A stretch of 64,000 nt of DNA from Brachynemurus nebulosus (taxonomy: Eukaryota > Arthropoda > Insecta > Neuroptera > Myrmeleontidae): NCBI GenBank assembly GCA_035578155.1, contig JAPWDM010000005.1, positions 14,040,832-14,104,831 on the forward strand, read 5' to 3'. Within the stretch, counting starts at the first letter, position 1; every line of letters begins with the position of its first letter. The notes below the pieces were generated by a model that did not search any database, was not told the origin of the DNA, and saw nothing but the letters and a program-made list of their open reading frames with translations. This document shows, in pieces, positions 1 through 64,000 of the stretch. The position numbers and the translations under genes are program-made.

Positions 1-282
1 TCATTTTCAAAAGTACATGTGTTTTAAAAAAAATGAAAACAATTGAATTAGTATTTAAGGCAACTAGAGGATGTAGCATGACTTTCTAATGATTAGTTTA
101 CATAAGAATTGCTTAAGTAAGAGTCTAAAATATCTTCTATAACTGTATATAGGCGTCTTAAATAATACTTAATAATTACTAATAATAACGCTTAAGGTAG
201 TTCTGTCGGGGAAATAGTTTCCTTAGGAAAGTTTTCAAATTTTTTGTACTTATTATTCAAAATGTACTGATTATCGCTTGTT

Positions 283-770
283 CTGATGAAAATAGTATGT
301 TATACACCAAGGAATAAAGTGTGAGTTTTAATCCCGATTGTAAAATTTGTTGCCAGAGGGCCTGTAAAGACCCGAGGGCAACAAATCACACGGGGGATGA
401 AAAAACATTTAGTCCTGTGGTGTATATACTATTTTTTGCAATTCCGGATAATTTAAAAATTATAAAAATTTAAAAAAAATTACTTAAATGTCATTTGAAT
501 TGTATGTAATAACCAGTAACATTCCATCAAGTATACTTTGGATAAATCAATCGAATTGTACAATATAACTGTTTGTCTTTGTCTACAAGTTTGAATTTAT
601 TTTGAATAATTTAAGTGAAATTTCTATAAATTGTGCTTGCTGATTGGTTTAAAAGCGGAAGCAAAATAATCTTTTAGTCCCTTGGGACTAAAAGTAAATT
701 TTTTATTTCCTTGGGACTAAAAGTGGCACTTTACTACCTATTATGAGAGACTAAATCATGTCTTTTAGTC
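283..770 (+). repeat. Dispersed repeat, uninterrupted copy
   Basis: Matches 51370-52660 in inverse orientation: shared blocks include AATTGCAAAAAATAGTATA, ACTTAAATGTCATT, the TTGGTTTAAAAGCGG stretch and the ACTTTTAGTCCC palindromes (670-735). This copy lacks the extra blocks of the other and so shows an empty site for one insertion (see 52180-52402). Class unknown. Confidence 0.6.
293..431. repeat. Palindromic MITE, copy A
   Basis: Ends TAGTATGTTATACACCAAGG and (inverted) TAGTATATACACCACAGG; the inside has a hairpin around TTTGTTGCC/GGCAACAAA (about 348-386). An inverted copy is at 52501-52651. It sits within a longer dispersed repeat (283-770). Confidence 0.65.
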
Positions 771-3757
771 ATGTCATTATTTTCTATATGGAAACAGAGA
801 AATTCGATATAAAAGTAGGCATCGAAATTCGCTATTCCATTTGTGTGAATTACGTTATAATTGGATTCAAGTATATTTCATATTATACAAAAGTAAGTAC
901 CTTTACAATGTTGATAAAACAAATTTTTCAAATAGTTACATACATAGACAAAAGCTGCCCGCAATTTAAAGCCGGTTCACCGCCTAGTTTATGAGATAAT
1001 GTAAAAAAGCTATGCAAAAATTATTCACCACAACTCACCAATATTAGATAATCAACCACTCTCTCTAGTTTTTGCTAAAACTCGATAGAACATTTTGTCT
1101 TATCGAAAACCGCAACAAATAGACGCACTATTCATAAAAACCATTATAATCATGACTGTGAATGAAACAGGGCACGTGTGACGTCATGCTGTTGACGATA
1201 AAGATGATTTTGATGTTCAATTTTTGATACCACCTCCATCCAGTATACAACAAACCACGATGTTATGTCTGTCTGATGCATCAATTCGTACCACATTTTT
1301 AATATACCATCTGGTATTTCAACCCCTATATTAACCAAAATGCGATAATCCATATATACAAGTGTAATTTTATATAAACCCAAATATTATATGTAAAAAG
1401 AACCATATAGACTTCTGTTAATGATGATAGCCCACGTATTTCAATGATTGAATAAGATGATAAGAGTAAAATTGTTATTTGGGTTGACATCAAAAGATCA
1501 AAACCATACTGGTACCATACGTCCAAACATTCCAAACATTTTGTGTGTTTTAATTGCATTATTTTAATGCAATTCAACGTATTACGTGCCAGAAAAACAA
1601 ATATCAAAACTTTCACCAACGTTACTGAACAACTAAACATGAAAAATGAAATATCAATCAGCAATATTTTTGAAGAAATCTAAATGTGTTAAAATACCCA
1701 ATATGCACGGAGAGAAAATTCATAGAAAAATTACTGTGCTCAGCACTACAATCGACGTGTAAAAGGCGAACATATTCAATTTTGTAGGGTAAAAATATAA
1801 AAATTATAATTAATCATAGAAAATTTAAAGGATAGAATATTCTTTCCGTAATATTAGCTCCGTAAAATTTGTAAAACAGCACAGTAAAAAGTTCCATTCC
1901 CGACAGAAAAATATTTTTTAATTGTTTTTCTTACAAAAATTACCATGCTCTATTATAATATTTGAAATGCTATCTGCTAATAGTAGAAAGAAAGAAAGAG
2001 AAAGAAGGTATCAACACTGTTGAAATGTACCCCACTCATACATGCAAGTCATATAGCCAGGCTGGTGAGTGGTGTGACCACAGAACAAATAGAACGAATA
2101 CATCTGTCTCTTTTCTGCAATCACTTATGTGCTTTTATGTGCATCTTAGACTGCTCAGTCCTCATTCATTCGCCAGCACTCAATGGGTATGTTTCAATTG
2201 TTGTTATATTGTTACCTCTCGTATTAACACGGTATATGTACGTGGCATACGTACAACATACGTACCACCATCACATACATATTATGTATGTATGTATGCA
2301 AGACACTAATACACACAACATCCAACGGACTAACACACACAACTCCGCGTGCACATATATAACATAGTGGGGGTTTATTTTCTATCCTTTGTAGTTACGT
2401 TCGTTTCCCTAGTATAGACATAGTAATGTTCGTTCTCTTTGTTCTGTGAGTGTGACGACCAACACGACCAACTTGGTCGGGCCAAGCACCTTGATTCATT
2501 AGACTGTCTTACAAGCAGCAAACAGTATTCATTACACTGTCTTACAGGACGGACTGTCACCGTTTAATTCATCAATTTGTTACTTCACTATCTTCAGTAT
2601 TAGAATATATTGTTGCCAATCATTTTTGTATGCATCATATATTGTTCCTCAGTGCGTACAGCCCGTACAGCCCAACCAACATAAGGTTGCGGGTCAGATA
2701 CGCAAATGAAAGAGTACGACAACAAGAATTAAACGATAACATACATGCATAAGAGTGTGATAGAAGTTGTGTTAGCACATTAAATTTTACCATGATAGCA
2801 CAACAATTTTTATGAAGCCATGACTAATACTTTTTACGTTTCAATTTAATAATATTTACATGATCGTAAAATATTTTTTACTTTGGTCGTCGATCGCGCA
2901 CGCATTATAAGAGAGCATGGTAATTTTTCTGAAATTTTCTCTACAAAAATTATATGATTTTTCTCTCCGTGTGTAATTGCTAATAAGAAAAATGATTATT
3001 CGCGATTTTTGCATAGTACGAAGAAAAATAACGATTGCGAGTGTTTGCTCTATTATGGTCAAATCGTACCAGACCTGAATTTTAACTGTCAAAGATAATT
3101 CATTGCGGGTAACTTCTCAAAATTCAACTTTAGATGTAGCTTTTTGGAAAGAGGAGATCTTGTTCTATCAAATAATATCTACTATTTTTCACTTTTTGCT
3201 TCTGAGTATACTAAAGAAGCATCGTAATCACTTTTGAAATATGAAAATTTTAGAACTTCTAAACAATTTTGATTTTGTCTGTCTGTCTGTCCGCCTGTAT
3301 GTCCGAAAATTATATCAAGTTGCATTGGTAACTTCAAGAGTACTCGGCCGATCTTGAAGAAATTTTCAGATTTTATGCGTCGAAATCGAAAAAATTATAA
3401 CCACAAGAAAATCTTACTATATTTTGCTCAAATTTTGAGAGTATTTGAGGGTTAGGCCATGTATGGTTCCCTATGAATTTCATTACAATATTTCATTACA
3501 ATCAGATTAATGAGAGGTATATAAATCTACGGCTGGACCTACTGGAAGAACTGTTCAGGTAAAATTGTAATAGTAAAATTGTAAAAATATTTTACAATTT
3601 GATCAACATATACAGAAATTGCGTAAAAAAAATATAGTAGTTTATCTATTTTTTTTTCAAAATCATAACAAAAATATTTATATTAACACTTTACTGTCCA
3701 CTTTCTCGGCAACCGAAAATAATCACAACCGTAGGGTCCGATCGCGATCAACGATTA
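771..3757. other. No recognisable gene
   Basis: AT-rich; short ORFs only. Includes a repetitive TACGTAC/CATACGTA stretch (about 2233-2275) and a CTGTCTGTCTGTCCGCC stretch near 3278 that is typical of non-LTR retrotransposon 3' regions but too short to assign. Confidence 0.5.
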
Positions 3758-4672
3758 GGCTATGCGCCCACGAGGGACATTTGTCACGGTGACAAAAAAG
3801 TCTTTGTCATTGTCGTGTCGCTGAACATTTTTTGTGTGCGCACACGGAGAGTGACAGTCGCCGATGATTTATAAAAATGTATACTTCATTTGCAAACATG
3901 GATTTCTAGAAGACGATTGTGTTCACTGTACTTGTTATTAAACGCAGAAAAAAAAAAATATAGTGAAAGAGATTACTGAGTTCATCCTCTTTGGTGTGAT
4001 AGGATATTAAGAGGAAAATTTTACACCGTGTATAAAAAATTGCGAAAATATTCGAAACAATTTTTCCATTATTTTAGGATGAGTACCAAAAGTTTTGACG
4101 AATTATTAAGTATTTTCAGACCTGCAATAACCTACAAAAATACAAATATGAGATTATCTATCCCACTTCAAGCTATATAATTCTATTATAGCTAACCGGC
4201 TAATGTTATTACGAATTGAAAATTATGCAAGTAATTGGGAAAATTACTTAAATATAATTTAGGAATATTTTTTGTATATTATACTTTAAATAAATAAGAT
4301 GGGACATAAGATTAATTTTTTTTCGCTTATTTGCATTTGCCTAAAGTCTTTCAATATTCAGTTTTCAACCAAACAAAATATATGTATATTAATTATTATA
4401 TAATTGTATTTGTCTACAAAATAATATGTAATATACCATATATACGTCCTTTAAACTGAGTCAGAGCGACAGTTTTGTCACCGTAGTGCGCACTTGTATT
4501 GATACCAATAGATACGGTGACAGTTTTGTCGTAGGCATGTCCGCGTACCCGCGGACAAAAAAGTCACCCAGCTGTCGTGTCGCTACGTGTGCGCATCACC
4601 ATACTAACAAATAGACTTGATAAAAGTGACAAAACAGTCACCGTGACAAATGTCGCTCGTGGGCGCATAGCC
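3758..4672. mobile_element. TTA-flanked MITE, 915 bp (PIF/Harbinger-type)
   Basis: Left end GGCTATGCGCCCACGAGGGA and right end (inverted) GGCTATGCGCCCACGAGCGA, flanked by TTA on both sides (3755-3757, 4673-4675). Subterminal GTGACAAAA/TTTTGTCAC motifs are iterated at both ends. 3-bp TWA duplications are typical of PIF/Harbinger. The inside is AT-rich and non-coding. Confidence 0.75.
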
Positions 4673-4675
4673 TTA

Positions 4676-6591
4676 CACTATATGTGTGCGATGTTACCAC
4701 AAACATATATTTACAAAAACAAGCACATCTCTGTGTGTTGGTTTCTATAAACATTTATAGAATAAAGAAAACACTAAAATATTTATAAAAAATATTTTTA
4801 ATATTACTGTTTGATTTTTTTTTATAATTTATTTTTGCCATCTTATTATCTTACTTGCTGTTATTGATTTTATTAAAAATGTCAATGTATATGTGCGTAT
4901 GTTTACACATGTTGAATCATTTTATGCATTTGTTTATATAAAGTTTATATTATTCAACGATAATCAATTGTGCGTATTGAAAATAACAGAAATAGAAATA
5001 AAAAATGCTAAATAACCAAACAAATTAAAATAAACCGATTTACCATATTGCGTTAATAATAAAATGATGAAACTGAAAAGGGTGGATGACTGGCCCGTGC
5101 CATACTTTTAATTAGCCATCTGTTTTCTACTATTTTTTTTTTAAGTTAATTAAAAGTTACCTATTTAAATTGAATATTAAACACACAATTTAAATCAATT
5201 TAAATTAAAACAGTAGTGGCACCTTCTTACAATCTAAAAAATATTTCAAACTTTAATAAGGTCATTTTTTCAAAATGCAAGGACCATATTGTAATCGATT
5301 CAGGAAAATTCCTTGTTTTTAAAGGAATATATTTTATAGGTAGGTACAATATAAATGCATATATGTATTATATACAAAAAGGTAATTAAGGATTGAAAGA
5401 AATACTTTAAAATTAATTTTTATTAGGTATTTTGGTAGAGGTTGAGAGTTCTCCTGTATACATTCAGGATGGTTAACTTAATTAATAGAACATGACTAAT
5501 CAAATAATCAAAAATATATACAAATAAATTATATAAAACACAAATCAAGGTAATCTATTTTAATGGCAATTTATGTAATCTTTTTTTGTACTACTTAAAT
5601 GAAATAATGGTCCCTGAATTTTATAATGAACACTTCCTATACCTATAATGTATAAAAAATTAGGTCTGTAACGAATATTCGACAAGTATTCGGTCCACTC
5701 GATCATTTTCGGGGGAATATCGAATAGCAGGAAAGAGCAAATTTATTCATTTTAAAGTAGACAAAAAAAATTAAATCCTAAATGATGTACCTATATTTTA
5801 TTATAATATTTCCTACTACCTTTTAGGTAATTCTACTGAAAATAAAACAAAATTATACCATTTCTTAATAGTATATTACTCAATGAGGATCGTAAACGTT
5901 ATTTTTGTAGTTTCGAGTACAATTTTTAGAGTCCGAGACTGAAAGCCGAGAATTCTCTAGCATCCATAGCCAAAAAAAAATAAACTTTCATAGAAAATTA
6001 TATTTATTAATTGACAGTAAGCGATTATTTACATTCCTAGAAAGGTAGAAAACTTTTGTGACCTGTTACTTTTTCCAACTATATGGAAATAAAACAACAG
6101 AATGGTAAATTTTGCTTGCGCAACAAGTTTCCTGCTATATGTAAACACCAACTTACGATTCAAGAGGTTGAAAAAAACTATTTCATAGAAAAATCTATTA
6201 ACGATAAGTAAACTTTTATGGCCTGTTATTTTTTGTAACTATAATAACCAGAAAATAGAATGGTAAATGTAGCTTACGTGTCAAGTTACCAACTATATAA
6301 ACGTCAATATTTTATTTAAAAGGTTGAAAAAAATGTTTACTAGTATTATTTATTTCTTTGGTACTATTCCTTATAACTCGCGACATCTCGACTCTTAATA
6401 AAATTACCAAATAATCTTCTAGTAATCGGTTAAGGGCAGGGTAAAGTATTAAAACAATTTTTTTTGCATTTTTTTTTATTTTTTTAACTGAATGCATAAT
6501 ATCTCAAGAATATTGTCTCAAAATTTCAAGTTGATTGGAGCAAAATTGACGAAGTTATAAGCATTTTTGTTGTTACCTGGCAGATTTTTCG

Positions 6592-6658
<67 letters not shown>

Positions 6659-8236
6659 TTATATTATAGAAATTTCAATGGAAGTACTAACGTGTTTATA
6701 CCTGTACTGTATATTTTGTCAGTGTAGAGTACAAAATTTAGTTTAGCAGTAAGTATTCTATATCAGTTTTATACAAGAATTTTTAAGTGTTCAAAACTTT
6801 AAAACGTTTTCCCCACAGCTCACGTTTTCAAAGTCGTTGCCCCTCATAACTTCAAAACTACAGCACCGATCCATTTGAAATTTTAAACACTATTTCTGTA
6901 CATAATTTACGAGGTAACGCTGAAGAGTTTTTTTCAAATTTGTTAATAATTTTTATTTTACAATAACAAATTAGCCAATTTTTTTCATAAAAATTGTGTT
7001 TTTCCGTTCTAAATGTTCCAAAAAAGTGAAAAATTGAAATTTCGACAAACCCTCCCAGCGTTACCTGAGGAAAACTATTATCTAACGAATGAACTTTAAT
7101 TTTTTTTATTTCGGATGATCCAGCACCAAGTTATGAGGGGCACCGCAATTCTACTTTTTTCCGAGACACGTTCGAATAATTGCTGCCATTACGGTATTTT
7201 TTAATATATCTTCGTGAAAATTTTATACAATATTCTTCGAATGTTATACTTTAAAGTACCACTGGTTTTAATAAAGAGATTTGAACTGTGTCTTCACAAA
7301 AAAATAACAAAAACATGCCTTTTTTTGTACGAATTAACCTTACCCTCTCCTTAAATTCAGCAATTAATTATTATTGAATTTAAAAGACAATTTTATAAAA
7401 ATATGTAAATGATTTTTTTTTAAATAATTTATATCTATATTGTTTTATTTTAAAAAAATGCTGGTACTTTAAAATATGTATTTATATGTAATGATAATTT
7501 TGGAGAAGCAAGTAGTCGAAAACTTTTTTCTTTTTCCATACATTATGTGGGATGCTGTTTAAAAAAGTTTTTTATAAGGATTACAAAAATGTATTTTTGT
7601 TTTAACTACTTAATAATTTTAAACAACATATAAAAAACATATTTTTAAAAATATACAAAAATATAAGGCAATTAATAATATGCTAAGCAATCGTTGGTGT
7701 CACCTTCAGTTTCTTGCAGGTCAAAATATCGCATAATATTCGTCAAATATTTGACCATTCCGAATAAGGTATTCGTTACAAGCTTAGTAAAAACCTTGTC
7801 CATAATTTCTGAAAAGTTACTTAGAAAGAGAAAAATGTCAAAGAGAATACAGAAGTTTTACTGCAGTTTAAATAAATATTTCACTAAATGTTCTATTGTC
7901 ATTTATGACTAGAATACATGAAATAAAAACATTATAAACATTGACCATCAACTAAATTAATTAACTATAAAATTAAGGGAGGAAATATTATTATAATCTA
8001 TTTAATTGTAACGCACATTAGATGCAATTTGGAAGTACAAATGAGATGTAACATTTATAATAACATAATATACTTAATTACAATCTATAATTATTATGAT
8101 GTAACATTATACATTAAAAATTAAAATGTTCAAAAAAACATTTAAAATATTTTTAATGCTTTGAAATTCAATATTATTTCTATTTAAATTTTTCAGAAAT
8201 TTCTATACGTACTCTAGCAAAGTTAACTAATTTCAT
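4676..8236. other. No recognisable gene; simple and dispersed repeats
   Basis: AT-rich. Contains a TA microsatellite at about 6595-6655 and a segment (about 6800-7340) mentioning recurrent blocks such as CCCCTCATAACTTCAAAAC that look like dispersed repeat sequence. TGTAACGAATATTCG at 5667 and its partner TATTCGTTACA near 7770 could be the ends of a 2.1-kb element, but I see no TSD. Confidence 0.45.
6595..6655. repeat. TA dinucleotide microsatellite
   Basis: About 30 uninterrupted TA units. Confidence 0.95.
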
Positions 8237-8240
8237 TTAA

Positions 8241-9168
8241 CCCTAGAATCATACGTTGGTCTACGAGTCAATTGACATATGATTAACTTAAGTTAATCAT
8301 ATGTCGGCGTCATTTTGACGAATGGACTTTTACGGAGAGTTTTGGAGTTTATTTGCAAAAAACATTTTTTTACATAACAATACTATAAAAGCGAACAAAA
8401 TATTTAAAAAAATTGGATTTGGAAAAATTTCTTAATATAAATATTTATTAATTTTTTTAATCTTTTTATCAAAGTATATTTTCATTATAAAAATTAAAAA
8501 ATAGATAAATACATCAATTGTATCATAAAACATGTCTTTCAAATAATTAATTTATGAACTATTATGAGTCAGTGGACATGTGTGACTTTACAAAATGTGA
8601 TAAATATTCCTATAGATATGTAGTTATTTCCCCATTAGGCACATTTGTAAATTTTCTAAAATTTGTTAGTAATTTTTCGAATAAGATGTCAAAAAATAAT
8701 AAAAATTAAAATATTTTCCACAAAATAAATTGTTAATCTTTTATTAAGTCATTCGAAACGCATTCTTTAGTTTTCGATTCAATATATTAAAATTTCAGCA
8801 TTATGTTGTCTCTATAATTCAAACAGCTGTAATCATCTTTCACATTATCATAATCATTGCATAAATTAATTATAACATGCATATCTTTAATAAATTTTAG
8901 ACAAATTAGGAAAACTTTTATATGTGAAGTACAAAATCTTTAAAAAAAAAAAATCGCGTAATCATAATTCGTCGTCCTTTTGACGGACACTATTTCAATA
9001 CAAACAAAACGACAATGACTATAAACAAAATAAATACATCTTATGTGTTATAATAACAAATAAATTAGATAACAGAAGTTTCACAGCAAGCAGGCAACGA
9101 CAAGTTGTAGTATTGGAGCAGGCAGAGAAGTTCGTTCGTCGTTTTGACGAGTACGTTTGATTCTAGGG
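8241..9168. mobile_element. piggyBac-type non-autonomous element, 928 bp
   Basis: Flanked by TTAA (8237-8240 and 9169-9172). Termini are CCCTAGAATCATACG and inverted CCCTAGAATCAAACG, close to the piggyBac consensus start CCYTAG. Subterminal GTCGTTTTGACGA-like blocks occur near both ends and near 8970. A perfect short hairpin (ATATGATTAACTTAAGTTAATCATAT) lies near 8277. No transposase. Confidence 0.8.
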
Positions 9169-10415
9169 TTAATTTAAATCATATAATGTCTTAAGTTACG
9201 TATACTTGTTCTCATTAAATGCACATTAACTTCATATATTTTCTTACCCACTTGCCAGGCGAGTTTCCGCAAACCAGACAACTACATATATCAAAAAGAA
9301 GCAAGGAAATTAACGTCATAATAAATCGAAAACTTTCTTTACCCAGAATTTAAAAAAAAAAGCTTCCTACAGAATAATTCACGTTTTTCACCTAATTTTA
9401 CTATACTTTTTACCTAATAAAAATTCAGCTTATTAGAACAGTTTCGAGATTGATCAAAAAGTAAATTCTAGAAATAAAAATTAGAAATACATAGCTGGAA
9501 ACATGAAAATAACCTTTGCAAAATTTATGTAACAATAATAAATTTACAAATGTCATAAATAATTAAATAAACAATACGACATCAGCAATTAATTAACAAT
9601 AGCATGAACGTAATAAATAACCTACAATTTTAACATATTATAACACAAAATTTTTGTTCTGTAAATGCATACAGGTAATTATCAAAAGTAATGAGACAGG
9701 TATGAATTATTTCTTTTTTTCGAATTTATCTGTAAACTTGTGTACAGTTGAGTCATATACAAATAATAATGCAGTACAGTACTCTACAATTAAATTAGGC
9801 CCCACTATTGATAACGTACAACATTTTGATGTTAGTATATAAACACGTGCCATTAGACTTTTTTTTTAGATTAGAAAATCCGCAAATATATTTTAGAAAA
9901 TTATACTTTTCCTCCATTTGATCCCCTAGAACGCTCGTTACCGATTTGTGATAAAATCGATTCCAGTGCTGGATTTTGTCGAATCAACAGTCAAGTTTGA
10001 TATTTCCAGAAATCAAAGATACTGTTAATTGAATAAAAATCCATCAAATGCGTATCAGATCCGTATTAAGTCAATTTCGTAATCAGTAACTAGTGGTTTT
10101 GACAATTCTCGAGATCAAGATTAATCAAGAAGTGTTGTCAAAAAGTGACGATCAATCACTACTCGTTCTAAACTGCATTAACCGCGTTCTGTCTGCCTCC
10201 AGAATTTCGTGCAGGCTACAATTTTACCATAAGTCACTGATATTCGTTGCAAATACATACATACACCACCAACAGCTAAAGTATTTTTTTTTAATCAATA
10301 CCTATAAATAAAATAGAAGAGTCTGGCTGTGATTTTTGAATTTTTAGGTGTTAGTATGTTTTTCAGTTAGCAAATTCGACATATATACCGAATATAACTT
10401 TAAAAAAATTTTTGC

Positions 10416-10443
<28 letters not shown>
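10416..10443. repeat. TGTC tetranucleotide microsatellite
   Basis: Seven TGTC units. Confidence 0.9.
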
Positions 10444-10447
<4 letters not shown>

Positions 10448-12318
10448 ACGAACCGATTTAACTCAAAAACTATTAAAGTTATTGAGTTGAAATTTACAGG
10501 GAATATAGATATTAACCTCCCGATCAATCTTAGCAACATTTTAATGTGATCTCCCAAATGGTTATGTACAGGATGATTCAAATAGAATCTTCATTAGAAG
10601 TTCATGGTCTTCTAAATAAATTAGATTTTTGAAAATTTGGTTATAGAAGTTTTCAATTATGAAGATTTTAATTAAAATATTTTTAACTTGCTGCCACTTC
10701 CGGTTATACCGGAAGTTGACACCAAATTTATTTTCTGAAGTGTTTGAGACAGCAGATTTGAATTCGCTGGAAATTGTTACTAATATTCTATGTGACAGTG
10801 ACACATCAGTGACTTGATACAGCGTGGTCACATAAAGCATTTTTTTAAATATTTTTTGTTTATTGTGCAAATTTTCTTTTTCAAATGAATCACCTGTATT
10901 TTTATCATAATTCATGTCTCTCTATTACTATAAGATATCCTAATATCTAAAATTAATATTTTGGAAGATACATAGAATTTATATAATAAAATTATCAGTT
11001 AGGTTTTCTATGAGCACGACTGACACAAAAACCACGGGACAGATTACAGTGAAACACTATAAATTTAGTCCTTAGACGCTTCATCATCTCAGCATCGACA
11101 ACATATTCAGTCAAAATTATCACAATATTTTTTAGAGGGATTTATATATTCAAGACAAAAGTTGATATATTAAACTTACTAACTTAACAATAAACGGGAA
11201 TAAAAGAAAGAAAAACAAAAGATTACCTAGGTTACGGTAAAAATAATATTTAAAAATTTTTAAATATTAACTTCAAAACTTTTTTACTAAAATTTCCCTT
11301 TAGAAAAGAATAGTAGTAAAGTTTAATTACGGAGGAACTGAACACAATTTTAAAAAATCCGCCATGGGTTTCCGATCCTGAAAAAGATCTAAAATTGAAT
11401 TAATTTCAAAGCCATCAATATGGGAATCTATGGAAAAATCTCAAAGTGTGAAAATTAGATATATTAATATGGTTACTTTCGAGTTGTTTGGCGAGCGGAG
11501 CGAAGCATTATATGGAATTAACCTTTTATAGAATCTTAAACTAGTTGGTGAGCGAAGCGAAGCACTTTAAAGAATTGATTTGAAATTAAATTTTCCCGAT
11601 TTGTTTCGGAATAACTATGATTTAAAGTAGCTTTACTCACAGTTAGGATAATTTTACGCGAATGAAACTGGAGGGCATAGTCAAAGGAAGTCAAAAATAA
11701 ATTAATGAATACATGCTTCAACACTTTTTGAAAATTATCCTGTAAAGAATAAAATAGGGAATAAACGCAAAAAAATGGGGGAGAGGTCAAAGTTAATATT
11801 TTCAACGCCTACTATTTTAGCGTCTCTAACAATGAGTCAGTTACTTTAGGAGATGTTCAAATATAATGCTTATAGGGGATGTTGGCGTAAGGGATTAAAT
11901 TTTCCAATAGGAATAGAGAGGATACTTATTTAGAGTAAAGTCTACAAAATATTAGGTATTTTAAAAATATATAAAATTTGAGTATTTTAAATCAACATAC
12001 TTTTTTTACTTCTATACCAAATTCGTTGACACCTTCTTAATAATCTTACTTTAGATTTTTAGTCTTTGTAATATGCTTGAAGAAATGACCAATTCGTTTT
12101 TGAAAATTTTCAATTGTTCCTAGATAACTAGCCAAAGGGAGAAATTAAAAATAAAGAGATTGATGAGTGAGCTTACCAATAAAGAAAGCCTATCACTTCA
12201 GCTTATGATAAGAAAATAGGGGCAAAATATTTTAGTAAACTATTTAAAAGAGATTACCTTTACTAAATTATGAAATTGACGCTTGCGAAGCCGCGGGTAA
12301 CAGCTAGTTTTAGATAAA

Positions 12319-12443
12319 GTAAAATCCCCTATACTCAAACGTGATTAAATACTCGAACAGTTTTGATATTTTATATATTAATGAAGTTATTTCTGAAAAA
12401 AACCGATAAATATTAAAACTGTTCGAGTATAGGTGCTTTTACG
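12319..12443. repeat. Short MITE related to the GGGTAAAAGCCCC family
   Basis: Ends GTAAAATCCCCTATACTC and inverted GTAAAAGCACCTATACTC. The inside (TTAATGAAGTTATTTCTGA) matches, in inverse orientation, the ends of the elements at 17606-18773 and 61103-61332. Confidence 0.55.
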
Positions 12444-13113
12444 TTAAATTTTCCGATGGAATATCACATTTAAAAATTTTTTCACGATCCGTCACAGACT
12501 GTTAAGAAGTGATCAAAAGCGTGCCGAACCACGCAAAACGATAACAAACATCAGCAAAGTTATAAACGTTTCATGGTTATAACTACGAAGCGTTAAAGGA
12601 ATGAAACCTGTCGAATAGTTGCTGATTACGTATTGTATGTAACTGCCTCGTTTTAATTTTTTTACTAAAAAAAATAAAAATAAAAGTATGTATAAATGAT
12701 TAAAACCTGTCACATGGTACGTAGTCACAAATATATAAATTCGGTGACTTGTTATAAAGATTAAAAAGGCCTGCAGTACACATTATCTTCTCTTCTTTTT
12801 ATTTTTAAATACAAATGTAACAACAGGTCCATTTTATAATTTAAAATAATAAATATTATTCCATGCATTGTATTTATATAATAATAATATGAAGTGAAAC
12901 AAGTGATATTGTTATAGTTAAGTTTGTGACTATGATTTATGTCCACCTTGTACACAAACATTTCATATTAAATGTAGATGACCACACACATTTATATTAG
13001 ACGTCTTTTATTTAATAAAAATGCTATCTGTATCAGATATTATTGTAGTACTCTGTGTACACGTACATATAATACGTCGGCGTATAAGGCGCACTTTGAA
13101 TTTGCCAGATTAA

Positions 13114-13332
13114 GTGCCGATACACACATGCGTGTTTTTACCGCTGCGTGCACGCTGCGGCACTGCACGGCACCGCAAGTATGTGTGCATCACACATTTT
13201 AACTCAATGTACTTTATAACCGCTGCGGTGCCGCACCGTGCACGCAACGTGCAAAAACCGTATGTGTCCATCACATTTTGCGGTGCCGCTGCGTGCACGC
13301 AGCGGTAAAAAAACGCATGTGTGCATCGACAC
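13114..13332. mobile_element. GC-rich palindromic MITE with TAA TSD
   Basis: TAA at 13111-13113 and 13333-13335 flank ends GTGCCGATACACACATGCG and inverted GTGTCGATGCACACATGCG. It is full of GTGCACGCAGCGG/CCGCTGCGTGCAC palindromes, much GC-richer than its surroundings. The three short ORFs across it are palindrome artefacts. Confidence 0.7.
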
Positions 13333-13480
13333 TAAAAATTATTGCTATCAGCATTAAAGATTATGTCTTCTATCATTAATAAAAAAATTATTATCAATTA
13401 TTATCAAAAAGGAAAATTTCTGGTAAATTCGAATTTAATAATTTATAAAATATTGATACTTTTCAAAATATTTTAGCATT

Positions 13481-13855
13481 GGCTATGTTCGAGCAGAAAA
13501 AATTCTTTAAAGCGCTTTAAAGCAAAATGGCGATTTACTAAGAATAACAAAGCACCAAAAAGAAAAATGTCGTCGTAGATATTTAAACAAAATAACCTCA
13601 ATAAGAGTTATTCATAGGAAAATTTGTTATTTCTTTTATATTTTACACAATATGAATAACATTATAGGTCATATTATTGAAGAATCATCAGAGTAAACAA
13701 CAATATTGCAGAATTTTGTAATTTATCGCAGTAAAATTTAAATTTCGTTTAAGACAGAACTACGTGTCACTTGATTTTTGTCCTGGCAGAAAATTAGTCA
13801 GCAATATGAAGCGGCTTGAAGCGCTTAAAGAATTTTTTTCTGCTCGAACACAGCC
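13481..13855. mobile_element. MITE with ATT 3-bp TSD (PIF/Harbinger-like)
   Basis: Ends GGCTATGTTCGAGCAGAAAA and inverted GGCTGTGTTCGAGCAGAAAA with ATT on both sides (13478-13480, 13856-13858). The GGCTNTGTTCG start fits PIF/Harbinger. 375 bp, non-coding. Confidence 0.7.
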
Positions 13856-13858
13856 ATT

Positions 13859-16800
13859 CTTCTAAAAACACAAACCAAAACTATATTGTCAAAAAAACTG
13901 GAATATACAATATGCGGCAAATATTCAAAAAAAAAAAAAAAAATCGTAATTTTTTTGGGGTTGACGTCATACATCGCAATATATATGATATTGCAATTTT
14001 TAACCCTAAGGGGACACCGGGGCTTTAATTTCTAAAATTGTAGGTGCTGCAACGCCGTCCCAATTTTTTCCCAAAATTTTCACAACAGATAAAGTGACGA
14101 GCAAAAAAACATAGGAAAAGTGCTAATGAGTAAAAATAAAACAGCCGTTTCGATTACTGTTTCTCCAAATCCCTAAAGATGACACTGACGAGCAAAAAAA
14201 TCTGTCTTGGCTTACCATAGGCCTGAAAAGTAAGTTTTTGGTCAGTAGAATACTGATTTAAAAGAATCCTAGGCCGTGTTCCGCTAGAAATTAAGCCTTG
14301 AATAAAACACATTGACACTTAATATTCAATGAAAGATGAAGAAATTATGGACGTGTGACAGACAGACGGACAGGACGAATTTATAAGGGTTCCGTAATTT
14401 ATTTATTTGGGACCCTTAAAAGGAAAACCGTTTTACTAAAGACAATTTAACTCATGTGTATATTAAGTCTCATAAGAATACTGTTTTGTTTTTGTTTTTT
14501 TTTTCACTTTTATCGTGAAAAATAGGTTTGGACAAATTTTTACAGAGCTTAGAATTCATTTCAAGTAACTTGACCACTTTTCTTATATAAATTCAATAGT
14601 AACAGTGGCCAGACCATTTGAAATGATCTGTACATTTTATTGTAGAAAGACGATAAAAATGCAACAGAAGTTTTTATTGATAAATTTCAAAACATAGTAA
14701 CGAAATCAAAAAAAGAAAAGATTATTTTATTAACTTACTTTGTTCGTTAAATTGTTTTACCGTACACTCGAGTTTTATATTTTCTTTTTTTTTAATATAT
14801 TTGTGTTTTTTACAATTCAAATTTTTTGCCTAGCAATTTAACGAGACGAAATCTCAATCAGCGAAAACACGGCAGCTAAACTGGACTGTCCTTATGTGTT
14901 GATAGTTGTTGGAAAACGTTTATTCAAAATAATATAAACCTCTCGTGTAAATAATATGTGAAAAAAGAAAATTGGATATGCAGCTCGGCAGTAAAACTGT
15001 TTCTTTTCTGCCTAGTCAAATAAACTACCCTTCTTTCAACTATTTACAAATGTTTAGTATATTCATTGTACAACAATACGTATATTAAATCTCTTCTTTT
15101 TTCCACTCTTGATCATATTACTTCTCCTTTTTGTAATATCTGTTGCTTATTTTTTTGATAAGTGTAGGTTGCGTTGAATATTATTTTGAGTAGGCACATT
15201 TATTTTATTAAAATAATATATAACTATATAAAATAAATATGTTACATTTATGTAATACAATTCTGTCAAAATATTTTTGAAATATTTCTCTTAATATTTT
15301 CCATTTCGTTTATTCTGTATAAACATTAATTCATATATTTTTATTAACGTTACTAATTAATTAAATTAAATCAGGTATGTAAGATAAAGGTAAAGAAAAT
15401 GAACTGATAAAATGTGTACCTCGGTATTAAAAATAATTGTGTATATATCACATATATTTTAAAAATCAATCTATTCAAAACTATACAGACTTCTGAAAAT
15501 TCACATTCAGACAACATTTTATACTTTTATGTGTTTAAGACGCTTTAAAGTAAGTTCAAAAATAAATTGAAATTGAAATAAAACACGTATAAATTAATTT
15601 GAAGGCTAATTTTTTTTTAAATTTGAATCATTAAATTATTGTCCTGAGTCTACGTCTTATGAACCACATTTTCAAATATCAATGTTGACCTCCAAAGCGT
15701 CTACTGTTGGTGATTTCCTAACGTGCGTCCTAAAATAAAATTTTTCGAAATAATATTATTACTTATAGTTTTCATAAATTTTAATAAACTTTTATATATT
15801 ATATTAATTATGATAAAAGAGTAAAAACTTAAATTTACTCAAATGTTACTTTTAACATTATAAAAATTTTAGAACGAAAAAGATCAGACCTTAGATTAAT
15901 ACAAAAATATTATATTAATTATTCCTCAGAACATTGTTTTGTGGCTTATATACTATTCTTCTTAGTTTTCTAACTTTAAACCAATAGTTTTTTTTTTTTC
16001 AGCTTATGTAAAAAACATTAAAATAAAAATTTGAACCGAATGCTTGCACAAATATTTTTACAGTTACGCCAATGTTCAAAACAATAATTCATATCAAATA
16101 AATTCTTAGTTCATAAATTAATAAAAAATATGGATTATAAATACAAAGTAATAATACATTTTGAGACTATTGAGAATAGCTATTTGCGTGTTTAACGATA
16201 ATTTCCGACATACATATATTCAAACATTGATTGGAAACTAATATTACGTTGGAACAGATTTGTAGGTGTAAAACTGATCCAACGTATAGATGATATAGCT
16301 CTAAATCTGTAACAATCTGGACTTTAAATGACTATAATTAGTTATGAAATTTATCGACGAAAATTACTTATGACAGTTCTTTAAAAAATTATTATTATTT
16401 ATTCTATTGTGTAAACTGCTATGCCTAAACCAGAAGAGTGTCAACTGTTTATAGCAGTAAAATTAAAAATTTTAAATGATATCTCAGCTTCTAAGTTTTC
16501 GTTAGTACATTTAAAAGAATTTGTAACTGAGTTCAAGAAAAGTTGAATTCTAACAAATTTGTAATTGAATTCAACAAAAGTTTCTGAAGTTGGTGCCGAA
16601 CCAACTAGACCAACGTTTCTCAACCTTTTTAAGTCACGGCCCGATAAAACTTCAATTAATTTTGTGCGGAACGGTCGTATGAAGATTATCAGTTTCCTAA
16701 ATTACATTTATATTTAATACGAAATGTAGTCTTCCGACCACTTGCCGAACGTTGTAATCTAGATAAATATTGACACTTTCTTAAGCATTACAGAATTAGG

Positions 16801-17017
16801 TTTTTGAAGAAAAAAATTTTTTGTTATAAATGGAAAGATCAAACTCTTTTTATTATTTTTTTAAAAAGATAAGAAGTTAAATTAAAAAGAAATTTTTAAA
16901 CTTACAACCGATAACGAGCCGATAATTTCCGAGCGCTTATGTGACGTAATAAAGATTATATTGCCTGAACATAGCTATATTAGTGTTTTTTTTATTTTCA
17001 AATAGATTATAGACCAA
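13859..17017. other. No recognisable gene; retroposon 3'-end fragment
   Basis: At 14355-14415 GACAGACAGACGGACAGGAC followed by AAGGGTTCCGTAATTT and GGGACCCTTAAAA resembles the 3' end of insect RTE-type non-LTR elements. The rest is AT-rich; no coding signal seen. Confidence 0.45.
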
Positions 17018-17223
17018 GAGCTACTGGCCGATTTGCGATAGTCATTTCAACACGCATTAAATTGAGAAGATAGAATCTTGGATACTTACTCTACATAAAA
17101 ATTCAACCCGGCCGAATAGGCTTGCCAGAACTGAATTTTTGTGTAGAGTAAGTAGTATCCAAGATCCTATCCTCTCAATTTAACGCGTGTTGAAATGACC
17201 ATCGCAAATCGGCCAGCAGCTCT
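17018..17223. repeat. Palindromic MITE, 206 bp
   Basis: GAGCTACTGGCCGATTTGCG at the left and inverted GAGCTGCTGGCCGATTTGCG at the right, with arms of roughly 95 bp that pair across a short centre with GGCCGAATAGGC. No TSD identified. Confidence 0.7.
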
Positions 17224-17605
17224 CCTACTGTTATTGTTGCTATGAAAATATTGTTACTATGAAATTATTGTTGCTCTGAAATTGTTGCATTTCTATTCAA
17301 ATTATTGCTTGCTAGAAACTTCACTGTCGAAATATCGAAACTAAAGCAATATCGAGCTTGTTTTGTACCACTTTGTGATAGCAATACAAAAAAAAAAGTC
17401 CGAAAAAAATTTCCCTCAAGATTTTGAACGTCGAAATCAATGAAACAACCACCAATAATTTTTTCTACTAAATTTTAATAATTTTGACACTCTTAACATA
17501 TTACCTTTATGACGTCACAGACATCGCGATTTTTGTAGTGCTGTTTTTGACCAAATGATATTTTTAAAAATTTTTTAAGTTTTAATTAATTTATTATTTA
17601 TTATA

Positions 17606-18773
17606 GGGTAAAAGCCCCGATTGTGGAACACTATTTTTAGGTATTTCATCAAACTTGCTTACAAAAATTAATAAATGAATTAAACACCCTTTTTTTTTCT
17701 TAATAAGCATGAAACCAAGTTTTTTTAATCCAATGAATATGTTTTTAAGAAAATATAACCCAAAAATTTTGATTTATTAATGTTTTGTTTTATAATTTGT
17801 TGACATCTATAAAAAAACAGACAGAATATATTAACACCCTTTAAAAAATCAGCACATTGACACCTAAAAAAGAACACGTATGTACAACATGAGATACATT
17901 ACATACCATTCACATACATATTTTGCCATCTTTTCACTCTATGACATAGAGTGACATCTAGTAGTAAATAGAATGTCAAATTAAAAAATATAGAATGTTT
18001 TAAATATTCGATAAAATAAACGACCAAAATCACAGAATATACCAAAATACCACAGAAAAATACTATATTTTGTTTCGCCATCTATGTATTTTGGTAAAGT
18101 TCTAATCAATTCTAAACCTTCTAAACTAACTTATCAAAATGGCGACAATTTTTCATTATTAATAAAATTTTGCAACTTTAAATCGATATTTTTTTATTTA
18201 TCAATTGACGATACGCTCCGAAATAAAAAAAATATTAAAAATTTTACGATTTTAAAGCAGTAAGTAAATATTTTAGACTCAAAAAGAAATTAAAACTATT
18301 TATAACATAAATTTTTAGTTATTTTACGTACATGATTTTAGTTAAATACAGAGGTTATATTGTGTACTGAAAGAAATACACATATATATAAATTACATTT
18401 AAACCGAATAAAAAGATGATTTAGCTCTTATAATCTCTTAACTGGACTAATAAAAATTATTTGTATAGTTTTATTGCGCTAACTTCGAAAATTAACTGGA
18501 AAATGTTGAAATTTATAAGGCATGTGTTTCGATAAATAAGCATTGATCAAACGCAAAAGAGACACATTCAGCAAAAATTGTTTAATATATATATGTATTT
18601 CTTTAATTAAGTAAAGAAACATTAAATGTGAGATGAATTTAAATTGAAAAACAATCATTCTATTAATAATAATTTTTGTTATCAGACGTTTCTTTCAGAA
18701 ATAACTTCATTAAGATATAAATGTCAAAACTGTTTTTCTATTGGATCGCGTTCCACAAACGGGGCTTTTACCC
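17606..18773. mobile_element. TA-flanked element, 1,168 bp (Tc1/mariner-type, non-autonomous)
   Basis: Ends GGGTAAAAGCCCCGATTGTG and inverted GGGTAAAAGCCCCGTTTGTG, both flanked by TA. The right-hand 150 bp match the short element at 61103-61332. The inside holds only a short spurious ORF. Confidence 0.7.
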
Positions 18774-18775
18774 TA

Positions 18776-20330
18776 TATCATTTTTTAAAAATTTTTCGTA
18801 TCGATTATCAATATTATTTATGATGTAGATTTGAAATAAAACAAAAAAAATGATATTTATTTTTTATTAAAAAACCCAATTGTTTAAATACAATTTTTTA
18901 ATTTTATATACAGTTCTTGTAGCCTGGAATCATTTCCACCGTTAGTTGGATTAACATTAGATAGTGTAATATGAAATGTCGTTTTCCGACCATTTGATCG
19001 ACCATATGTCCATGAAGTTAGCTCCGTCATTTTCTTTTTTCCAAACATAAAAGTGGTGTTGTATTGCGTCAGACGTGTGCTATCAAGTGCCGTAAATAAA
19101 AAGTTAAATCATAAAAATTTATAACCAAAAACTATTTTTGGGCTTTAAATTAGTCCCGCCGTTTTCCTTTTTTAAAACAAAAGAGGATGTACAGTTATGC
19201 TATACTTATGCTATCATGGACCATTAACAAAAATACCCCTGTCATAGCATCCTGCATAACATAGCGAATTTACGTTTATAAAAATTAGTTTTTGTCGGTA
19301 ACCAGTTTATATAGAATAATGGTTTAAAAACCTTTTTTATGTGATTCTTTCTCTTCTTTCTAATGGTGTAAAAAAGTGTTGCAAGAATTTTTGAAAATTT
19401 TGGCAAAAAAACTAATTTTTTTCACGGAAAATGCCCAAAAAACCATGTTTTCAACATTGGACGTGTCTGACTAACGAACCTGTCCAACAGTTTGGAACTT
19501 CCGGTTTCTAAGGACGTCAAAACAAATTTCTGCCATAGTCCCCGGCTCAAGTCGCGTCATGACAGTGGCTGTAATAACTGAATTCCATTCTGGAAATTCG
19601 CTAAAACTAAATTCCAAAACATATGATTTGTATGGCCAAAACACTTTTCTGCCGTAAAGCTTGCTAGAAATTTTAAACTTATGGTTTATTCTGAAATCCA
19701 GTCTTTTTAATTTAATTTTATTTTATTTATTTTTTTTTTTTAATGTTTTTTAATATTTCGATTAGGTAATGAAATTTTTATACAAAAGTTTTTTAACTCA
19801 AGTGTACAGGCTGATTGTCAGTAAGTATATTTTTTTTGATAACATTAAAAGTGGACCGCCCAGTTTTTTTATTGTGTACTCAATTAATATCAATAATGTC
19901 TTAATGACTTTCTTTATTATTATTCTAAGGAATAATTAATATAATATTTTTGTATTATAGTTACAAAATATACGAATATTTTTAGGTACTGTAGAACTAT
20001 ATGTATGTGCTGATATGAATTTGATATAAATTTTTGTATAATGTATATTGCCATTCAAGTTAGCATACAGTATACTTTAATAAAAATTCATTTCATTATT
20101 AAGTTCAATTTTGAAATCAATTATTCATTAATATTTGCGCCCACAATGAAATGTTTTTTTGGCAAATTAGAAAACAATTTAGACATTGAGTAATTGTTGT
20201 GCATTTACGTTAGTATTTTACAATGATTAGTTGTTGAAAATTAGTTCAACAACTTGTTTTTATGTTTAGTCTAATCTTTGTTAAAATATATAAATATGTA
20301 ATATTTTTAGAAAATAAAAAAATTGTCAGC
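18776..20330. other. No recognisable gene; dispersed repeat copy 1
   Basis: Holds copy 1 (about 19245-19615) of the family with CTCAAGTCGCGTCATGAC; other copies lie near 49300-49675, 56418-56775 (inverted) and 61572-62040. The remainder up to the TSD at 20331 is AT-rich. Confidence 0.5.
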
Positions 20331-20336
20331 TTAGTG
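20331..20336. repeat. Target site duplication TTAGTG (left)
   Basis: The hexamer TTAGTG directly abuts the left terminus AGTAGATAGG and is repeated right after the right terminus at 30371-30376. A 6-bp duplication is the Polinton/Maverick signature. Confidence 0.85.
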
Positions 20337-20755
20337 AGTAGATAGGCTAGGAGAGAGCTACCCCACAGTAGAACCCCAATTTTCCGGACTACTTTTTTGA
20401 CGATGTTAAGAACCGTGTAGTTTGGGGTCCTACTGTACCTAGAGTATGAATTGATCTCTGACCCGGCACGTACCAGGTACATGTATTTAAAATTTGTTGT
20501 TGACATTTGACCCCACACGCGCTCATACTGTAAGCCTTGAAATTCATAAGAGATGAGTCATTACCCGCAACCAAATTAATTTATGTTAACCCATTATGCG
20601 TCATCACAATTTACTTATAACAATTTGGTTTTGTGTTAACCCATTATGCGCCGGCACTAATGTAGTTTTTGAATGCAAACCTAACGCATGCGCAGATTGA
20701 ATGTAAGTACACGACGCATGCGCAGACTGAATTTTAGGTTACAATTTGATAGATG

Positions 20756-21250
20756 GGGTACACTATCGCGTCTAAAATGTGGGGAATACCCTAACTCGGG
20801 GGGTGGCCCCAAACTTTTGACGCCGTACTGTACTTAAATTTTTGGTACACTGCCGTGTCAAAAGTGCGGGCCCCCCTGACCAAAAAGGTATCCGATCACT
20901 TTTTTAAGCGTACTGTACGTGCAAACCTTGGCCCCAACACGCGCTTGCCTTAATTACGTCATCTTAAACGAACTATCACGTCAAAAAATGTGGGGAATAC
21001 CCTAACTCGGGGGTGGCCCCAAATTTTTGACGCCGTACTGTACTTAAATTTTTGGTACACTGCCGTGTCAAAAGTGCGGGCCCCCCTAACTAAAAAGGGT
21101 ATCCGACCACTTTTTGAAGCGTACTGTACGTGCAAACCTTGACCCCAACACGCGCTTGCCTTAATTGCGTCATTTTAAACGAAAGGTACATTACCAAGTC
21201 AAAAATGTGGGGAATACCCTAACCCACGGGGAGGCCGCTAAATTTTGTGG
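20756..21250. repeat. Subterminal tandem repeat, about 2.2 units of 211-217 bp (left arm)
   Basis: A block beginning AATGTGGGGAATACCC occurs at 20776, 20987 and 21204, giving periods of 211 and 217 bp. Each full unit contains runs of G or C, TACTGTAC-type palindromes and a CRE-like TACGTCAT or TGCGTCAT stretch. It is clearly GC-richer than the surrounding DNA. Just outside it (20580-20730) are duplicated short motifs TAACCCATTATGCG and CGCATGCGCAGA. Iterated subterminal repeats often bind replication or transposition proteins; that role here is inferred. Confidence 0.8.
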
Positions 21251-22411
21251 GGGCACTGTACCAAGCGCTACCGCAAAACTAACTTCAGACTCCAGGGTCC
21301 AGATGTCTGACCGCTACTGTACTGCCGGAAATTTGGGTGTCAACTGTAACTCAGGGTTTTTTTTTGTATATTTAACCTTGGAAAATTCCAGGAATTTTTA
21401 TCATTTTTAACATAAACAAACAACTAATAATTAAATGTTTGTTTTAGCTGAATTATGATCGTAAGACTCATATAAGGAGTTTTTTTGGTATAAGAAAGAT
21501 GACGTCATGGAATATTAATGAGTTAAAAAATTGTTTAGTAAAAAATATCACCCATTGTAGGCCTCAAGCAAGAAATTATTTTTATCAGTTTTAATACTTT
21601 AACATTTAACCTACAGTGACCAATTTTTTAGTTAACTAACAGAAGTTCTTGAAATTTTAAGAAGTTACAAAAAATATTACTTCTTATGGTGCACAACATT
21701 TTTGAATTTGACTGTAGCACAAAACTGTTTTTGTATATCAAACGAAAATTATCTGAAATAATTCAGTATGTACATATGTATAGACTCTGTATATTAAAAA
21801 TATTTTATGTATACACTCTGTATATTGAGAATAAGAAAGAAAATTTGTATATAATTTTAATTTTTATGAATACTAGTAAACGAATTGTATAGCCATTTAT
21901 GAATAAGTATTAAATCTAATTATAAAATAATTTATAAATATTGCAAAAAATTTGTTTAATCAGCAAAATCAATGTATATCATTTTAATACTGATACATAT
22001 TTATATTAGGGTATAATAGTATTGTATTTAACATTTTTAAACAGAATAAAAGTTCAATTTTTGGTTTTAAAATTACTATAAGTTAAACACGTCGCTTAAT
22101 ATAAAAATGATAACAGCATTGAGTTTTACTAAATTTTTAAGTCTGTAAAATCAAAATTTTTTATAGACTAGAACATTTTGAATTTGATACTCTATCATTA
22201 ACATACAAATAATATCATGTATATATAACGGGTGTATATTTAGTATTTTTAATAAATATTTTAGTATACAGGGTGTATCATGAAATATGCTTTTCAATTA
22301 GAATAATAAATTTCATAAGATTTTTGTTAATACTCTTATAGGTTAACGAAAGAAACTTTTTGCTGTAAAAAATAGGGGAATGCAGGGTAATAATTAAATA
22401 AAACGCACATA

Positions 22412-22438
22412 TTTTTTTTTTTTTTTTTAAATTTTATT
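22412..22438 (-). terminator. Polyadenylation signal plus encoded A17 tract, left-arm copy
   Basis: On the minus strand AATAAA (22433-22438) is followed after a few bases by an uninterrupted run of 17 A (22412-22428). It lies about 50-75 bp past the stop codon of the 161-aa CDS and probably ends its transcript. Confidence 0.55.
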
Positions 22439-22489
22439 TATAGAATATGTATACAAAAAATTAAATTGCTTAAATCTATATATTAAAAT

Positions 22490-22975
22490 CTATTTATTTT
22501 CCATATAAAAATTTTTTAAAAGAATACAATTTTCTAATGAACAAATTTTATCTGAATGAAGCATACAGCGTCTTGAATAATATTCATCTCGCAGAATGGA
22601 AATCTTCGGTACATCAAATATTTCTTCCAAATTCAAAATCCACGGCTGGTTTTCGGTACCATCAAACAAACTTGATATCCATTTCTTCTTTTCACCACCC
22701 TTGACGTATATAACATCATACTTCTTTAATATAGGTTTCAATATGGTATGAAGTTTTTTGTATGGAATAAATCCATACGACCAAGGTATCCCATGCCAAT
22801 TTCGGTAAAGCCAACTGGCTACTCGTTGATATTTCTTCGGCAACTCGTTGAAATCAAACGGTGCGTCGAATATAAGATGTAATATATCATCCGAATTTTC
22901 TGCAGCAATACCAACTTCTTTAAAATAAAATTCGTTGTTAGCTCCTTGATAGCCTTGTATGTCAAGAAACGCCAT
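22490..22975 (-). CDS. 161-aa MAFLDIQG protein, left-arm copy
   Basis: Same protein, residue for residue, as the right-arm copy at 27734-28219, which carries the full description. The start is ATG in the context AAAAATGG, 47 bp downstream of a TATATAAA box (23022-23029, minus strand). The stop is followed by AATAAA and an A17 tract on the coding strand (T17 at 22412-22428). Preservation of an open 161-codon frame in both arms fits either a recent duplication, gene conversion, or selection; the sequence alone cannot separate these. Confidence 0.75.
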   Translation of the reverse strand: MAFLDIQGYQGANNEFYFKEVGIAAENSDDILHLIFDAPFDFNELPKKYQRVASWLYRNWHGIPWSYGFIPYKKLHTILKPILKKYDVIYVKGGEKKKWISSLFDGTENQPWILNLEEIFDVPKISILRDEYYSRRCMLHSDKICSLENCILLKNFYMENK

Positions 22976-23021
22976 TTTTTACCGCCACCGTAGAACTGAA
23001 TTTATTCACACAATCCACAAC

Positions 23022-23029
23022 TTTATATA
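23022..23029 (-). promoter_or_regulatory. TATA box of the 161-aa gene, left arm
   Basis: TATATAAA on the minus strand, with the ATG starting 47 bp past the box. Placement is identical to the right-arm copy at 27680-27687. Confidence 0.6.
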
Positions 23030-23138
23030 GAATAATTAAAAGTGGTGGGGGTAGTTAGTTAATTTGTGGAACGTATTCGAAAATGGCTATTAATAGCTAT
23101 TGCTAGTTTACCATCAAATTACAAACTGTTAATAATAT

Positions 23139-23315
23139 TTAGCACATTTGTGAGTACCAGGTTCTTTTCACTTTAAGACCTAGTGATTTAAGGAATGCTA
23201 AATTTTCAGGTGAAATGTGTTGTTGCTCAAAAGTTTTACGTTTAATGATCTTAGGTTTCGAAAGTCCTTTGCTAGGTTCTCTAGCGGTGGGCTGCGCTGA
23301 ATTGTAAATTAACAT
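23139..23315 (-). CDS. 58-aa basic protein, left-arm copy
   Basis: Identical to the right-arm copy at 27394-27570; see that entry. The first ATG is at 23315. An upstream in-frame GTG at 23342 would add nine residues but is unlikely as a eukaryotic start. The gene runs in the same direction as the 161-aa gene, with 163 bp between its stop and the next ATG. Confidence 0.6.
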   Translation of the reverse strand: MLIYNSAQPTAREPSKGLSKPKIIKRKTFEQQHISPENLAFLKSLGLKVKRTWYSQMC

Positions 23316-23424
23316 GGTTCCAAAATGTAATTGTTTTACCACGAAAGTATAATTTTCAACGAAAGAGATGTTAACTCTTTGACAACCACCGGTAAATAGA
23401 TAATATTTTATGTAAGTTCAACTA

Positions 23425-23431
23425 TTTTATA
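23425..23431 (-). promoter_or_regulatory. TATA box of the 58-aa gene, left arm
   Basis: TATAAAA on the minus strand in the context GGGTATAAAATAG, about 110 bp before the ATG. A second TATATAA lies further upstream near 23482-23488. Mirrors 27278-27284. Confidence 0.55.
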
Positions 23432-23435
23432 CCCT

Positions 23436-23729
23436 TCAACCATGATAAGGTGTATAAGCTGGAGTATAACTCAGCAAATTATATAGCGGTGGTGACGTAA
23501 CACACAAATGCGGTGGTTGTGTTGCGGTTGTGGCGGTGGCGGTGTTTGTGTGACGGTTGTGTGGTGGTGGCGGTGGTGTTTGTGTGGCGGTGGCGGTGGT
23601 GTTTGTGTGGTGGCGGCGGTGGTGTTTGTGTGGCGGTGGTATTTGTATGGTGGTTTCGGTGGTTGTGTGGTGGTTGTGGGGGGTCGGGGTAGCAGCGGTG
23701 TTTGCGGCTGACGTGCACAACTTTATCAT
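23436..23729 (-). CDS. 97-aa His/Pro/Thr-rich low-complexity ORF, left-arm copy
   Basis: Mirror of 26980-27273. The frame is made of CCACC- and ACAACC-type repeats that also stay open in a second frame, so openness is weak evidence of coding. Kept as a low-confidence ORF because it has an ATG, is intact in both arms, and ends just before the TATA box of the 58-aa gene. Confidence 0.25.
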   Translation of the reverse strand: MIKLCTSAANTAATPTPHNHHTTTETTIQIPPPHKHHRRHHTNTTATATQTPPPPPHNRHTNTATATTATQPPHLCVTSPPLYNLLSYTPAYTPYHG

Positions 23730-23910
23730 TAATTCAATCGAAGCAGCAATTTACTGTAGACAATAAATCGGTGGTGACATCTCGCGGTGTTTGTTGAACG
23801 CAATATCTAAATTAATCAATCTGGTGACGTTCCTGTTCCCTGCTCTTATACTGGAAGATTATTAGATATCGATTTTAGATAAAATATTGGAAAATTTCGG
23901 TTACAAAAAC

Positions 23911-23918
23911 TATAAATA
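23911..23918 (+). promoter_or_regulatory. TATA box of first Cys-rich gene
   Basis: TATAAATA followed by CAACTGAATTATTAACCGG. The same block recurs before the second copy at 24381. A tiny upstream ORF (ATG 23938, five codons, stop 23953-23955) lies between the box and the main ATG at 23984. Confidence 0.6.
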
Positions 23919-23983
23919 CAACTGAATTATTAACCGGATGTCATTTGTTGGTTAAGTTCCAGAAGGTAAACAACAACAGCAAC

Positions 23984-24172
23984 ATGCCGATTTGTGGTAT
24001 TTGCAAATTTCAACCGTCACAGTGTAAGTGTGCCTTCTACGAGTACTGTGATAGGTGTCAAAATGAAAAACGAATTTGCATGTGTTGTAAACGATGTATG
24101 ATGCCATTTCCAAACTGTGTTTGCAATTATATAAACTGTACCACATGTAAAAGCCGCTGCAATTGCAAATAA
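23984..24172 (+). CDS. 62-aa cysteine-rich protein, copy 1 (four CxxC-x6-CxC repeats)
   Basis: Seen: 62 residues with 16 cysteines, at 4, 7, 14, 16, 22, 25, 32, 34, 35, 38, 45, 47, 52, 55, 59 and 61. They form a regular four-fold pattern: three units of C-x2-C-x6-C-x-C and a last unit C-x2-C-x3-C-x-C. There is no signal peptide, and basic residues are scattered (K8, R24, R30, K36, R37), so a cytosolic or nuclear zinc-binding protein is more likely than a secreted disulphide protein. I chose the ATG at 23984; the open frame extends upstream to 23945 but lacks an ATG. Neighbours: first gene of the unique core, in tandem with a diverged copy 467 bp downstream. Inferred: a small metal-binding regulator or metallothionein-like protein. 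I recognise no named family. Confidence 0.7.
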   Translation: MPICGICKFQPSQCKCAFYEYCDRCQNEKRICMCCKRCMMPFPNCVCNYINCTTCKSRCNCK

Positions 24173-24210
24173 TTTAGAAAAATCAATCATCTGATTGCCA
24201 CATAATACAT

Positions 24211-24325
24211 ATTGACCAATTCCACGGTTGCTCAAACCAACGTAAACATTTATTTATAACGCAATGACCAGCGATGTAATGAGGCATAATGGATATTTTG
24301 TGTAACAGTGGAATTGGTCAATATC
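24211..24325. repeat. Hairpin downstream of Cys-rich copy 1
   Basis: TATTGACCAATTCCAC at the left is answered by GTGGAATTGGTCAATA at the right, with about 85 bp between. A diverged version follows copy 2 (24677-24772). Position after each Cys-rich gene suggests a 3'-end or spacer structure that was duplicated with the gene. Confidence 0.6.
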
Positions 24326-24380
24326 GATTAAATATCGATTTTTTATAAAATATTGCATTATTTGGTTTCAGTCAAAATAC

Positions 24381-24388
24381 TATAAATA
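24381..24388 (+). promoter_or_regulatory. TATA box of second Cys-rich gene
   Basis: TATAAATA in the same context as 23911-23918. The five-codon upstream ORF is also kept (ATG 24408, stop 24423-24425). Confidence 0.6.
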
Positions 24389-24450
24389 CAACTGAATTAT
24401 TAACCGGATGTCATTTGTTGGTTAAGTTCCAGAAAGTAAACAAAAACAAC

Positions 24451-24639
24451 ATGCCGATTTGTGGTATTTGTAAATTTCAACCACCACAGTGTAAGTGTTC
24501 CTTCCCCGAGTATTGTGATAGGTGTCGAAACGAAAAACGAATTTGCATGTGTTGTAAACGATGTATGATGCCATTTCCAAACTGTGTTTGCAATTATGTA
24601 AACTGTCCCACATGTAAAAGCCGCTGCAATTGCGAATAA
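24451..24639 (+). CDS. 62-aa cysteine-rich protein, copy 2
   Basis: Tandem paralogue of the gene at 23984. By my alignment the two CDSs differ at about 12 nucleotides giving seven amino-acid changes (residues 12, 17, 19, 26, 50, 53 and 62). All 16 cysteines and the stretch from residue 27 to 49 are unchanged. Retention of every cysteine despite more replacement than silent changes argues that the metal-binding scaffold is constrained while the surface varies. Promoter, micro-uORF and downstream hairpin are duplicated with the gene. Starts at the ATG at 24451; the frame extends upstream without an ATG. Function unknown. Confidence 0.7.
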   Translation: MPICGICKFQPPQCKCSFPEYCDRCRNEKRICMCCKRCMMPFPNCVCNYVNCPTCKSRCNCE

Positions 24640-24704
24640 TTTAGTAAAATCAATTACCTGATTGCCACATCATAAGTATTGACCAATTCCACGGTTGTTA
24701 AAAC

Positions 24705-24860
24705 AAACATTAGCATTTATTTAGTAATGAGGTATAACGTATATTTTGAGTAACAGTGGAATTCACCAATACCTATTAATCAGTGTTAAAGTTTTTGTTG
24801 AATGCTCAAAATATACATTATACCTCATTACTAAATAAATGTTAATGTTTATTTGATATT
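24705..24860. repeat. Inverted repeat between Cys-rich copy 2 and the 120-aa gene
   Basis: A stretch reading CATTTATTTAGTAATGAGGTATAA is matched in inverted form by TTATACCTCATTACTAAATAAATG about 75-100 bp downstream, giving a long stem with a small central loop. It separates the Cys-rich pair from the next transcription unit. Confidence 0.6.
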
Positions 24861-24958
24861 TTCCATTGGTTGTGGTGTATAAACACTGATCATATGAAGG
24901 TGTGGTTGCTTTAGAGTAACTTAATTTGTAGCTGTGTGGGAATAAACATATCAGTGGG

Positions 24959-24975
24959 GTAAAATGAGCAACTCA
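24959..24975 (+). promoter_or_regulatory. Shared 17-bp upstream motif GTAAAATGAGCAACTCA, copy 1
   Basis: Identical to 25868-25884 upstream of the next gene. It contains the palindrome TGAG-CAA-CTCA. It lies just upstream of a GGT-triplet tract (about 24994-25046) and then a TATA-like box, the same order as before the zinc-finger gene. Probable binding site for a dimeric regulator; the factor is unknown. Confidence 0.6.
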
Positions 24976-24993
24976 AATTTTGTAGTTGTGTTG

Positions 24994-25046
24994 GGGTGGT
25001 GGTGGTGGTGGTGGTGGTGGCGGCGGTGGTGGTGGTGGTGGTGGTT
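24994..25046 (+). repeat. GGT/GGC triplet tract in promoter of the 120-aa gene
   Basis: Near-perfect GGTGGT triplets with some GGC, on the sense strand, between the 17-bp motif and the TATA-like box. May exclude nucleosomes or form G-quadruplex; that is inference. Confidence 0.8.
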
Positions 25047-25069
25047 TTTGTGGGTGGCAACTCATAATT

Positions 25070-25076
25070 TATTTAA
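25070..25076 (+). promoter_or_regulatory. TATA-like box of the 120-aa gene
   Basis: TATTTAA about 40 bp before the ATG at 25116, right after the GGT tract. Weaker match than the other TATA boxes of the element. Confidence 0.45.
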
Positions 25077-25115
25077 GCGACGTGCTGTAACAGAAATTGG
25101 CAGTGTATTGGCAAA

Positions 25116-25478
25116 ATGTCTGAACAACACGGTGTTGAGTTAAGTATAAGTGATCTGTGGACCACTTTTACTGCCACTGATACAACAATGGATCCGGTTT
25201 TGGAGAAGTTGAATAAACTTGGTGCTGGTAAACCATTCAAATCGCTATCTACACTCAAACCATATGAAACGTGGAAAATTCTTGATGTACGACGCATGGA
25301 AACTCGATATGGGCCAGCGGTTGCGGTGGAACTTGCAGATGCTCAAGTGTTCCTTCCAAAACGATTCGCGGATTTGGATGAGCAGACCATTCAATGTTTA
25401 CGTACAGGACAATATTTTATTACATATAAAGGAACTGATTCTAGTGGTTTTTTACATATTGTGGAATTTAGTAAATAG
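25116..25478 (+). CDS. 120-aa compact protein, candidate OB-fold ssDNA-binding protein
   Basis: Seen: 120 residues, ATG in context AAAATG. After an acidic, variable N-terminus (1-45) there is a dense beta-rich region: PYETWKILDVRRMETRYG (49-66), then alternating small and hydrophobic residues, and VFLPKRF (78-84), followed by YFITYKG and HIVEF at the end. From memory, small proteins with the pattern of a Y-x-V or W-x-I strand, R-x-x-T-R/K-Y/F-G, and LPKR are common around insect viral-like integrants; I infer an OB-fold-type nucleic-acid-binding domain, but I cannot name the family with certainty. Neighbours: own promoter motif plus GGT tract; AATAAA at 25585-25590. Role inferred: coating ssDNA during replication of the element. 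A structure prediction would decide. Confidence 0.75.
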   Translation: MSEQHGVELSISDLWTTFTATDTTMDPVLEKLNKLGAGKPFKSLSTLKPYETWKILDVRRMETRYGPAVAVELADAQVFLPKRFADLDEQTIQCLRTGQYFITYKGTDSSGFLHIVEFSK

Positions 25479-25584
25479 CTATCACATATATGATGTTAGA
25501 TGTAAGATTAAGGTAACTGTCAGATATGAAAATGAATTGATTTACTTTTTAATTTTAATATTGTAAACGTATATTTCATTAAAA

Positions 25585-25590
25585 AATAAA
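25585..25590 (+). terminator. Polyadenylation signal of the 120-aa gene
   Basis: AATAAA in the context AAAAAATAAATTATTT, 107 bp after the stop codon. Two further AT-rich stretches follow. No other gene lies before 25868. Confidence 0.45.
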
Positions 25591-25867
25591 TTATTTTACG
25601 TATAAATTCTTATATTGTTCTTATTTTACAACACACTAGAACCTCCCAAATTATATCTTGAATTATGATAAGACTCTCAGTAGGTATGGACCCAGTTGGC
25701 AACGCAATGTAATTGCCTATATTCAGGAGCAAGTATTTTAATGTTAGTGTTGAGTCACCTGACACTTGCATATAGCTCTTCATTCATTTTTCTGAACTAA
25801 TTTCCAAACCGAAAGAGCGTAATGGGGGCAAAATGTGTAAGCCGGATGTCAACAGCTACTTCATGGA

Positions 25868-25884
25868 GTAAAATGAGCAACTCA
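25868..25884 (+). promoter_or_regulatory. Shared 17-bp upstream motif GTAAAATGAGCAACTCA, copy 2
   Basis: Exact repeat of 24959-24975, again directly upstream of a GGT tract and a TATA box, here for the zinc-finger gene. Two exact 17-mers in the same promoter position are unlikely by chance. Confidence 0.65.
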
Positions 25885-25885
25885 G

Positions 25886-25958
25886 ATGTGGTGGTTGCGG
25901 CGGCGGCGGTGGTGGTGGTGGTGGTGGCGGTGGTGGTGGTGGTGGTGGTGGTGGTGGA
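25886..25958 (+). repeat. GGT/GGC triplet tract in promoter of the zinc-finger gene
   Basis: Long run of GGT with interspersed GGC triplets, ending one base before the TATATAAG box. Longer than the tract before the 120-aa gene. Confidence 0.8.
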
Positions 25959-25959
25959 G

Positions 25960-25967
25960 TATATAAG
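25960..25967 (+). promoter_or_regulatory. TATA box of the zinc-finger gene
   Basis: TATATAAG, 64 bp before the ATG at 26031, immediately after the GGT tract. Confidence 0.6.
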
Positions 25968-26030
25968 TAATCGCTAACACAATTCTGAATTAATCTTGTA
26001 AGACTAGTTGAGCTTTACACATCTATTATA

Positions 26031-26897
26031 ATGTTCGAGTGTACGCGGTGCTATAAAAGCTTCTCGCGGAAAGATTCTCTTTCACGTCATATAAGAAATA
26101 CACATATGCGGGAATTTTCACCAAAAAGGTTTGAAAATGGTTACTCTCTTGATCCGCTAAAAAGACAAACATTAGACACGGCTGATGACTTATCTAGTTA
26201 TGATACCGGGAGGAATGATGTTAATGATGACTTTCTAAACAACAAAGTTGAAGAAAGGGTCAATCCACTTGAACAAAGAATTAAAGCTGCATCAAAAGCA
26301 ATTCAAACTAAATTTAATAATTTAAGAAATCAAAATAATGTTTACACACCCAGCGATGAGTCTAATAACAGGGTTTTAACCACTTCTGATAGTGGAACTG
26401 TTATCATTCCCAAGTTAACTACAGCTTTGCAAACCCTTTTGGATATTTTATTAATCAAAGAAACTCAAAATAAAGGTGAGGATTCTAATGAACGAATAGC
26501 AATAAAACGTCCAGTCAATTCAACGGACCAAGAGCTACTTGCTAAGCGTATCAAATACAACGACTCGGAAAATGCTAATGGGCAATCGAAAAAAATAAAA
26601 TACTGGCATAATCCTAATACTTTAATAGATGAATTACGACGTTTATACGAGACTTCAGAGACTGGTGAAAAAATACTCAATATTATTCGGAGTTTAGAGG
26701 AAAATAAAAACATATTGTTTAACGTTGACGATAGTGAAGCTTTAATCGAAGAGTTAGATGCTTTAAGAGAAACTACTGTCGGTCAAGAAATATTCTCTAT
26801 ACTTCGTGAACTTCAAAAGGCTGATGTTATTGAGCCACTAGGTGATTATCTGGATGAAACTGATAAAGAAGATGCTAGCGATTATGATGATGATTAA
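26031..26897 (+). CDS. 288-aa single-C2H2 zinc-finger protein with two helical repeats
   Basis: Seen: residues 4-25 form one classic C2H2 finger, C4-x2-C7-x12-H20-x4-H25, with the usual F11 and L17. Residues 30-130 are polar and probably disordered. A lysine/arginine cluster KRIKYNDSE (172-180) and KKIKYWH (187-193) may act as nuclear localisation signals. Residues 197-229 and 237-267 are an internal repeat of the form (T/A)LI(D/E)EL-x2-L-x-ET-x2-G-x2-I-x2-I-x-R-x-L, predicted helical. The C-terminus is very acidic (ETDKEDASDYDDD). Starts at the ATG at 26031, 64 bp after TATATAAG. Inferred: DNA-binding or transcription/replication regulator of the element. The stop codon lies inside the right arm, and the left arm holds an orphan copy of the last bases. 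No named family recognised beyond the C2H2 fold. Confidence 0.8.
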   Translation: MFECTRCYKSFSRKDSLSRHIRNTHMREFSPKRFENGYSLDPLKRQTLDTADDLSSYDTGRNDVNDDFLNNKVEERVNPLEQRIKAASKAIQTKFNNLRNQNNVYTPSDESNNRVLTTSDSGTVIIPKLTTALQTLLDILLIKETQNKGEDSNERIAIKRPVNSTDQELLAKRIKYNDSENANGQSKKIKYWHNPNTLIDELRRLYETSETGEKILNIIRSLEENKNILFNVDDSEALIEELDALRETTVGQEIFSILRELQKADVIEPLGDYLDETDKEDASDYDDD

Positions 26898-26979
26898 TTT
26901 AGATATTGCGTTCAACAAACACCGCGAGATGTCACCACCGATTTATTGTCTACAGTAAATTGCTGCTTCGATTGAATTA

Positions 26980-27273
26980 ATGATAAAGTTGTGCACGTCA
27001 GCCGCAAACACCGCTGCTACCCCGACCCCCCACAACCACCACACAACCACCGAAACCACCATACAAATACCACCGCCACACAAACACCACCGCCGCCACC
27101 ACACAAACACCACCGCCACCGCCACACAAACACCACCGCCACCACCACACAACCGTCACACAAACACCGCCACCGCCACAACCGCAACACAACCACCGCA
27201 TTTGTGTGTTACGTCACCACCGCTATATAATTTGCTGAGTTATACTCCAGCTTATACACCTTATCATGGTTGA
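26980..27273 (+). CDS. 97-aa His/Pro/Thr-rich low-complexity ORF, right-arm copy
   Basis: ATG at 26980; 97 residues rich in H, P and T, ending with a tyrosine/proline-rich tail (YTPAYTPYHG). The DNA is an imperfect CCACC/ACAACC repeat, and a second frame is also open across it, so the ORF could be an accident of the repeat. It sits between the zinc-finger gene and the 58-aa gene, and its stop lies only a few bases before that gene's TATA box. It resembles the GGT tracts upstream of the two core genes but in opposite orientation. Could equally be a regulatory repeat. Confidence 0.25.
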   Translation: MIKLCTSAANTAATPTPHNHHTTTETTIQIPPPHKHHRRHHTNTTATATQTPPPPPHNRHTNTATATTATQPPHLCVTSPPLYNLLSYTPAYTPYHG

Positions 27274-27277
27274 AGGG

Positions 27278-27284
27278 TATAAAA
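27278..27284 (+). promoter_or_regulatory. TATA box of the 58-aa gene, right arm
   Basis: TATAAAA in GGGTATAAAATAG, 110 bp before the ATG at 27394. A TATATAA lies about 55 bp further upstream (near 27221). Confidence 0.55.
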
Positions 27285-27393
27285 TAGTTGAACTTACATA
27301 AAATATTATCTATTTACCGGTGGTTGTCAAAGAGTTAACATCTCTTTCGTTGAAAATTATACTTTCGTGGTAAAACAATTACATTTTGGAACC

Positions 27394-27570
27394 ATGTTAA
27401 TTTACAATTCAGCGCAGCCCACCGCTAGAGAACCTAGCAAAGGACTTTCGAAACCTAAGATCATTAAACGTAAAACTTTTGAGCAACAACACATTTCACC
27501 TGAAAATTTAGCATTCCTTAAATCACTAGGTCTTAAAGTGAAAAGAACCTGGTACTCACAAATGTGCTAA
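27394..27570 (+). CDS. 58-aa basic protein with a LxFLKSLGLKVKR C-terminal motif
   Basis: Seen: 58 residues, lysine/arginine-rich middle (KPKIIKRKTFEQ), then HISPENLAFLKSLGLKVKR, which reads as helix-turn with a conserved-looking S-L-G-L/F-K. The frame also runs upstream without ATG, so the first ATG at 27394 is taken as the start. Short proteins with a similar L-x-x-E-N-x-x-F-L-x-S-L-G ending occur, to my recollection, beside other virus-like ORFs in insect genomes; no function is established. Its own TATA box and intact duplication in both arms support expression. Could be a DNA-binding or core-like basic peptide (inference). Confidence 0.6.
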   Translation: MLIYNSAQPTAREPSKGLSKPKIIKRKTFEQQHISPENLAFLKSLGLKVKRTWYSQMC

Positions 27571-27679
27571 ATATTATTAACAGTTTGTAATTTGATGGTA
27601 AACTAGCAATAGCTATTAATAGCCATTTTCGAATACGTTCCACAAATTAACTAACTACCCCCACCACTTTTAATTATTC

Positions 27680-27687
27680 TATATAAA
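27680..27687 (+). promoter_or_regulatory. TATA box of the 161-aa gene, right arm
   Basis: TATATAAA in TTCTATATAAAGTTG; the ATG at 27734 begins 47 bp past the end of the box. Confidence 0.6.
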
Positions 27688-27733
27688 GTTGTGGATTGTG
27701 TGAATAAATTCAGTTCTACGGTGGCGGTAAAAA

Positions 27734-28219
27734 ATGGCGTTTCTTGACATACAAGGCTATCAAGGAGCTAACAACGAATTTTATTTTAAAGAAGTTGGTA
27801 TTGCTGCAGAAAATTCGGATGATATATTACATCTTATATTCGACGCACCGTTTGATTTCAACGAGTTGCCGAAGAAATATCAACGAGTAGCCAGTTGGCT
27901 TTACCGAAATTGGCATGGGATACCTTGGTCGTATGGATTTATTCCATACAAAAAACTTCATACCATATTGAAACCTATATTAAAGAAGTATGATGTTATA
28001 TACGTCAAGGGTGGTGAAAAGAAGAAATGGATATCAAGTTTGTTTGATGGTACCGAAAACCAGCCGTGGATTTTGAATTTGGAAGAAATATTTGATGTAC
28101 CGAAGATTTCCATTCTGCGAGATGAATATTATTCAAGACGCTGTATGCTTCATTCAGATAAAATTTGTTCATTAGAAAATTGTATTCTTTTAAAAAATTT
28201 TTATATGGAAAATAAATAG
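27734..28219 (+). CDS. 161-aa MAFLDIQG protein, candidate RNase H-fold (exonuclease-like) protein
   Basis: Seen: 161 residues beginning with a hydrophobic strand and acidic residue, AFLDIQGY (2-9), where an RNase H/DEDDh nuclease would have its first D-x-E; here it is D5-I-Q7. Then IYVKGGEKKKWI (89-100), an NLEEI-x-DVPK segment (115-124), and a C-terminal Cys/His-rich end, C137-x2-H140-x4-C145-x4-C150. From memory, proteins starting with (V/L)DIQG(F/Y) and containing VKG-x-EK-x2-W/F-(I/L) are widespread as hypothetical proteins around virus-like elements in arthropods. I infer an RNase H-like fold, possibly without catalysis because the second acidic residue is Q. No signal peptide or membrane segment. 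Last gene of the rightward set; AATAAA and an A17 run follow the stop. Confidence 0.75.
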   Translation: MAFLDIQGYQGANNEFYFKEVGIAAENSDDILHLIFDAPFDFNELPKKYQRVASWLYRNWHGIPWSYGFIPYKKLHTILKPILKKYDVIYVKGGEKKKWISSLFDGTENQPWILNLEEIFDVPKISILRDEYYSRRCMLHSDKICSLENCILLKNFYMENK

Positions 28220-28270
28220 ATTTTAATATATAGATTTAAGCAATTTAATTTTTTGTATACATATTCTATA

Positions 28271-28297
28271 AATAAAATTTAAAAAAAAAAAAAAAAA
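28271..28297 (+). terminator. Polyadenylation signal plus encoded A17 tract, right-arm copy
   Basis: AATAAA (28271-28276) followed by a run of 17 A (28281-28297), 51 bp past the stop of the 161-aa CDS. An encoded A run so close to a polyadenylation signal is what a retroposed mRNA end would leave; a simple A-tract is the alternative. Confidence 0.55.
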
Positions 28298-29456
28298 TAT
28301 GTGCGTTTTATTTAATTATTACCCTGCATTCCCCTATTTTTTACAGCAAAAAGTTTCTTTCGTTAACCTATAAGAGTATTAACAAAAATCTTATGAAATT
28401 TATTATTCTAATTGAAAAGCATATTTCATGATACACCCTGTATACTAAAATATTTATTAAAAATACTAAATATACACCCGTTATATATACATGATATTAT
28501 TTGTATGTTAATGATAGAGTATCAAATTCAAAATGTTCTAGTCTATAAAAAATTTTGATTTTACAGACTTAAAAATTTAGTAAAACTCAATGCTGTTATC
28601 ATTTTTATATTAAGCGACGTGTTTAACTTATAGTAATTTAAAACCAAAAATTGAACTTTTATTCTGTTTAAAAATGTTAAATACAATACTATTATACCCT
28701 AATATAAATATGTATCAGTATTAAAATGATATACATTGATTTTGCTGATTAAACAAATTTTTTGCAATATTTATAAATTATTTTATAATTAGATTTAATA
28801 CTTATTCATAAATGGCTATACAATTCGTTTACTAGTATTCATAAAAATTAAAATTATATACAAATTTTCTTTCTTATTCTCAATATACAGAGTGTATACA
28901 TAAAATATTTTTAATATACAGAGTCTATACATATGTACATACTGAATTATTTCAGATAATTTTCGTTTGATATACAAAAACAGTTTTGTGCTACAGTCAA
29001 ATTCAAAAATGTTGTGCACCATAAGAAGTAATATTTTTTGTAACTTCTTAAAATTTCAAGAACTTCTGTTAGTTAACTAAAAAATTGGTCACTGTAGGTT
29101 AAATGTTAAAGTATTAAAACTGATAAAAATAATTTCTTGCTTGAGGCCTACAATGGGTGATATTTTTTACTAAACAATTTTTTAACTCATTAATATTCCA
29201 TGACGTCATCTTTCTTATACCAAAAAAACTCCTTATATGAGTCTTACGATCATAATTCAGCTAAAACAAACATTTAATTATTAGTTGTTTGTTTATGTTA
29301 AAAATGATAAAAATTCCTGGAATTTTCCAAGGTTAAATATACAAAAAAAACCCTGAGTTACAGTTGACACCCAAATTTCCGGCAGTACAGTAGCGGTCAG
29401 ACATCTGGACCCTGGAGTCTGAAGTTAGTTTTGCGGTAGCGCTTGGTACAGTGCCC
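28298..29456. other. Non-coding AT-rich part of right arm (mirror: 21251-22411)
   Basis: About 1.15 kb between the 161-aa gene and the subterminal repeats. I see no convincing gene. It contains short direct repeats such as ATATACAGAGT (28884 and 28914) and a stretch with TGACGTCATC (near 29201). The ORFs here are short and AT-driven. The same holds for the mirrored stretch of the left arm. Confidence 0.6.
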
Positions 29457-29951
29457 CCACAAAATTTAGCGGCCTCCCCGTGGGTTAGGGTATTCCCCAC
29501 ATTTTTGACTTGGTAATGTACCTTTCGTTTAAAATGACGCAATTAAGGCAAGCGCGTGTTGGGGTCAAGGTTTGCACGTACAGTACGCTTCAAAAAGTGG
29601 TCGGATACCCTTTTTAGTTAGGGGGGCCCGCACTTTTGACACGGCAGTGTACCAAAAATTTAAGTACAGTACGGCGTCAAAAATTTGGGGCCACCCCCGA
29701 GTTAGGGTATTCCCCACATTTTTTGACGTGATAGTTCGTTTAAGATGACGTAATTAAGGCAAGCGCGTGTTGGGGCCAAGGTTTGCACGTACAGTACGCT
29801 TAAAAAAGTGATCGGATACCTTTTTGGTCAGGGGGGCCCGCACTTTTGACACGGCAGTGTACCAAAAATTTAAGTACAGTACGGCGTCAAAAGTTTGGGG
29901 CCACCCCCCGAGTTAGGGTATTCCCCACATTTTAGACGCGATAGTGTACCC
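29457..29951. repeat. Subterminal tandem repeat (right arm)
   Basis: Inverted mirror copy of the 211-217-bp tandem repeat of the left arm, with the same GC-rich runs and TACTGTAC-type palindromes. It lies 420-910 bp from the right terminus. Outside it are the paired CGCATGCGCAGA and TAACCCATTATGCG motifs. Confidence 0.8.
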
Positions 29952-30370
29952 CATCTATCAAATTGTAACCTAAAATTCAGTCTGCGCATGCGTCGTGTAC
30001 TTACATTCAATCTGCGCATGCGTTAGGTTTGCATTCAAAAACTACATTAGTGCCGGCGCATAATGGGTTAACACAAAACCAAATTGTTATAAGTAAATTG
30101 TGATGACGCATAATGGGTTAACATAAATTAATTTGGTTGCGGGTAATGACTCATCTCTTATGAATTTCAAGGCTAACAGTATGAGCGCGTGTGGGGTCAA
30201 ATGTCAACAACAAATTTTAAATACATGTACCTGGTACGTGCCGGGTCAGAGATCAATTCATACTCTAGGTACAGTAGGACCCCAAACTACACGGTTCTTA
30301 ACATCGTCAAAAAAGTAGTCCGGAAAATTGGGGTTCTACTGTGGGGTAGCTCTCTCCTAGCCTATCTACT

Positions 30371-30376
30371 TTAGTG
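30371..30376. repeat. Target site duplication TTAGTG (right)
   Basis: Identical hexamer to 20331-20336, directly after the terminal CCTATCTACT. The flanking host sequence resumes immediately (an A-rich AAAAAAATTG stretch on the right, AAAAAAATTG on the left), consistent with an ordinary integration. Confidence 0.85.
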
Positions 30377-33300
30377 AACAAAAAAATTGTAATTTATAAT
30401 ATCCTAACGACCCCAATCCAAATTCGCACGAGTTTTTAGTCTTTAATTTTTTCAATCTTATTATATGAGTTGCCTAGTATCAAAATCTACTAATTCCACT
30501 TTATAAAGATCGTGGGAAATCGCAAAAAACCATAACTTTTCGATTAAAAAGTCATAATTATATTAACTAACAAGGTAAAAAAGATGATTAGTACTATTAT
30601 CAAAAAACAAAATTATCGTTTTACCCCTTTTTTAATCAAAATTATTTGAATTTAGTAGGTTTTGATAGTAGCATTTACATAAAGTGCGTTTTAAAACAGA
30701 AATTATAAGGGAAATTTATTAAAGAAAACTTGATTCAGCAATATTGGATGTATCAGGGTTAAACGATACAATTTGTTTTGTAATATTGTAAACTATTCTC
30801 ATTTTGTCACTTAAAAACAGAGTGCTTACTTAGTAATTCATTTAGATCTACGTTTTCATTATTTAAAATTTTAGATAAATACTAAAGTACAAATTTTACG
30901 TGAAAACATAATTTTATACTTCATACGTCCCGCATGTCAGTGAAAAAATTAAAATTTGAACGGTTAAAATCTAAAATATAGGTTATGTATAGGTATTTAG
31001 CAGTATTTGTAAAGTTTTCAATGTAATTTTAGCAGGATTTGAAAATTATGTTATACTTCAGTTGCAGATTTCTTTAGTAAGCAGTTAAAATTATAACAAA
31101 AATGTTAAGGGGCATGCCTTGTTGCATTTAAAAATTAATTGCCCTAAAAAATCAAAAAATTCGAAAAGTGCACTTAGTAGATTTTGATACTAGGCGACAC
31201 ATATTCTTATAATGTATATCCAGTCCAGGTATAATATTATTAAAAATAATCATTTTAGTCATTTAGTCGAAGGTAAAATAATCGACTTAAAAATAATTCT
31301 ATTTAAACAAAATGAATCGACTAAACTGATTAATCGATTAATCATCAAATATCACTACTATTGTCAAGTTGAAGCGCAGTTAGTCGAATTAGTCATTAGT
31401 CGAAAATACTGAGCAAACAATTGACGATTAATGAACTAAACTTTTAATTGAACTGATGAATATAGTAACCTGTATATCTTTCAAAAACGGTGTTTTCTTT
31501 CGAATTTAATTATATTAATTTGTAATAGTTTTTTTAAAGAAAAAGAAAAATATATCTTTATTACCTTATGCTAACGACATAAAAATGAAAAATCATACAG
31601 CAGTAACTTTTAGTTTTCATATTTTTTAATCTTATAAATGATATAGAAAAATTAAAGTAAAAAAATGTTTTTTAAGAAAAAGCTTTTATTTAAAAATGAG
31701 CTAAAAAAAAATAAAATAATTTTTGAGTGAAGTTTGAAACAATATGCAACAAAATTTATAAAAGCTTGAGGCGTTATCATTAGTTATTTCTGTTTTGGAT
31801 GTTTTAGATATACGTATAAGTGTAGCCATTTTACTTTTCAGTAGTTACCAGACTTAATTAAACGCCTCAAGCTTTTATAAATTATGTTCATATTGTTTCA
31901 AACTTCACTCAAAAATTATTTTATTTTTTTTTAGCCCATTTTTAAATAAAAGCTTTTTCTTAAAAAACATTTTTTTTTACTTTAATTTATTTTCTATTTT
32001 TTAGTCTGATCACAATTAATTTAAAAAAAAAAAGAATTAAAGAAGTAATTTTTTTACCTACATTTTAATCGGTTAATTTATCCTAATCAGACATAACTAT
32101 GGAAACAAAAAATTGCAATGTAAAATCAATGGACAATATTTGACAATCCGAAATGTCAAAAAGTTGCACAGGACTAAAAATCAACAATTTTGGTTTTGGG
32201 CGATTTAGGACAAAACTAATTATACAATATTGCATTGTCATCAAGGTTAGACACGTATGCAAAATTTGAAACCTCTAGCTCAATTAAAACCTGCCTAAAT
32301 TTTGATTCCAAGATATGATTTAAACCAACATACTAACATAGTAAGTTAAATAAAAGCTTTAAAAAAAAACTTAAATTAGCTGTCTTTTTTGTCATTTAAA
32401 AATTTATTAATCATTTTAGTCATTTAGTCGAGGATAAAATAGTCGACCATAAAAGGATCAAAAAACAATTACACAATTAGTCAACTAAACCGATGAATTG
32501 ATTGATCATTTAATATCACTACTATCCATTAATGAAGATCGAATTCAATAATTACTGGAAAAATCTATTACGGTCAGATAGACAGATGCTGTAGGCGACT
32601 ATATATAGATAAAAATTTGTAAATAAAGATTAAAAATGATCACGGTTTTTAAAAAATAGGCTTGCCTTAAATCAGTGTTAATCATTTTTAAACCGAGCAT
32701 AAAAGTGTAAGACCAATAACCTTATAAAATTTACCACCGTGCCCTCAATAGGTACACGCGTCTCTAATTTTTATGGCACCCGCTATCAGGAAAACAATCA
32801 TCAGGTGAGGTTTGACCCAACCTGGTCTATGACATATTAGTTAGTGACTATATGTAATGACTAACTGTGATAATACATCTTTATAGTACTGTAAACGTAA
32901 AGAATAAATCTACACAGGTTCTCTGCTTCAGTGCATCATAAAATGTTTATTTCATCGACTAATAACTGTTTGTCATATACTTATTAAAATTAGTTTTCTT
33001 CTTTTTTTTTAATATAATAAATGAATTATTGTACAAATTCTGATCGTATTTGTTAACGTCATAGACAGAGTATTCCATTTTTCTAAAAAAAAGAACATGT
33101 ATATCTATACAATAATATGAAGAACTCGGGATTTTTTCCAGAAACGGAAAATTCGAAAAATGTAAGACGGTTGACAAGTGTACATATAGTTTAGGTCATC
33201 TCACAGTATGGGTTTGAGGCAACGAAAACTGGTTTGTGATCAGTCACTATAGCTGATTGAAAAATCACCATCATGTGTGGTTTAGTTAGGAAACTATACA

Positions 33301-33826
33301 GTGTTTCATACAGGATCACTAGATGACCACACTCATTACATCGTATGTCTTACGTCATTTTATTGTGTGAAATCCATAAGTATCAACATTGGTGGGAGTG
33401 CGGGGAAATCAAAATTTTATCTAAGTGTCTGATATTTGTGTTCAAATCAGATCCAGAAACGACTCTTTTTGTTTCACATTCAACGATTTAACAATTTAAA
33501 TACGTTACCTATATAATTCCTGTTTATTTTTTATCTTTGTGTGAATCTATGACATAAAGTATTAGTGACGTGTCCTGAACCATATGTATAATGTATTACC
33601 TTATTAATTTTTTATTAGTTCTTTGAATAGTTAATGTAAGATGACATCGAAATCAGAATCGGGTGTAACTTGAATTGTAGCTGGTACTTATTTATTTGTG
33701 TTCTGGTTTATGACCAGAATGTTTGGCCTGTTTGATTCACGCGAACAATCAAAAACAATACACAATAGTTTATACAGCTATGCTATGATACTACATATAA
33801 AAATAATTCTGATTGTGAACTAATAT
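30377..33826. other. No recognisable gene; repeats
   Basis: A block with TCATTTTAGTCATTTAGTCGA occurs at about 31247 and again at about 32412 (direct repeats). Between them lies a hairpin (31652-31986). The end of a small element with TTATTGTGTGAAATCC is at about 33360-33375; it matches the MITE at 53884-54149. Confidence 0.5.
31652..31986. repeat. Inverted repeat (hairpin) of about 120-bp arms
   Basis: Left arm AAGTAAAAAAATGTTTTTTAAG through AAAGCTTGAGGCG; right arm CGCCTCAAGCTTTTATAAAT through its complement. Loop of about 80 bp. Confidence 0.75.
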
Positions 33827-33834
33827 ATCATGTG

Positions 33835-34618
33835 CAGGGCTGGGAACTATTTAAAATGATTTCATTTTAAATATGTATTTAACATACTAAATGGCATTTT
33901 GCATTTTCTATTTTAAATAAGTTCGGTAAAACCATTTTCCATTTTGTATTTAAAATGGAAATTTGAATCCATTTTACATTTAAAATGAAGATGCATGTGT
34001 ATACAATATTAATTATAGAACTTGAATTGAACAAATTGTAAGTTAAATGAAAGTTGATTTAATTGACTCAATTTTTTTTATAACTCGAGTTGTAAATGTC
34101 ACTTGAGTTAAATTTGTTACTATAGAGTTGCAGGTTGCTGACTCAAGTTATATACTACTATTTTTAAGACTTAAGTAGATAAGTACTTCGAGTAGATGAT
34201 TTTCATAATTTGATTTAGAAGTTGCAGTCGTAACGTACAGCGTAGTCATGATTTGAATATGTTAAGGCCAAATTAAATTTTACAATTTTTTTAACAATAT
34301 TTGAAGAGTTAAGTTTCGTTTTCATATCATGCAAACTTTACAAAATTTTCTCAAAATACTGCCTTTATTTCATTTTAGTATGTTTGAATTTTTTTTTTAA
34401 TTAATATAAATAATGATAAAAAAAATTAATAATAGTTATACAAATAAAGCAAAAAAGCATTTTGCATTTTATAATCCATTTAAATTATTATTTTCCATTT
34501 TCAATTTTAAATATGTTAAGCAAAACCATTTTCCATTTTGTATTTTAAATGCATTTTTGGAAACCATTTTCCATTTTTTATTTTAAATGGTTTCTATGAA
34601 CCATTTTTCCCAGCCCTG
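33835..34618. mobile_element. hAT-type non-autonomous element, 784 bp, 8-bp TSD ATCATGTG
   Basis: CAGGGCTGGGAA at the left and TTCCCAGCCCTG at the right, flanked on both sides by ATCATGTG (33827-33834, 34619-34626). Both ends are filled with degenerate iterations of CCATTTTCCATTTT/TTTAAAATGG, typical hAT subterminal repeats. No transposase ORF. Confidence 0.9.
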
Positions 34619-34626
34619 ATCATGTG

Positions 34627-37600
34627 CATACATACACCTCACTAAAACTGTTCAACCTCACCTGATATTGTAATAAGTGTACAAATACATATTTGAAGAA
34701 AAGAGGATTGGTTTAATGAAAGATTTTTCTTATTGATATACATGCGTACACATATGTATGTGCTTATTGAATGTTTGATGACACATTTCATCAAACTACT
34801 AGGTAACTTTTACTATAATCCTTTTTTGTTTTCAAATTTCCAACAATTTGGTACTTACTTATCAACTGTGAATCTTTGACAAATTCCCACAACTTTCGAA
34901 TAGAAAGGACAATGTGCAAAATTGCCCCTCCCCAGCGTCCACTAGTGAGATATGTATTTTCTGAAAGCCCCTTCCTAATAGATCACAAATATCTTAGGTA
35001 TGGAGAACCTGACTATCAAAAGTTCTGACGTGCAGTAGGTTTCACGTGGCCATTTCTTAAGGAAACGATATGTATTGACCTGCAGCGGCCATTAGAGTCC
35101 CCCTCGGGAGGGTGCACTTCGGACTACCTTATTTCGGCAATCTACCAAGTGGTCTACCAGAAATCCCCACCGGTAGGACTCCCAAACTTCTCTTCGGATA
35201 CTCCCAATGTACAGGTTTGAAGCCGCTCGGTACGTCTTCTGCCCTAGGCCACGCGAGAAAACGAGGTTAGACCACTTGCCAGGAAAGTGGTTTCACACAT
35301 AGGCCGGCCCACGACATGTCTCATAACCCATTTGTACCTATACAGAGTATCCCGTTTGGCTATGGCCACGTGCACACTTTTTGTACATTTGACGCCCTAT
35401 AACTCTCCACGAACGTGCTCATTGACAAAGTTAGACTACTTGACCAGGATTATCGATCGGCACCGGTCTCAACCTTGGGCGCTAGGGGGCAGCTCCCCAT
35501 AGAGTTTTGCCCATTGTCCTTTTTTTCTGTCGGTTCCGGTTTCAACTCGAAATGAAGCTCTTACTTCCTCCACGTCTCAAGTGGACGTTACTGAAATTAG
35601 TTAGTGTTCGGTTATTTCCGGCAAACATTCACCTTGATCCCAATAAACTGTCTACTTTGTTTACTATAGATTTGAAATCAGTAAAAATTTACCAATGAAA
35701 GTTTCTATTTTATTTTTATCGCATTTACCTACTATAGGCAGAGTGCGAAGTATATGGTGGGGACAATTAAATCGATTGCAGCGTGAGTAGTGGAGAAAAC
35801 AAGCATTAATACGGGCTCATATGTGTTTATAGTATAATAAAAAATATTAAATAAAAATATTTACATTGATTCACTTTGATTATAAACGCAGTTGCAACTA
35901 ATAGGTCATTCCTTATTTATCTGTCAACAGTATTAACATCAACACGTCAATCCATAATTACAGAATTAAAAATATTTAATGTATGACTCACATAGTCACA
36001 TGCAATAATGTTTCATAAGGAGTTAAAGTTATTGATGTATGTCTTATGACTCTACATTCAACTAAATGACATGCCAGCATTTCTTAATTCTCGAATTTCC
36101 CTGACGTGCTTCACCGGCACCAGCAACTTTTTCCTCTGCATAGTCCGAGGTTGGAAGGAAATACTGTCTTGATAATTATATCCATATTAACGTCGAAAAT
36201 TGTTTAATTACTTTTTTAATATAACTGCTATACTTCATCCAGTATTTTATTGTTCAAATTGAACAAATCAAATTGTTCAAATTTATTTATAAAAAAGTTA
36301 ATTGTAAATAGCAAATATTTGTATTCAGATTTTATGGTTTGTTTAAAAATATTTTAAATTTACTTATTTCCACGGTTACCATTATTTATATTCGTTAATG
36401 AGCCCAGAAAAATGTATATTATAGATGTCGTTGCCATCACGCACCCAGCCTATACAATAATCAAAATTAGCTATAAACCGGAATAAAAAATATAAAGGTT
36501 TTGGTTTTGGTTCGTAAAAAAATGTTTCGCTTAACGTTTATTCTCCGAAAAAATCAATCGATCTTACCGGTTTTCGGGAGCTTTCTTGTAACATTTTTAC
36601 ATGCAGCAAAGCAAATTGGTTTTCATTTTAAGAAAAATAACTAATTTATTGTTACGATTTGTGATGACTGATGACATATTGACAACAAAAATATTTGTAA
36701 GTAATGTATGCCACAAAAAGATTGTATTCAACAACACTTGCATCTGATTATTGTTATAATTCCACAATAAATCTTGTACACCATAGTGTCACCAATCATA
36801 TCTGAAAAAGACAATAACACAACTTTTCTTTGTTTTCAAAATAGTTTTTTAACAAATTTATTCATATTCCGACATAAAAATTTAGATGAGAAAACAATAG
36901 TATTATTTATTTCTTTTAAGAATTACTCTTTTAACAAGAGTGTACACCAATCCAAAAATAACTGGGTAACTTATTTTTAATATTTCTTATAAATAAATAT
37001 ATAAAGAAATATATAAATAAATTTCTTATAAATAAATAATTTCTTATAAATAAATGTATTGTTGATAAGGTTTCTTTTCTTGAACAGATAACATTTATTG
37101 AGTTTCATAATGACTTAATAATAGACTCAGCTCAAATCACAATAACTTACAGTCTTCCCAATTTCCTCCTCAATTTTTCTGAGACTAACTTCACAAAACT
37201 ATACTCATCCAAAAAATTAAAAGAACGCCAAAAGTTTTAAAAATTCACTCAGTCAAAAATAGTCCGGAAATGATTTCAGAAAGAGCGTTTTAAAGCTTGA
37301 AGTGTCTAATTTTCGAGACTGAAGCTCAAAAATTCTTTTCTGCCGGATAATCGCCGTCATCGCCGAAAAAAAATGTGGAAAAATGATAACTTTTTTTACG
37401 ATTTTGACTGATTTCACGACTTTTATTTCTCGATGACAACTTCCTCAAAAAAATTTCACTTGAACTTAAACAAAATATGTTCAACTAAATAATCCCATAA
37501 TTCTTGAGTCGATTGTTTGGTATTTTTAAAAAACAAAAATTATGAGTTACAAAAATTTTAATTTTTGCAAATTTTGCAAATGTAAAAACAGTTTCAATTT

Positions 37601-39469
37601 TCTACAAGCCTCAAACTTTCGGAGGTATATCAATGGTTAAAAACACCATTTTTTTAACCCTCATAATTCCTGAAACAATAATTGTAGAAAGTCTTTTAAA
37701 TAAAGAAATTAAACCTAAAAGTACACTCTAAAAAAGTATGACATAGGGCTTATTACAAAAAAATTCTGCTTCTTTTGCAGTTTTGATTTTTCAAATTTTT
37801 GATATCAAAGTATAGCCACAGTATAAATAAAAGATTATTACCATAGGCAGTAGCGAAACGCACTTTCTATCCTTTTTTGATATAAGTACAAATAATTATG
37901 TATGTCCTTTTTTACTTATGTGGTTGTATGTGTTTGTACATGTGAGATTAAGGGTTGATAATGATCATGTTAAATTATATGAACAACTAAAAGCAACTTT
38001 CTTCAAAATGAATTGAAGAAACGTGAAATTAATGACAGTATTCAACACGAGAACTTAGATCGTCACGACCTATTAGCACCAACCACTGTCGAAATCGGAT
38101 TAACTGAATTATTATAAAATATTAATAATTATTTATTATTTAACGTATTTTTACATAAGCATTCAAATTATAATAATACTTACAAATTTGCATCAAATGG
38201 CACTCAGAAAAAACATAAATTGAAATTTTGTTTTGAATGATTTAAACAAAATTTAGCAGCACAAGAGTTATCACCAGACATTTTAAGCCACCATAATAAT
38301 TAAATACATATCAGAAATATCTTACAGATCACAAAACACACTAAAATTACAAGGAAATATCAAAAATAACTGATAACAAGCTTTAAATAAAAAAAATTTA
38401 ATGACAGTTAAAATTCCACTGCCATCGTTGTTAAAAATTTTAGTACATAACATGGATAACCCTTTGGAATATTTGAATTCCAAATGACACTCTTACGTCA
38501 TCTCGTTTCGTAACTGTTTGTGAAACAAACTATTATTTAAACTGTGGTATAGCCATTATTATCAGAAATTTGTTCAAAATCATTTGCAGACTGGTACGTG
38601 TTGAGTGCTATACAGCCTCTTGACAAAAGGCGAAAAATTTCAATTCTTTTGGTGTCCTTTTTTTGAAGAGTATATTTCGGAGCTATCCATGCATGGCATA
38701 AAAAAGTATACCACATCGGAGTAATGAGCTAAAGAATATAATAACTTTCAAGTATTCATTCATACATAATTTTTAGCTTACAATAAAATATGATATTAAA
38801 ACTGATATAAAAAATTACTTTGATGAATGATTTTAATATTTGATAAATTTTTTGATTGAATTTCATGTTATTGTGACAGTTATTTATATAATAAATATTT
38901 TCATTTATCATATAAATACAGTTAATATTCAATTACATATTATACGGATCAGATGCAGGGACGGATCAACTCTTAAATTTGAAAGAGGTCAAATTTTTTT
39001 TAAGACTTCTTAATACTAAATACCTAAACTAAAATCAGATGTCAAAAACTATAATTCGCTTGCAATCCTGTCATTTAATTTACAATTTTTAAGGTAGTAA
39101 AAAATTTTTGTAAAATTGATGACGTCACCAGATTAAAAAATTTATATTTTCTCAAGTCAAGTCTTATTGAAGTGATCTGAATTAGTGTGACTGTTTCATA
39201 CTGTTTCAAAAATTTCAATAAACCTGATGACATCATCAGGTTTAAAAATTTGTTTCCCTCAAATCAAGTTTTATTAAAGTGATTTGAGTCAGAGTGAGTG
39301 AATGAGCTAGGGTGATTTGGGTGTAAACTTTTAATTTTTGTTACTATAAAATGACCAAATTTCTTTTATAAATGTGATGGATTCAATGGAAGTCATTTCT
39401 TAAGTTGTCCTAGGTGTCTAAAAATGAAAAAAACTCCTTCATAAACGTATATTTCACTTTAAGGCCCAA
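34627..39469. other. No recognisable gene
   Basis: 34900-35700 is clearly GC-richer and has CCCTCGGGAGGG-type content and an AATAAA at about 35642; it may be a decayed retrotransposon or solo LTR, but I found no ends or TSD. Repeated TTTCTTATAAATAAAT occurs at 36983-37055. 38956-39430 is a dispersed repeat starting CAGGGACGGATC. Confidence 0.45.
38956..39430 (+). repeat. Dispersed repeat starting CAGGGACGGATC
   Basis: Contains TTGATGACGTCACCAGATT-type blocks. Inverted copy at about 42460-42969 ends GAATCTGTCCCTG. Related blocks (GTGACGTCATCAAG, CCAATTCAAATC) recur at 48780-49200 and 53400-53570. Possibly hAT-like by its CAGGG end; no TSD found. Confidence 0.5.
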
Positions 39470-39472
39470 TTT

Positions 39473-39911
39473 ACATTAACGCTCCGCTCTCGATACGATA
39501 TCACTCCGCTCCAGGTTCGATATAATCTTGTTGTGTTCACATTACAGTGCTGATATCATGCTGGTTCTCTATTCATATTATAACGCTGCTCTGGGTACAC
39601 TCCCAGTTCGGTCTCGGTTCGATACAAATATCTTTTCATAACAACTGAATGCAAGCGGAGTGGAGTGGAATCAACAAAGTATTTACACTATAGGTACAAG
39701 CCATAACAAGTCTGATATCGCTCCGATAAAATATTACTTGAGTGGTATTTATATTGGAGTGACATTGGAGCGAGAGCGAACCGTAACTGATATCGGACCG
39801 ATATCAGAGCGATGATGTGAATACACCCATGGTTTATTGTGTAAGAATATTTTATCGAACCGGGAACGGAGTGATATCGTACCGAGAGCGGAGCGTTAAT
39901 GTAAATCGGGC
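39473..39911. mobile_element. MITE with TAA TSD, 439 bp
   Basis: Left GGCCCAATTTACATTAACG, right (inverted) GCCCGATTTACATTAACG, then CTCCGCTCTCG in both. TAA on both sides (39470-39472, 39912-39914). Iterated GATATCG/CGATATC and GGAGCG motifs inside. Confidence 0.65.
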
Positions 39912-39970
39912 TAAATTTCATCATTCTATCATTTTGTTGGCCATTTTTACCCTCCGGTATCCGAACTTAA

Positions 39971-40679
39971 GGTACCATCACAGTGTGATTCTGTCGAAAA
40001 GTAGTCAATTTTCACAATTTTTTTTCGGGTGGATAGGATGGGGGAATGGGGATGAATTTTTTTACAATTAATACCACTATTTGACAATTCAAAAATATTT
40101 TTTTATTTATTTTTATTTATTTTTTTATAATTATTATAATTTTTTGAAAAAAGTGTCTTTAAAAAAGGCCGAAATTCGGTGCCCACGATTGCGGCCGCAG
40201 TTTTTATCCGAAAAAAAAATCAAATAGATTATCAATCTGTAGATAAGCGGCTATGTTCCTACGGGAGCTTTTTTTCTTTGAAATTTGAAAAAATGGCCGC
40301 GGTTTGAATAAAAAGTACAAATTTTTTTACAGTTTTCTGTGTGAAAAAATAGGAAGATTTCAAAAGAAAAAAAAAGATCTCCCATGGCAACATAGCGGCT
40401 TACCTACAGATTGATCAACTATTTGATTTTTTTTTTCGGATAAAAACTACGGCCGCAATCGTGGGCACCGAATTTCGGCCATTTTTAAAGACACTTTTTT
40501 CAAAAAATTATAATAATTATAAAAAATAAATCAAAATAAATAAAAAAAATATTTTTGTATTGTCAAATAGTGGTATTAATCGTAAAAAAAAAAATGATCC
40601 GCATTCCCCTATCCTATCCATCCGAAAAAAAATTGTGACAATTGACTACTTTTCGACAGAATTACACAGTGATGGTACC
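39971..40679. mobile_element. TTAA-flanked full-length hairpin element, 709 bp
   Basis: TTAA (39967-39970 and 40680-40683) flanks GGTACCATCACAGTGT and its inverted copy. Nearly the whole element is two arms of about 330 bp, including a GCGGCCGCAG motif, around a short centre near 40310-40340. Confidence 0.75.
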
Positions 40680-41322
40680 TTAATCAGATACGGTTAATAA
40701 ATCTAAAAAGTAGAATGGTATATTTTGTTTTTGAATCAAGAATTACATTTAATAAAAATTTTTTACCGACCGTTATTGTTTACTTGTAAGTTTTCTCTTC
40801 CATTCTTTCTGATTAACAAAAGTATCAACTACGTAAGTTACATAACATGTCACAAAATTACTATAGGTACAAACAACGACCAGTTTTAATCTACGGTTGC
40901 ATAATAATTATATTTTATTGAAACAAACTGTATACGGTAGGTACTTTAGGTAGGTACTTATGCTGTGTCCATCTACACGATTTTAACTAAATATAGATCT
41001 ATTTTAGAGTCACGTAACAAAAATGGACAGTACATAGGCACACGAGAGCTATGTATGTAAAATATTTTATTTGTTATTATTATTATTAAATACGTGATAA
41101 TATTTGGACAAAATTTCCCAGCTTCAATTTATTATTATAATTTTATTTCACATTTTTTGTTATAACATTTCACTAGCCACGTCAGTAAGTAAATTTATTC
41201 ATTTAATTTATAAATTTTATGAAATAGTCAAAGTAATAATACCTATTTCCCTTTTGTCATATAGAAACTTGCTAAGTGAACCACTGAATGCACTTGCTTG
41301 AAATTTAAATTAATTAATTTAA

Positions 41323-41624
41323 GGGGTTATATTATCATAGACAAATGAACATGTTGTAGGTATCAATGGTATGAGTTTTTAATTGTCTGTGACATGTTTC
41401 GGCCCGTATGGCCATTGACGAACAGTTCAGACAGACTGTTCGTCAATGGCCATACGGGCCGAAACATGTCACAGACAATTAAAACTCTAAATAAAGTGGT
41501 ATTAGTAAAGTAAAAAATTGTCTTTTTATTTTAAAATGGAATACCATAAAGTAACGCTCAAATCTATCAAATATACAGTGAAATCCTGTTACATTTCCTC
41601 AACGAAAATGCATAATATAACCCC
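41323..41624. mobile_element. TTAA-flanked MITE, 302 bp, with a perfect internal hairpin
   Basis: TTAA (41319-41322, 41625-41628) flanks GGGGTTATATTAT and inverted GGGGTTATATTATG. Inside, 41380-41426 and 41435-41481 form a perfect 47-bp stem around an 8-base loop (TCAGACAG). Confidence 0.8.
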
Positions 41625-41628
41625 TTAA

Positions 41629-44600
41629 AAATATTCGATACTTGTTATAACTTTTATACAGTTTACCGTCTAGAATACAATGTATTAGAATGCTTGATTT
41701 ATCATTTATCTTACTAATTAAATGCAAAGTTTTAATTAGTTTCTGTAATTGTTTAGATCAATTAATGGATATTTTGTTCATTCATTCAGTGCACAAGTGC
41801 TTGTTTAAAACGTAAAGATATATGATTAAATATGTAAGTATTAAGTATAATTCCATAGAATTTTATATCAAACTTACAATTTTATTTTTTTTTAATTTGT
41901 TAAACAAATAAACGTACCTTGTAAATAAAATACCTTTTAAAATCCCTGCATATGTATCATTTTCAAGCTAAATACGTTAGTATGTAAATTGTAAAATAGA
42001 TCCGACATAGGAACACTAAGTACATATAAAGATTTAATTGCCATACCATATCAAACAAATATCGTGCAAGTACTTACATTTCGCGCACATTTAAATAATA
42101 AAATTAAGTATTATATTGTATACAAATGATATTATTATTTTTATATGCATAAAATATAAAATACATGCCGGGTTTTATGAAAAGTGCAGGTGTCTAAATG
42201 GGTTACTAACTCTGGTTGTAAGTACATATTTAACATTTTCTATACATACATATAAATTCATAATATAACGAGTGCTTACATTTTATTGTGCGCTAACACA
42301 AAAATGCTCATGGTACAAATTTGATGTGTATACTCTTCACAATTTTTGCTATTCGAATTCCTAGAGCATTCGCTTCGAATGCGGATGGAAGACTGTGGTT
42401 ATGGAAATCATAATCTCCCCCCTCCCCCGCTTAGACAAAAATAGAAGACGAGATAAATCAGACGAACCACTTCTATCAAATGTCACATTTCTAAAAGCAA
42501 TTTCGTTAGTTTGATAGCAAAAATGAAAAATTCACGCCCAAATTACTCTAATTCGACCAGTCATCCAAATTCAAGTCGCTTTAATAAAGTTTGATTTGAG
42601 AAAAAAGAAATTTTTATTTGATACGCAGACTACTGGGAAAGAAACTTCTGTCGAATCAAAGGAATTTGTTATTTTAATAGGAACAATCAAGAATTCATAT
42701 CCAGTTGTCCTAATTCAACCAATCACCCCAATTCAAATCACTTTCATAAAGCTTCTTGGACTGATGGCGTCATCAAGTTTACTAAAATTTTTCAGTGCCT
42801 TAAAAACCATAAATTAAATGATAAAATGATGGAACTGGTTGCGAATTGTATGCTTTCGAAGTCTAATACTAGTTTAGGTACATTTTTTTTTTAAATTTGC
42901 AATGTCAAAAAGAACTTTATGAAGCCTTTTAAAAAATCTTTCCGAACTTGAGAGCTGAATCTGTCCCTGATTCCATTATATGAAGTCTTTCAAATATTCT
43001 TTTGTTTATTAATACACATGGCATATTTATTTTTCAAAACTTTTTTTGTAATGTATTATTTGAAAACAGAAACATTAAGACAGGAAAATTTTCGACCCCC
43101 AAATTTTTATATAAATTTTAATTTCAACCGTAAAAAAATATTTAGAGATTTTTAAAGTCGCGAAATTTTCAAACAATTTTCTCAAAATTATTTTCTTATA
43201 AGAATGAAGTTTACAAGTTTTACAAAATTAGAAAAATGTGTAATTATTCGAAAACTTTTTAAAAAATGAGTAATTTTCCTGCACTATTTTTGTTTCTAAG
43301 TTTCAATAATACGACATTACAACGCAGAAATACGGAATTAAGAAGTGTATTCCTTTACAACAAATTAATTAACAACTCTTAGAATTAATAGAATTTTCTC
43401 TACCACTACGTGGCATCAATTTTGTCTATTCCTGTACCTGTATATATACAGCAATTTTTGTATATATTTTTCTGTTCACAAGTGCATTGTATTTTGTATG
43501 GGGTTATACGGAAAAGAATAACAACGGCATGTAATGAACTTCATTTACATGTGTGTTATTGCTCTAATTTAATTTTTTTTTCTACTTTAGTTTCTCAGAA
43601 ATACTTTAAATGAAACTAATAAAAACGCAATGAAAAAAAAGCAATTCCTGATATGATTTATATCCATAAATAAATGTACCGTTATGTTTTCTGTAACGTA
43701 CTTGCGCGTATCAAATTTACTTTTTTGTCAATTATATACCGTGACAATATTTTATGTGTAAAGGATTTCATTTAAAAATTTTTTAAAAATGACAAAAAAA
43801 AACAAAAATTAAACCGAAATTTCAAATATTTTATTGACTACAAGTGATAAAATATGGTCGATTAACTTCCGTTAATTATGCTACAAGTGCAAAATGAAGC
43901 TGTATTTTTCACAAGTCGTACAATTGTCTAACGAAACTTGTCGAGTTGGAGAATTACGACGAGTTAAAAGACACCTATTTTGTACGTGTTGCATACAATA
44001 TTTATCGCAATTCTAAATTAAAATGAAAAAAAATTAACGAAAAAATAAATGAAAAATAGAAAAATAATCTCAAATTATTAAAAGTTTGACAGCTACTTAT
44101 GTACACCGAGCCGTGTTTATGGCTGAGCGGAGCTTGCAAGCGAGGCCAATAAAAAAAGGCGAGTTCATAAAGTCAAATTATGTACGAGTTGCATACAAAG
44201 TTCTAGTCAAATTCCTAGTTATCGATAAAAATCGAATTTATAAATCTCACGTCTATACTTTAAATAAAAAATGTATTTTATGTATAGTTGGCATAGACAA
44301 ATTTATTGTGTTTAAAGTATGCTTTGGTTATTATCTGTCATCTAAAGCTAATAAAATATTGGAGCATTTTTAAAAGATTTTTCAACAAAACTTATTATTA
44401 TTTAAAAAAAGAAAGGCGAAAAAGCTCCCTGGAATAAATAGTAGTTCAGATTGTGTAATTAATATTAATTATGCCAACATTTGTAAATATGGTATACAAA
44501 TAAAGTTAGTGTGTTTTCTGTTTATTGTAAAATTGAAATTAAAATTTATCAAGTAGACTATTCTTTATGGCACTAGTGCTTTTTGCTTTTCATTATGCAA

Positions 44601-45599
44601 CTAGTGCCAAAAAGTAATACTTTTTATATCTCTTAACAATGCAATAAAATAGGCTTTTATGATTCAGTCGTACATAAAATATTTTATTATTTATTATAGT
44701 ATATTACGTGATTGAGGTTGTAAGTTGCATATTACACACGAGCGAAAAAGTTACGCAAGAGCCGCACAGCGGCGAGTGCCTAATTGCGCGAATGTGTAAT
44801 AAGCCTTACAACCGAGTTACGTACTATACTTTATCTACGACTAACATGAAATTCATAATAAACGACAAAAATTTGGTACAAATCTACAAATACCAATACA
44901 TTAAAATTATGTACTTAGTATTTGAAATTTATTAAAAACAAACGTAAACAATCAGTTGCTAGGTAAAATTTTTGTACAGATTCTAACATAATATGTATCA
45001 TGTATATCACTGTATAATATATAATAATTATAAGAATTAATAAAAGTGTAGTAGGGGTTGTTATTTTTAGCATATATGCGTGTAAAGGGCCATTTTTTGT
45101 ACAGCTGGTTATGTGACTGTATGTAAAACGTAGCTTACTTAGGTAGTATTTTGTACAATAAACAAGCAATTTCATGGTAATCGTAGATAAAATTTTTTAT
45201 GACTTGTAGACTTTAGAAACGAATGACTTTAGAAACGAATATTGTGTTAATCTACTATTTTCACGTGTAATAAAAAGTGGATACTTATTTTTCACGCGTG
45301 AAAAACAGTGAGGCACTTTCACACTATCAAAGACAATTATAAGGCTAACCTTTAATTGAGAATTGTAAAAAAAAAAATTTCCCCAAATAATTAATTTTTT
45401 TTATAAATAATGGTTTGTTGTTGTATTGCAACATATGAAAATTAAATTTAAATACAGCAAAGGAAGAAATTGGAATAACTTTTTATTCGTAATGTGAATT
45501 CGTAAATGTCAAATTTCAAATAAAAGGGATATGTATGAAGACCATCCCGACATGCTCCTTACTTCACTCATTTTTCCTAGAAACTTATTATTTTATTTT
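41629..45599. other. No recognisable gene; dispersed repeat copies
   Basis: Contains the inverted copy (42460-42969) of the CAGGGACGGATC family, and a palindromic MITE-like block at about 44703-44826 (GGTTGTAAG with CTTACAACC, GAGCGAAAAAG and GCCGCACAGCGGCG). No coding signal. Confidence 0.5.
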
Positions 45600-46099
45600 T
45601 AATTTCAAATGTTCCGCGTGCCTGTGAAACATTATTAATGTATGACGAACTTTTGTTCGTATTTATACATATACCAATATTCATATGTTCGCTTAATGTC
45701 CAGCTTTAGCTGATACTTGAAACACTCGATTTACTTTGGCATATATGTCCAATTCATTATGTTAATTAAAATTCACATAGTGTTTGAAAAATTGTCAAAC
45801 TGAATCGGCTGGGACTCGAACGCGGATCTCTTGGTTGCTAGCCAAGCGCCCTACCAATTAGGCTACCGAACCGCTTGTTCGAGTGCCCCTCCTGCCCAAC
45901 CGCTTGTTTGACAATTTTTCAAACACATGTGAATTTTAATTAACATAATGAATTGGTCATACATGCCAAAGTAAATCGAGTGTTTCAAGTATCAGCTAAA
46001 GCTGGACATTAAGTGAACATATGAATATTGGTGTATGTATAAATACGAACAAAAGTTCGTCATACATTAATAATGTTTCACAGGCACTCGATAACATTT
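45600..46099. repeat. Large palindrome around a tRNA-like sequence
   Basis: Arms of about 200 bp (45600-45800 and 45900-46099), with blocks such as GTATGACGAACTTTTGTTCG and TCCAGCTTTAGCTGATACTTG, mirror each other with few mismatches. The spacer of about 100 bp is the tRNA-like sequence at 45801-45872. Confidence 0.85.
45801..45872 (-). tRNA. tRNA-Ala(AGC)-like sequence, probably a tRNA-derived repeat
   Basis: Minus strand: A box TAGCCTAATTGG, D stem GCC/GGC, anticodon stem CTTGG/CCAAG with loop CTAGCAA (anticodon AGC), B-box-like GTTCGAGTCC, T arm, and a partly mismatched acceptor stem. Mismatches in acceptor and T stems, and a second degenerate copy nearby with the same 3' flank (TTTGACAATTTTTCAAACAC), point to a SINE or pseudogene rather than a working tRNA. 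Confidence 0.5.
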
Positions 46100-46181
46100 G
46101 AAATTAAAAATATAACTGCGTCTCGCATTGAAGAGAAGATGTGTTTGATTGATTGTCGGACTGGAGTGGTACTCGAACAGC

Positions 46182-46253
46182 AGTTCGGTAGCCTAATTGG
46201 TAAGGCGCTTGGCTAGCAACCAAGAGATTCGGGTTCGAGTCCCAGCCAATCCA
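46182..46253 (+). tRNA. Second tRNA-Ala(AGC)-like sequence, degenerate
   Basis: Plus-strand relative of the sequence at 45801-45872: same A box, perfect B box GGTTCGAGTCC and anticodon arm (CTTGG-CTAGCAA-CCAAG), but more acceptor-stem mismatches. Followed by the same TTTGACAATTTTTCAAACAC tail, as expected of a SINE family. Confidence 0.45.
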
Positions 46254-49200
46254 GTTTGACAATTTTTCAAACACTTATATGAATTTTAATTATTACTTTA
46301 GGTTACACGATTTTCAAATAGTATAAAACGTATCCTTAATTTTACTGCAAAAAATTTTTTTACACGAATTTCTGAAGAACGTATCTACCGTGTAACAAAC
46401 GAGTTAGGTGTATTTGTCAGTAAACAATTATTATCAAATAAACACGTGTAATTATCTTAATTGATTAAAAATTCAAATCGACAATTTATTTGAATAATAA
46501 ACTACAAAATGATTTATAAATGATTTCTGTAGCACAGTTAACTAGTATTTAAGTAGATAATATTTTTCTTGACTCGTCTAGCTACAATGAATAAATCGAA
46601 CTTGACTCTTTTCTTACGTTTGGAAAAAATATTCACTGATCAAATGATTAAATACATTAATTATAACAAATAACAAATAGATAAATTATAATTCGACGAG
46701 TAAAAAATTAACTAAAGTTTAACTTACATGAACATATTGACTCCAAGAGGTGAATAATCGAAACTTTCTGTATAGTATGTGAGCATTGAAGATTAACAAA
46801 ACTCAAATGTAGTCGATGGTAGAAGCGCTGGGAAGACATAGATCTATTAACGGATTATATCACTTTGGAAAGAATCTTTTTTGCATTTTTTCTTTATTGG
46901 CTTAAATGACATATTAACATCTTTAGGATAATATTTTAAAGAAATTATGACTGTGGAAATATTTTAAAAATCGTTTTAAATCCAATTTCTGAAACGACTT
47001 CGAAGGATTGAAAACATTCAAAAACGCCACTCCGCTCCGCGTAACATAGTGGATTATATTTCCACAAGTGACTAACAGACGGCGTTAATAATAGGTATAA
47101 ACTAGAGTCCCTATAATAAATAGAATCGTGACATGTCATCAATTTCGTATCCAAAACAGCGCGGCAAGCTTCAAAATTAATTATCACATGTTTGAGTAAA
47201 TATTTTTGAGTACATAATTATTGTTAATAAGTTATGAATTAATGAACAATTAATAATTTTTAATTTAATTATTCTTTCTAAGTTAAACTAAATGGTTTTT
47301 TATTAATATTTAATTTATTTTTAATGTATTTTACGCAAACTTTGGATAGAAAATGCTGGAACCAATCAGCGTTCAGCACACATATCACCACTCTATTTAT
47401 TATAGGCACTCTAGTATAAACACACAAAACGATAAACAGGTTTTGAAACTTTACATATGTTTTTCTTCAAACTACGTTTCCCAAAACAGTGGGCAAGATA
47501 ACTCCAACAATTTTCATCCAATTGATTTGAAATTTCACCTGTAGCTTTTTAGATACATATTATTTAGGGTGATACACACGATTTTTGGAATTGATCAACA
47601 AGTAGATTATTTATAAGCAAATTAAGGTTGATTTTTTCTTAGATTCTTAAATTTTTTCAAACTAGTGCCATTTAACGTTAAGGTAGTTGGTCGATAAAAC
47701 GATTTTTTCAAAGGAATTTAACGAAACTTCTCTAGATATTTATTTAATTCAATACCAATAATTCGAGCCCTTACTCAAAAAAAATTGACCATCCCAATTT
47801 TGAGAAAAACGGTTTCAAAGTTTTGTAATTTTAACACGGGCTCTTACGGGAAAACTCTATTTTTTTTTTTTTTTTGAATAAAATGAAAACGTTTCAAAGG
47901 AATTTGATAATAATTTAATATATTATTTAATACAAAATTACAAACCATATTTAATAAGAAATAAAAGTTACTGACCACGCCGTTTTTGAAATATAATTTA
48001 AAAACATCATTTTACAACGTTTTTACAACGCTTTTTCAAAAATTCTTTTAAATTACTGCAACAAAAGCGCGCGGAAATTCAAAAAAACAAGTGGTATACA
48101 AATACAATAACTGAAGAATATTAATACATTATTTAATTTTTGATAAAAGAAAATTTTTTTGCTGAGATATACTTTTGTACCTGACTATCTCAGAGCAACT
48201 ACGTTAAATCAATATGTTTTAATAATCATTTGGACCATCTTAGTAAAACGAATGTAAATGTTCTAACTGCTGTTTGAAAAGCATCTACATTGAACCTGCG
48301 CCCCCGCCACCATTTTGCTTTTTAAACTGGAAAAATAAACGTTTTGTATACCTAAGATCACTCTAAAATGATTACATTATTCGTTACGGAAAAACAACGT
48401 TACCACGTTCTTTTATGGCATTTAGAAGTGATGTAACGCCATAAAAAAAGTAAGTTAAATACTTACAAGTTCCAATTTTTAAAATGTATTCGTTTAAAAC
48501 AAACTTTTTGTTAATCAATATTCAAAGTCCATTTGATTTGTCTGATACTACCGTATTTATAATTCATTTATTTAAAATGAATCAAAATTTAAATATTTAA
48601 ACCATTTTTTAACGTTGAAATATTAAATTGATGTTTCTTCCCCGTTTCATTTGAATGATACGAATAAAGGTACAAGTTAAAAGTGTCATTAACACTTGTG
48701 ACAATGGCCGTGACACCTAACCTAACCTAACTTAATATTATCAAAAAAATGTTATATAAGAGACATGATTTCCTTTTTCATTTGGTGACGTCATCAAGTG
48801 TACTCAATTTTTTCATTGTCTTAAAAATTTTAATAAGATTTTCAAAGCCGTTCTTTCGTTTTTTCCAATAGTAACCACCCAGTACTATTCGAAAAAAGGA
48901 CCACATTCAAATCAGTTATATTCCCGAGGAGAATTTCGTCATTTTGATTTATTAATAATAACCCTAATTCAAATCGCTTCCATAAAGTTTCAATTGAGAA
49001 AAAATAAATTGTTTAATCTGATGACGACATCAAGTTTACTCAGAGAAATTCGTCATTTTGATAACAAAAATGAAAAGTTCACACCCAGATTTCGCCAGTT
49101 CAACCAATCACGCTAATTCAAACCGCTTTCCTAATGCTTCAATTAAGCCAAAAAAAATTAATTTGATGTTGTCATCAAGTTATTTAGTCAAATTTCACTT

Positions 49201-49290
49201 GGCGCCGTATACCGTCCATGACCGTCTACATGTAAGTACAATAACAAGACGACACCCACATCATTATTTGTGGAAATTTTGGCAAAAAAT
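46254..49290. other. No recognisable gene
   Basis: AT-rich. 48770-49200 contains two related blocks of the GACGTCATCAAG/CCAATTCAAATC dispersed family, arranged in tandem. No coding signal. Confidence 0.45.
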
Positions 49291-49299
49291 ATTTTGCAA

Positions 49300-49675
<376 letters not shown>

Positions 49676-50479
49676 TAAAAACTAGTTAAATAAAAACTGA
49701 TAATAATTTGTATTCTTTATATCGTGTTTATTTAATTCAATCCAACATATTGATAAATGACAAGTAACGTGGTTGACAAGCTACACGTAAAATCTGTCAC
49801 ATTAATACGTGTATATCCACGCAGATATATGTACCTATCTCGATCATAGTCACAATAGTAAAAACTGATAGTGTAACTGGTGGTTTAAGATAATTTAAAA
49901 CTGATAGAGATAATAAAAAAAAATAAATAAATACAATATAAATTCTTAATTTAAAATTCTTTTATGGTTACCAATAATCAATCAATTCTTAAACAAAATG
50001 GACTGGCTGGGCCTGATATTGTTTCCTTTTTGTTATCATTTCAAGCCTTGTTAATATCTGCTTTATTATTTCTTCAGATTCTAAAACTTTTATAATTTTT
50101 AGATACTCTTTAAATCGAATCAAAAAAAGAAAAAGAAAATATGTTAAAATAACAGCCACAGTATATAAAGTAACTTACAAATAAATTCAGTCGTTTACCT
50201 ACGATTCCTGCTATTATAATCAAATATTTTAATTTAGTCGCTTACAATACCTTCAAAATAGATTACAACGAAATCTCTTTTTATAGGGTAAATAGGAACC
50301 GTATAAGACAATCACAAAAAAATCAAAAATTTATTCGCAAAAGTATCATAAAAAAAAAGTAGAACTTTACAATTTTCCTAAAAATTGCTTTTCTAAAGAG
50401 GATAAGAAAATTTACACACGGGAACATTTTTCTACCACACTTTGACTCCAACTCTGGAGAGGTCGGTAAGAGTTCTCCT

Positions 50480-50884
50480 TAGTGATGAGCAACATTAGTC
50501 TTGATCTTGCAGTCTTGTCTTGGTCTTGCATTTTTTGCAAGACCAAGACCAAGATTATAAGTATGGCCGCAAGATCAATACCAAGACTCAAGTAAGCAAG
50601 ACCAAGACAATAGCAAGAAAAAAACAAGACTCTTGCTAAATTATTTAAATAGTTTAAATGTATAATTAATACCGTAAATTAATACACTAATAAAAAAATG
50701 CAAGAAAGTGCAAAATTCTTTAGCAATACCAAGACCAAGATCAATACCAAGACTGCATTTTGCAAGACCAAGACGAAGACTCAAACTGCTCTAGCAAGAC
50801 CAAGACCAAGATTCTTAATGTAAGAACAAGACCAAGACCAAGACTGCCAAGTCTTGATCTTGGTCTTGCATTTGCTCATCACTA
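50480..50884. mobile_element. hAT-type MITE, 405 bp, 8-bp TSD GTTCTCCT, full of CAAGAC repeats
   Basis: TAGTGATGAGCAA at the left and TTGCTCATCACTA at the right, flanked by GTTCTCCT (50472-50479, 50885-50892). The body is mostly degenerate CAAGACCAAGAC/GTCTTGGTCTTG repeats in both orientations. No ORF of meaning. Confidence 0.9.
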
Positions 50885-52179
50885 GTTCTCCTAGTCGAAA
50901 TCCTCAAAATTTTTGTGTCATGCAGATCAAAATAGGAAGGCTTGTAGATACTTGGATAGATATATCTATCTATTTATTTTATATGTAAGTGTTACGGATA
51001 GTTATATAAAATCCGTTTATTATGATTGAACTAATGCAAGTACCAAAATGGTAATTTCAAAATACGGTAGATAAAATTATAATACAGTTCAGCACATGTC
51101 ACCGATCACGATTCAAACAAAACGAAAGAGACACATGAAGTTGAATGAGACCATTTCACTAGAGTGATTATTTTCTTAAAAATAACAGGGTCGTCTGTGC
51201 ATACACTCTAAAAACGATTTTTTTTTGTACAAAGATTACAAATGTTCCTATTTGAATCCAAAAAAAAATCTTTTTTGATTCAAAAAAATATTTCTTTAAT
51301 TACTAGCAAAAAAAAAAACAGTCAAAAAAATAGTTCTCTATTTCAAAAAAAATATTTTTTGCAATTCCGGGCTTAAAAGACATGATTTAGTCCCTCATAA
51401 TAGGGAGTAAAGTGCCACTTTTAGTCCCAACGGACTAAAAGTTTAATATATAATATATAGAAATAATACTAAAAATATACATATATTATTATGTATGTTG
51501 ATTATTTATTATTGTTTCCATAGTTTCAAAGTATGCTTTGGCAAAAATTTGAACATCTTAGAATTGACATTATAAATTTTAAAAATTTTTACTACTTATT
51601 TAAATTTTATTTTAATTATTTATGCTAATTTTACGAAAAAAAATGTGCTCGTAGAAAAAGTATAGTGTAAAATACGTGGAAAAAGCTTATTTCCCACTCA
51701 TACGAAATTCATATTCGCGAGAAATAAGCCTCTTTTCCCACTTATTGTACAATATACTATTGCTCCCGCTTTTAAACCAATCACCAAGCACAATTTACAG
51801 AAATATAACTTAAATTAAGTAGCGTTGCTAGGTAATTGAAAATAATAAACAAATTCAAACTTGTAGACAGATACAAATATTTATATTGTCATTGAGGAGA
51901 GAATCGACTAGAGAGAATGCTGTGTATTGTAAATACATTAAGAAATTGAAGCAAAAAAATTGACTGATGTGATTATTTTAATAGCGGTCAAACCATTAAT
52001 TTAATGGTTTATCTAATATTTATAAACAAGTCTCCGTGGTTACAAGTTGGGTTGAATAAAATGGAGTCATACTTCACAATTTAATGCCTGTGGTATCTCT
52101 AGGAAACATATGTTAATCAGTTCGATTCAGTACTCAGTGTATATTGTATTGTACAATTCGACTGATTTATCCAAAGTAT

Positions 52180-52402
52180 TGGCGACGCAAAGATTACGCG
52201 AGCGCTCCTGGTTTTTTAAATTAGAAGCTGTATCAAGTAAAAATTTTTATATATGTTTAATTGTCGATAGAAAAATGTACTATACAAATTTTGCGCAGAT
52301 TACTAGATTTTATATTGCCCAGTAATCGTATACGTGTATTTTTACTTGATGCTAGTTCTAATTTTACTACCAGAGGCGCGAGTGAGAATCTTTGCGTCGC
52401 CA
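52180..52402. mobile_element. Small MITE (223 bp) inserted in a dispersed repeat
   Basis: Ends TGGCGACGCAAAGATT and inverted TGGCGACGCAAAGATT. The related copy at about 525-545 has the unbroken site AAGTATACTTGG, so the insertion lies between AAAGTAT and ATACTTG, duplicating AT. It interrupts an otherwise matching repeat. Confidence 0.7.
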
Positions 52403-52500
52403 ATACTTGATGGAATATTATTAGGTACATACAATTTGAATGACATTTAAGTAATTTTTTTTAATTTTTATAATTTTAAATTATTCGGAATTGCAAAAAA

Positions 52501-52651
52501 TAGTATATACCTACACCACAGGAATAAAGTGTTTTTTTTTTTTCATCCCTCGTGTAATTTGTTGCCCTCGGACCCTTATAGGCCGTCTGGCAACAAACTT
52601 CACACTCGGGATTAAAACTCACACTTTAGTCCCTTGGTGTATAACATACTA
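52501..52651. repeat. Palindromic MITE, copy B
   Basis: Inverse copy of 293-431 with ends TAGTATATACCTACACCACAGG-like and TTGGTGTATAACATACTA. Confidence 0.65.
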
Positions 52652-52727
52652 TTTTTTATACAAACAAAACAAAATCAAAGAAATTTTTGATCTTTGACAA
52701 AACAATGGGAAAACATCACAAATTATT

Positions 52728-53170
52728 AACTTCCCATAGGAAGTTATTGTAATGGGTCCGATTTTACGTTTCAAGGTCACTAGACTTCGAATCCGTCGTT
52801 TTTAGCGTGATGTCTGTGTGTGCGTTCGTTAGTTCGTGAATTTTTTTTCGTCTCGTATATCTCGAGAACAAATGATGATATAAACTCCGGACTAATTTTA
52901 TTAGATGCGTAATCAAAAAATGAAGACCGGTAAAGTTTTCAGTAAATTCGGATTAGCGGTTTGTTTTTTGTGGTAAAAAAACGGAATTAACTTTATTAAG
53001 ATAACATAGATTATATGGATTTTTTACCATAACATTATTATATAATGGCCTAAGAACCTTCCTAACCTTCCTAAGAACCTTCCATTATTATATAATGGCC
53101 TAAGAATCTCTAGTCTTTAAGGACACCCAATGGGAAGTTGACAGTGTGGGTAGACCTGTCCCCCAAATTT
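52728..53170 (+). repeat. Dispersed repeat, AACTTCCCAT family, copy 1
   Basis: Starts AACTTCCCATAGGAAGTTAT, ends near GGGAAGTTGACAGTGTGG and TAGACCTGTC. Copy 2 is at 59681-60222 in the same orientation. Inside are TATCTCGAGAACAAATGATG and CAAAAAATGAAGACCG blocks. Confidence 0.65.
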
Positions 53171-53664
53171 TTTATATCTACAATACAAATATTATTTAAT
53201 ATTTGGAACTGCGTAAAAGTATATATAGTTATATAGGCAGTTTTTACTTTGTTACAGTGGTGGTGTTCTACCCGTCAATCACAGAGTGAATTTTGTGTGA
53301 TCTTCTACCCTTAATTACAAGTTAAAATAAAATAAGGGAATATATTCAAACAAGAAAATCATATCCAGAAAATAAATCACATTATTTTATTGAAGGAATT
53401 TGGCTATATTTTTATAACAAAAATAAAAATTTCACACGCAAACGATTAATATATTTCACCAACAGATCTAGTTCATTTCATTTTTATAATCAGTAATTTA
53501 AAAACAACAAATAAATTGAACTTGGTGACGTCATCATGTTTACTATATTTATTAAAGCCACAAAAATTGTAATTTTATTGTTAAGAATACAAAATTTAAA
53601 GCAACCTATAACTTTTTGGTATTACTTTTTCTTTTCGGTATCGTTATATTATAACTTATAGCTG

Positions 53665-53835
53665 GCGGCCTGTACACGATCAGTAATACTGTCAGTATTT
53701 ACCGACAAAAATAATGAATAATTATTTTTATAATATAAATTCTATGTAGGAATACTTCAGTATTATCAATATACGATCAGTAATACTGTCAGTATTTCTA
53801 AATACTGACAGTATTACTGATCGTGTACAGGCCGT
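53665..53835. repeat. Palindromic MITE, about 170 bp
   Basis: GGCCTGTACACGATCAGTAA at the left and its exact inverse at the right, with a third inner copy of ACGATCAGTAATACTGTCAG at about 53773. Confidence 0.7.
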
Positions 53836-53883
53836 CTATCACTATATTTATCGCAAGCAATGTACGAGTAATTCACTATAATC

Positions 53884-54149
53884 GGATTCACACAATAAAT
53901 GCCGTAAGACATAAGAGGTTATTTGAATGTTACTAGCTGAGATCATAACATTCGTTTTGATTTTTTTAAAACTTACAATTAATGATTTAAACAAATCAAA
54001 ACAGATGTTGTGATCTCAGAGAATTTTCGTGATATTCAAAAATAGCTACGTACTATGAGTGATTAAATTAGAAAACTACATAAAGTTTCATCCGGGGTCA
54101 CTAGATGGCGACACACCTTGCGTCTTACGACATTTTATTGTGTGAATCC
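53884..54149. repeat. MITE with GGATTCACACAATAAA ends
   Basis: Left GGATTCACACAATAAATGCC, right inverted GGATTCACACAATAAAATGTC. A related end is at about 33340-33375. Inside are GCTGAGATCATAACATTCG and its near-inverse. No TSD identified. Confidence 0.6.
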
Positions 54150-54813
54150 CCTAATAGAAATAAGCATATACGCGCCTGCTAAATAAAATTGGGTAGATTT
54201 AAATTGCAACAGCATAATTTCAATAGCTTTTTCTTCATATATAGATTAAATTTCTCATCTCTTTTCTCGACAATATTAAAATTCATGTTTAAGAGTAAGA
54301 GAACTCGGCTATACAGTTGTGTTTTTTGCATAGTTAGTTAGTTACTTACTTACATATTATTAAAATCATACCGATTTTTGTTATTAGAAAAACGAACAAA
54401 CACCAACAAGCACTAGGTAAGTAAGTATGTACCTAGTTGTCTCGTAATAAGTAAACACAGCACCAGAAGATCATATCATCATCACAATAATCATGTCCCA
54501 GTGCCCATACGGACAATAGTTTGTCGACTTATTATATGTATTAAAGAAAGAAGTTGCAGTAAATGAGTCCTCATTTTATGTTGTCTTCGTACTAAATCGA
54601 GGCGACCCAAGAGGTCTCCTATGTCCGTCGACCGCGCCTTATTTAAAATATATACAAAATTACCATTAACTTCCTCAAGCTATCTCTTTTTAATATGACA
54701 AATTAATAAGTTCGTTACAATTTTTTTTTTTAAATTATGATATTTTATTTACTTGTAAATATGTATATTATTCTACTTACTAGATGAATGCAGTCGCTTT
54801 TCATAGGGCTTCG

Positions 54814-55602
54814 CAGTGTTGTCCGACCTCCAGTTTTAGTAGGAGGTCTTCTGCTTTTTTTAAAAAATCTCCTATTCTTCTGTATTCTACTTGAATCTCC
54901 CGCTTTTTTATTTTTTAGTTGCCAATTTTCTGTTTGAGGTTTTCTTCGTTCTCACCAAGGTCCATGAATAGGGAGGAGAGTACTTGGTCGCCATAACCTC
55001 CATCTACGGACCTTGGTTATCACCACATGTTTATTATCCCTATGTACACACGTCACACACTCTACACTATTGCAAACGAATGTGACATATACTATACACA
55101 TACAAGTTATAATTATGTTATTTTATATCAAGTTGGTAGAAATGGTCGAAGGAAAACATTTCATGAATAACATTTATTCAAACAAGAAACTATACTAGAT
55201 TGCTTTCCTGTATTAGGAAATTTCATAAATGTATTTATTTAAACATAATATACTTATTTATATTTATTTATATGATGAGTAGTTTTGATGAAGAACCCCC
55301 TTGCAAAACACCGAAAGTTTCAATAAAATATAATCAAAAATATAACAAACTCTGGAAAACTAACCTATTGTATAAAAGTTGGTTATGTATGAGCAAAAAA
55401 GGGCCTTTTTATGCGTGCTGTAGAGCATGTGACAATGACATAATAATAAAGTTTGGAAAACAGCAATTAGATACATATATACATATTATATCCGCTCATA
55501 CTTTGAAATAGCGATAATTTAGACCTCCCGCTTTTTTCCTACTGCTACTGCTTTTTAGAGCTGCCACCTACAGTTTTTTGGGAAAGCTGTCTGACAACAC
55601 TG
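54814..55602. mobile_element. hAT element, 789 bp, 8-bp TSD GGGCTTCG, carrying a BED-like ORF
   Basis: CAGTGTTGTCCGAC at the left and inverted CAGTGTTGTCAGAC at the right; GGGCTTCG on both sides (54806-54813, 55603-55610). Subterminal AGGAGGT/ACCTCC and CTCCCGCTTTTT blocks. It encodes only a small zinc-finger protein, not a full transposase. Confidence 0.9.
55272..55511 (+). CDS. 79-aa BED-like C2H2 zinc-finger protein (hAT transposase N-terminal type)
   Basis: Seen: from the ATG at 55272 the frame encodes YNQKYNKLWKTN (20-31), SWLCMSKKGPFYACC (36-50), then C50-x2-C53-x17-H71-x4-H76. Known: the layout of a Y/F-N-x-x-W start, a G-W/S-W-L segment, C-x2-C and H-x4-H is that of BED-like fingers at the N-terminus of many hAT transposases and related DUF4371-type proteins. 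The catalytic domain is absent. The frame extends further up to 55200 through hydrophobic, AT-rich codons with an internal TTG, so the later ATG is preferred. The intact frame inside a TSD-flanked short hAT element suggests a deletion derivative that still makes a TIR-binding domain, which could act as a repressor (inference). Confidence 0.6.
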   Translation: MMSSFDEEPPCKTPKVSIKYNQKYNKLWKTNLLYKSWLCMSKKGPFYACCRACDNDIIIKFGKQQLDTYIHIISAHTLK

Positions 55603-55610
55603 GGGCTTCG

Positions 55611-58600
55611 CTGCATTATATAAAAGTGGAGCGTAGTCACCAATCACAACAAATCGATCTTTTTAGTATTAACCTTTATTTAAAAATTTCAAATTTTTAC
55701 GTAAAGTAAAACTGCAATATCTAAATGGAAAATAAGTTTTATCTTTAAGTTTGCTGTAACAATAATACTTTTAATGCTATATAGGATGGAAACAGATTTA
55801 TGGATACAGGCCAAATGCAATGGTAATTTTTTTTTATTTTTTATTACTCATGCGGGAGAAGTACTAACTTGGCGCACACATTCCTGTACGCAAAATAGCT
55901 GTTTGCCCACTGTACTCTTCCCGCATATTTTTTTGCGTGTGGAAAGTAACTTTCCACACGCAAATTGACAATAAAACACGCAAAATTTAATCAAAACACG
56001 CAAAGCCGCCTCTAAATTTTTCATTTAATAAATATTTCATAATTATTTCTATAGAAACCACCAACAAAGTAATTTAAACGATAATTAATTCAGAAAAAAA
56101 GACGAAAACTAAAAAATATTATTTTAGAAAGTAATAAAAATGTCAAAAATAGTGATAATAATAGAAAAAAGTATGTGAAATTCGTAATAAAAAATAGTAT
56201 GTGCAATTTGTGTGGGATTGTCGATTGCCCCACCCAAGCGAATGGGGCAACTTCGCTTTCGTGGGCAATCGACAATTTCCCGCACTTATTAAACAATATA
56301 CTATTTTAGCTTCGAGAGATTTTTGACCATATCGTTCGCTCGCTACGCTCATACCGCTCCAATAAATGTTACTTTACAAAAAGAGTTTGCCTTTTTAGCG
56401 AATTTTCGAATCGAAAATTGAGCTATTATAACCACTATCATGACGCGACTTGAGCCCGAGACTATGAAATTTGTTTTAAGGTCTCTAGAAGTCGAAAATG
56501 ACATTCACTAAAATTCAAAAAATCTTGAATAATTTCTTCAGTCAGACACGTCCAGAACATTATTTTTTGGGCATTTTTCGTGTAAAAAAATGTTTTTTGC
56601 CAAAATTTTCCCAAGTTCAAAAGTTTTTGCGACATTTTTTTACACTGTTGGAAAGAGGAGAAAAAATCGCAAAAAAAAAAAAGTTTTTGAAGAACAATTA
56701 TTCTATATCAACTAGTTTCCAAGAAAAACTAATTTTTGTAAACGGAAATTAGCTATGTTATGCAGGATGCTGCGATAAGGGGGTATATTTACTTTACAAA
56801 AATATCAACATAATCAATATAAAATTAAATCTTGTTAGCCTATCAGTTATATCTGTAACAGCATATGCAAACTCGTGCCGAAATACAAAGAAAGTCACTT
56901 AAAACACTCAAGAAATTTATCATATAAAAAAATTAACAAATCAACAACAGAACTTTTTCTCTTTTGCCGCAACATATGTTTTCTAAAATATTAAAATCTT
57001 CCTCATTCTGCTACTTTTAGTAGATGAAATGAAATTTGAAATCTTCTATCAACAATAACTGTATACCGTAATGATCTTCGAAGGTAAATTGACTACGGGT
57101 GATAATTATTTAAGTAAGTACCGTAAAGTCAGCCAACATTGCCAAAATTTTCGATACAAATTTGAATAAAATGAAGACGAAATTAATTTCGTGATAAGTA
57201 CTTAACTGTTTGAATGAAATAAAATGATAAAAATCTTTGATCTAACTTATGGATAAATTTTCACAATAATAGGTTAAACTGTCAACGAATCCATAACTTT
57301 ACCTACCCAGGTGTTTTCAAATGCAATGTTTTTACCGTTTGTACTAGACGTAGCATTCGTTATATTACGAATTTTTAAAGAACTGTAATTTTACCTAACC
57401 TATAGTAACCATTACTTAAACGAATTATCCTATAATGCGCAAATAAATACATAAACGTCAAGATTAATTTTAAATACTTATGAGGTTATGTCATATTTCA
57501 TATGGTAAAATTACCTGAGTTTTCTAATTTCTGACAAGTAAAGGGCCCGAGATTTTTATAAAAACCTTACATACGACAGTCCAACTTCAGAACCACTTAT
57601 TGTGAGATTATTACCCACTGTCAGTGTGTTAATATTAAAAATGAGTGTATGTTAACTAGTATGCAATTTAAGAGCGTGACTCACCCCCTCTCCAATGTTG
57701 CTCAAACTGAATTTTGAAATCGAAAATTTCATTTCTACGTTATTCTAAATGTCTTAAACTATTTTCCATGAAGAGAAACTTCTTGAACTATCCAAGTAGT
57801 ACGACTATTCGACACAGTCACCCCCTAGTTAACTACCCCTAGACTTAATATTAGGACATTGAGCAAAAACAGGTCAATTAGATTTTTTGGCGTAGATTTA
57901 AAATCTGTAAACAAAATTTTTATATTGTTTAATTTTCACCCCCTTTTGCAAAATTAACCCCTAAATTTTAACCCCCAGCCACCCCTGTTGATGTAATTTG
58001 AACAAATTTAATATCAATAGATAGCTCTTTAAAAAAAAAGCAATATCGCCAATTTAAACTTTTGCTCTATCTCTTACCGTTTTCGAGATTTTTAAAAAAT
58101 TAAATTTTTACCCCAATTTTTGGAGGGCGATTTCAACCCTTCAAACCGTTTTTCCGCCGATAAAAAAAGTACGTGTGGCTTATTTTTTAGTGTTCTACAA
58201 CATATCTAAGTTTCATCGAAATCGATAGGTCCGGCCTCGGGACCTTTACTTGTGAGATATAAACTAAAGTTTGCACACTTGTTGAAAACACAAACTTAGT
58301 ACCTACCTGAATTAAAAAATGTTACAGACATTGTAAACTGTGAAATTTTAAATTTCTTAACAGAATGTGTGATATGGTAAAGTTTTGTTTGATAGGTAAA
58401 ATAGTTAAGGGTGTTGACGGTACATATTAACTGCAAATACACATTAATTATAAATTTTCAAGAGTCAAGTACATGTTTTTATCACTTGTCATACATTCTT
58501 CATTATTTTTTTGTTTAAATACATCGCACAAGAACTAAATAGCAGTCAGTACTTAAGTGATAAATCAAAAGACAAACTTGTTAAAAAATAATAATTATAA

Positions 58601-58686
58601 TTGCCTCGCAATTTATGAGTGGACGAAAAATCAGTAGTCTCGTGAAACATTTCGCTACAATAAAAATATAAATGACATTGATTTTA

Positions 58687-58730
<44 letters not shown>

Positions 58731-59680
58731 AGCCACTTTAGATATTTAAGTTGTGTACCTGGCTAACCTCTTTAATGATTTAATGTCATATTTATCATTG
58801 CCGATACATATAAAAAGCACGTACCTATAAGGTATATATGTAACTACTTAATGCACAATGTAATTCAAATTGTTGCAGTCATTTATAAAACAAAGTATGT
58901 AAATGTAATGTATGATTTACCTTAAGGGGTTATATGCTCTTTTTTCGGTAGCATCATTTTTTTATTGCATTTTCTTTGAGTAAATCATATCAAGAATATT
59001 TTCACAAAATTTCATAAGAATCAGTGCATTAGTTAGAAAGTTATGTACATTTAAAGAAGGCGACCTCGAAGACAATTTCTCGCTGTGTGCTCCATATGCC
59101 TAGATGTGCTTGAAATTGGTCCTGAAATCGATGATTTTGTTTAAGTTAAAAAATACCGTAAAATTAGCCACGTAAAATTATGTGAATTATGATGGGTCAA
59201 TCGCGTATCTAATTTTCATACTTTTCGACCCTTTTTGACGTCCCAGGGCTCTGAAAAATATTTCTGAACTCGCGGAAAATTGTAAATTCTGAGAATGTTT
59301 GTCAATAATATTTGAACAAAATTTGGTTAAGACTCATCTAGCCGTCTTTACAATTACTCATTCATAAATTCAGATGGACCCACAAGGTAACTATAATCCA
59401 ACGAGAATTTTATCGTAAGATTTAAAAGATGGTTTTGGTAAAAATGGTACATTTCAAAAACAAAACAAAATTTTTTTGAACTCTTCATTCGCGTACCGGC
59501 GACTGTAATTACAAATAAATGTGGCCGTAAACCACCCAACAAAAATGACGTAAAATAAAAGACAATTTTCAAAAGCGGATCTCATACAAAACTTAATGTG
59601 TAGAACCAACAACAGAAAATTTTTATTACGTGTAAGACAACACACGCTTAAAAGCATTTTCAAATCAGTATAGTATTTTT
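55611..59680. other. No recognisable gene; repeats
   Basis: Palindromic block at 56213-56276 (GATTGTCGATTGCCCCAC with GTGGGCAATCGACAATTTC, ends near 56195 and 56282), inverted dispersed repeat copy 3 (56418-56775), a C-rich stretch near 57680-58160 that reads like dispersed repeat, an A41 run (58689-58729) and TTAAGGGGTTATATG at about 58922, similar to the end of the 41323 element. Confidence 0.45.
58689..58729. repeat. Poly(A) tract of 41 A
   Basis: Uninterrupted run; may be the tail of a retroposed sequence to its left or a simple repeat. Confidence 0.9.
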
Positions 59681-60222
59681 AACTTCCCATTGGAAGTTAT
59701 TATAATGGGTCCGATTTTACGAATCGCCAATATGGACATATCTGCACGTTTCAAGATCACTAGAATCCGAATCCATGGTTTTTAACGTGATGTCCGTGTG
59801 TGCGTTCCTTAGTTCGTTAGTTCGTTCGTGAATTTTTTTCGTTTCACATATCTCGAGAACAAATGATATCAACTCCGAACTAATTTCATTAGATGCGTAA
59901 TTAAAAAATGAAGACCGAATAAAATTTTCAGCAAATTTCGATTTTAATCGATTTGTATTTTATAATAAAAAACGAAATTAAAAACTTTTCGTGAAATATT
60001 TATTGTCTCGCAGATCTTGAGAATAAATGATGATATCATTTGTTTAATGAGGGGTGGAGTTTCCCACGAGATACGGGACGATAGGAGCAAAGCCCCTGTC
60101 GGGGGTTCGGGGCGAGGAGCCTCGTGAAATGGAAAAATAATTATTTATGTACAGTAGTCTCTAGTCTTTAAGGACATCCAATGGGAAGTTGACAGTATGG
60201 GTAGACCTGTCTCCCCAAATTT
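59681..60222 (+). repeat. Dispersed repeat, AACTTCCCAT family, copy 2
   Basis: Starts AACTTCCCATTGGAAGTTAT and ends like 52728-53170. This copy has an additional GC-rich stretch (about 60046-60122) with CCCCTGTCGGGGG that copy 1 lacks. Confidence 0.65.
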
Positions 60223-61102
60223 TTTGAAATAAATTGTACTTCTATTTAAAGAGAATAATTTTTAACTAACAACCAAGTGGACTACATTATATTATCAACG
60301 AAAGAAGTACATTTTAAAGTAAATAAAAAAAAAATTATTAACAACCGTACTCAATAAATGTAATAACTGCGAGTACTTATATTCGGTCCGATGGCGATGG
60401 TCGCTATATGACACGTGGATTTGAGATATGAAATACCGTATTCTACCACGATTACAATTTATCATTCTTAATACAGTATACATTCACAATATTATAAGTA
60501 CACTCGTATAGTCTCATGAACCTGTTATATTAAAATAATAAAAAATAAAAAATACTTTTTAGACATAAGTAATTTTAATCTCAAAATTTTAATAGCCTTA
60601 CTATTTCCGGACTTAAAAAAGATTGTTACAAATTTAAAAAGAAAAAAAATCGTCAAGTGCAAGTTGTGCTTACGCAAATTGTGTTCGGTACAATGAGTGG
60701 CTTTTATGAAATTAATGTTATAATATGGTATGAATTTACCAAATTATTTACAAATTATTTTTCCTGACAAATATTTTTTACCCCTTATTTGGCATGTTTT
60801 CGCTTATCAGGAAGAAAGAGATATTTACTAACATAAGTGTATCAGCGTTCGCTACCTATTTTTCTTGTAGAATTTCTTTCTAGAACTCATTTTGTAAAAT
60901 ATTTACCAAAATATCCGATCAATATAGCATATATACTAGTATAATCCGATTCATTAGCAACATCTTGATCAAAGTAAATGTAAGGAAATTCACTTCAGAT
61001 AAGTTTCAGTCAATCTACTCGTATATCTCATTCTTAATGTTCATGATTTTTTTCAGATTTTTCTGAGCAATCCTTAAATTTTTTTTAAATTTTTTATAGG
61101 TA

Positions 61103-61332
61103 GGGTAAAAGCCCCCTTTGTGGAACTGTATCTAATACTGGAACAGTTTTGACATTTACATATTTATTTCTTTAATTAAGTAAGGAAACTTTAAATGCGA
61201 GGTGAATTTAAATTGAAAAACAATCATTCTATTAATAATAATTTTTGTTATCCGACGTTTCTTTCAGAAATAACTTCATTAATATGTAAATGTTCATAAT
61301 TAGATACCGTTCCACAAAGGGGGCTTTTACCC
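61103..61332. mobile_element. TA-flanked MITE, 230 bp
   Basis: GGGTAAAAGCCCCCTTTGTG and its inverted match, TA on both sides. Internal match to the right end of 17606-18773 (for example AAATTGAAAAACAATCATTC), so it is a deletion derivative of that family. Confidence 0.75.
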
Positions 61333-64000
61333 TATATAACTATTGTTGAATTTGTCTTTCAATAAGCTTTCATTTGATACCCTACAACAGGAGTCGGAAA
61401 CCCCGTGGCCCGTTGCAAGTTTTAGTGCGGCCCACCAAGCAACATAATTTTTTTGAACAATTTGTTCTGCTTATGCATATTTGAGTATACTCAGTACTTT
61501 TTTTCTTGTTTTCTAATATTATTATAACATGTAAATAAAATTCTTACTAAAAATTTTCGTTGTTTCCTCTATTGTAGCATCCGGCATAACATAGCGAATT
61601 TCCGTTTACAAAAATTAATTTTTCTCGGAAACTAGTTGACATAGAATACCTAATTGTTTAAAAACCTTTTTTATGTGATTTTTTCTCCTCTTTCCAACGG
61701 TGTAAGAAAGTGTCGCAAAAATTTTCGAAATTAAGGAAATTTTAGCAAGGAATGTATTTTTTTCACGAAAAATGCCTAAAAAACCATGTTTCAGGCATCG
61801 GTTTGGCTGAGCAACATGTCTAAGATTTTTGACTTTCTACAGTTTTACCACATTTCGTAGAAATAGTATGTTTCGTTCGAGAGTTATCGCGCGGACACAT
61901 AAACATATATAAATTTTAGTAAATGTCATATATAAATTTTAATTAATGTCATTTTCGACTCTAAAGGACTTCAAAAGAAATTTCTATTATAGTCCCGGGC
62001 TCAAGTCGCTTCATGACAATGGTAACTGTAGTTACTAGTAATTGTATTTTCTATTCGAAAATTCCGTAACAGCAAAAAACCTATTTAAGCTACATATTAC
62101 ATTACAAAATATCTGATTGTGCGGCCCGCTTAAAAATAATTTTTTTTTAAATGGCCCGCCATCCAAAAAATGTAGCCGACACCTGCCCTACACCATGCTC
62201 TTGGAAAGAAAAAAATTTCCGACTTTCTAAGTTATCCTATTAAGGAACTAGGATATTTTCGATAATATAAGTTATCCTATGAAATTAACCCCCTGAATTA
62301 AAATTAACCACGCTAAATTACTATGTCGGTACTAAATTACAAATTTTTATGTCGAATAATTTCGGAAAAAATCGCCTGTGATAGACGGACGGGCACCAAA
62401 GTGATCTCATAAGTATTACGAAACATTAGAAAAGAAGAAATTATAAAATTACTCATTACTTTTAAAGATTCCATCCGTGGATCATACCCATTACTGTCGC
62501 AACACTACAAATTTTCATGAGTGCCTAGTCTAAACGATACTGTACAATAAATGTTATAAATTTCAATATTTGGTGTCATGGCGGAGACAATTTTAGTTTT
62601 TATAGCAGTAAATATTGTGACAGTAACAGTAGCAATTTAGTTTTAGTCACAAAGCACAATTGAAATTTAGCCTCACTAACCCTTAATATGTTTGCTTAAT
62701 TTCAGTTGTGTTTAAATTTTTAAGTAACATTTCTGTGAAAATAGTAGGTATATTGTACAATAAGCTTTTCCCACGTATTTTACACTATAATTTTACTACG
62801 AGAACATTTTTTTCGTAAAATATACGTTAATATTTATTTAAATAAATAGTAATAGTATATTATTCAACGAGCTAGTAATGATAGCTATTACTCACGAAGA
62901 TGAAATTGCGACACGAGCCGAGCTTGCGAGGCGAGTGTCGTAATGCATCTGAGTGAGTAATAGCCATTGCAAGCGAGTAGAATACGATATTTTTTCTACG
63001 ACTTTTTTCCTTTTTGATTTAAATAAAATTGAAAGAAATTTTAAATCAAATTTTTAATCTATTTTTAAGTTCATTAAATGTTTGTATAATATGTATAAAA
63101 CGATCAAAACAAAATATAAACTACTTTGTTTACTTGAACGTTACTACGCAACATATATTAAATTAAAACTTGATACATACATCATTCACAAAACAATCGC
63201 AAACCCATTGCGTGAAATAGGGTAGATATTTTACTTTATAGTCCTTTTTATACATAAGTAATATTTGTAGTACCGAACATGGCATGCATTTGTATTGAAA
63301 TATTACTATGTTCTACCAACTAAAATTTTTCCATAAAAATATATGTTATAGAGTACTAAGAGACATATTATTGAACAAAAAATGGTGGGTGTCGCTAACG
63401 CGTAAGTGTCAAAAAAAATTACTTAAATTTAAAAATTTAAAAAAAATTAGTATAATAAAGGGATATAACGTTAATTTTTTTTTTATTACTTTGCTTAAGG
63501 TGGGTACACAATATATATTAAACTCAAATAAATCGACTCAGTAATTTCGTCAAAAAAAAATTTTTTTTTGAAAATTATTCTCTGGTTGTGTATTCATAAA
63601 CTATTAGCCTCGGGGGGTTGAAATTTGGCAGGAATGTATCTGGGGCTAAGACGTATTATTTCCTATAAAAACAATCAATTTTGCGTCAAGGGCCGTTTTC
63701 CCTATCTTACCCGGCTATGCCCTTTTCAAAAATCGCAGATTTTGCTTCTAACTGTACGGACTCAACGTCGTTAATAAAATTAATTTATATAATTATTATA
63801 ATTACGACTCTTGTAACACTAATAAATAATAATATAATCAAAGCACAGATAGATTCATTTAAGGGGGACCACTAGTGTGACCGTCCGAAAAAAAGGTAAT
63901 TTTTGGGAATTTTTTTAAAGAAAACTATCGTATGGAATGTTTTAATATTTTAAGGATATATTCGTTGATATATAATAAATTCATGTTAAAATTTTTGGAC
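61333..64000. other. No recognisable gene; repeats
   Basis: Dispersed repeat copy 4 (61572-62040), embedded in a segment with GTGGCCCGTTGCAAG (about 61404) and GTGCGGCCCGC (about 62118) at its sides, probably another element interrupted by it. A palindromic block with GAGCTTGCGAGGCGAG at 62864-62990. No coding signal. Confidence 0.45.

What the first reader, a model, noticed from the sequence alone, without database searches (positions are those of the whole stretch)
20331..30376. A 10-kb fold-back Polinton-like element with 35% of its length in each arm
The 6-bp TSD TTAGTG and AG/CT ends place it with Polintons/Mavericks, but the arms are 3.48 kb each and carry genes, leaving a core of only 3.07 kb. 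Known Polintons are 15-20 kb with TIRs usually well under this size. This could be a separate class of short, fold-back, protein-coding derivative.
Basis: partly seen in the sequence, partly recalled or inferred. Interest (0 to 1): 0.9.

Follow-up and report, generated by a model that had tools for sequence, protein, structure and literature searches.

The report
Fold-back satellite of insect Polintons
A 10-kb piece of mobile DNA in a probable insect genome is a shortened relative of a virus-like transposon: it lacks the polymerase, integrase and capsid genes, carries one end twice as a huge gene-bearing mirror repeat, still encodes small proteins, and has spread to hundreds of places, probably by borrowing the machinery of larger relatives.

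Summary
Arms 20337-23818 and 26891-30370 (3,482 and 3,480 nt) differ by one substitution and two 1-nt gaps, flank a 3,072-nt core, begin AGTAGA and sit in a perfect 6-bp duplication, TTAGTG. It is not an assembly oddity: a core marker occurs 397 times in this 960-Mb genome. Of 14 core-bearing copies whose ends I read, 13 have the long gene-bearing arms and 12 a readable perfect 6-bp duplication, each different. Arms are about 99.9% identical within a copy but 89-99.9% between copies.

Related 16.7-kb elements share its ends. The one read through gene by gene is a Polinton (capsid, packaging ATPase, integrase, PolB). Their terminal repeats are only about 1.0 kb, with the 161-aa gene at one end. 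An 11.6-kb relative with PolB, but no capsid or integrase frame seen, is collinear with the left half of the finding up to the zinc-finger gene. There the finding switches, at a 4-nt microhomology, into an inverted copy of its own left end.

Best reading: a non-autonomous, protein-coding, fold-back Polinton, made once by end-copying, amplified in trans, exchanging ends with full-size relatives. New variant of a known kind.

The parts
20331..20336 (.). left target-site duplication TTAGTG
   Evidence: identical to 30371-30376
30371..30376 (.). right target-site duplication TTAGTG
20337..23818 (+). left arm, 3,482 nt; outer ~1.0 kb equals the TIR of 16.7-kb relatives, 1.0-2.72 kb equals the region at one end of those relatives
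26891..30370 (-). right arm, 3,480 nt, inverted copy of the left arm
   Evidence: 1 substitution and two 1-nt gaps against the left arm
23819..26890 (+). core, 3,072 nt
   Evidence: 37 places with the whole core at 96-100% among 40 scored of 1,814 candidates
20762..21223 (.). 211-bp tandem repeats (2.2 copies) in the outer arm; mirrored at 29524-29945
22490..22975 (-). 161-aa ORF, left copy
   Evidence: present with at most 4 aa changes in the full-length copies of 23 elements
27734..28219 (+). 161-aa ORF, right copy; TATA 52-54 nt upstream of the ATG, initiator-like TCAGTT, AATAAA downstream
23139..23315 (-). 58-aa ORF, left copy
   Evidence: homologues 83% in C94 and 55% in C41 and C53
27394..27570 (+). 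58-aa ORF, right copy
23436..23729 (-). 97-aa repetitive frame, left copy; probably not a gene
   Evidence: length within chance (98 of 300 simulations)
26980..27273 (+). 97-aa repetitive frame, right copy; probably not a gene
23984..24172 (+). 62-aa Cys-rich ORF, copy 1
24451..24639 (+). 62-aa Cys-rich ORF, copy 2 (tandem duplication, spacing 467 nt)
   Evidence: 11 codons differ from copy 1, all Cys kept
25116..25478 (+). 120-aa ORF, possible OB-fold ssDNA-binding protein (weak lead only)
   Evidence: no stop in 9 of 9 copies read; fold search without a significant match
26031..26897 (+). 288-aa protein with an N-terminal C2H2 finger; its stop codon lies in the right arm
   Evidence: Pfam zf-C2H2 2.6e-5; 135 scored places, 5 with a stop; junction
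24959..24975 (+). 17-nt module upstream of the 120-aa gene, followed by a (GGT)n tract at 24995-25045; identical at 25868-25884 upstream of the 288-aa gene, tract 25888-25957
26883..26898 (+). core/right-arm junction, TGAT microhomology at the 3' end of the zinc-finger gene

Best explanation
A non-autonomous, protein-coding Polinton/Maverick. Shown: it has Polinton-type ends and a 6-bp TSD, shares its terminal kilobase with 16.7-kb elements of which one was shown to encode capsid, ATPase, integrase and PolB, lacks recognisable versions of all these, and exists as a fold-back family of a few hundred copies with common junctions. Inferred origin: in an ~11-kb PolB-carrying relative (like C94: end, 161-aa gene, 58-aa gene, zinc-finger gene, 251-aa ORF, PolB, other end) replication or repair switched template at a 4-nt microhomology at the 3' end of the zinc-finger gene and copied its own left end, replacing the polymerase side by a second, inverted 3.48-kb left end. 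Inferred propagation: PolB/terminal protein and integrase of relatives act on the shared ends in trans. Both ends being one long sequence, the arms are made alike during replication (panhandle pairing, or one end copied from the other), so each new insertion starts with identical arms. Recombination with full-size elements swaps the terminal kilobase and so keeps the ends matched to a helper. Its own small genes probably still help it; that last step is only weakly supported.
For: Ends and TSD: perfect 6-bp TSDs, all different, in 12 of 14 fold-back copies, 10 of 10 full-size elements and the single 11.6-kb element. Source of the arms: the gene-bearing end of nine full-size elements matches the arm to ~2,722, and the other end of those nine matches only the ~1.0-kb TIR and holds no 161-aa gene. 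Gene loss: no polymerase, integrase, ATPase or capsid in six-frame Pfam searches of arm and core. Origin: C94 is collinear; junction with TGAT microhomology; left junction exact in 13 of 13 and right junction in 10 of 12 other copies tested. Arm homogeneity: 15 substitutions in 40,135 aligned nt over 11 copies, against 89-99.9% identity between copies (C1:855 lower inside); C1:855 has the same stop and C11:134 the same truncation in both arms. End exchange: window and C45 are 99.9% alike in the inner arm but 92.1% in the outer arm, where the window is 99.3% like full-size C98. Amplification: 397 marker matches, control 0. Recurrent mirror forms.
Against: No helper activity was or could be tested; the PolB of a relative was not named by Pfam directly but through its homologues. 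Copy numbers of PolB and integrase were not obtained, so the claim that the satellite outnumbers its helpers is untested. Only one 11.6-kb element was seen. The two Cys-rich genes and the 120-aa gene are in none of C41, C53 and C94; their source is unknown. The right junction was not found in C65 and C11:134. The 120-aa gene shows no sign of selection (2 synonymous to 10 other changes, ratio 1.05). Two arm pairs left out of the 11-copy count, C45 and C58:112, have 6 mismatches each (in 2,955 and 3,846 nt).
Confidence: 0.78

Rival explanations
1. Inert passenger: the same non-autonomous element, but its genes are leftovers without function and only the ends matter for amplification.
For: The 120-aa gene evolves without visible constraint; a stop in both arms of C1:855 and a truncation in both arms of C11:134 did not stop their spread; 1 of 9 zinc-finger copies has a frameshift and 1 of 9 matches only in part.
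Against: 130 of the 135 best-scoring zinc-finger places have no stop (ranking by score favours intact ones); that gene leans to synonymous change, 12:21, P = 0.03; small-sample ratios of 0.11-0.24 for the Cys-rich genes in four copies; conserved predicted promoters.
Confidence: 0.4
2. Arms are kept alike by gene conversion after insertion, in the chromosome, and not at replication.
For: Shared lesions in both arms fit conversion as well.
Against: The 1-kb TIRs of eight full-size elements show only private differences in columns 1-970 and fixed, shared differences just inside, at 975-985, which fits young insertions better than continuing conversion; no old copies were examined, so this is not excluded.
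Confidence: 0.2
3. The long arms arose by joining two elements head to head and deleting between them, not by a template switch.
For: The product would look alike, and elements are many.
Against: Microhomology in a short repeat at the junction and several mirror forms with other axes fit a replication error of one molecule more simply.
Confidence: 0.2
4. Assembly artefact: a false inverted duplication.
For: Long palindromes are hard to assemble; raw reads were not available.
Against: Arms differ at three places; the same structure with other TSDs and flanks lies on many contigs with one junction.
Confidence: 0.02

Closest known systems
Polinton/Maverick elements (vertebrate set, passages of PMC8097293 seen)
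   Same: 6-bp TSD; ends of the (AGT)2-like kind (here AGTAGA); TIRs; larger relatives in the same genome with capsid, ATPase, integrase and PolB
   Different: 10.0 kb against 12.7-24.6 kb; arms 3.48 kb against 46-1,447 bp; no PolB, integrase, ATPase or capsid; genes inside the repeats
Truncated endogenous mavirus-like elements (EMALEs; passages of PMC8547959 seen)
   Same: [quoted passage not shown]
   Different: Three single cases in a protist, TIRs of the set 0.2-2.3 kb; here one gene-bearing fold-back form amplified to hundreds of copies
Foldback and Galileo transposons of Drosophila (abstract start of PMC3573991 in the listings)
   Same: [quoted passage not shown] non-autonomous copies
   Different: P-element superfamily (abstract) with another TSD length (recalled); here Polinton ends and 6-bp TSDs
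Symmetric defective genomes of adenoviruses and palindromic derivatives of yeast linear killer plasmids (recalled, nothing read)
   Same: One end copied in inverted orientation onto the other, in linear replicons with terminal proteins
   Different: Those are extrachromosomal or laboratory molecules; this is a chromosomal family

Membership tests
Polinton/Maverick | 6-bp target-site duplication | tested here: met
   TTAGTG in the window; 23 of 25 elements read, window included, perfect and all different; the other 2 not readable
Polinton/Maverick | terminal inverted repeats with 5'-AG ends | tested here: met
   end motif of vertebrate Mavericks from PMC8097293
Polinton/Maverick | ends shared with elements that encode PolB, integrase and capsid | tested here: met
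   window vs C98-type ends 99.3% over 60-780; gene content shown in C41, whose ends are of that type
Polinton/Maverick (autonomous) | protein-primed PolB | tested here: not met
   no frame or Pfam match in arm or core; note that Pfam also missed the PolB of C94, but the longest frame here is 288 aa
Polinton/Maverick (autonomous) | rve integrase | tested here: not met
Polinton/Maverick (autonomous) | capsid and packaging ATPase | tested here: not met
Polinton/Maverick | replication from a terminal protein and insertion by the integrase | not testable with these tools
   inferred from the ends and TSDs
Foldback/Galileo (P superfamily) | P-type transposase and the TSD length of that family | tested here: not met
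   no transposase domain in six frames; 6-bp TSD; the TSD of that family is recalled
MITE-like non-autonomous element without genes | no coding capacity | tested here: not met
   161- and 288-aa ORFs beyond chance; zinc-finger frame open at 130 of 135 best places

The most novel reading that the evidence does not exclude
A true satellite of Polintons: a fold-back element that keeps its own selected gene set (C2H2 protein, possible ssDNA-binding protein, Cys-rich proteins and a doubled 161-aa gene carried in the repeats), lives on the replication and integration proteins of its relatives, and tracks them by swapping terminal kilobases; the Polinton counterpart of a satellite virus or defective-interfering genome, with symmetric arms as an adaptation to protein-primed replication and new mirror forms still arising.
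Probability: 0.35. Interest if true: 0.8.

Novelty: new variant of a known kind. Interest (0 to 1): 0.66.

Why it matters
How Polintons replicate and move has hardly been observed directly (recalled). A family of hundreds of nearly fresh, symmetric, protein-coding derivatives in one genome, beside full-size and PolB-only relatives, is a natural record of what that machinery needs (the ends) and of the errors it makes (copying one end onto the other at a microhomology). It also shows that a Polinton-like element can do without capsid, integrase and polymerase genes and still spread widely, which makes it testable whether virus-like transposons carry parasites of their own.

Tried and rejected
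Assembly artefact: rejected (copies with other flanks and one junction). Unique oddity: rejected (397 marker matches). Autonomous Polinton with unusual arms: rejected. P-type Foldback: rejected.

Led nowhere: the 161- and 120-aa proteins in the protein collection (none at E<=0.001), three proteins in viral contigs (none), the PDB by sequence (nothing credible, PolB piece: none). Single-sequence AlphaFold models were poor (pLDDT 40.7 and 49.0). A fold search with the 120-aa model put ssDNA-binding OB folds among the top rows, none at E<=0.001. I thought of a DEDDh-exonuclease relation for the 161-aa protein from memory; no call supports it, and its model was not fold-searched.

Earlier busy calls of the same tool: 4, 6, 10, 12, 18, 28, 33, 45, 51, 54, 74, 79, 81. 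Paper some searches failed. That I found no description of such a family rests on listings only.

Rows dropped before counts: the 15-in-40,135 count leaves out C45 and C58:112 (6 mismatches each) and C65; in it C59 lacks its outermost end, C95:41.79 and C1:159 count the outer 3,601 nt only, and C58:199 includes some core.
Full report
1. What is there. Window 20337-30370 is a 10,034-nt element with arms of 3,482 and 3,480 nt around a 3,072-nt core. The arms differ by one substitution and two single-nucleotide gaps. The element lies in a perfect 6-bp duplication TTAGTG and its ends are AGTAGATAGG...CCTATCTACT. The flanks do not continue the palindrome. The arms carry a 161-aa ORF (no sequence of 300 simulated had one as long), a 58-aa ORF and a repetitive 97-aa frame that is probably not a gene. 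The core carries two 62-aa Cys-rich ORFs (a tandem duplication, spacing 467 nt), a 120-aa ORF and a 288-aa ORF with a C2H2 finger (Pfam 2.6e-5). TATA boxes lie 52-116 nt upstream of the ATG of both Cys-rich ORFs and of the 288-, 58- and 161-aa ORFs; none was found for the 120-aa ORF or the 97-aa frame. The 120- and 288-aa ORFs share an identical 17-nt upstream module followed by a (GGT)n tract. Six-frame Pfam searches of arm and core find no polymerase, integrase, ATPase or capsid.

2. Relatives in the same genome. The window lies in an unnamed 960-Mb assembly. The best named relatives of the PolB found in it are from bees, ants, wasps, sawflies, beetles and a fly, so the host is probably an insect (inference). 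The outer 964 nt of the arm match 47 places (40 scored of 2,699 candidates, a lower bound), many paired in opposite orientation 10.0-11.6 or 16.7-18.8 kb apart. The core matches in full at 37 places at 96-100% identity (40 scored of 1,814 candidates). A 42-mer of the 120-aa gene occurs 397 times (201 forward, 196 reverse) with up to 3 mismatches, and the reversed control 0 times. At least one mirror form holds the marker twice, so copies are somewhat fewer than 397. The 288-aa protein is found at 135 scored places (the best of 2,924 candidates), all full length but one that lacks the last residue, 97-100% identical; 5 of 135 contain a stop. Ranking by score favours intact copies.

3. The fold-back form is a family. 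I read both ends of 14 core-bearing elements (window; C1:46, C95:41.79 and C1:159; ten more). 13 of 14 have long gene-bearing arms; C65 has no match on the left, and C45 has a deletion in one arm. For 11 of them I counted 15 substitutions in 40,135 aligned nucleotides between the two arms of one element; the two left out, C45 and C58:112, have 6 mismatches each. Between elements the outer arm (60-780) is 89-99% and the inner arm (1000-2640) 98-99.9% identical, except C1:855 (about 81%), both of whose arms carry a different stretch at about 1,000-2,000. Perfect 6-bp TSDs are present in 12 of the 14 (C59 ends outside the fetched stretch, C65 lacks an arm), in 10 of 10 full-size elements and in the 11.6-kb element, all different.

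4. The full-size relatives. Ten elements of 16.7-18.8 kb have TIRs of about 0.99-1.06 kb. Nine carry the 161-aa gene at one end and not at the other; in C69 neither fetched end holds it. In C41, read in pieces, Pfam finds a double-jelly-roll capsid domain (5.8e-20), a PLA2-like domain (1.4e-11), an A32-type ATPase (2.4e-8) and an rve integrase (2.7e-14), with a chromodomain below its cut-off. A PolB frame runs over more than 1,100 codons in two overlapping pieces. Pfam did not score PF03175 on the PolB piece of C94, so its identity rests on 7,975 homologues (the number scored), many of the 120 listed with PF03175, and on motifs known to me from memory. C53 has the same long frames as C41 in the pair of pieces compared and the same PolB 48-mer. 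The gene content of the other eight was not examined.

5. The 11.6-kb element C94 is a third kind: TIRs of 1.07 kb, PolB, a 251-aa ORF and an 88-aa ORF, a 340-aa C2H2 protein (47% to our 288-aa protein), a 58-aa protein (83%) and the 161-aa protein (100%), and no capsid or integrase frame among the ORFs listed (it was not scanned in six frames). Its order from one end (161, 58, zinc finger read inward) is that of the left half of the finding. Only one such element was seen.

6. The junction. The zinc-finger genes of C94 and of the finding agree through ...GATTATGATGATGAT. C94 then continues with further acidic codons, the finding with TAATTTAGATATTGCG, the inner end of the arm. At the left junction the same arm end is preceded by ...CCAGATTGAT, so TGAT is shared at the switch point. 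The left junction is exact in 13 of 13 other copies; the right one in 10 of 12 other copies tested (not in C65 and C11:134). This points to one origin: the side of the ancestor beyond the zinc-finger gene was replaced by an inverted copy of its own left end. The Cys-rich and 120-aa genes are not in C41, C53 or C94; their source is unknown.

7. Mirror images recur. C58:199 is a giant hairpin (core 1-1950 followed by 1226-1 inverted, switch at a GGT/CCA tract). C58:112 has arms extended 560 nt into the core. C95:11.742 and C109:0.295 have the zinc-finger gene on both sides; two more head-to-head pairs of that gene (C80, C17) were seen in a table only. Copying one side onto the other therefore happened more than once.

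8. Ends are exchanged. Window and C45 are 99.9% identical in the inner arm but 92.1% in the outer arm. In the outer arm the window is 99.3% identical to full-size C98; their inner arms are 99.2% identical. Seven different terminal 24-mers occur among the 12 fold-back copies with readable ends. The simplest reading is recombination with full-size elements that replaces both ends together. Over 120 pairs outer and inner identity correlate only weakly (r = 0.32), a figure that is dominated by the outlier C1:855.

9. Mechanism. Shown: structure, copy number, shared ends, shared junctions, homogeneous arms, mosaic ends. Inferred: replication by a relative's PolB from the shared ends, insertion by its integrase, arm identity by copying at replication, origin by template switch. 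Two copies with the same lesion in both arms (C1:855 stop at codon 90, C11:134 truncation) fit copying of one arm to the other and suggest that the 161-aa gene is not needed in cis. Whether the element's own genes are under selection is open. The zinc-finger gene leans to synonymous change (12:21, P = 0.03), the 120-aa gene does not (2:10). The 161-aa gene is nearly invariant in full-size, mid-size and fold-back elements alike (6 synonymous, 9 other and 2 stop variants among 23 elements; P = 0.09). The zinc-finger frame is intact in 7 of 9 copies read.

10. Comparison. 134 intact vertebrate Mavericks are 12.7-24.6 kb with TIRs of 46-1,447 bp (passages of PMC8097293). EMALEs have TIRs of 0.2-2.3 kb and include three truncated elements whose TIRs 'must have regenerated' (passages of PMC8547959). 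A cryptophyte study accepted TIRs up to 8 kb in its filter (passages of PMC12220804), so long TIRs are not foreign to Polinton-like viruses. I saw no description of a fold-back, protein-coding Polinton family in the listings; later searches failed.

11. Verdict. New variant of a known kind.

Noticed in passing
G000:C94:1033804-1045671 (L017, L030, L018): An 11.6-kb Polinton relative with PolB, 251-aa, 88-aa, 340-aa C2H2, 58- and 161-aa frames but no capsid or integrase frame listed, with a 6-bp TSD: a PolB-only size class.
   Followed up: partly
L055 and L056, arm positions ~1,000-2,000: In the fold-back copy C1:855 both arms carry the same non-matching stretch (62-78% to ours) in place of about 1 kb of the arm.
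   Followed up: no
arm positions 2154-2639 in all size classes (window 22490-22975, 27734-28219): The 161-aa gene is nearly invariant at DNA level across fold-back, 11.6-kb and 16.7-kb elements; homology to full-size elements ends at ~2,722, just upstream of its TATA box.
   Followed up: partly
L072, L073: Centres of two mirror forms with the zinc-finger gene on both sides; switch points near GGT tracts.
   Followed up: partly
window 24701-24854: A 50-bp hairpin (94%) inside the core, after the second Cys-rich gene; TTGACCAATTCCAC motifs occur in both orientations around the duplicated cassette.
   Followed up: no
window 39967-40683, 45596-46275, 31659-31976, 17017-17223: Four smaller inverted-repeat structures (70-183-nt arms, 92-99% complementary), probably other foldback or MITE-like elements of the host.
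   Followed up: no
L045, L046 (C69:367906-386672): A full-size relative of 18.8 kb, about 2 kb longer than the others, without the 161-aa gene in either fetched end.
   Followed up: no
window 18566-19396 and 61135-61730: Dispersed host repeats, 84-89% alike, in the same window.
   Followed up: no
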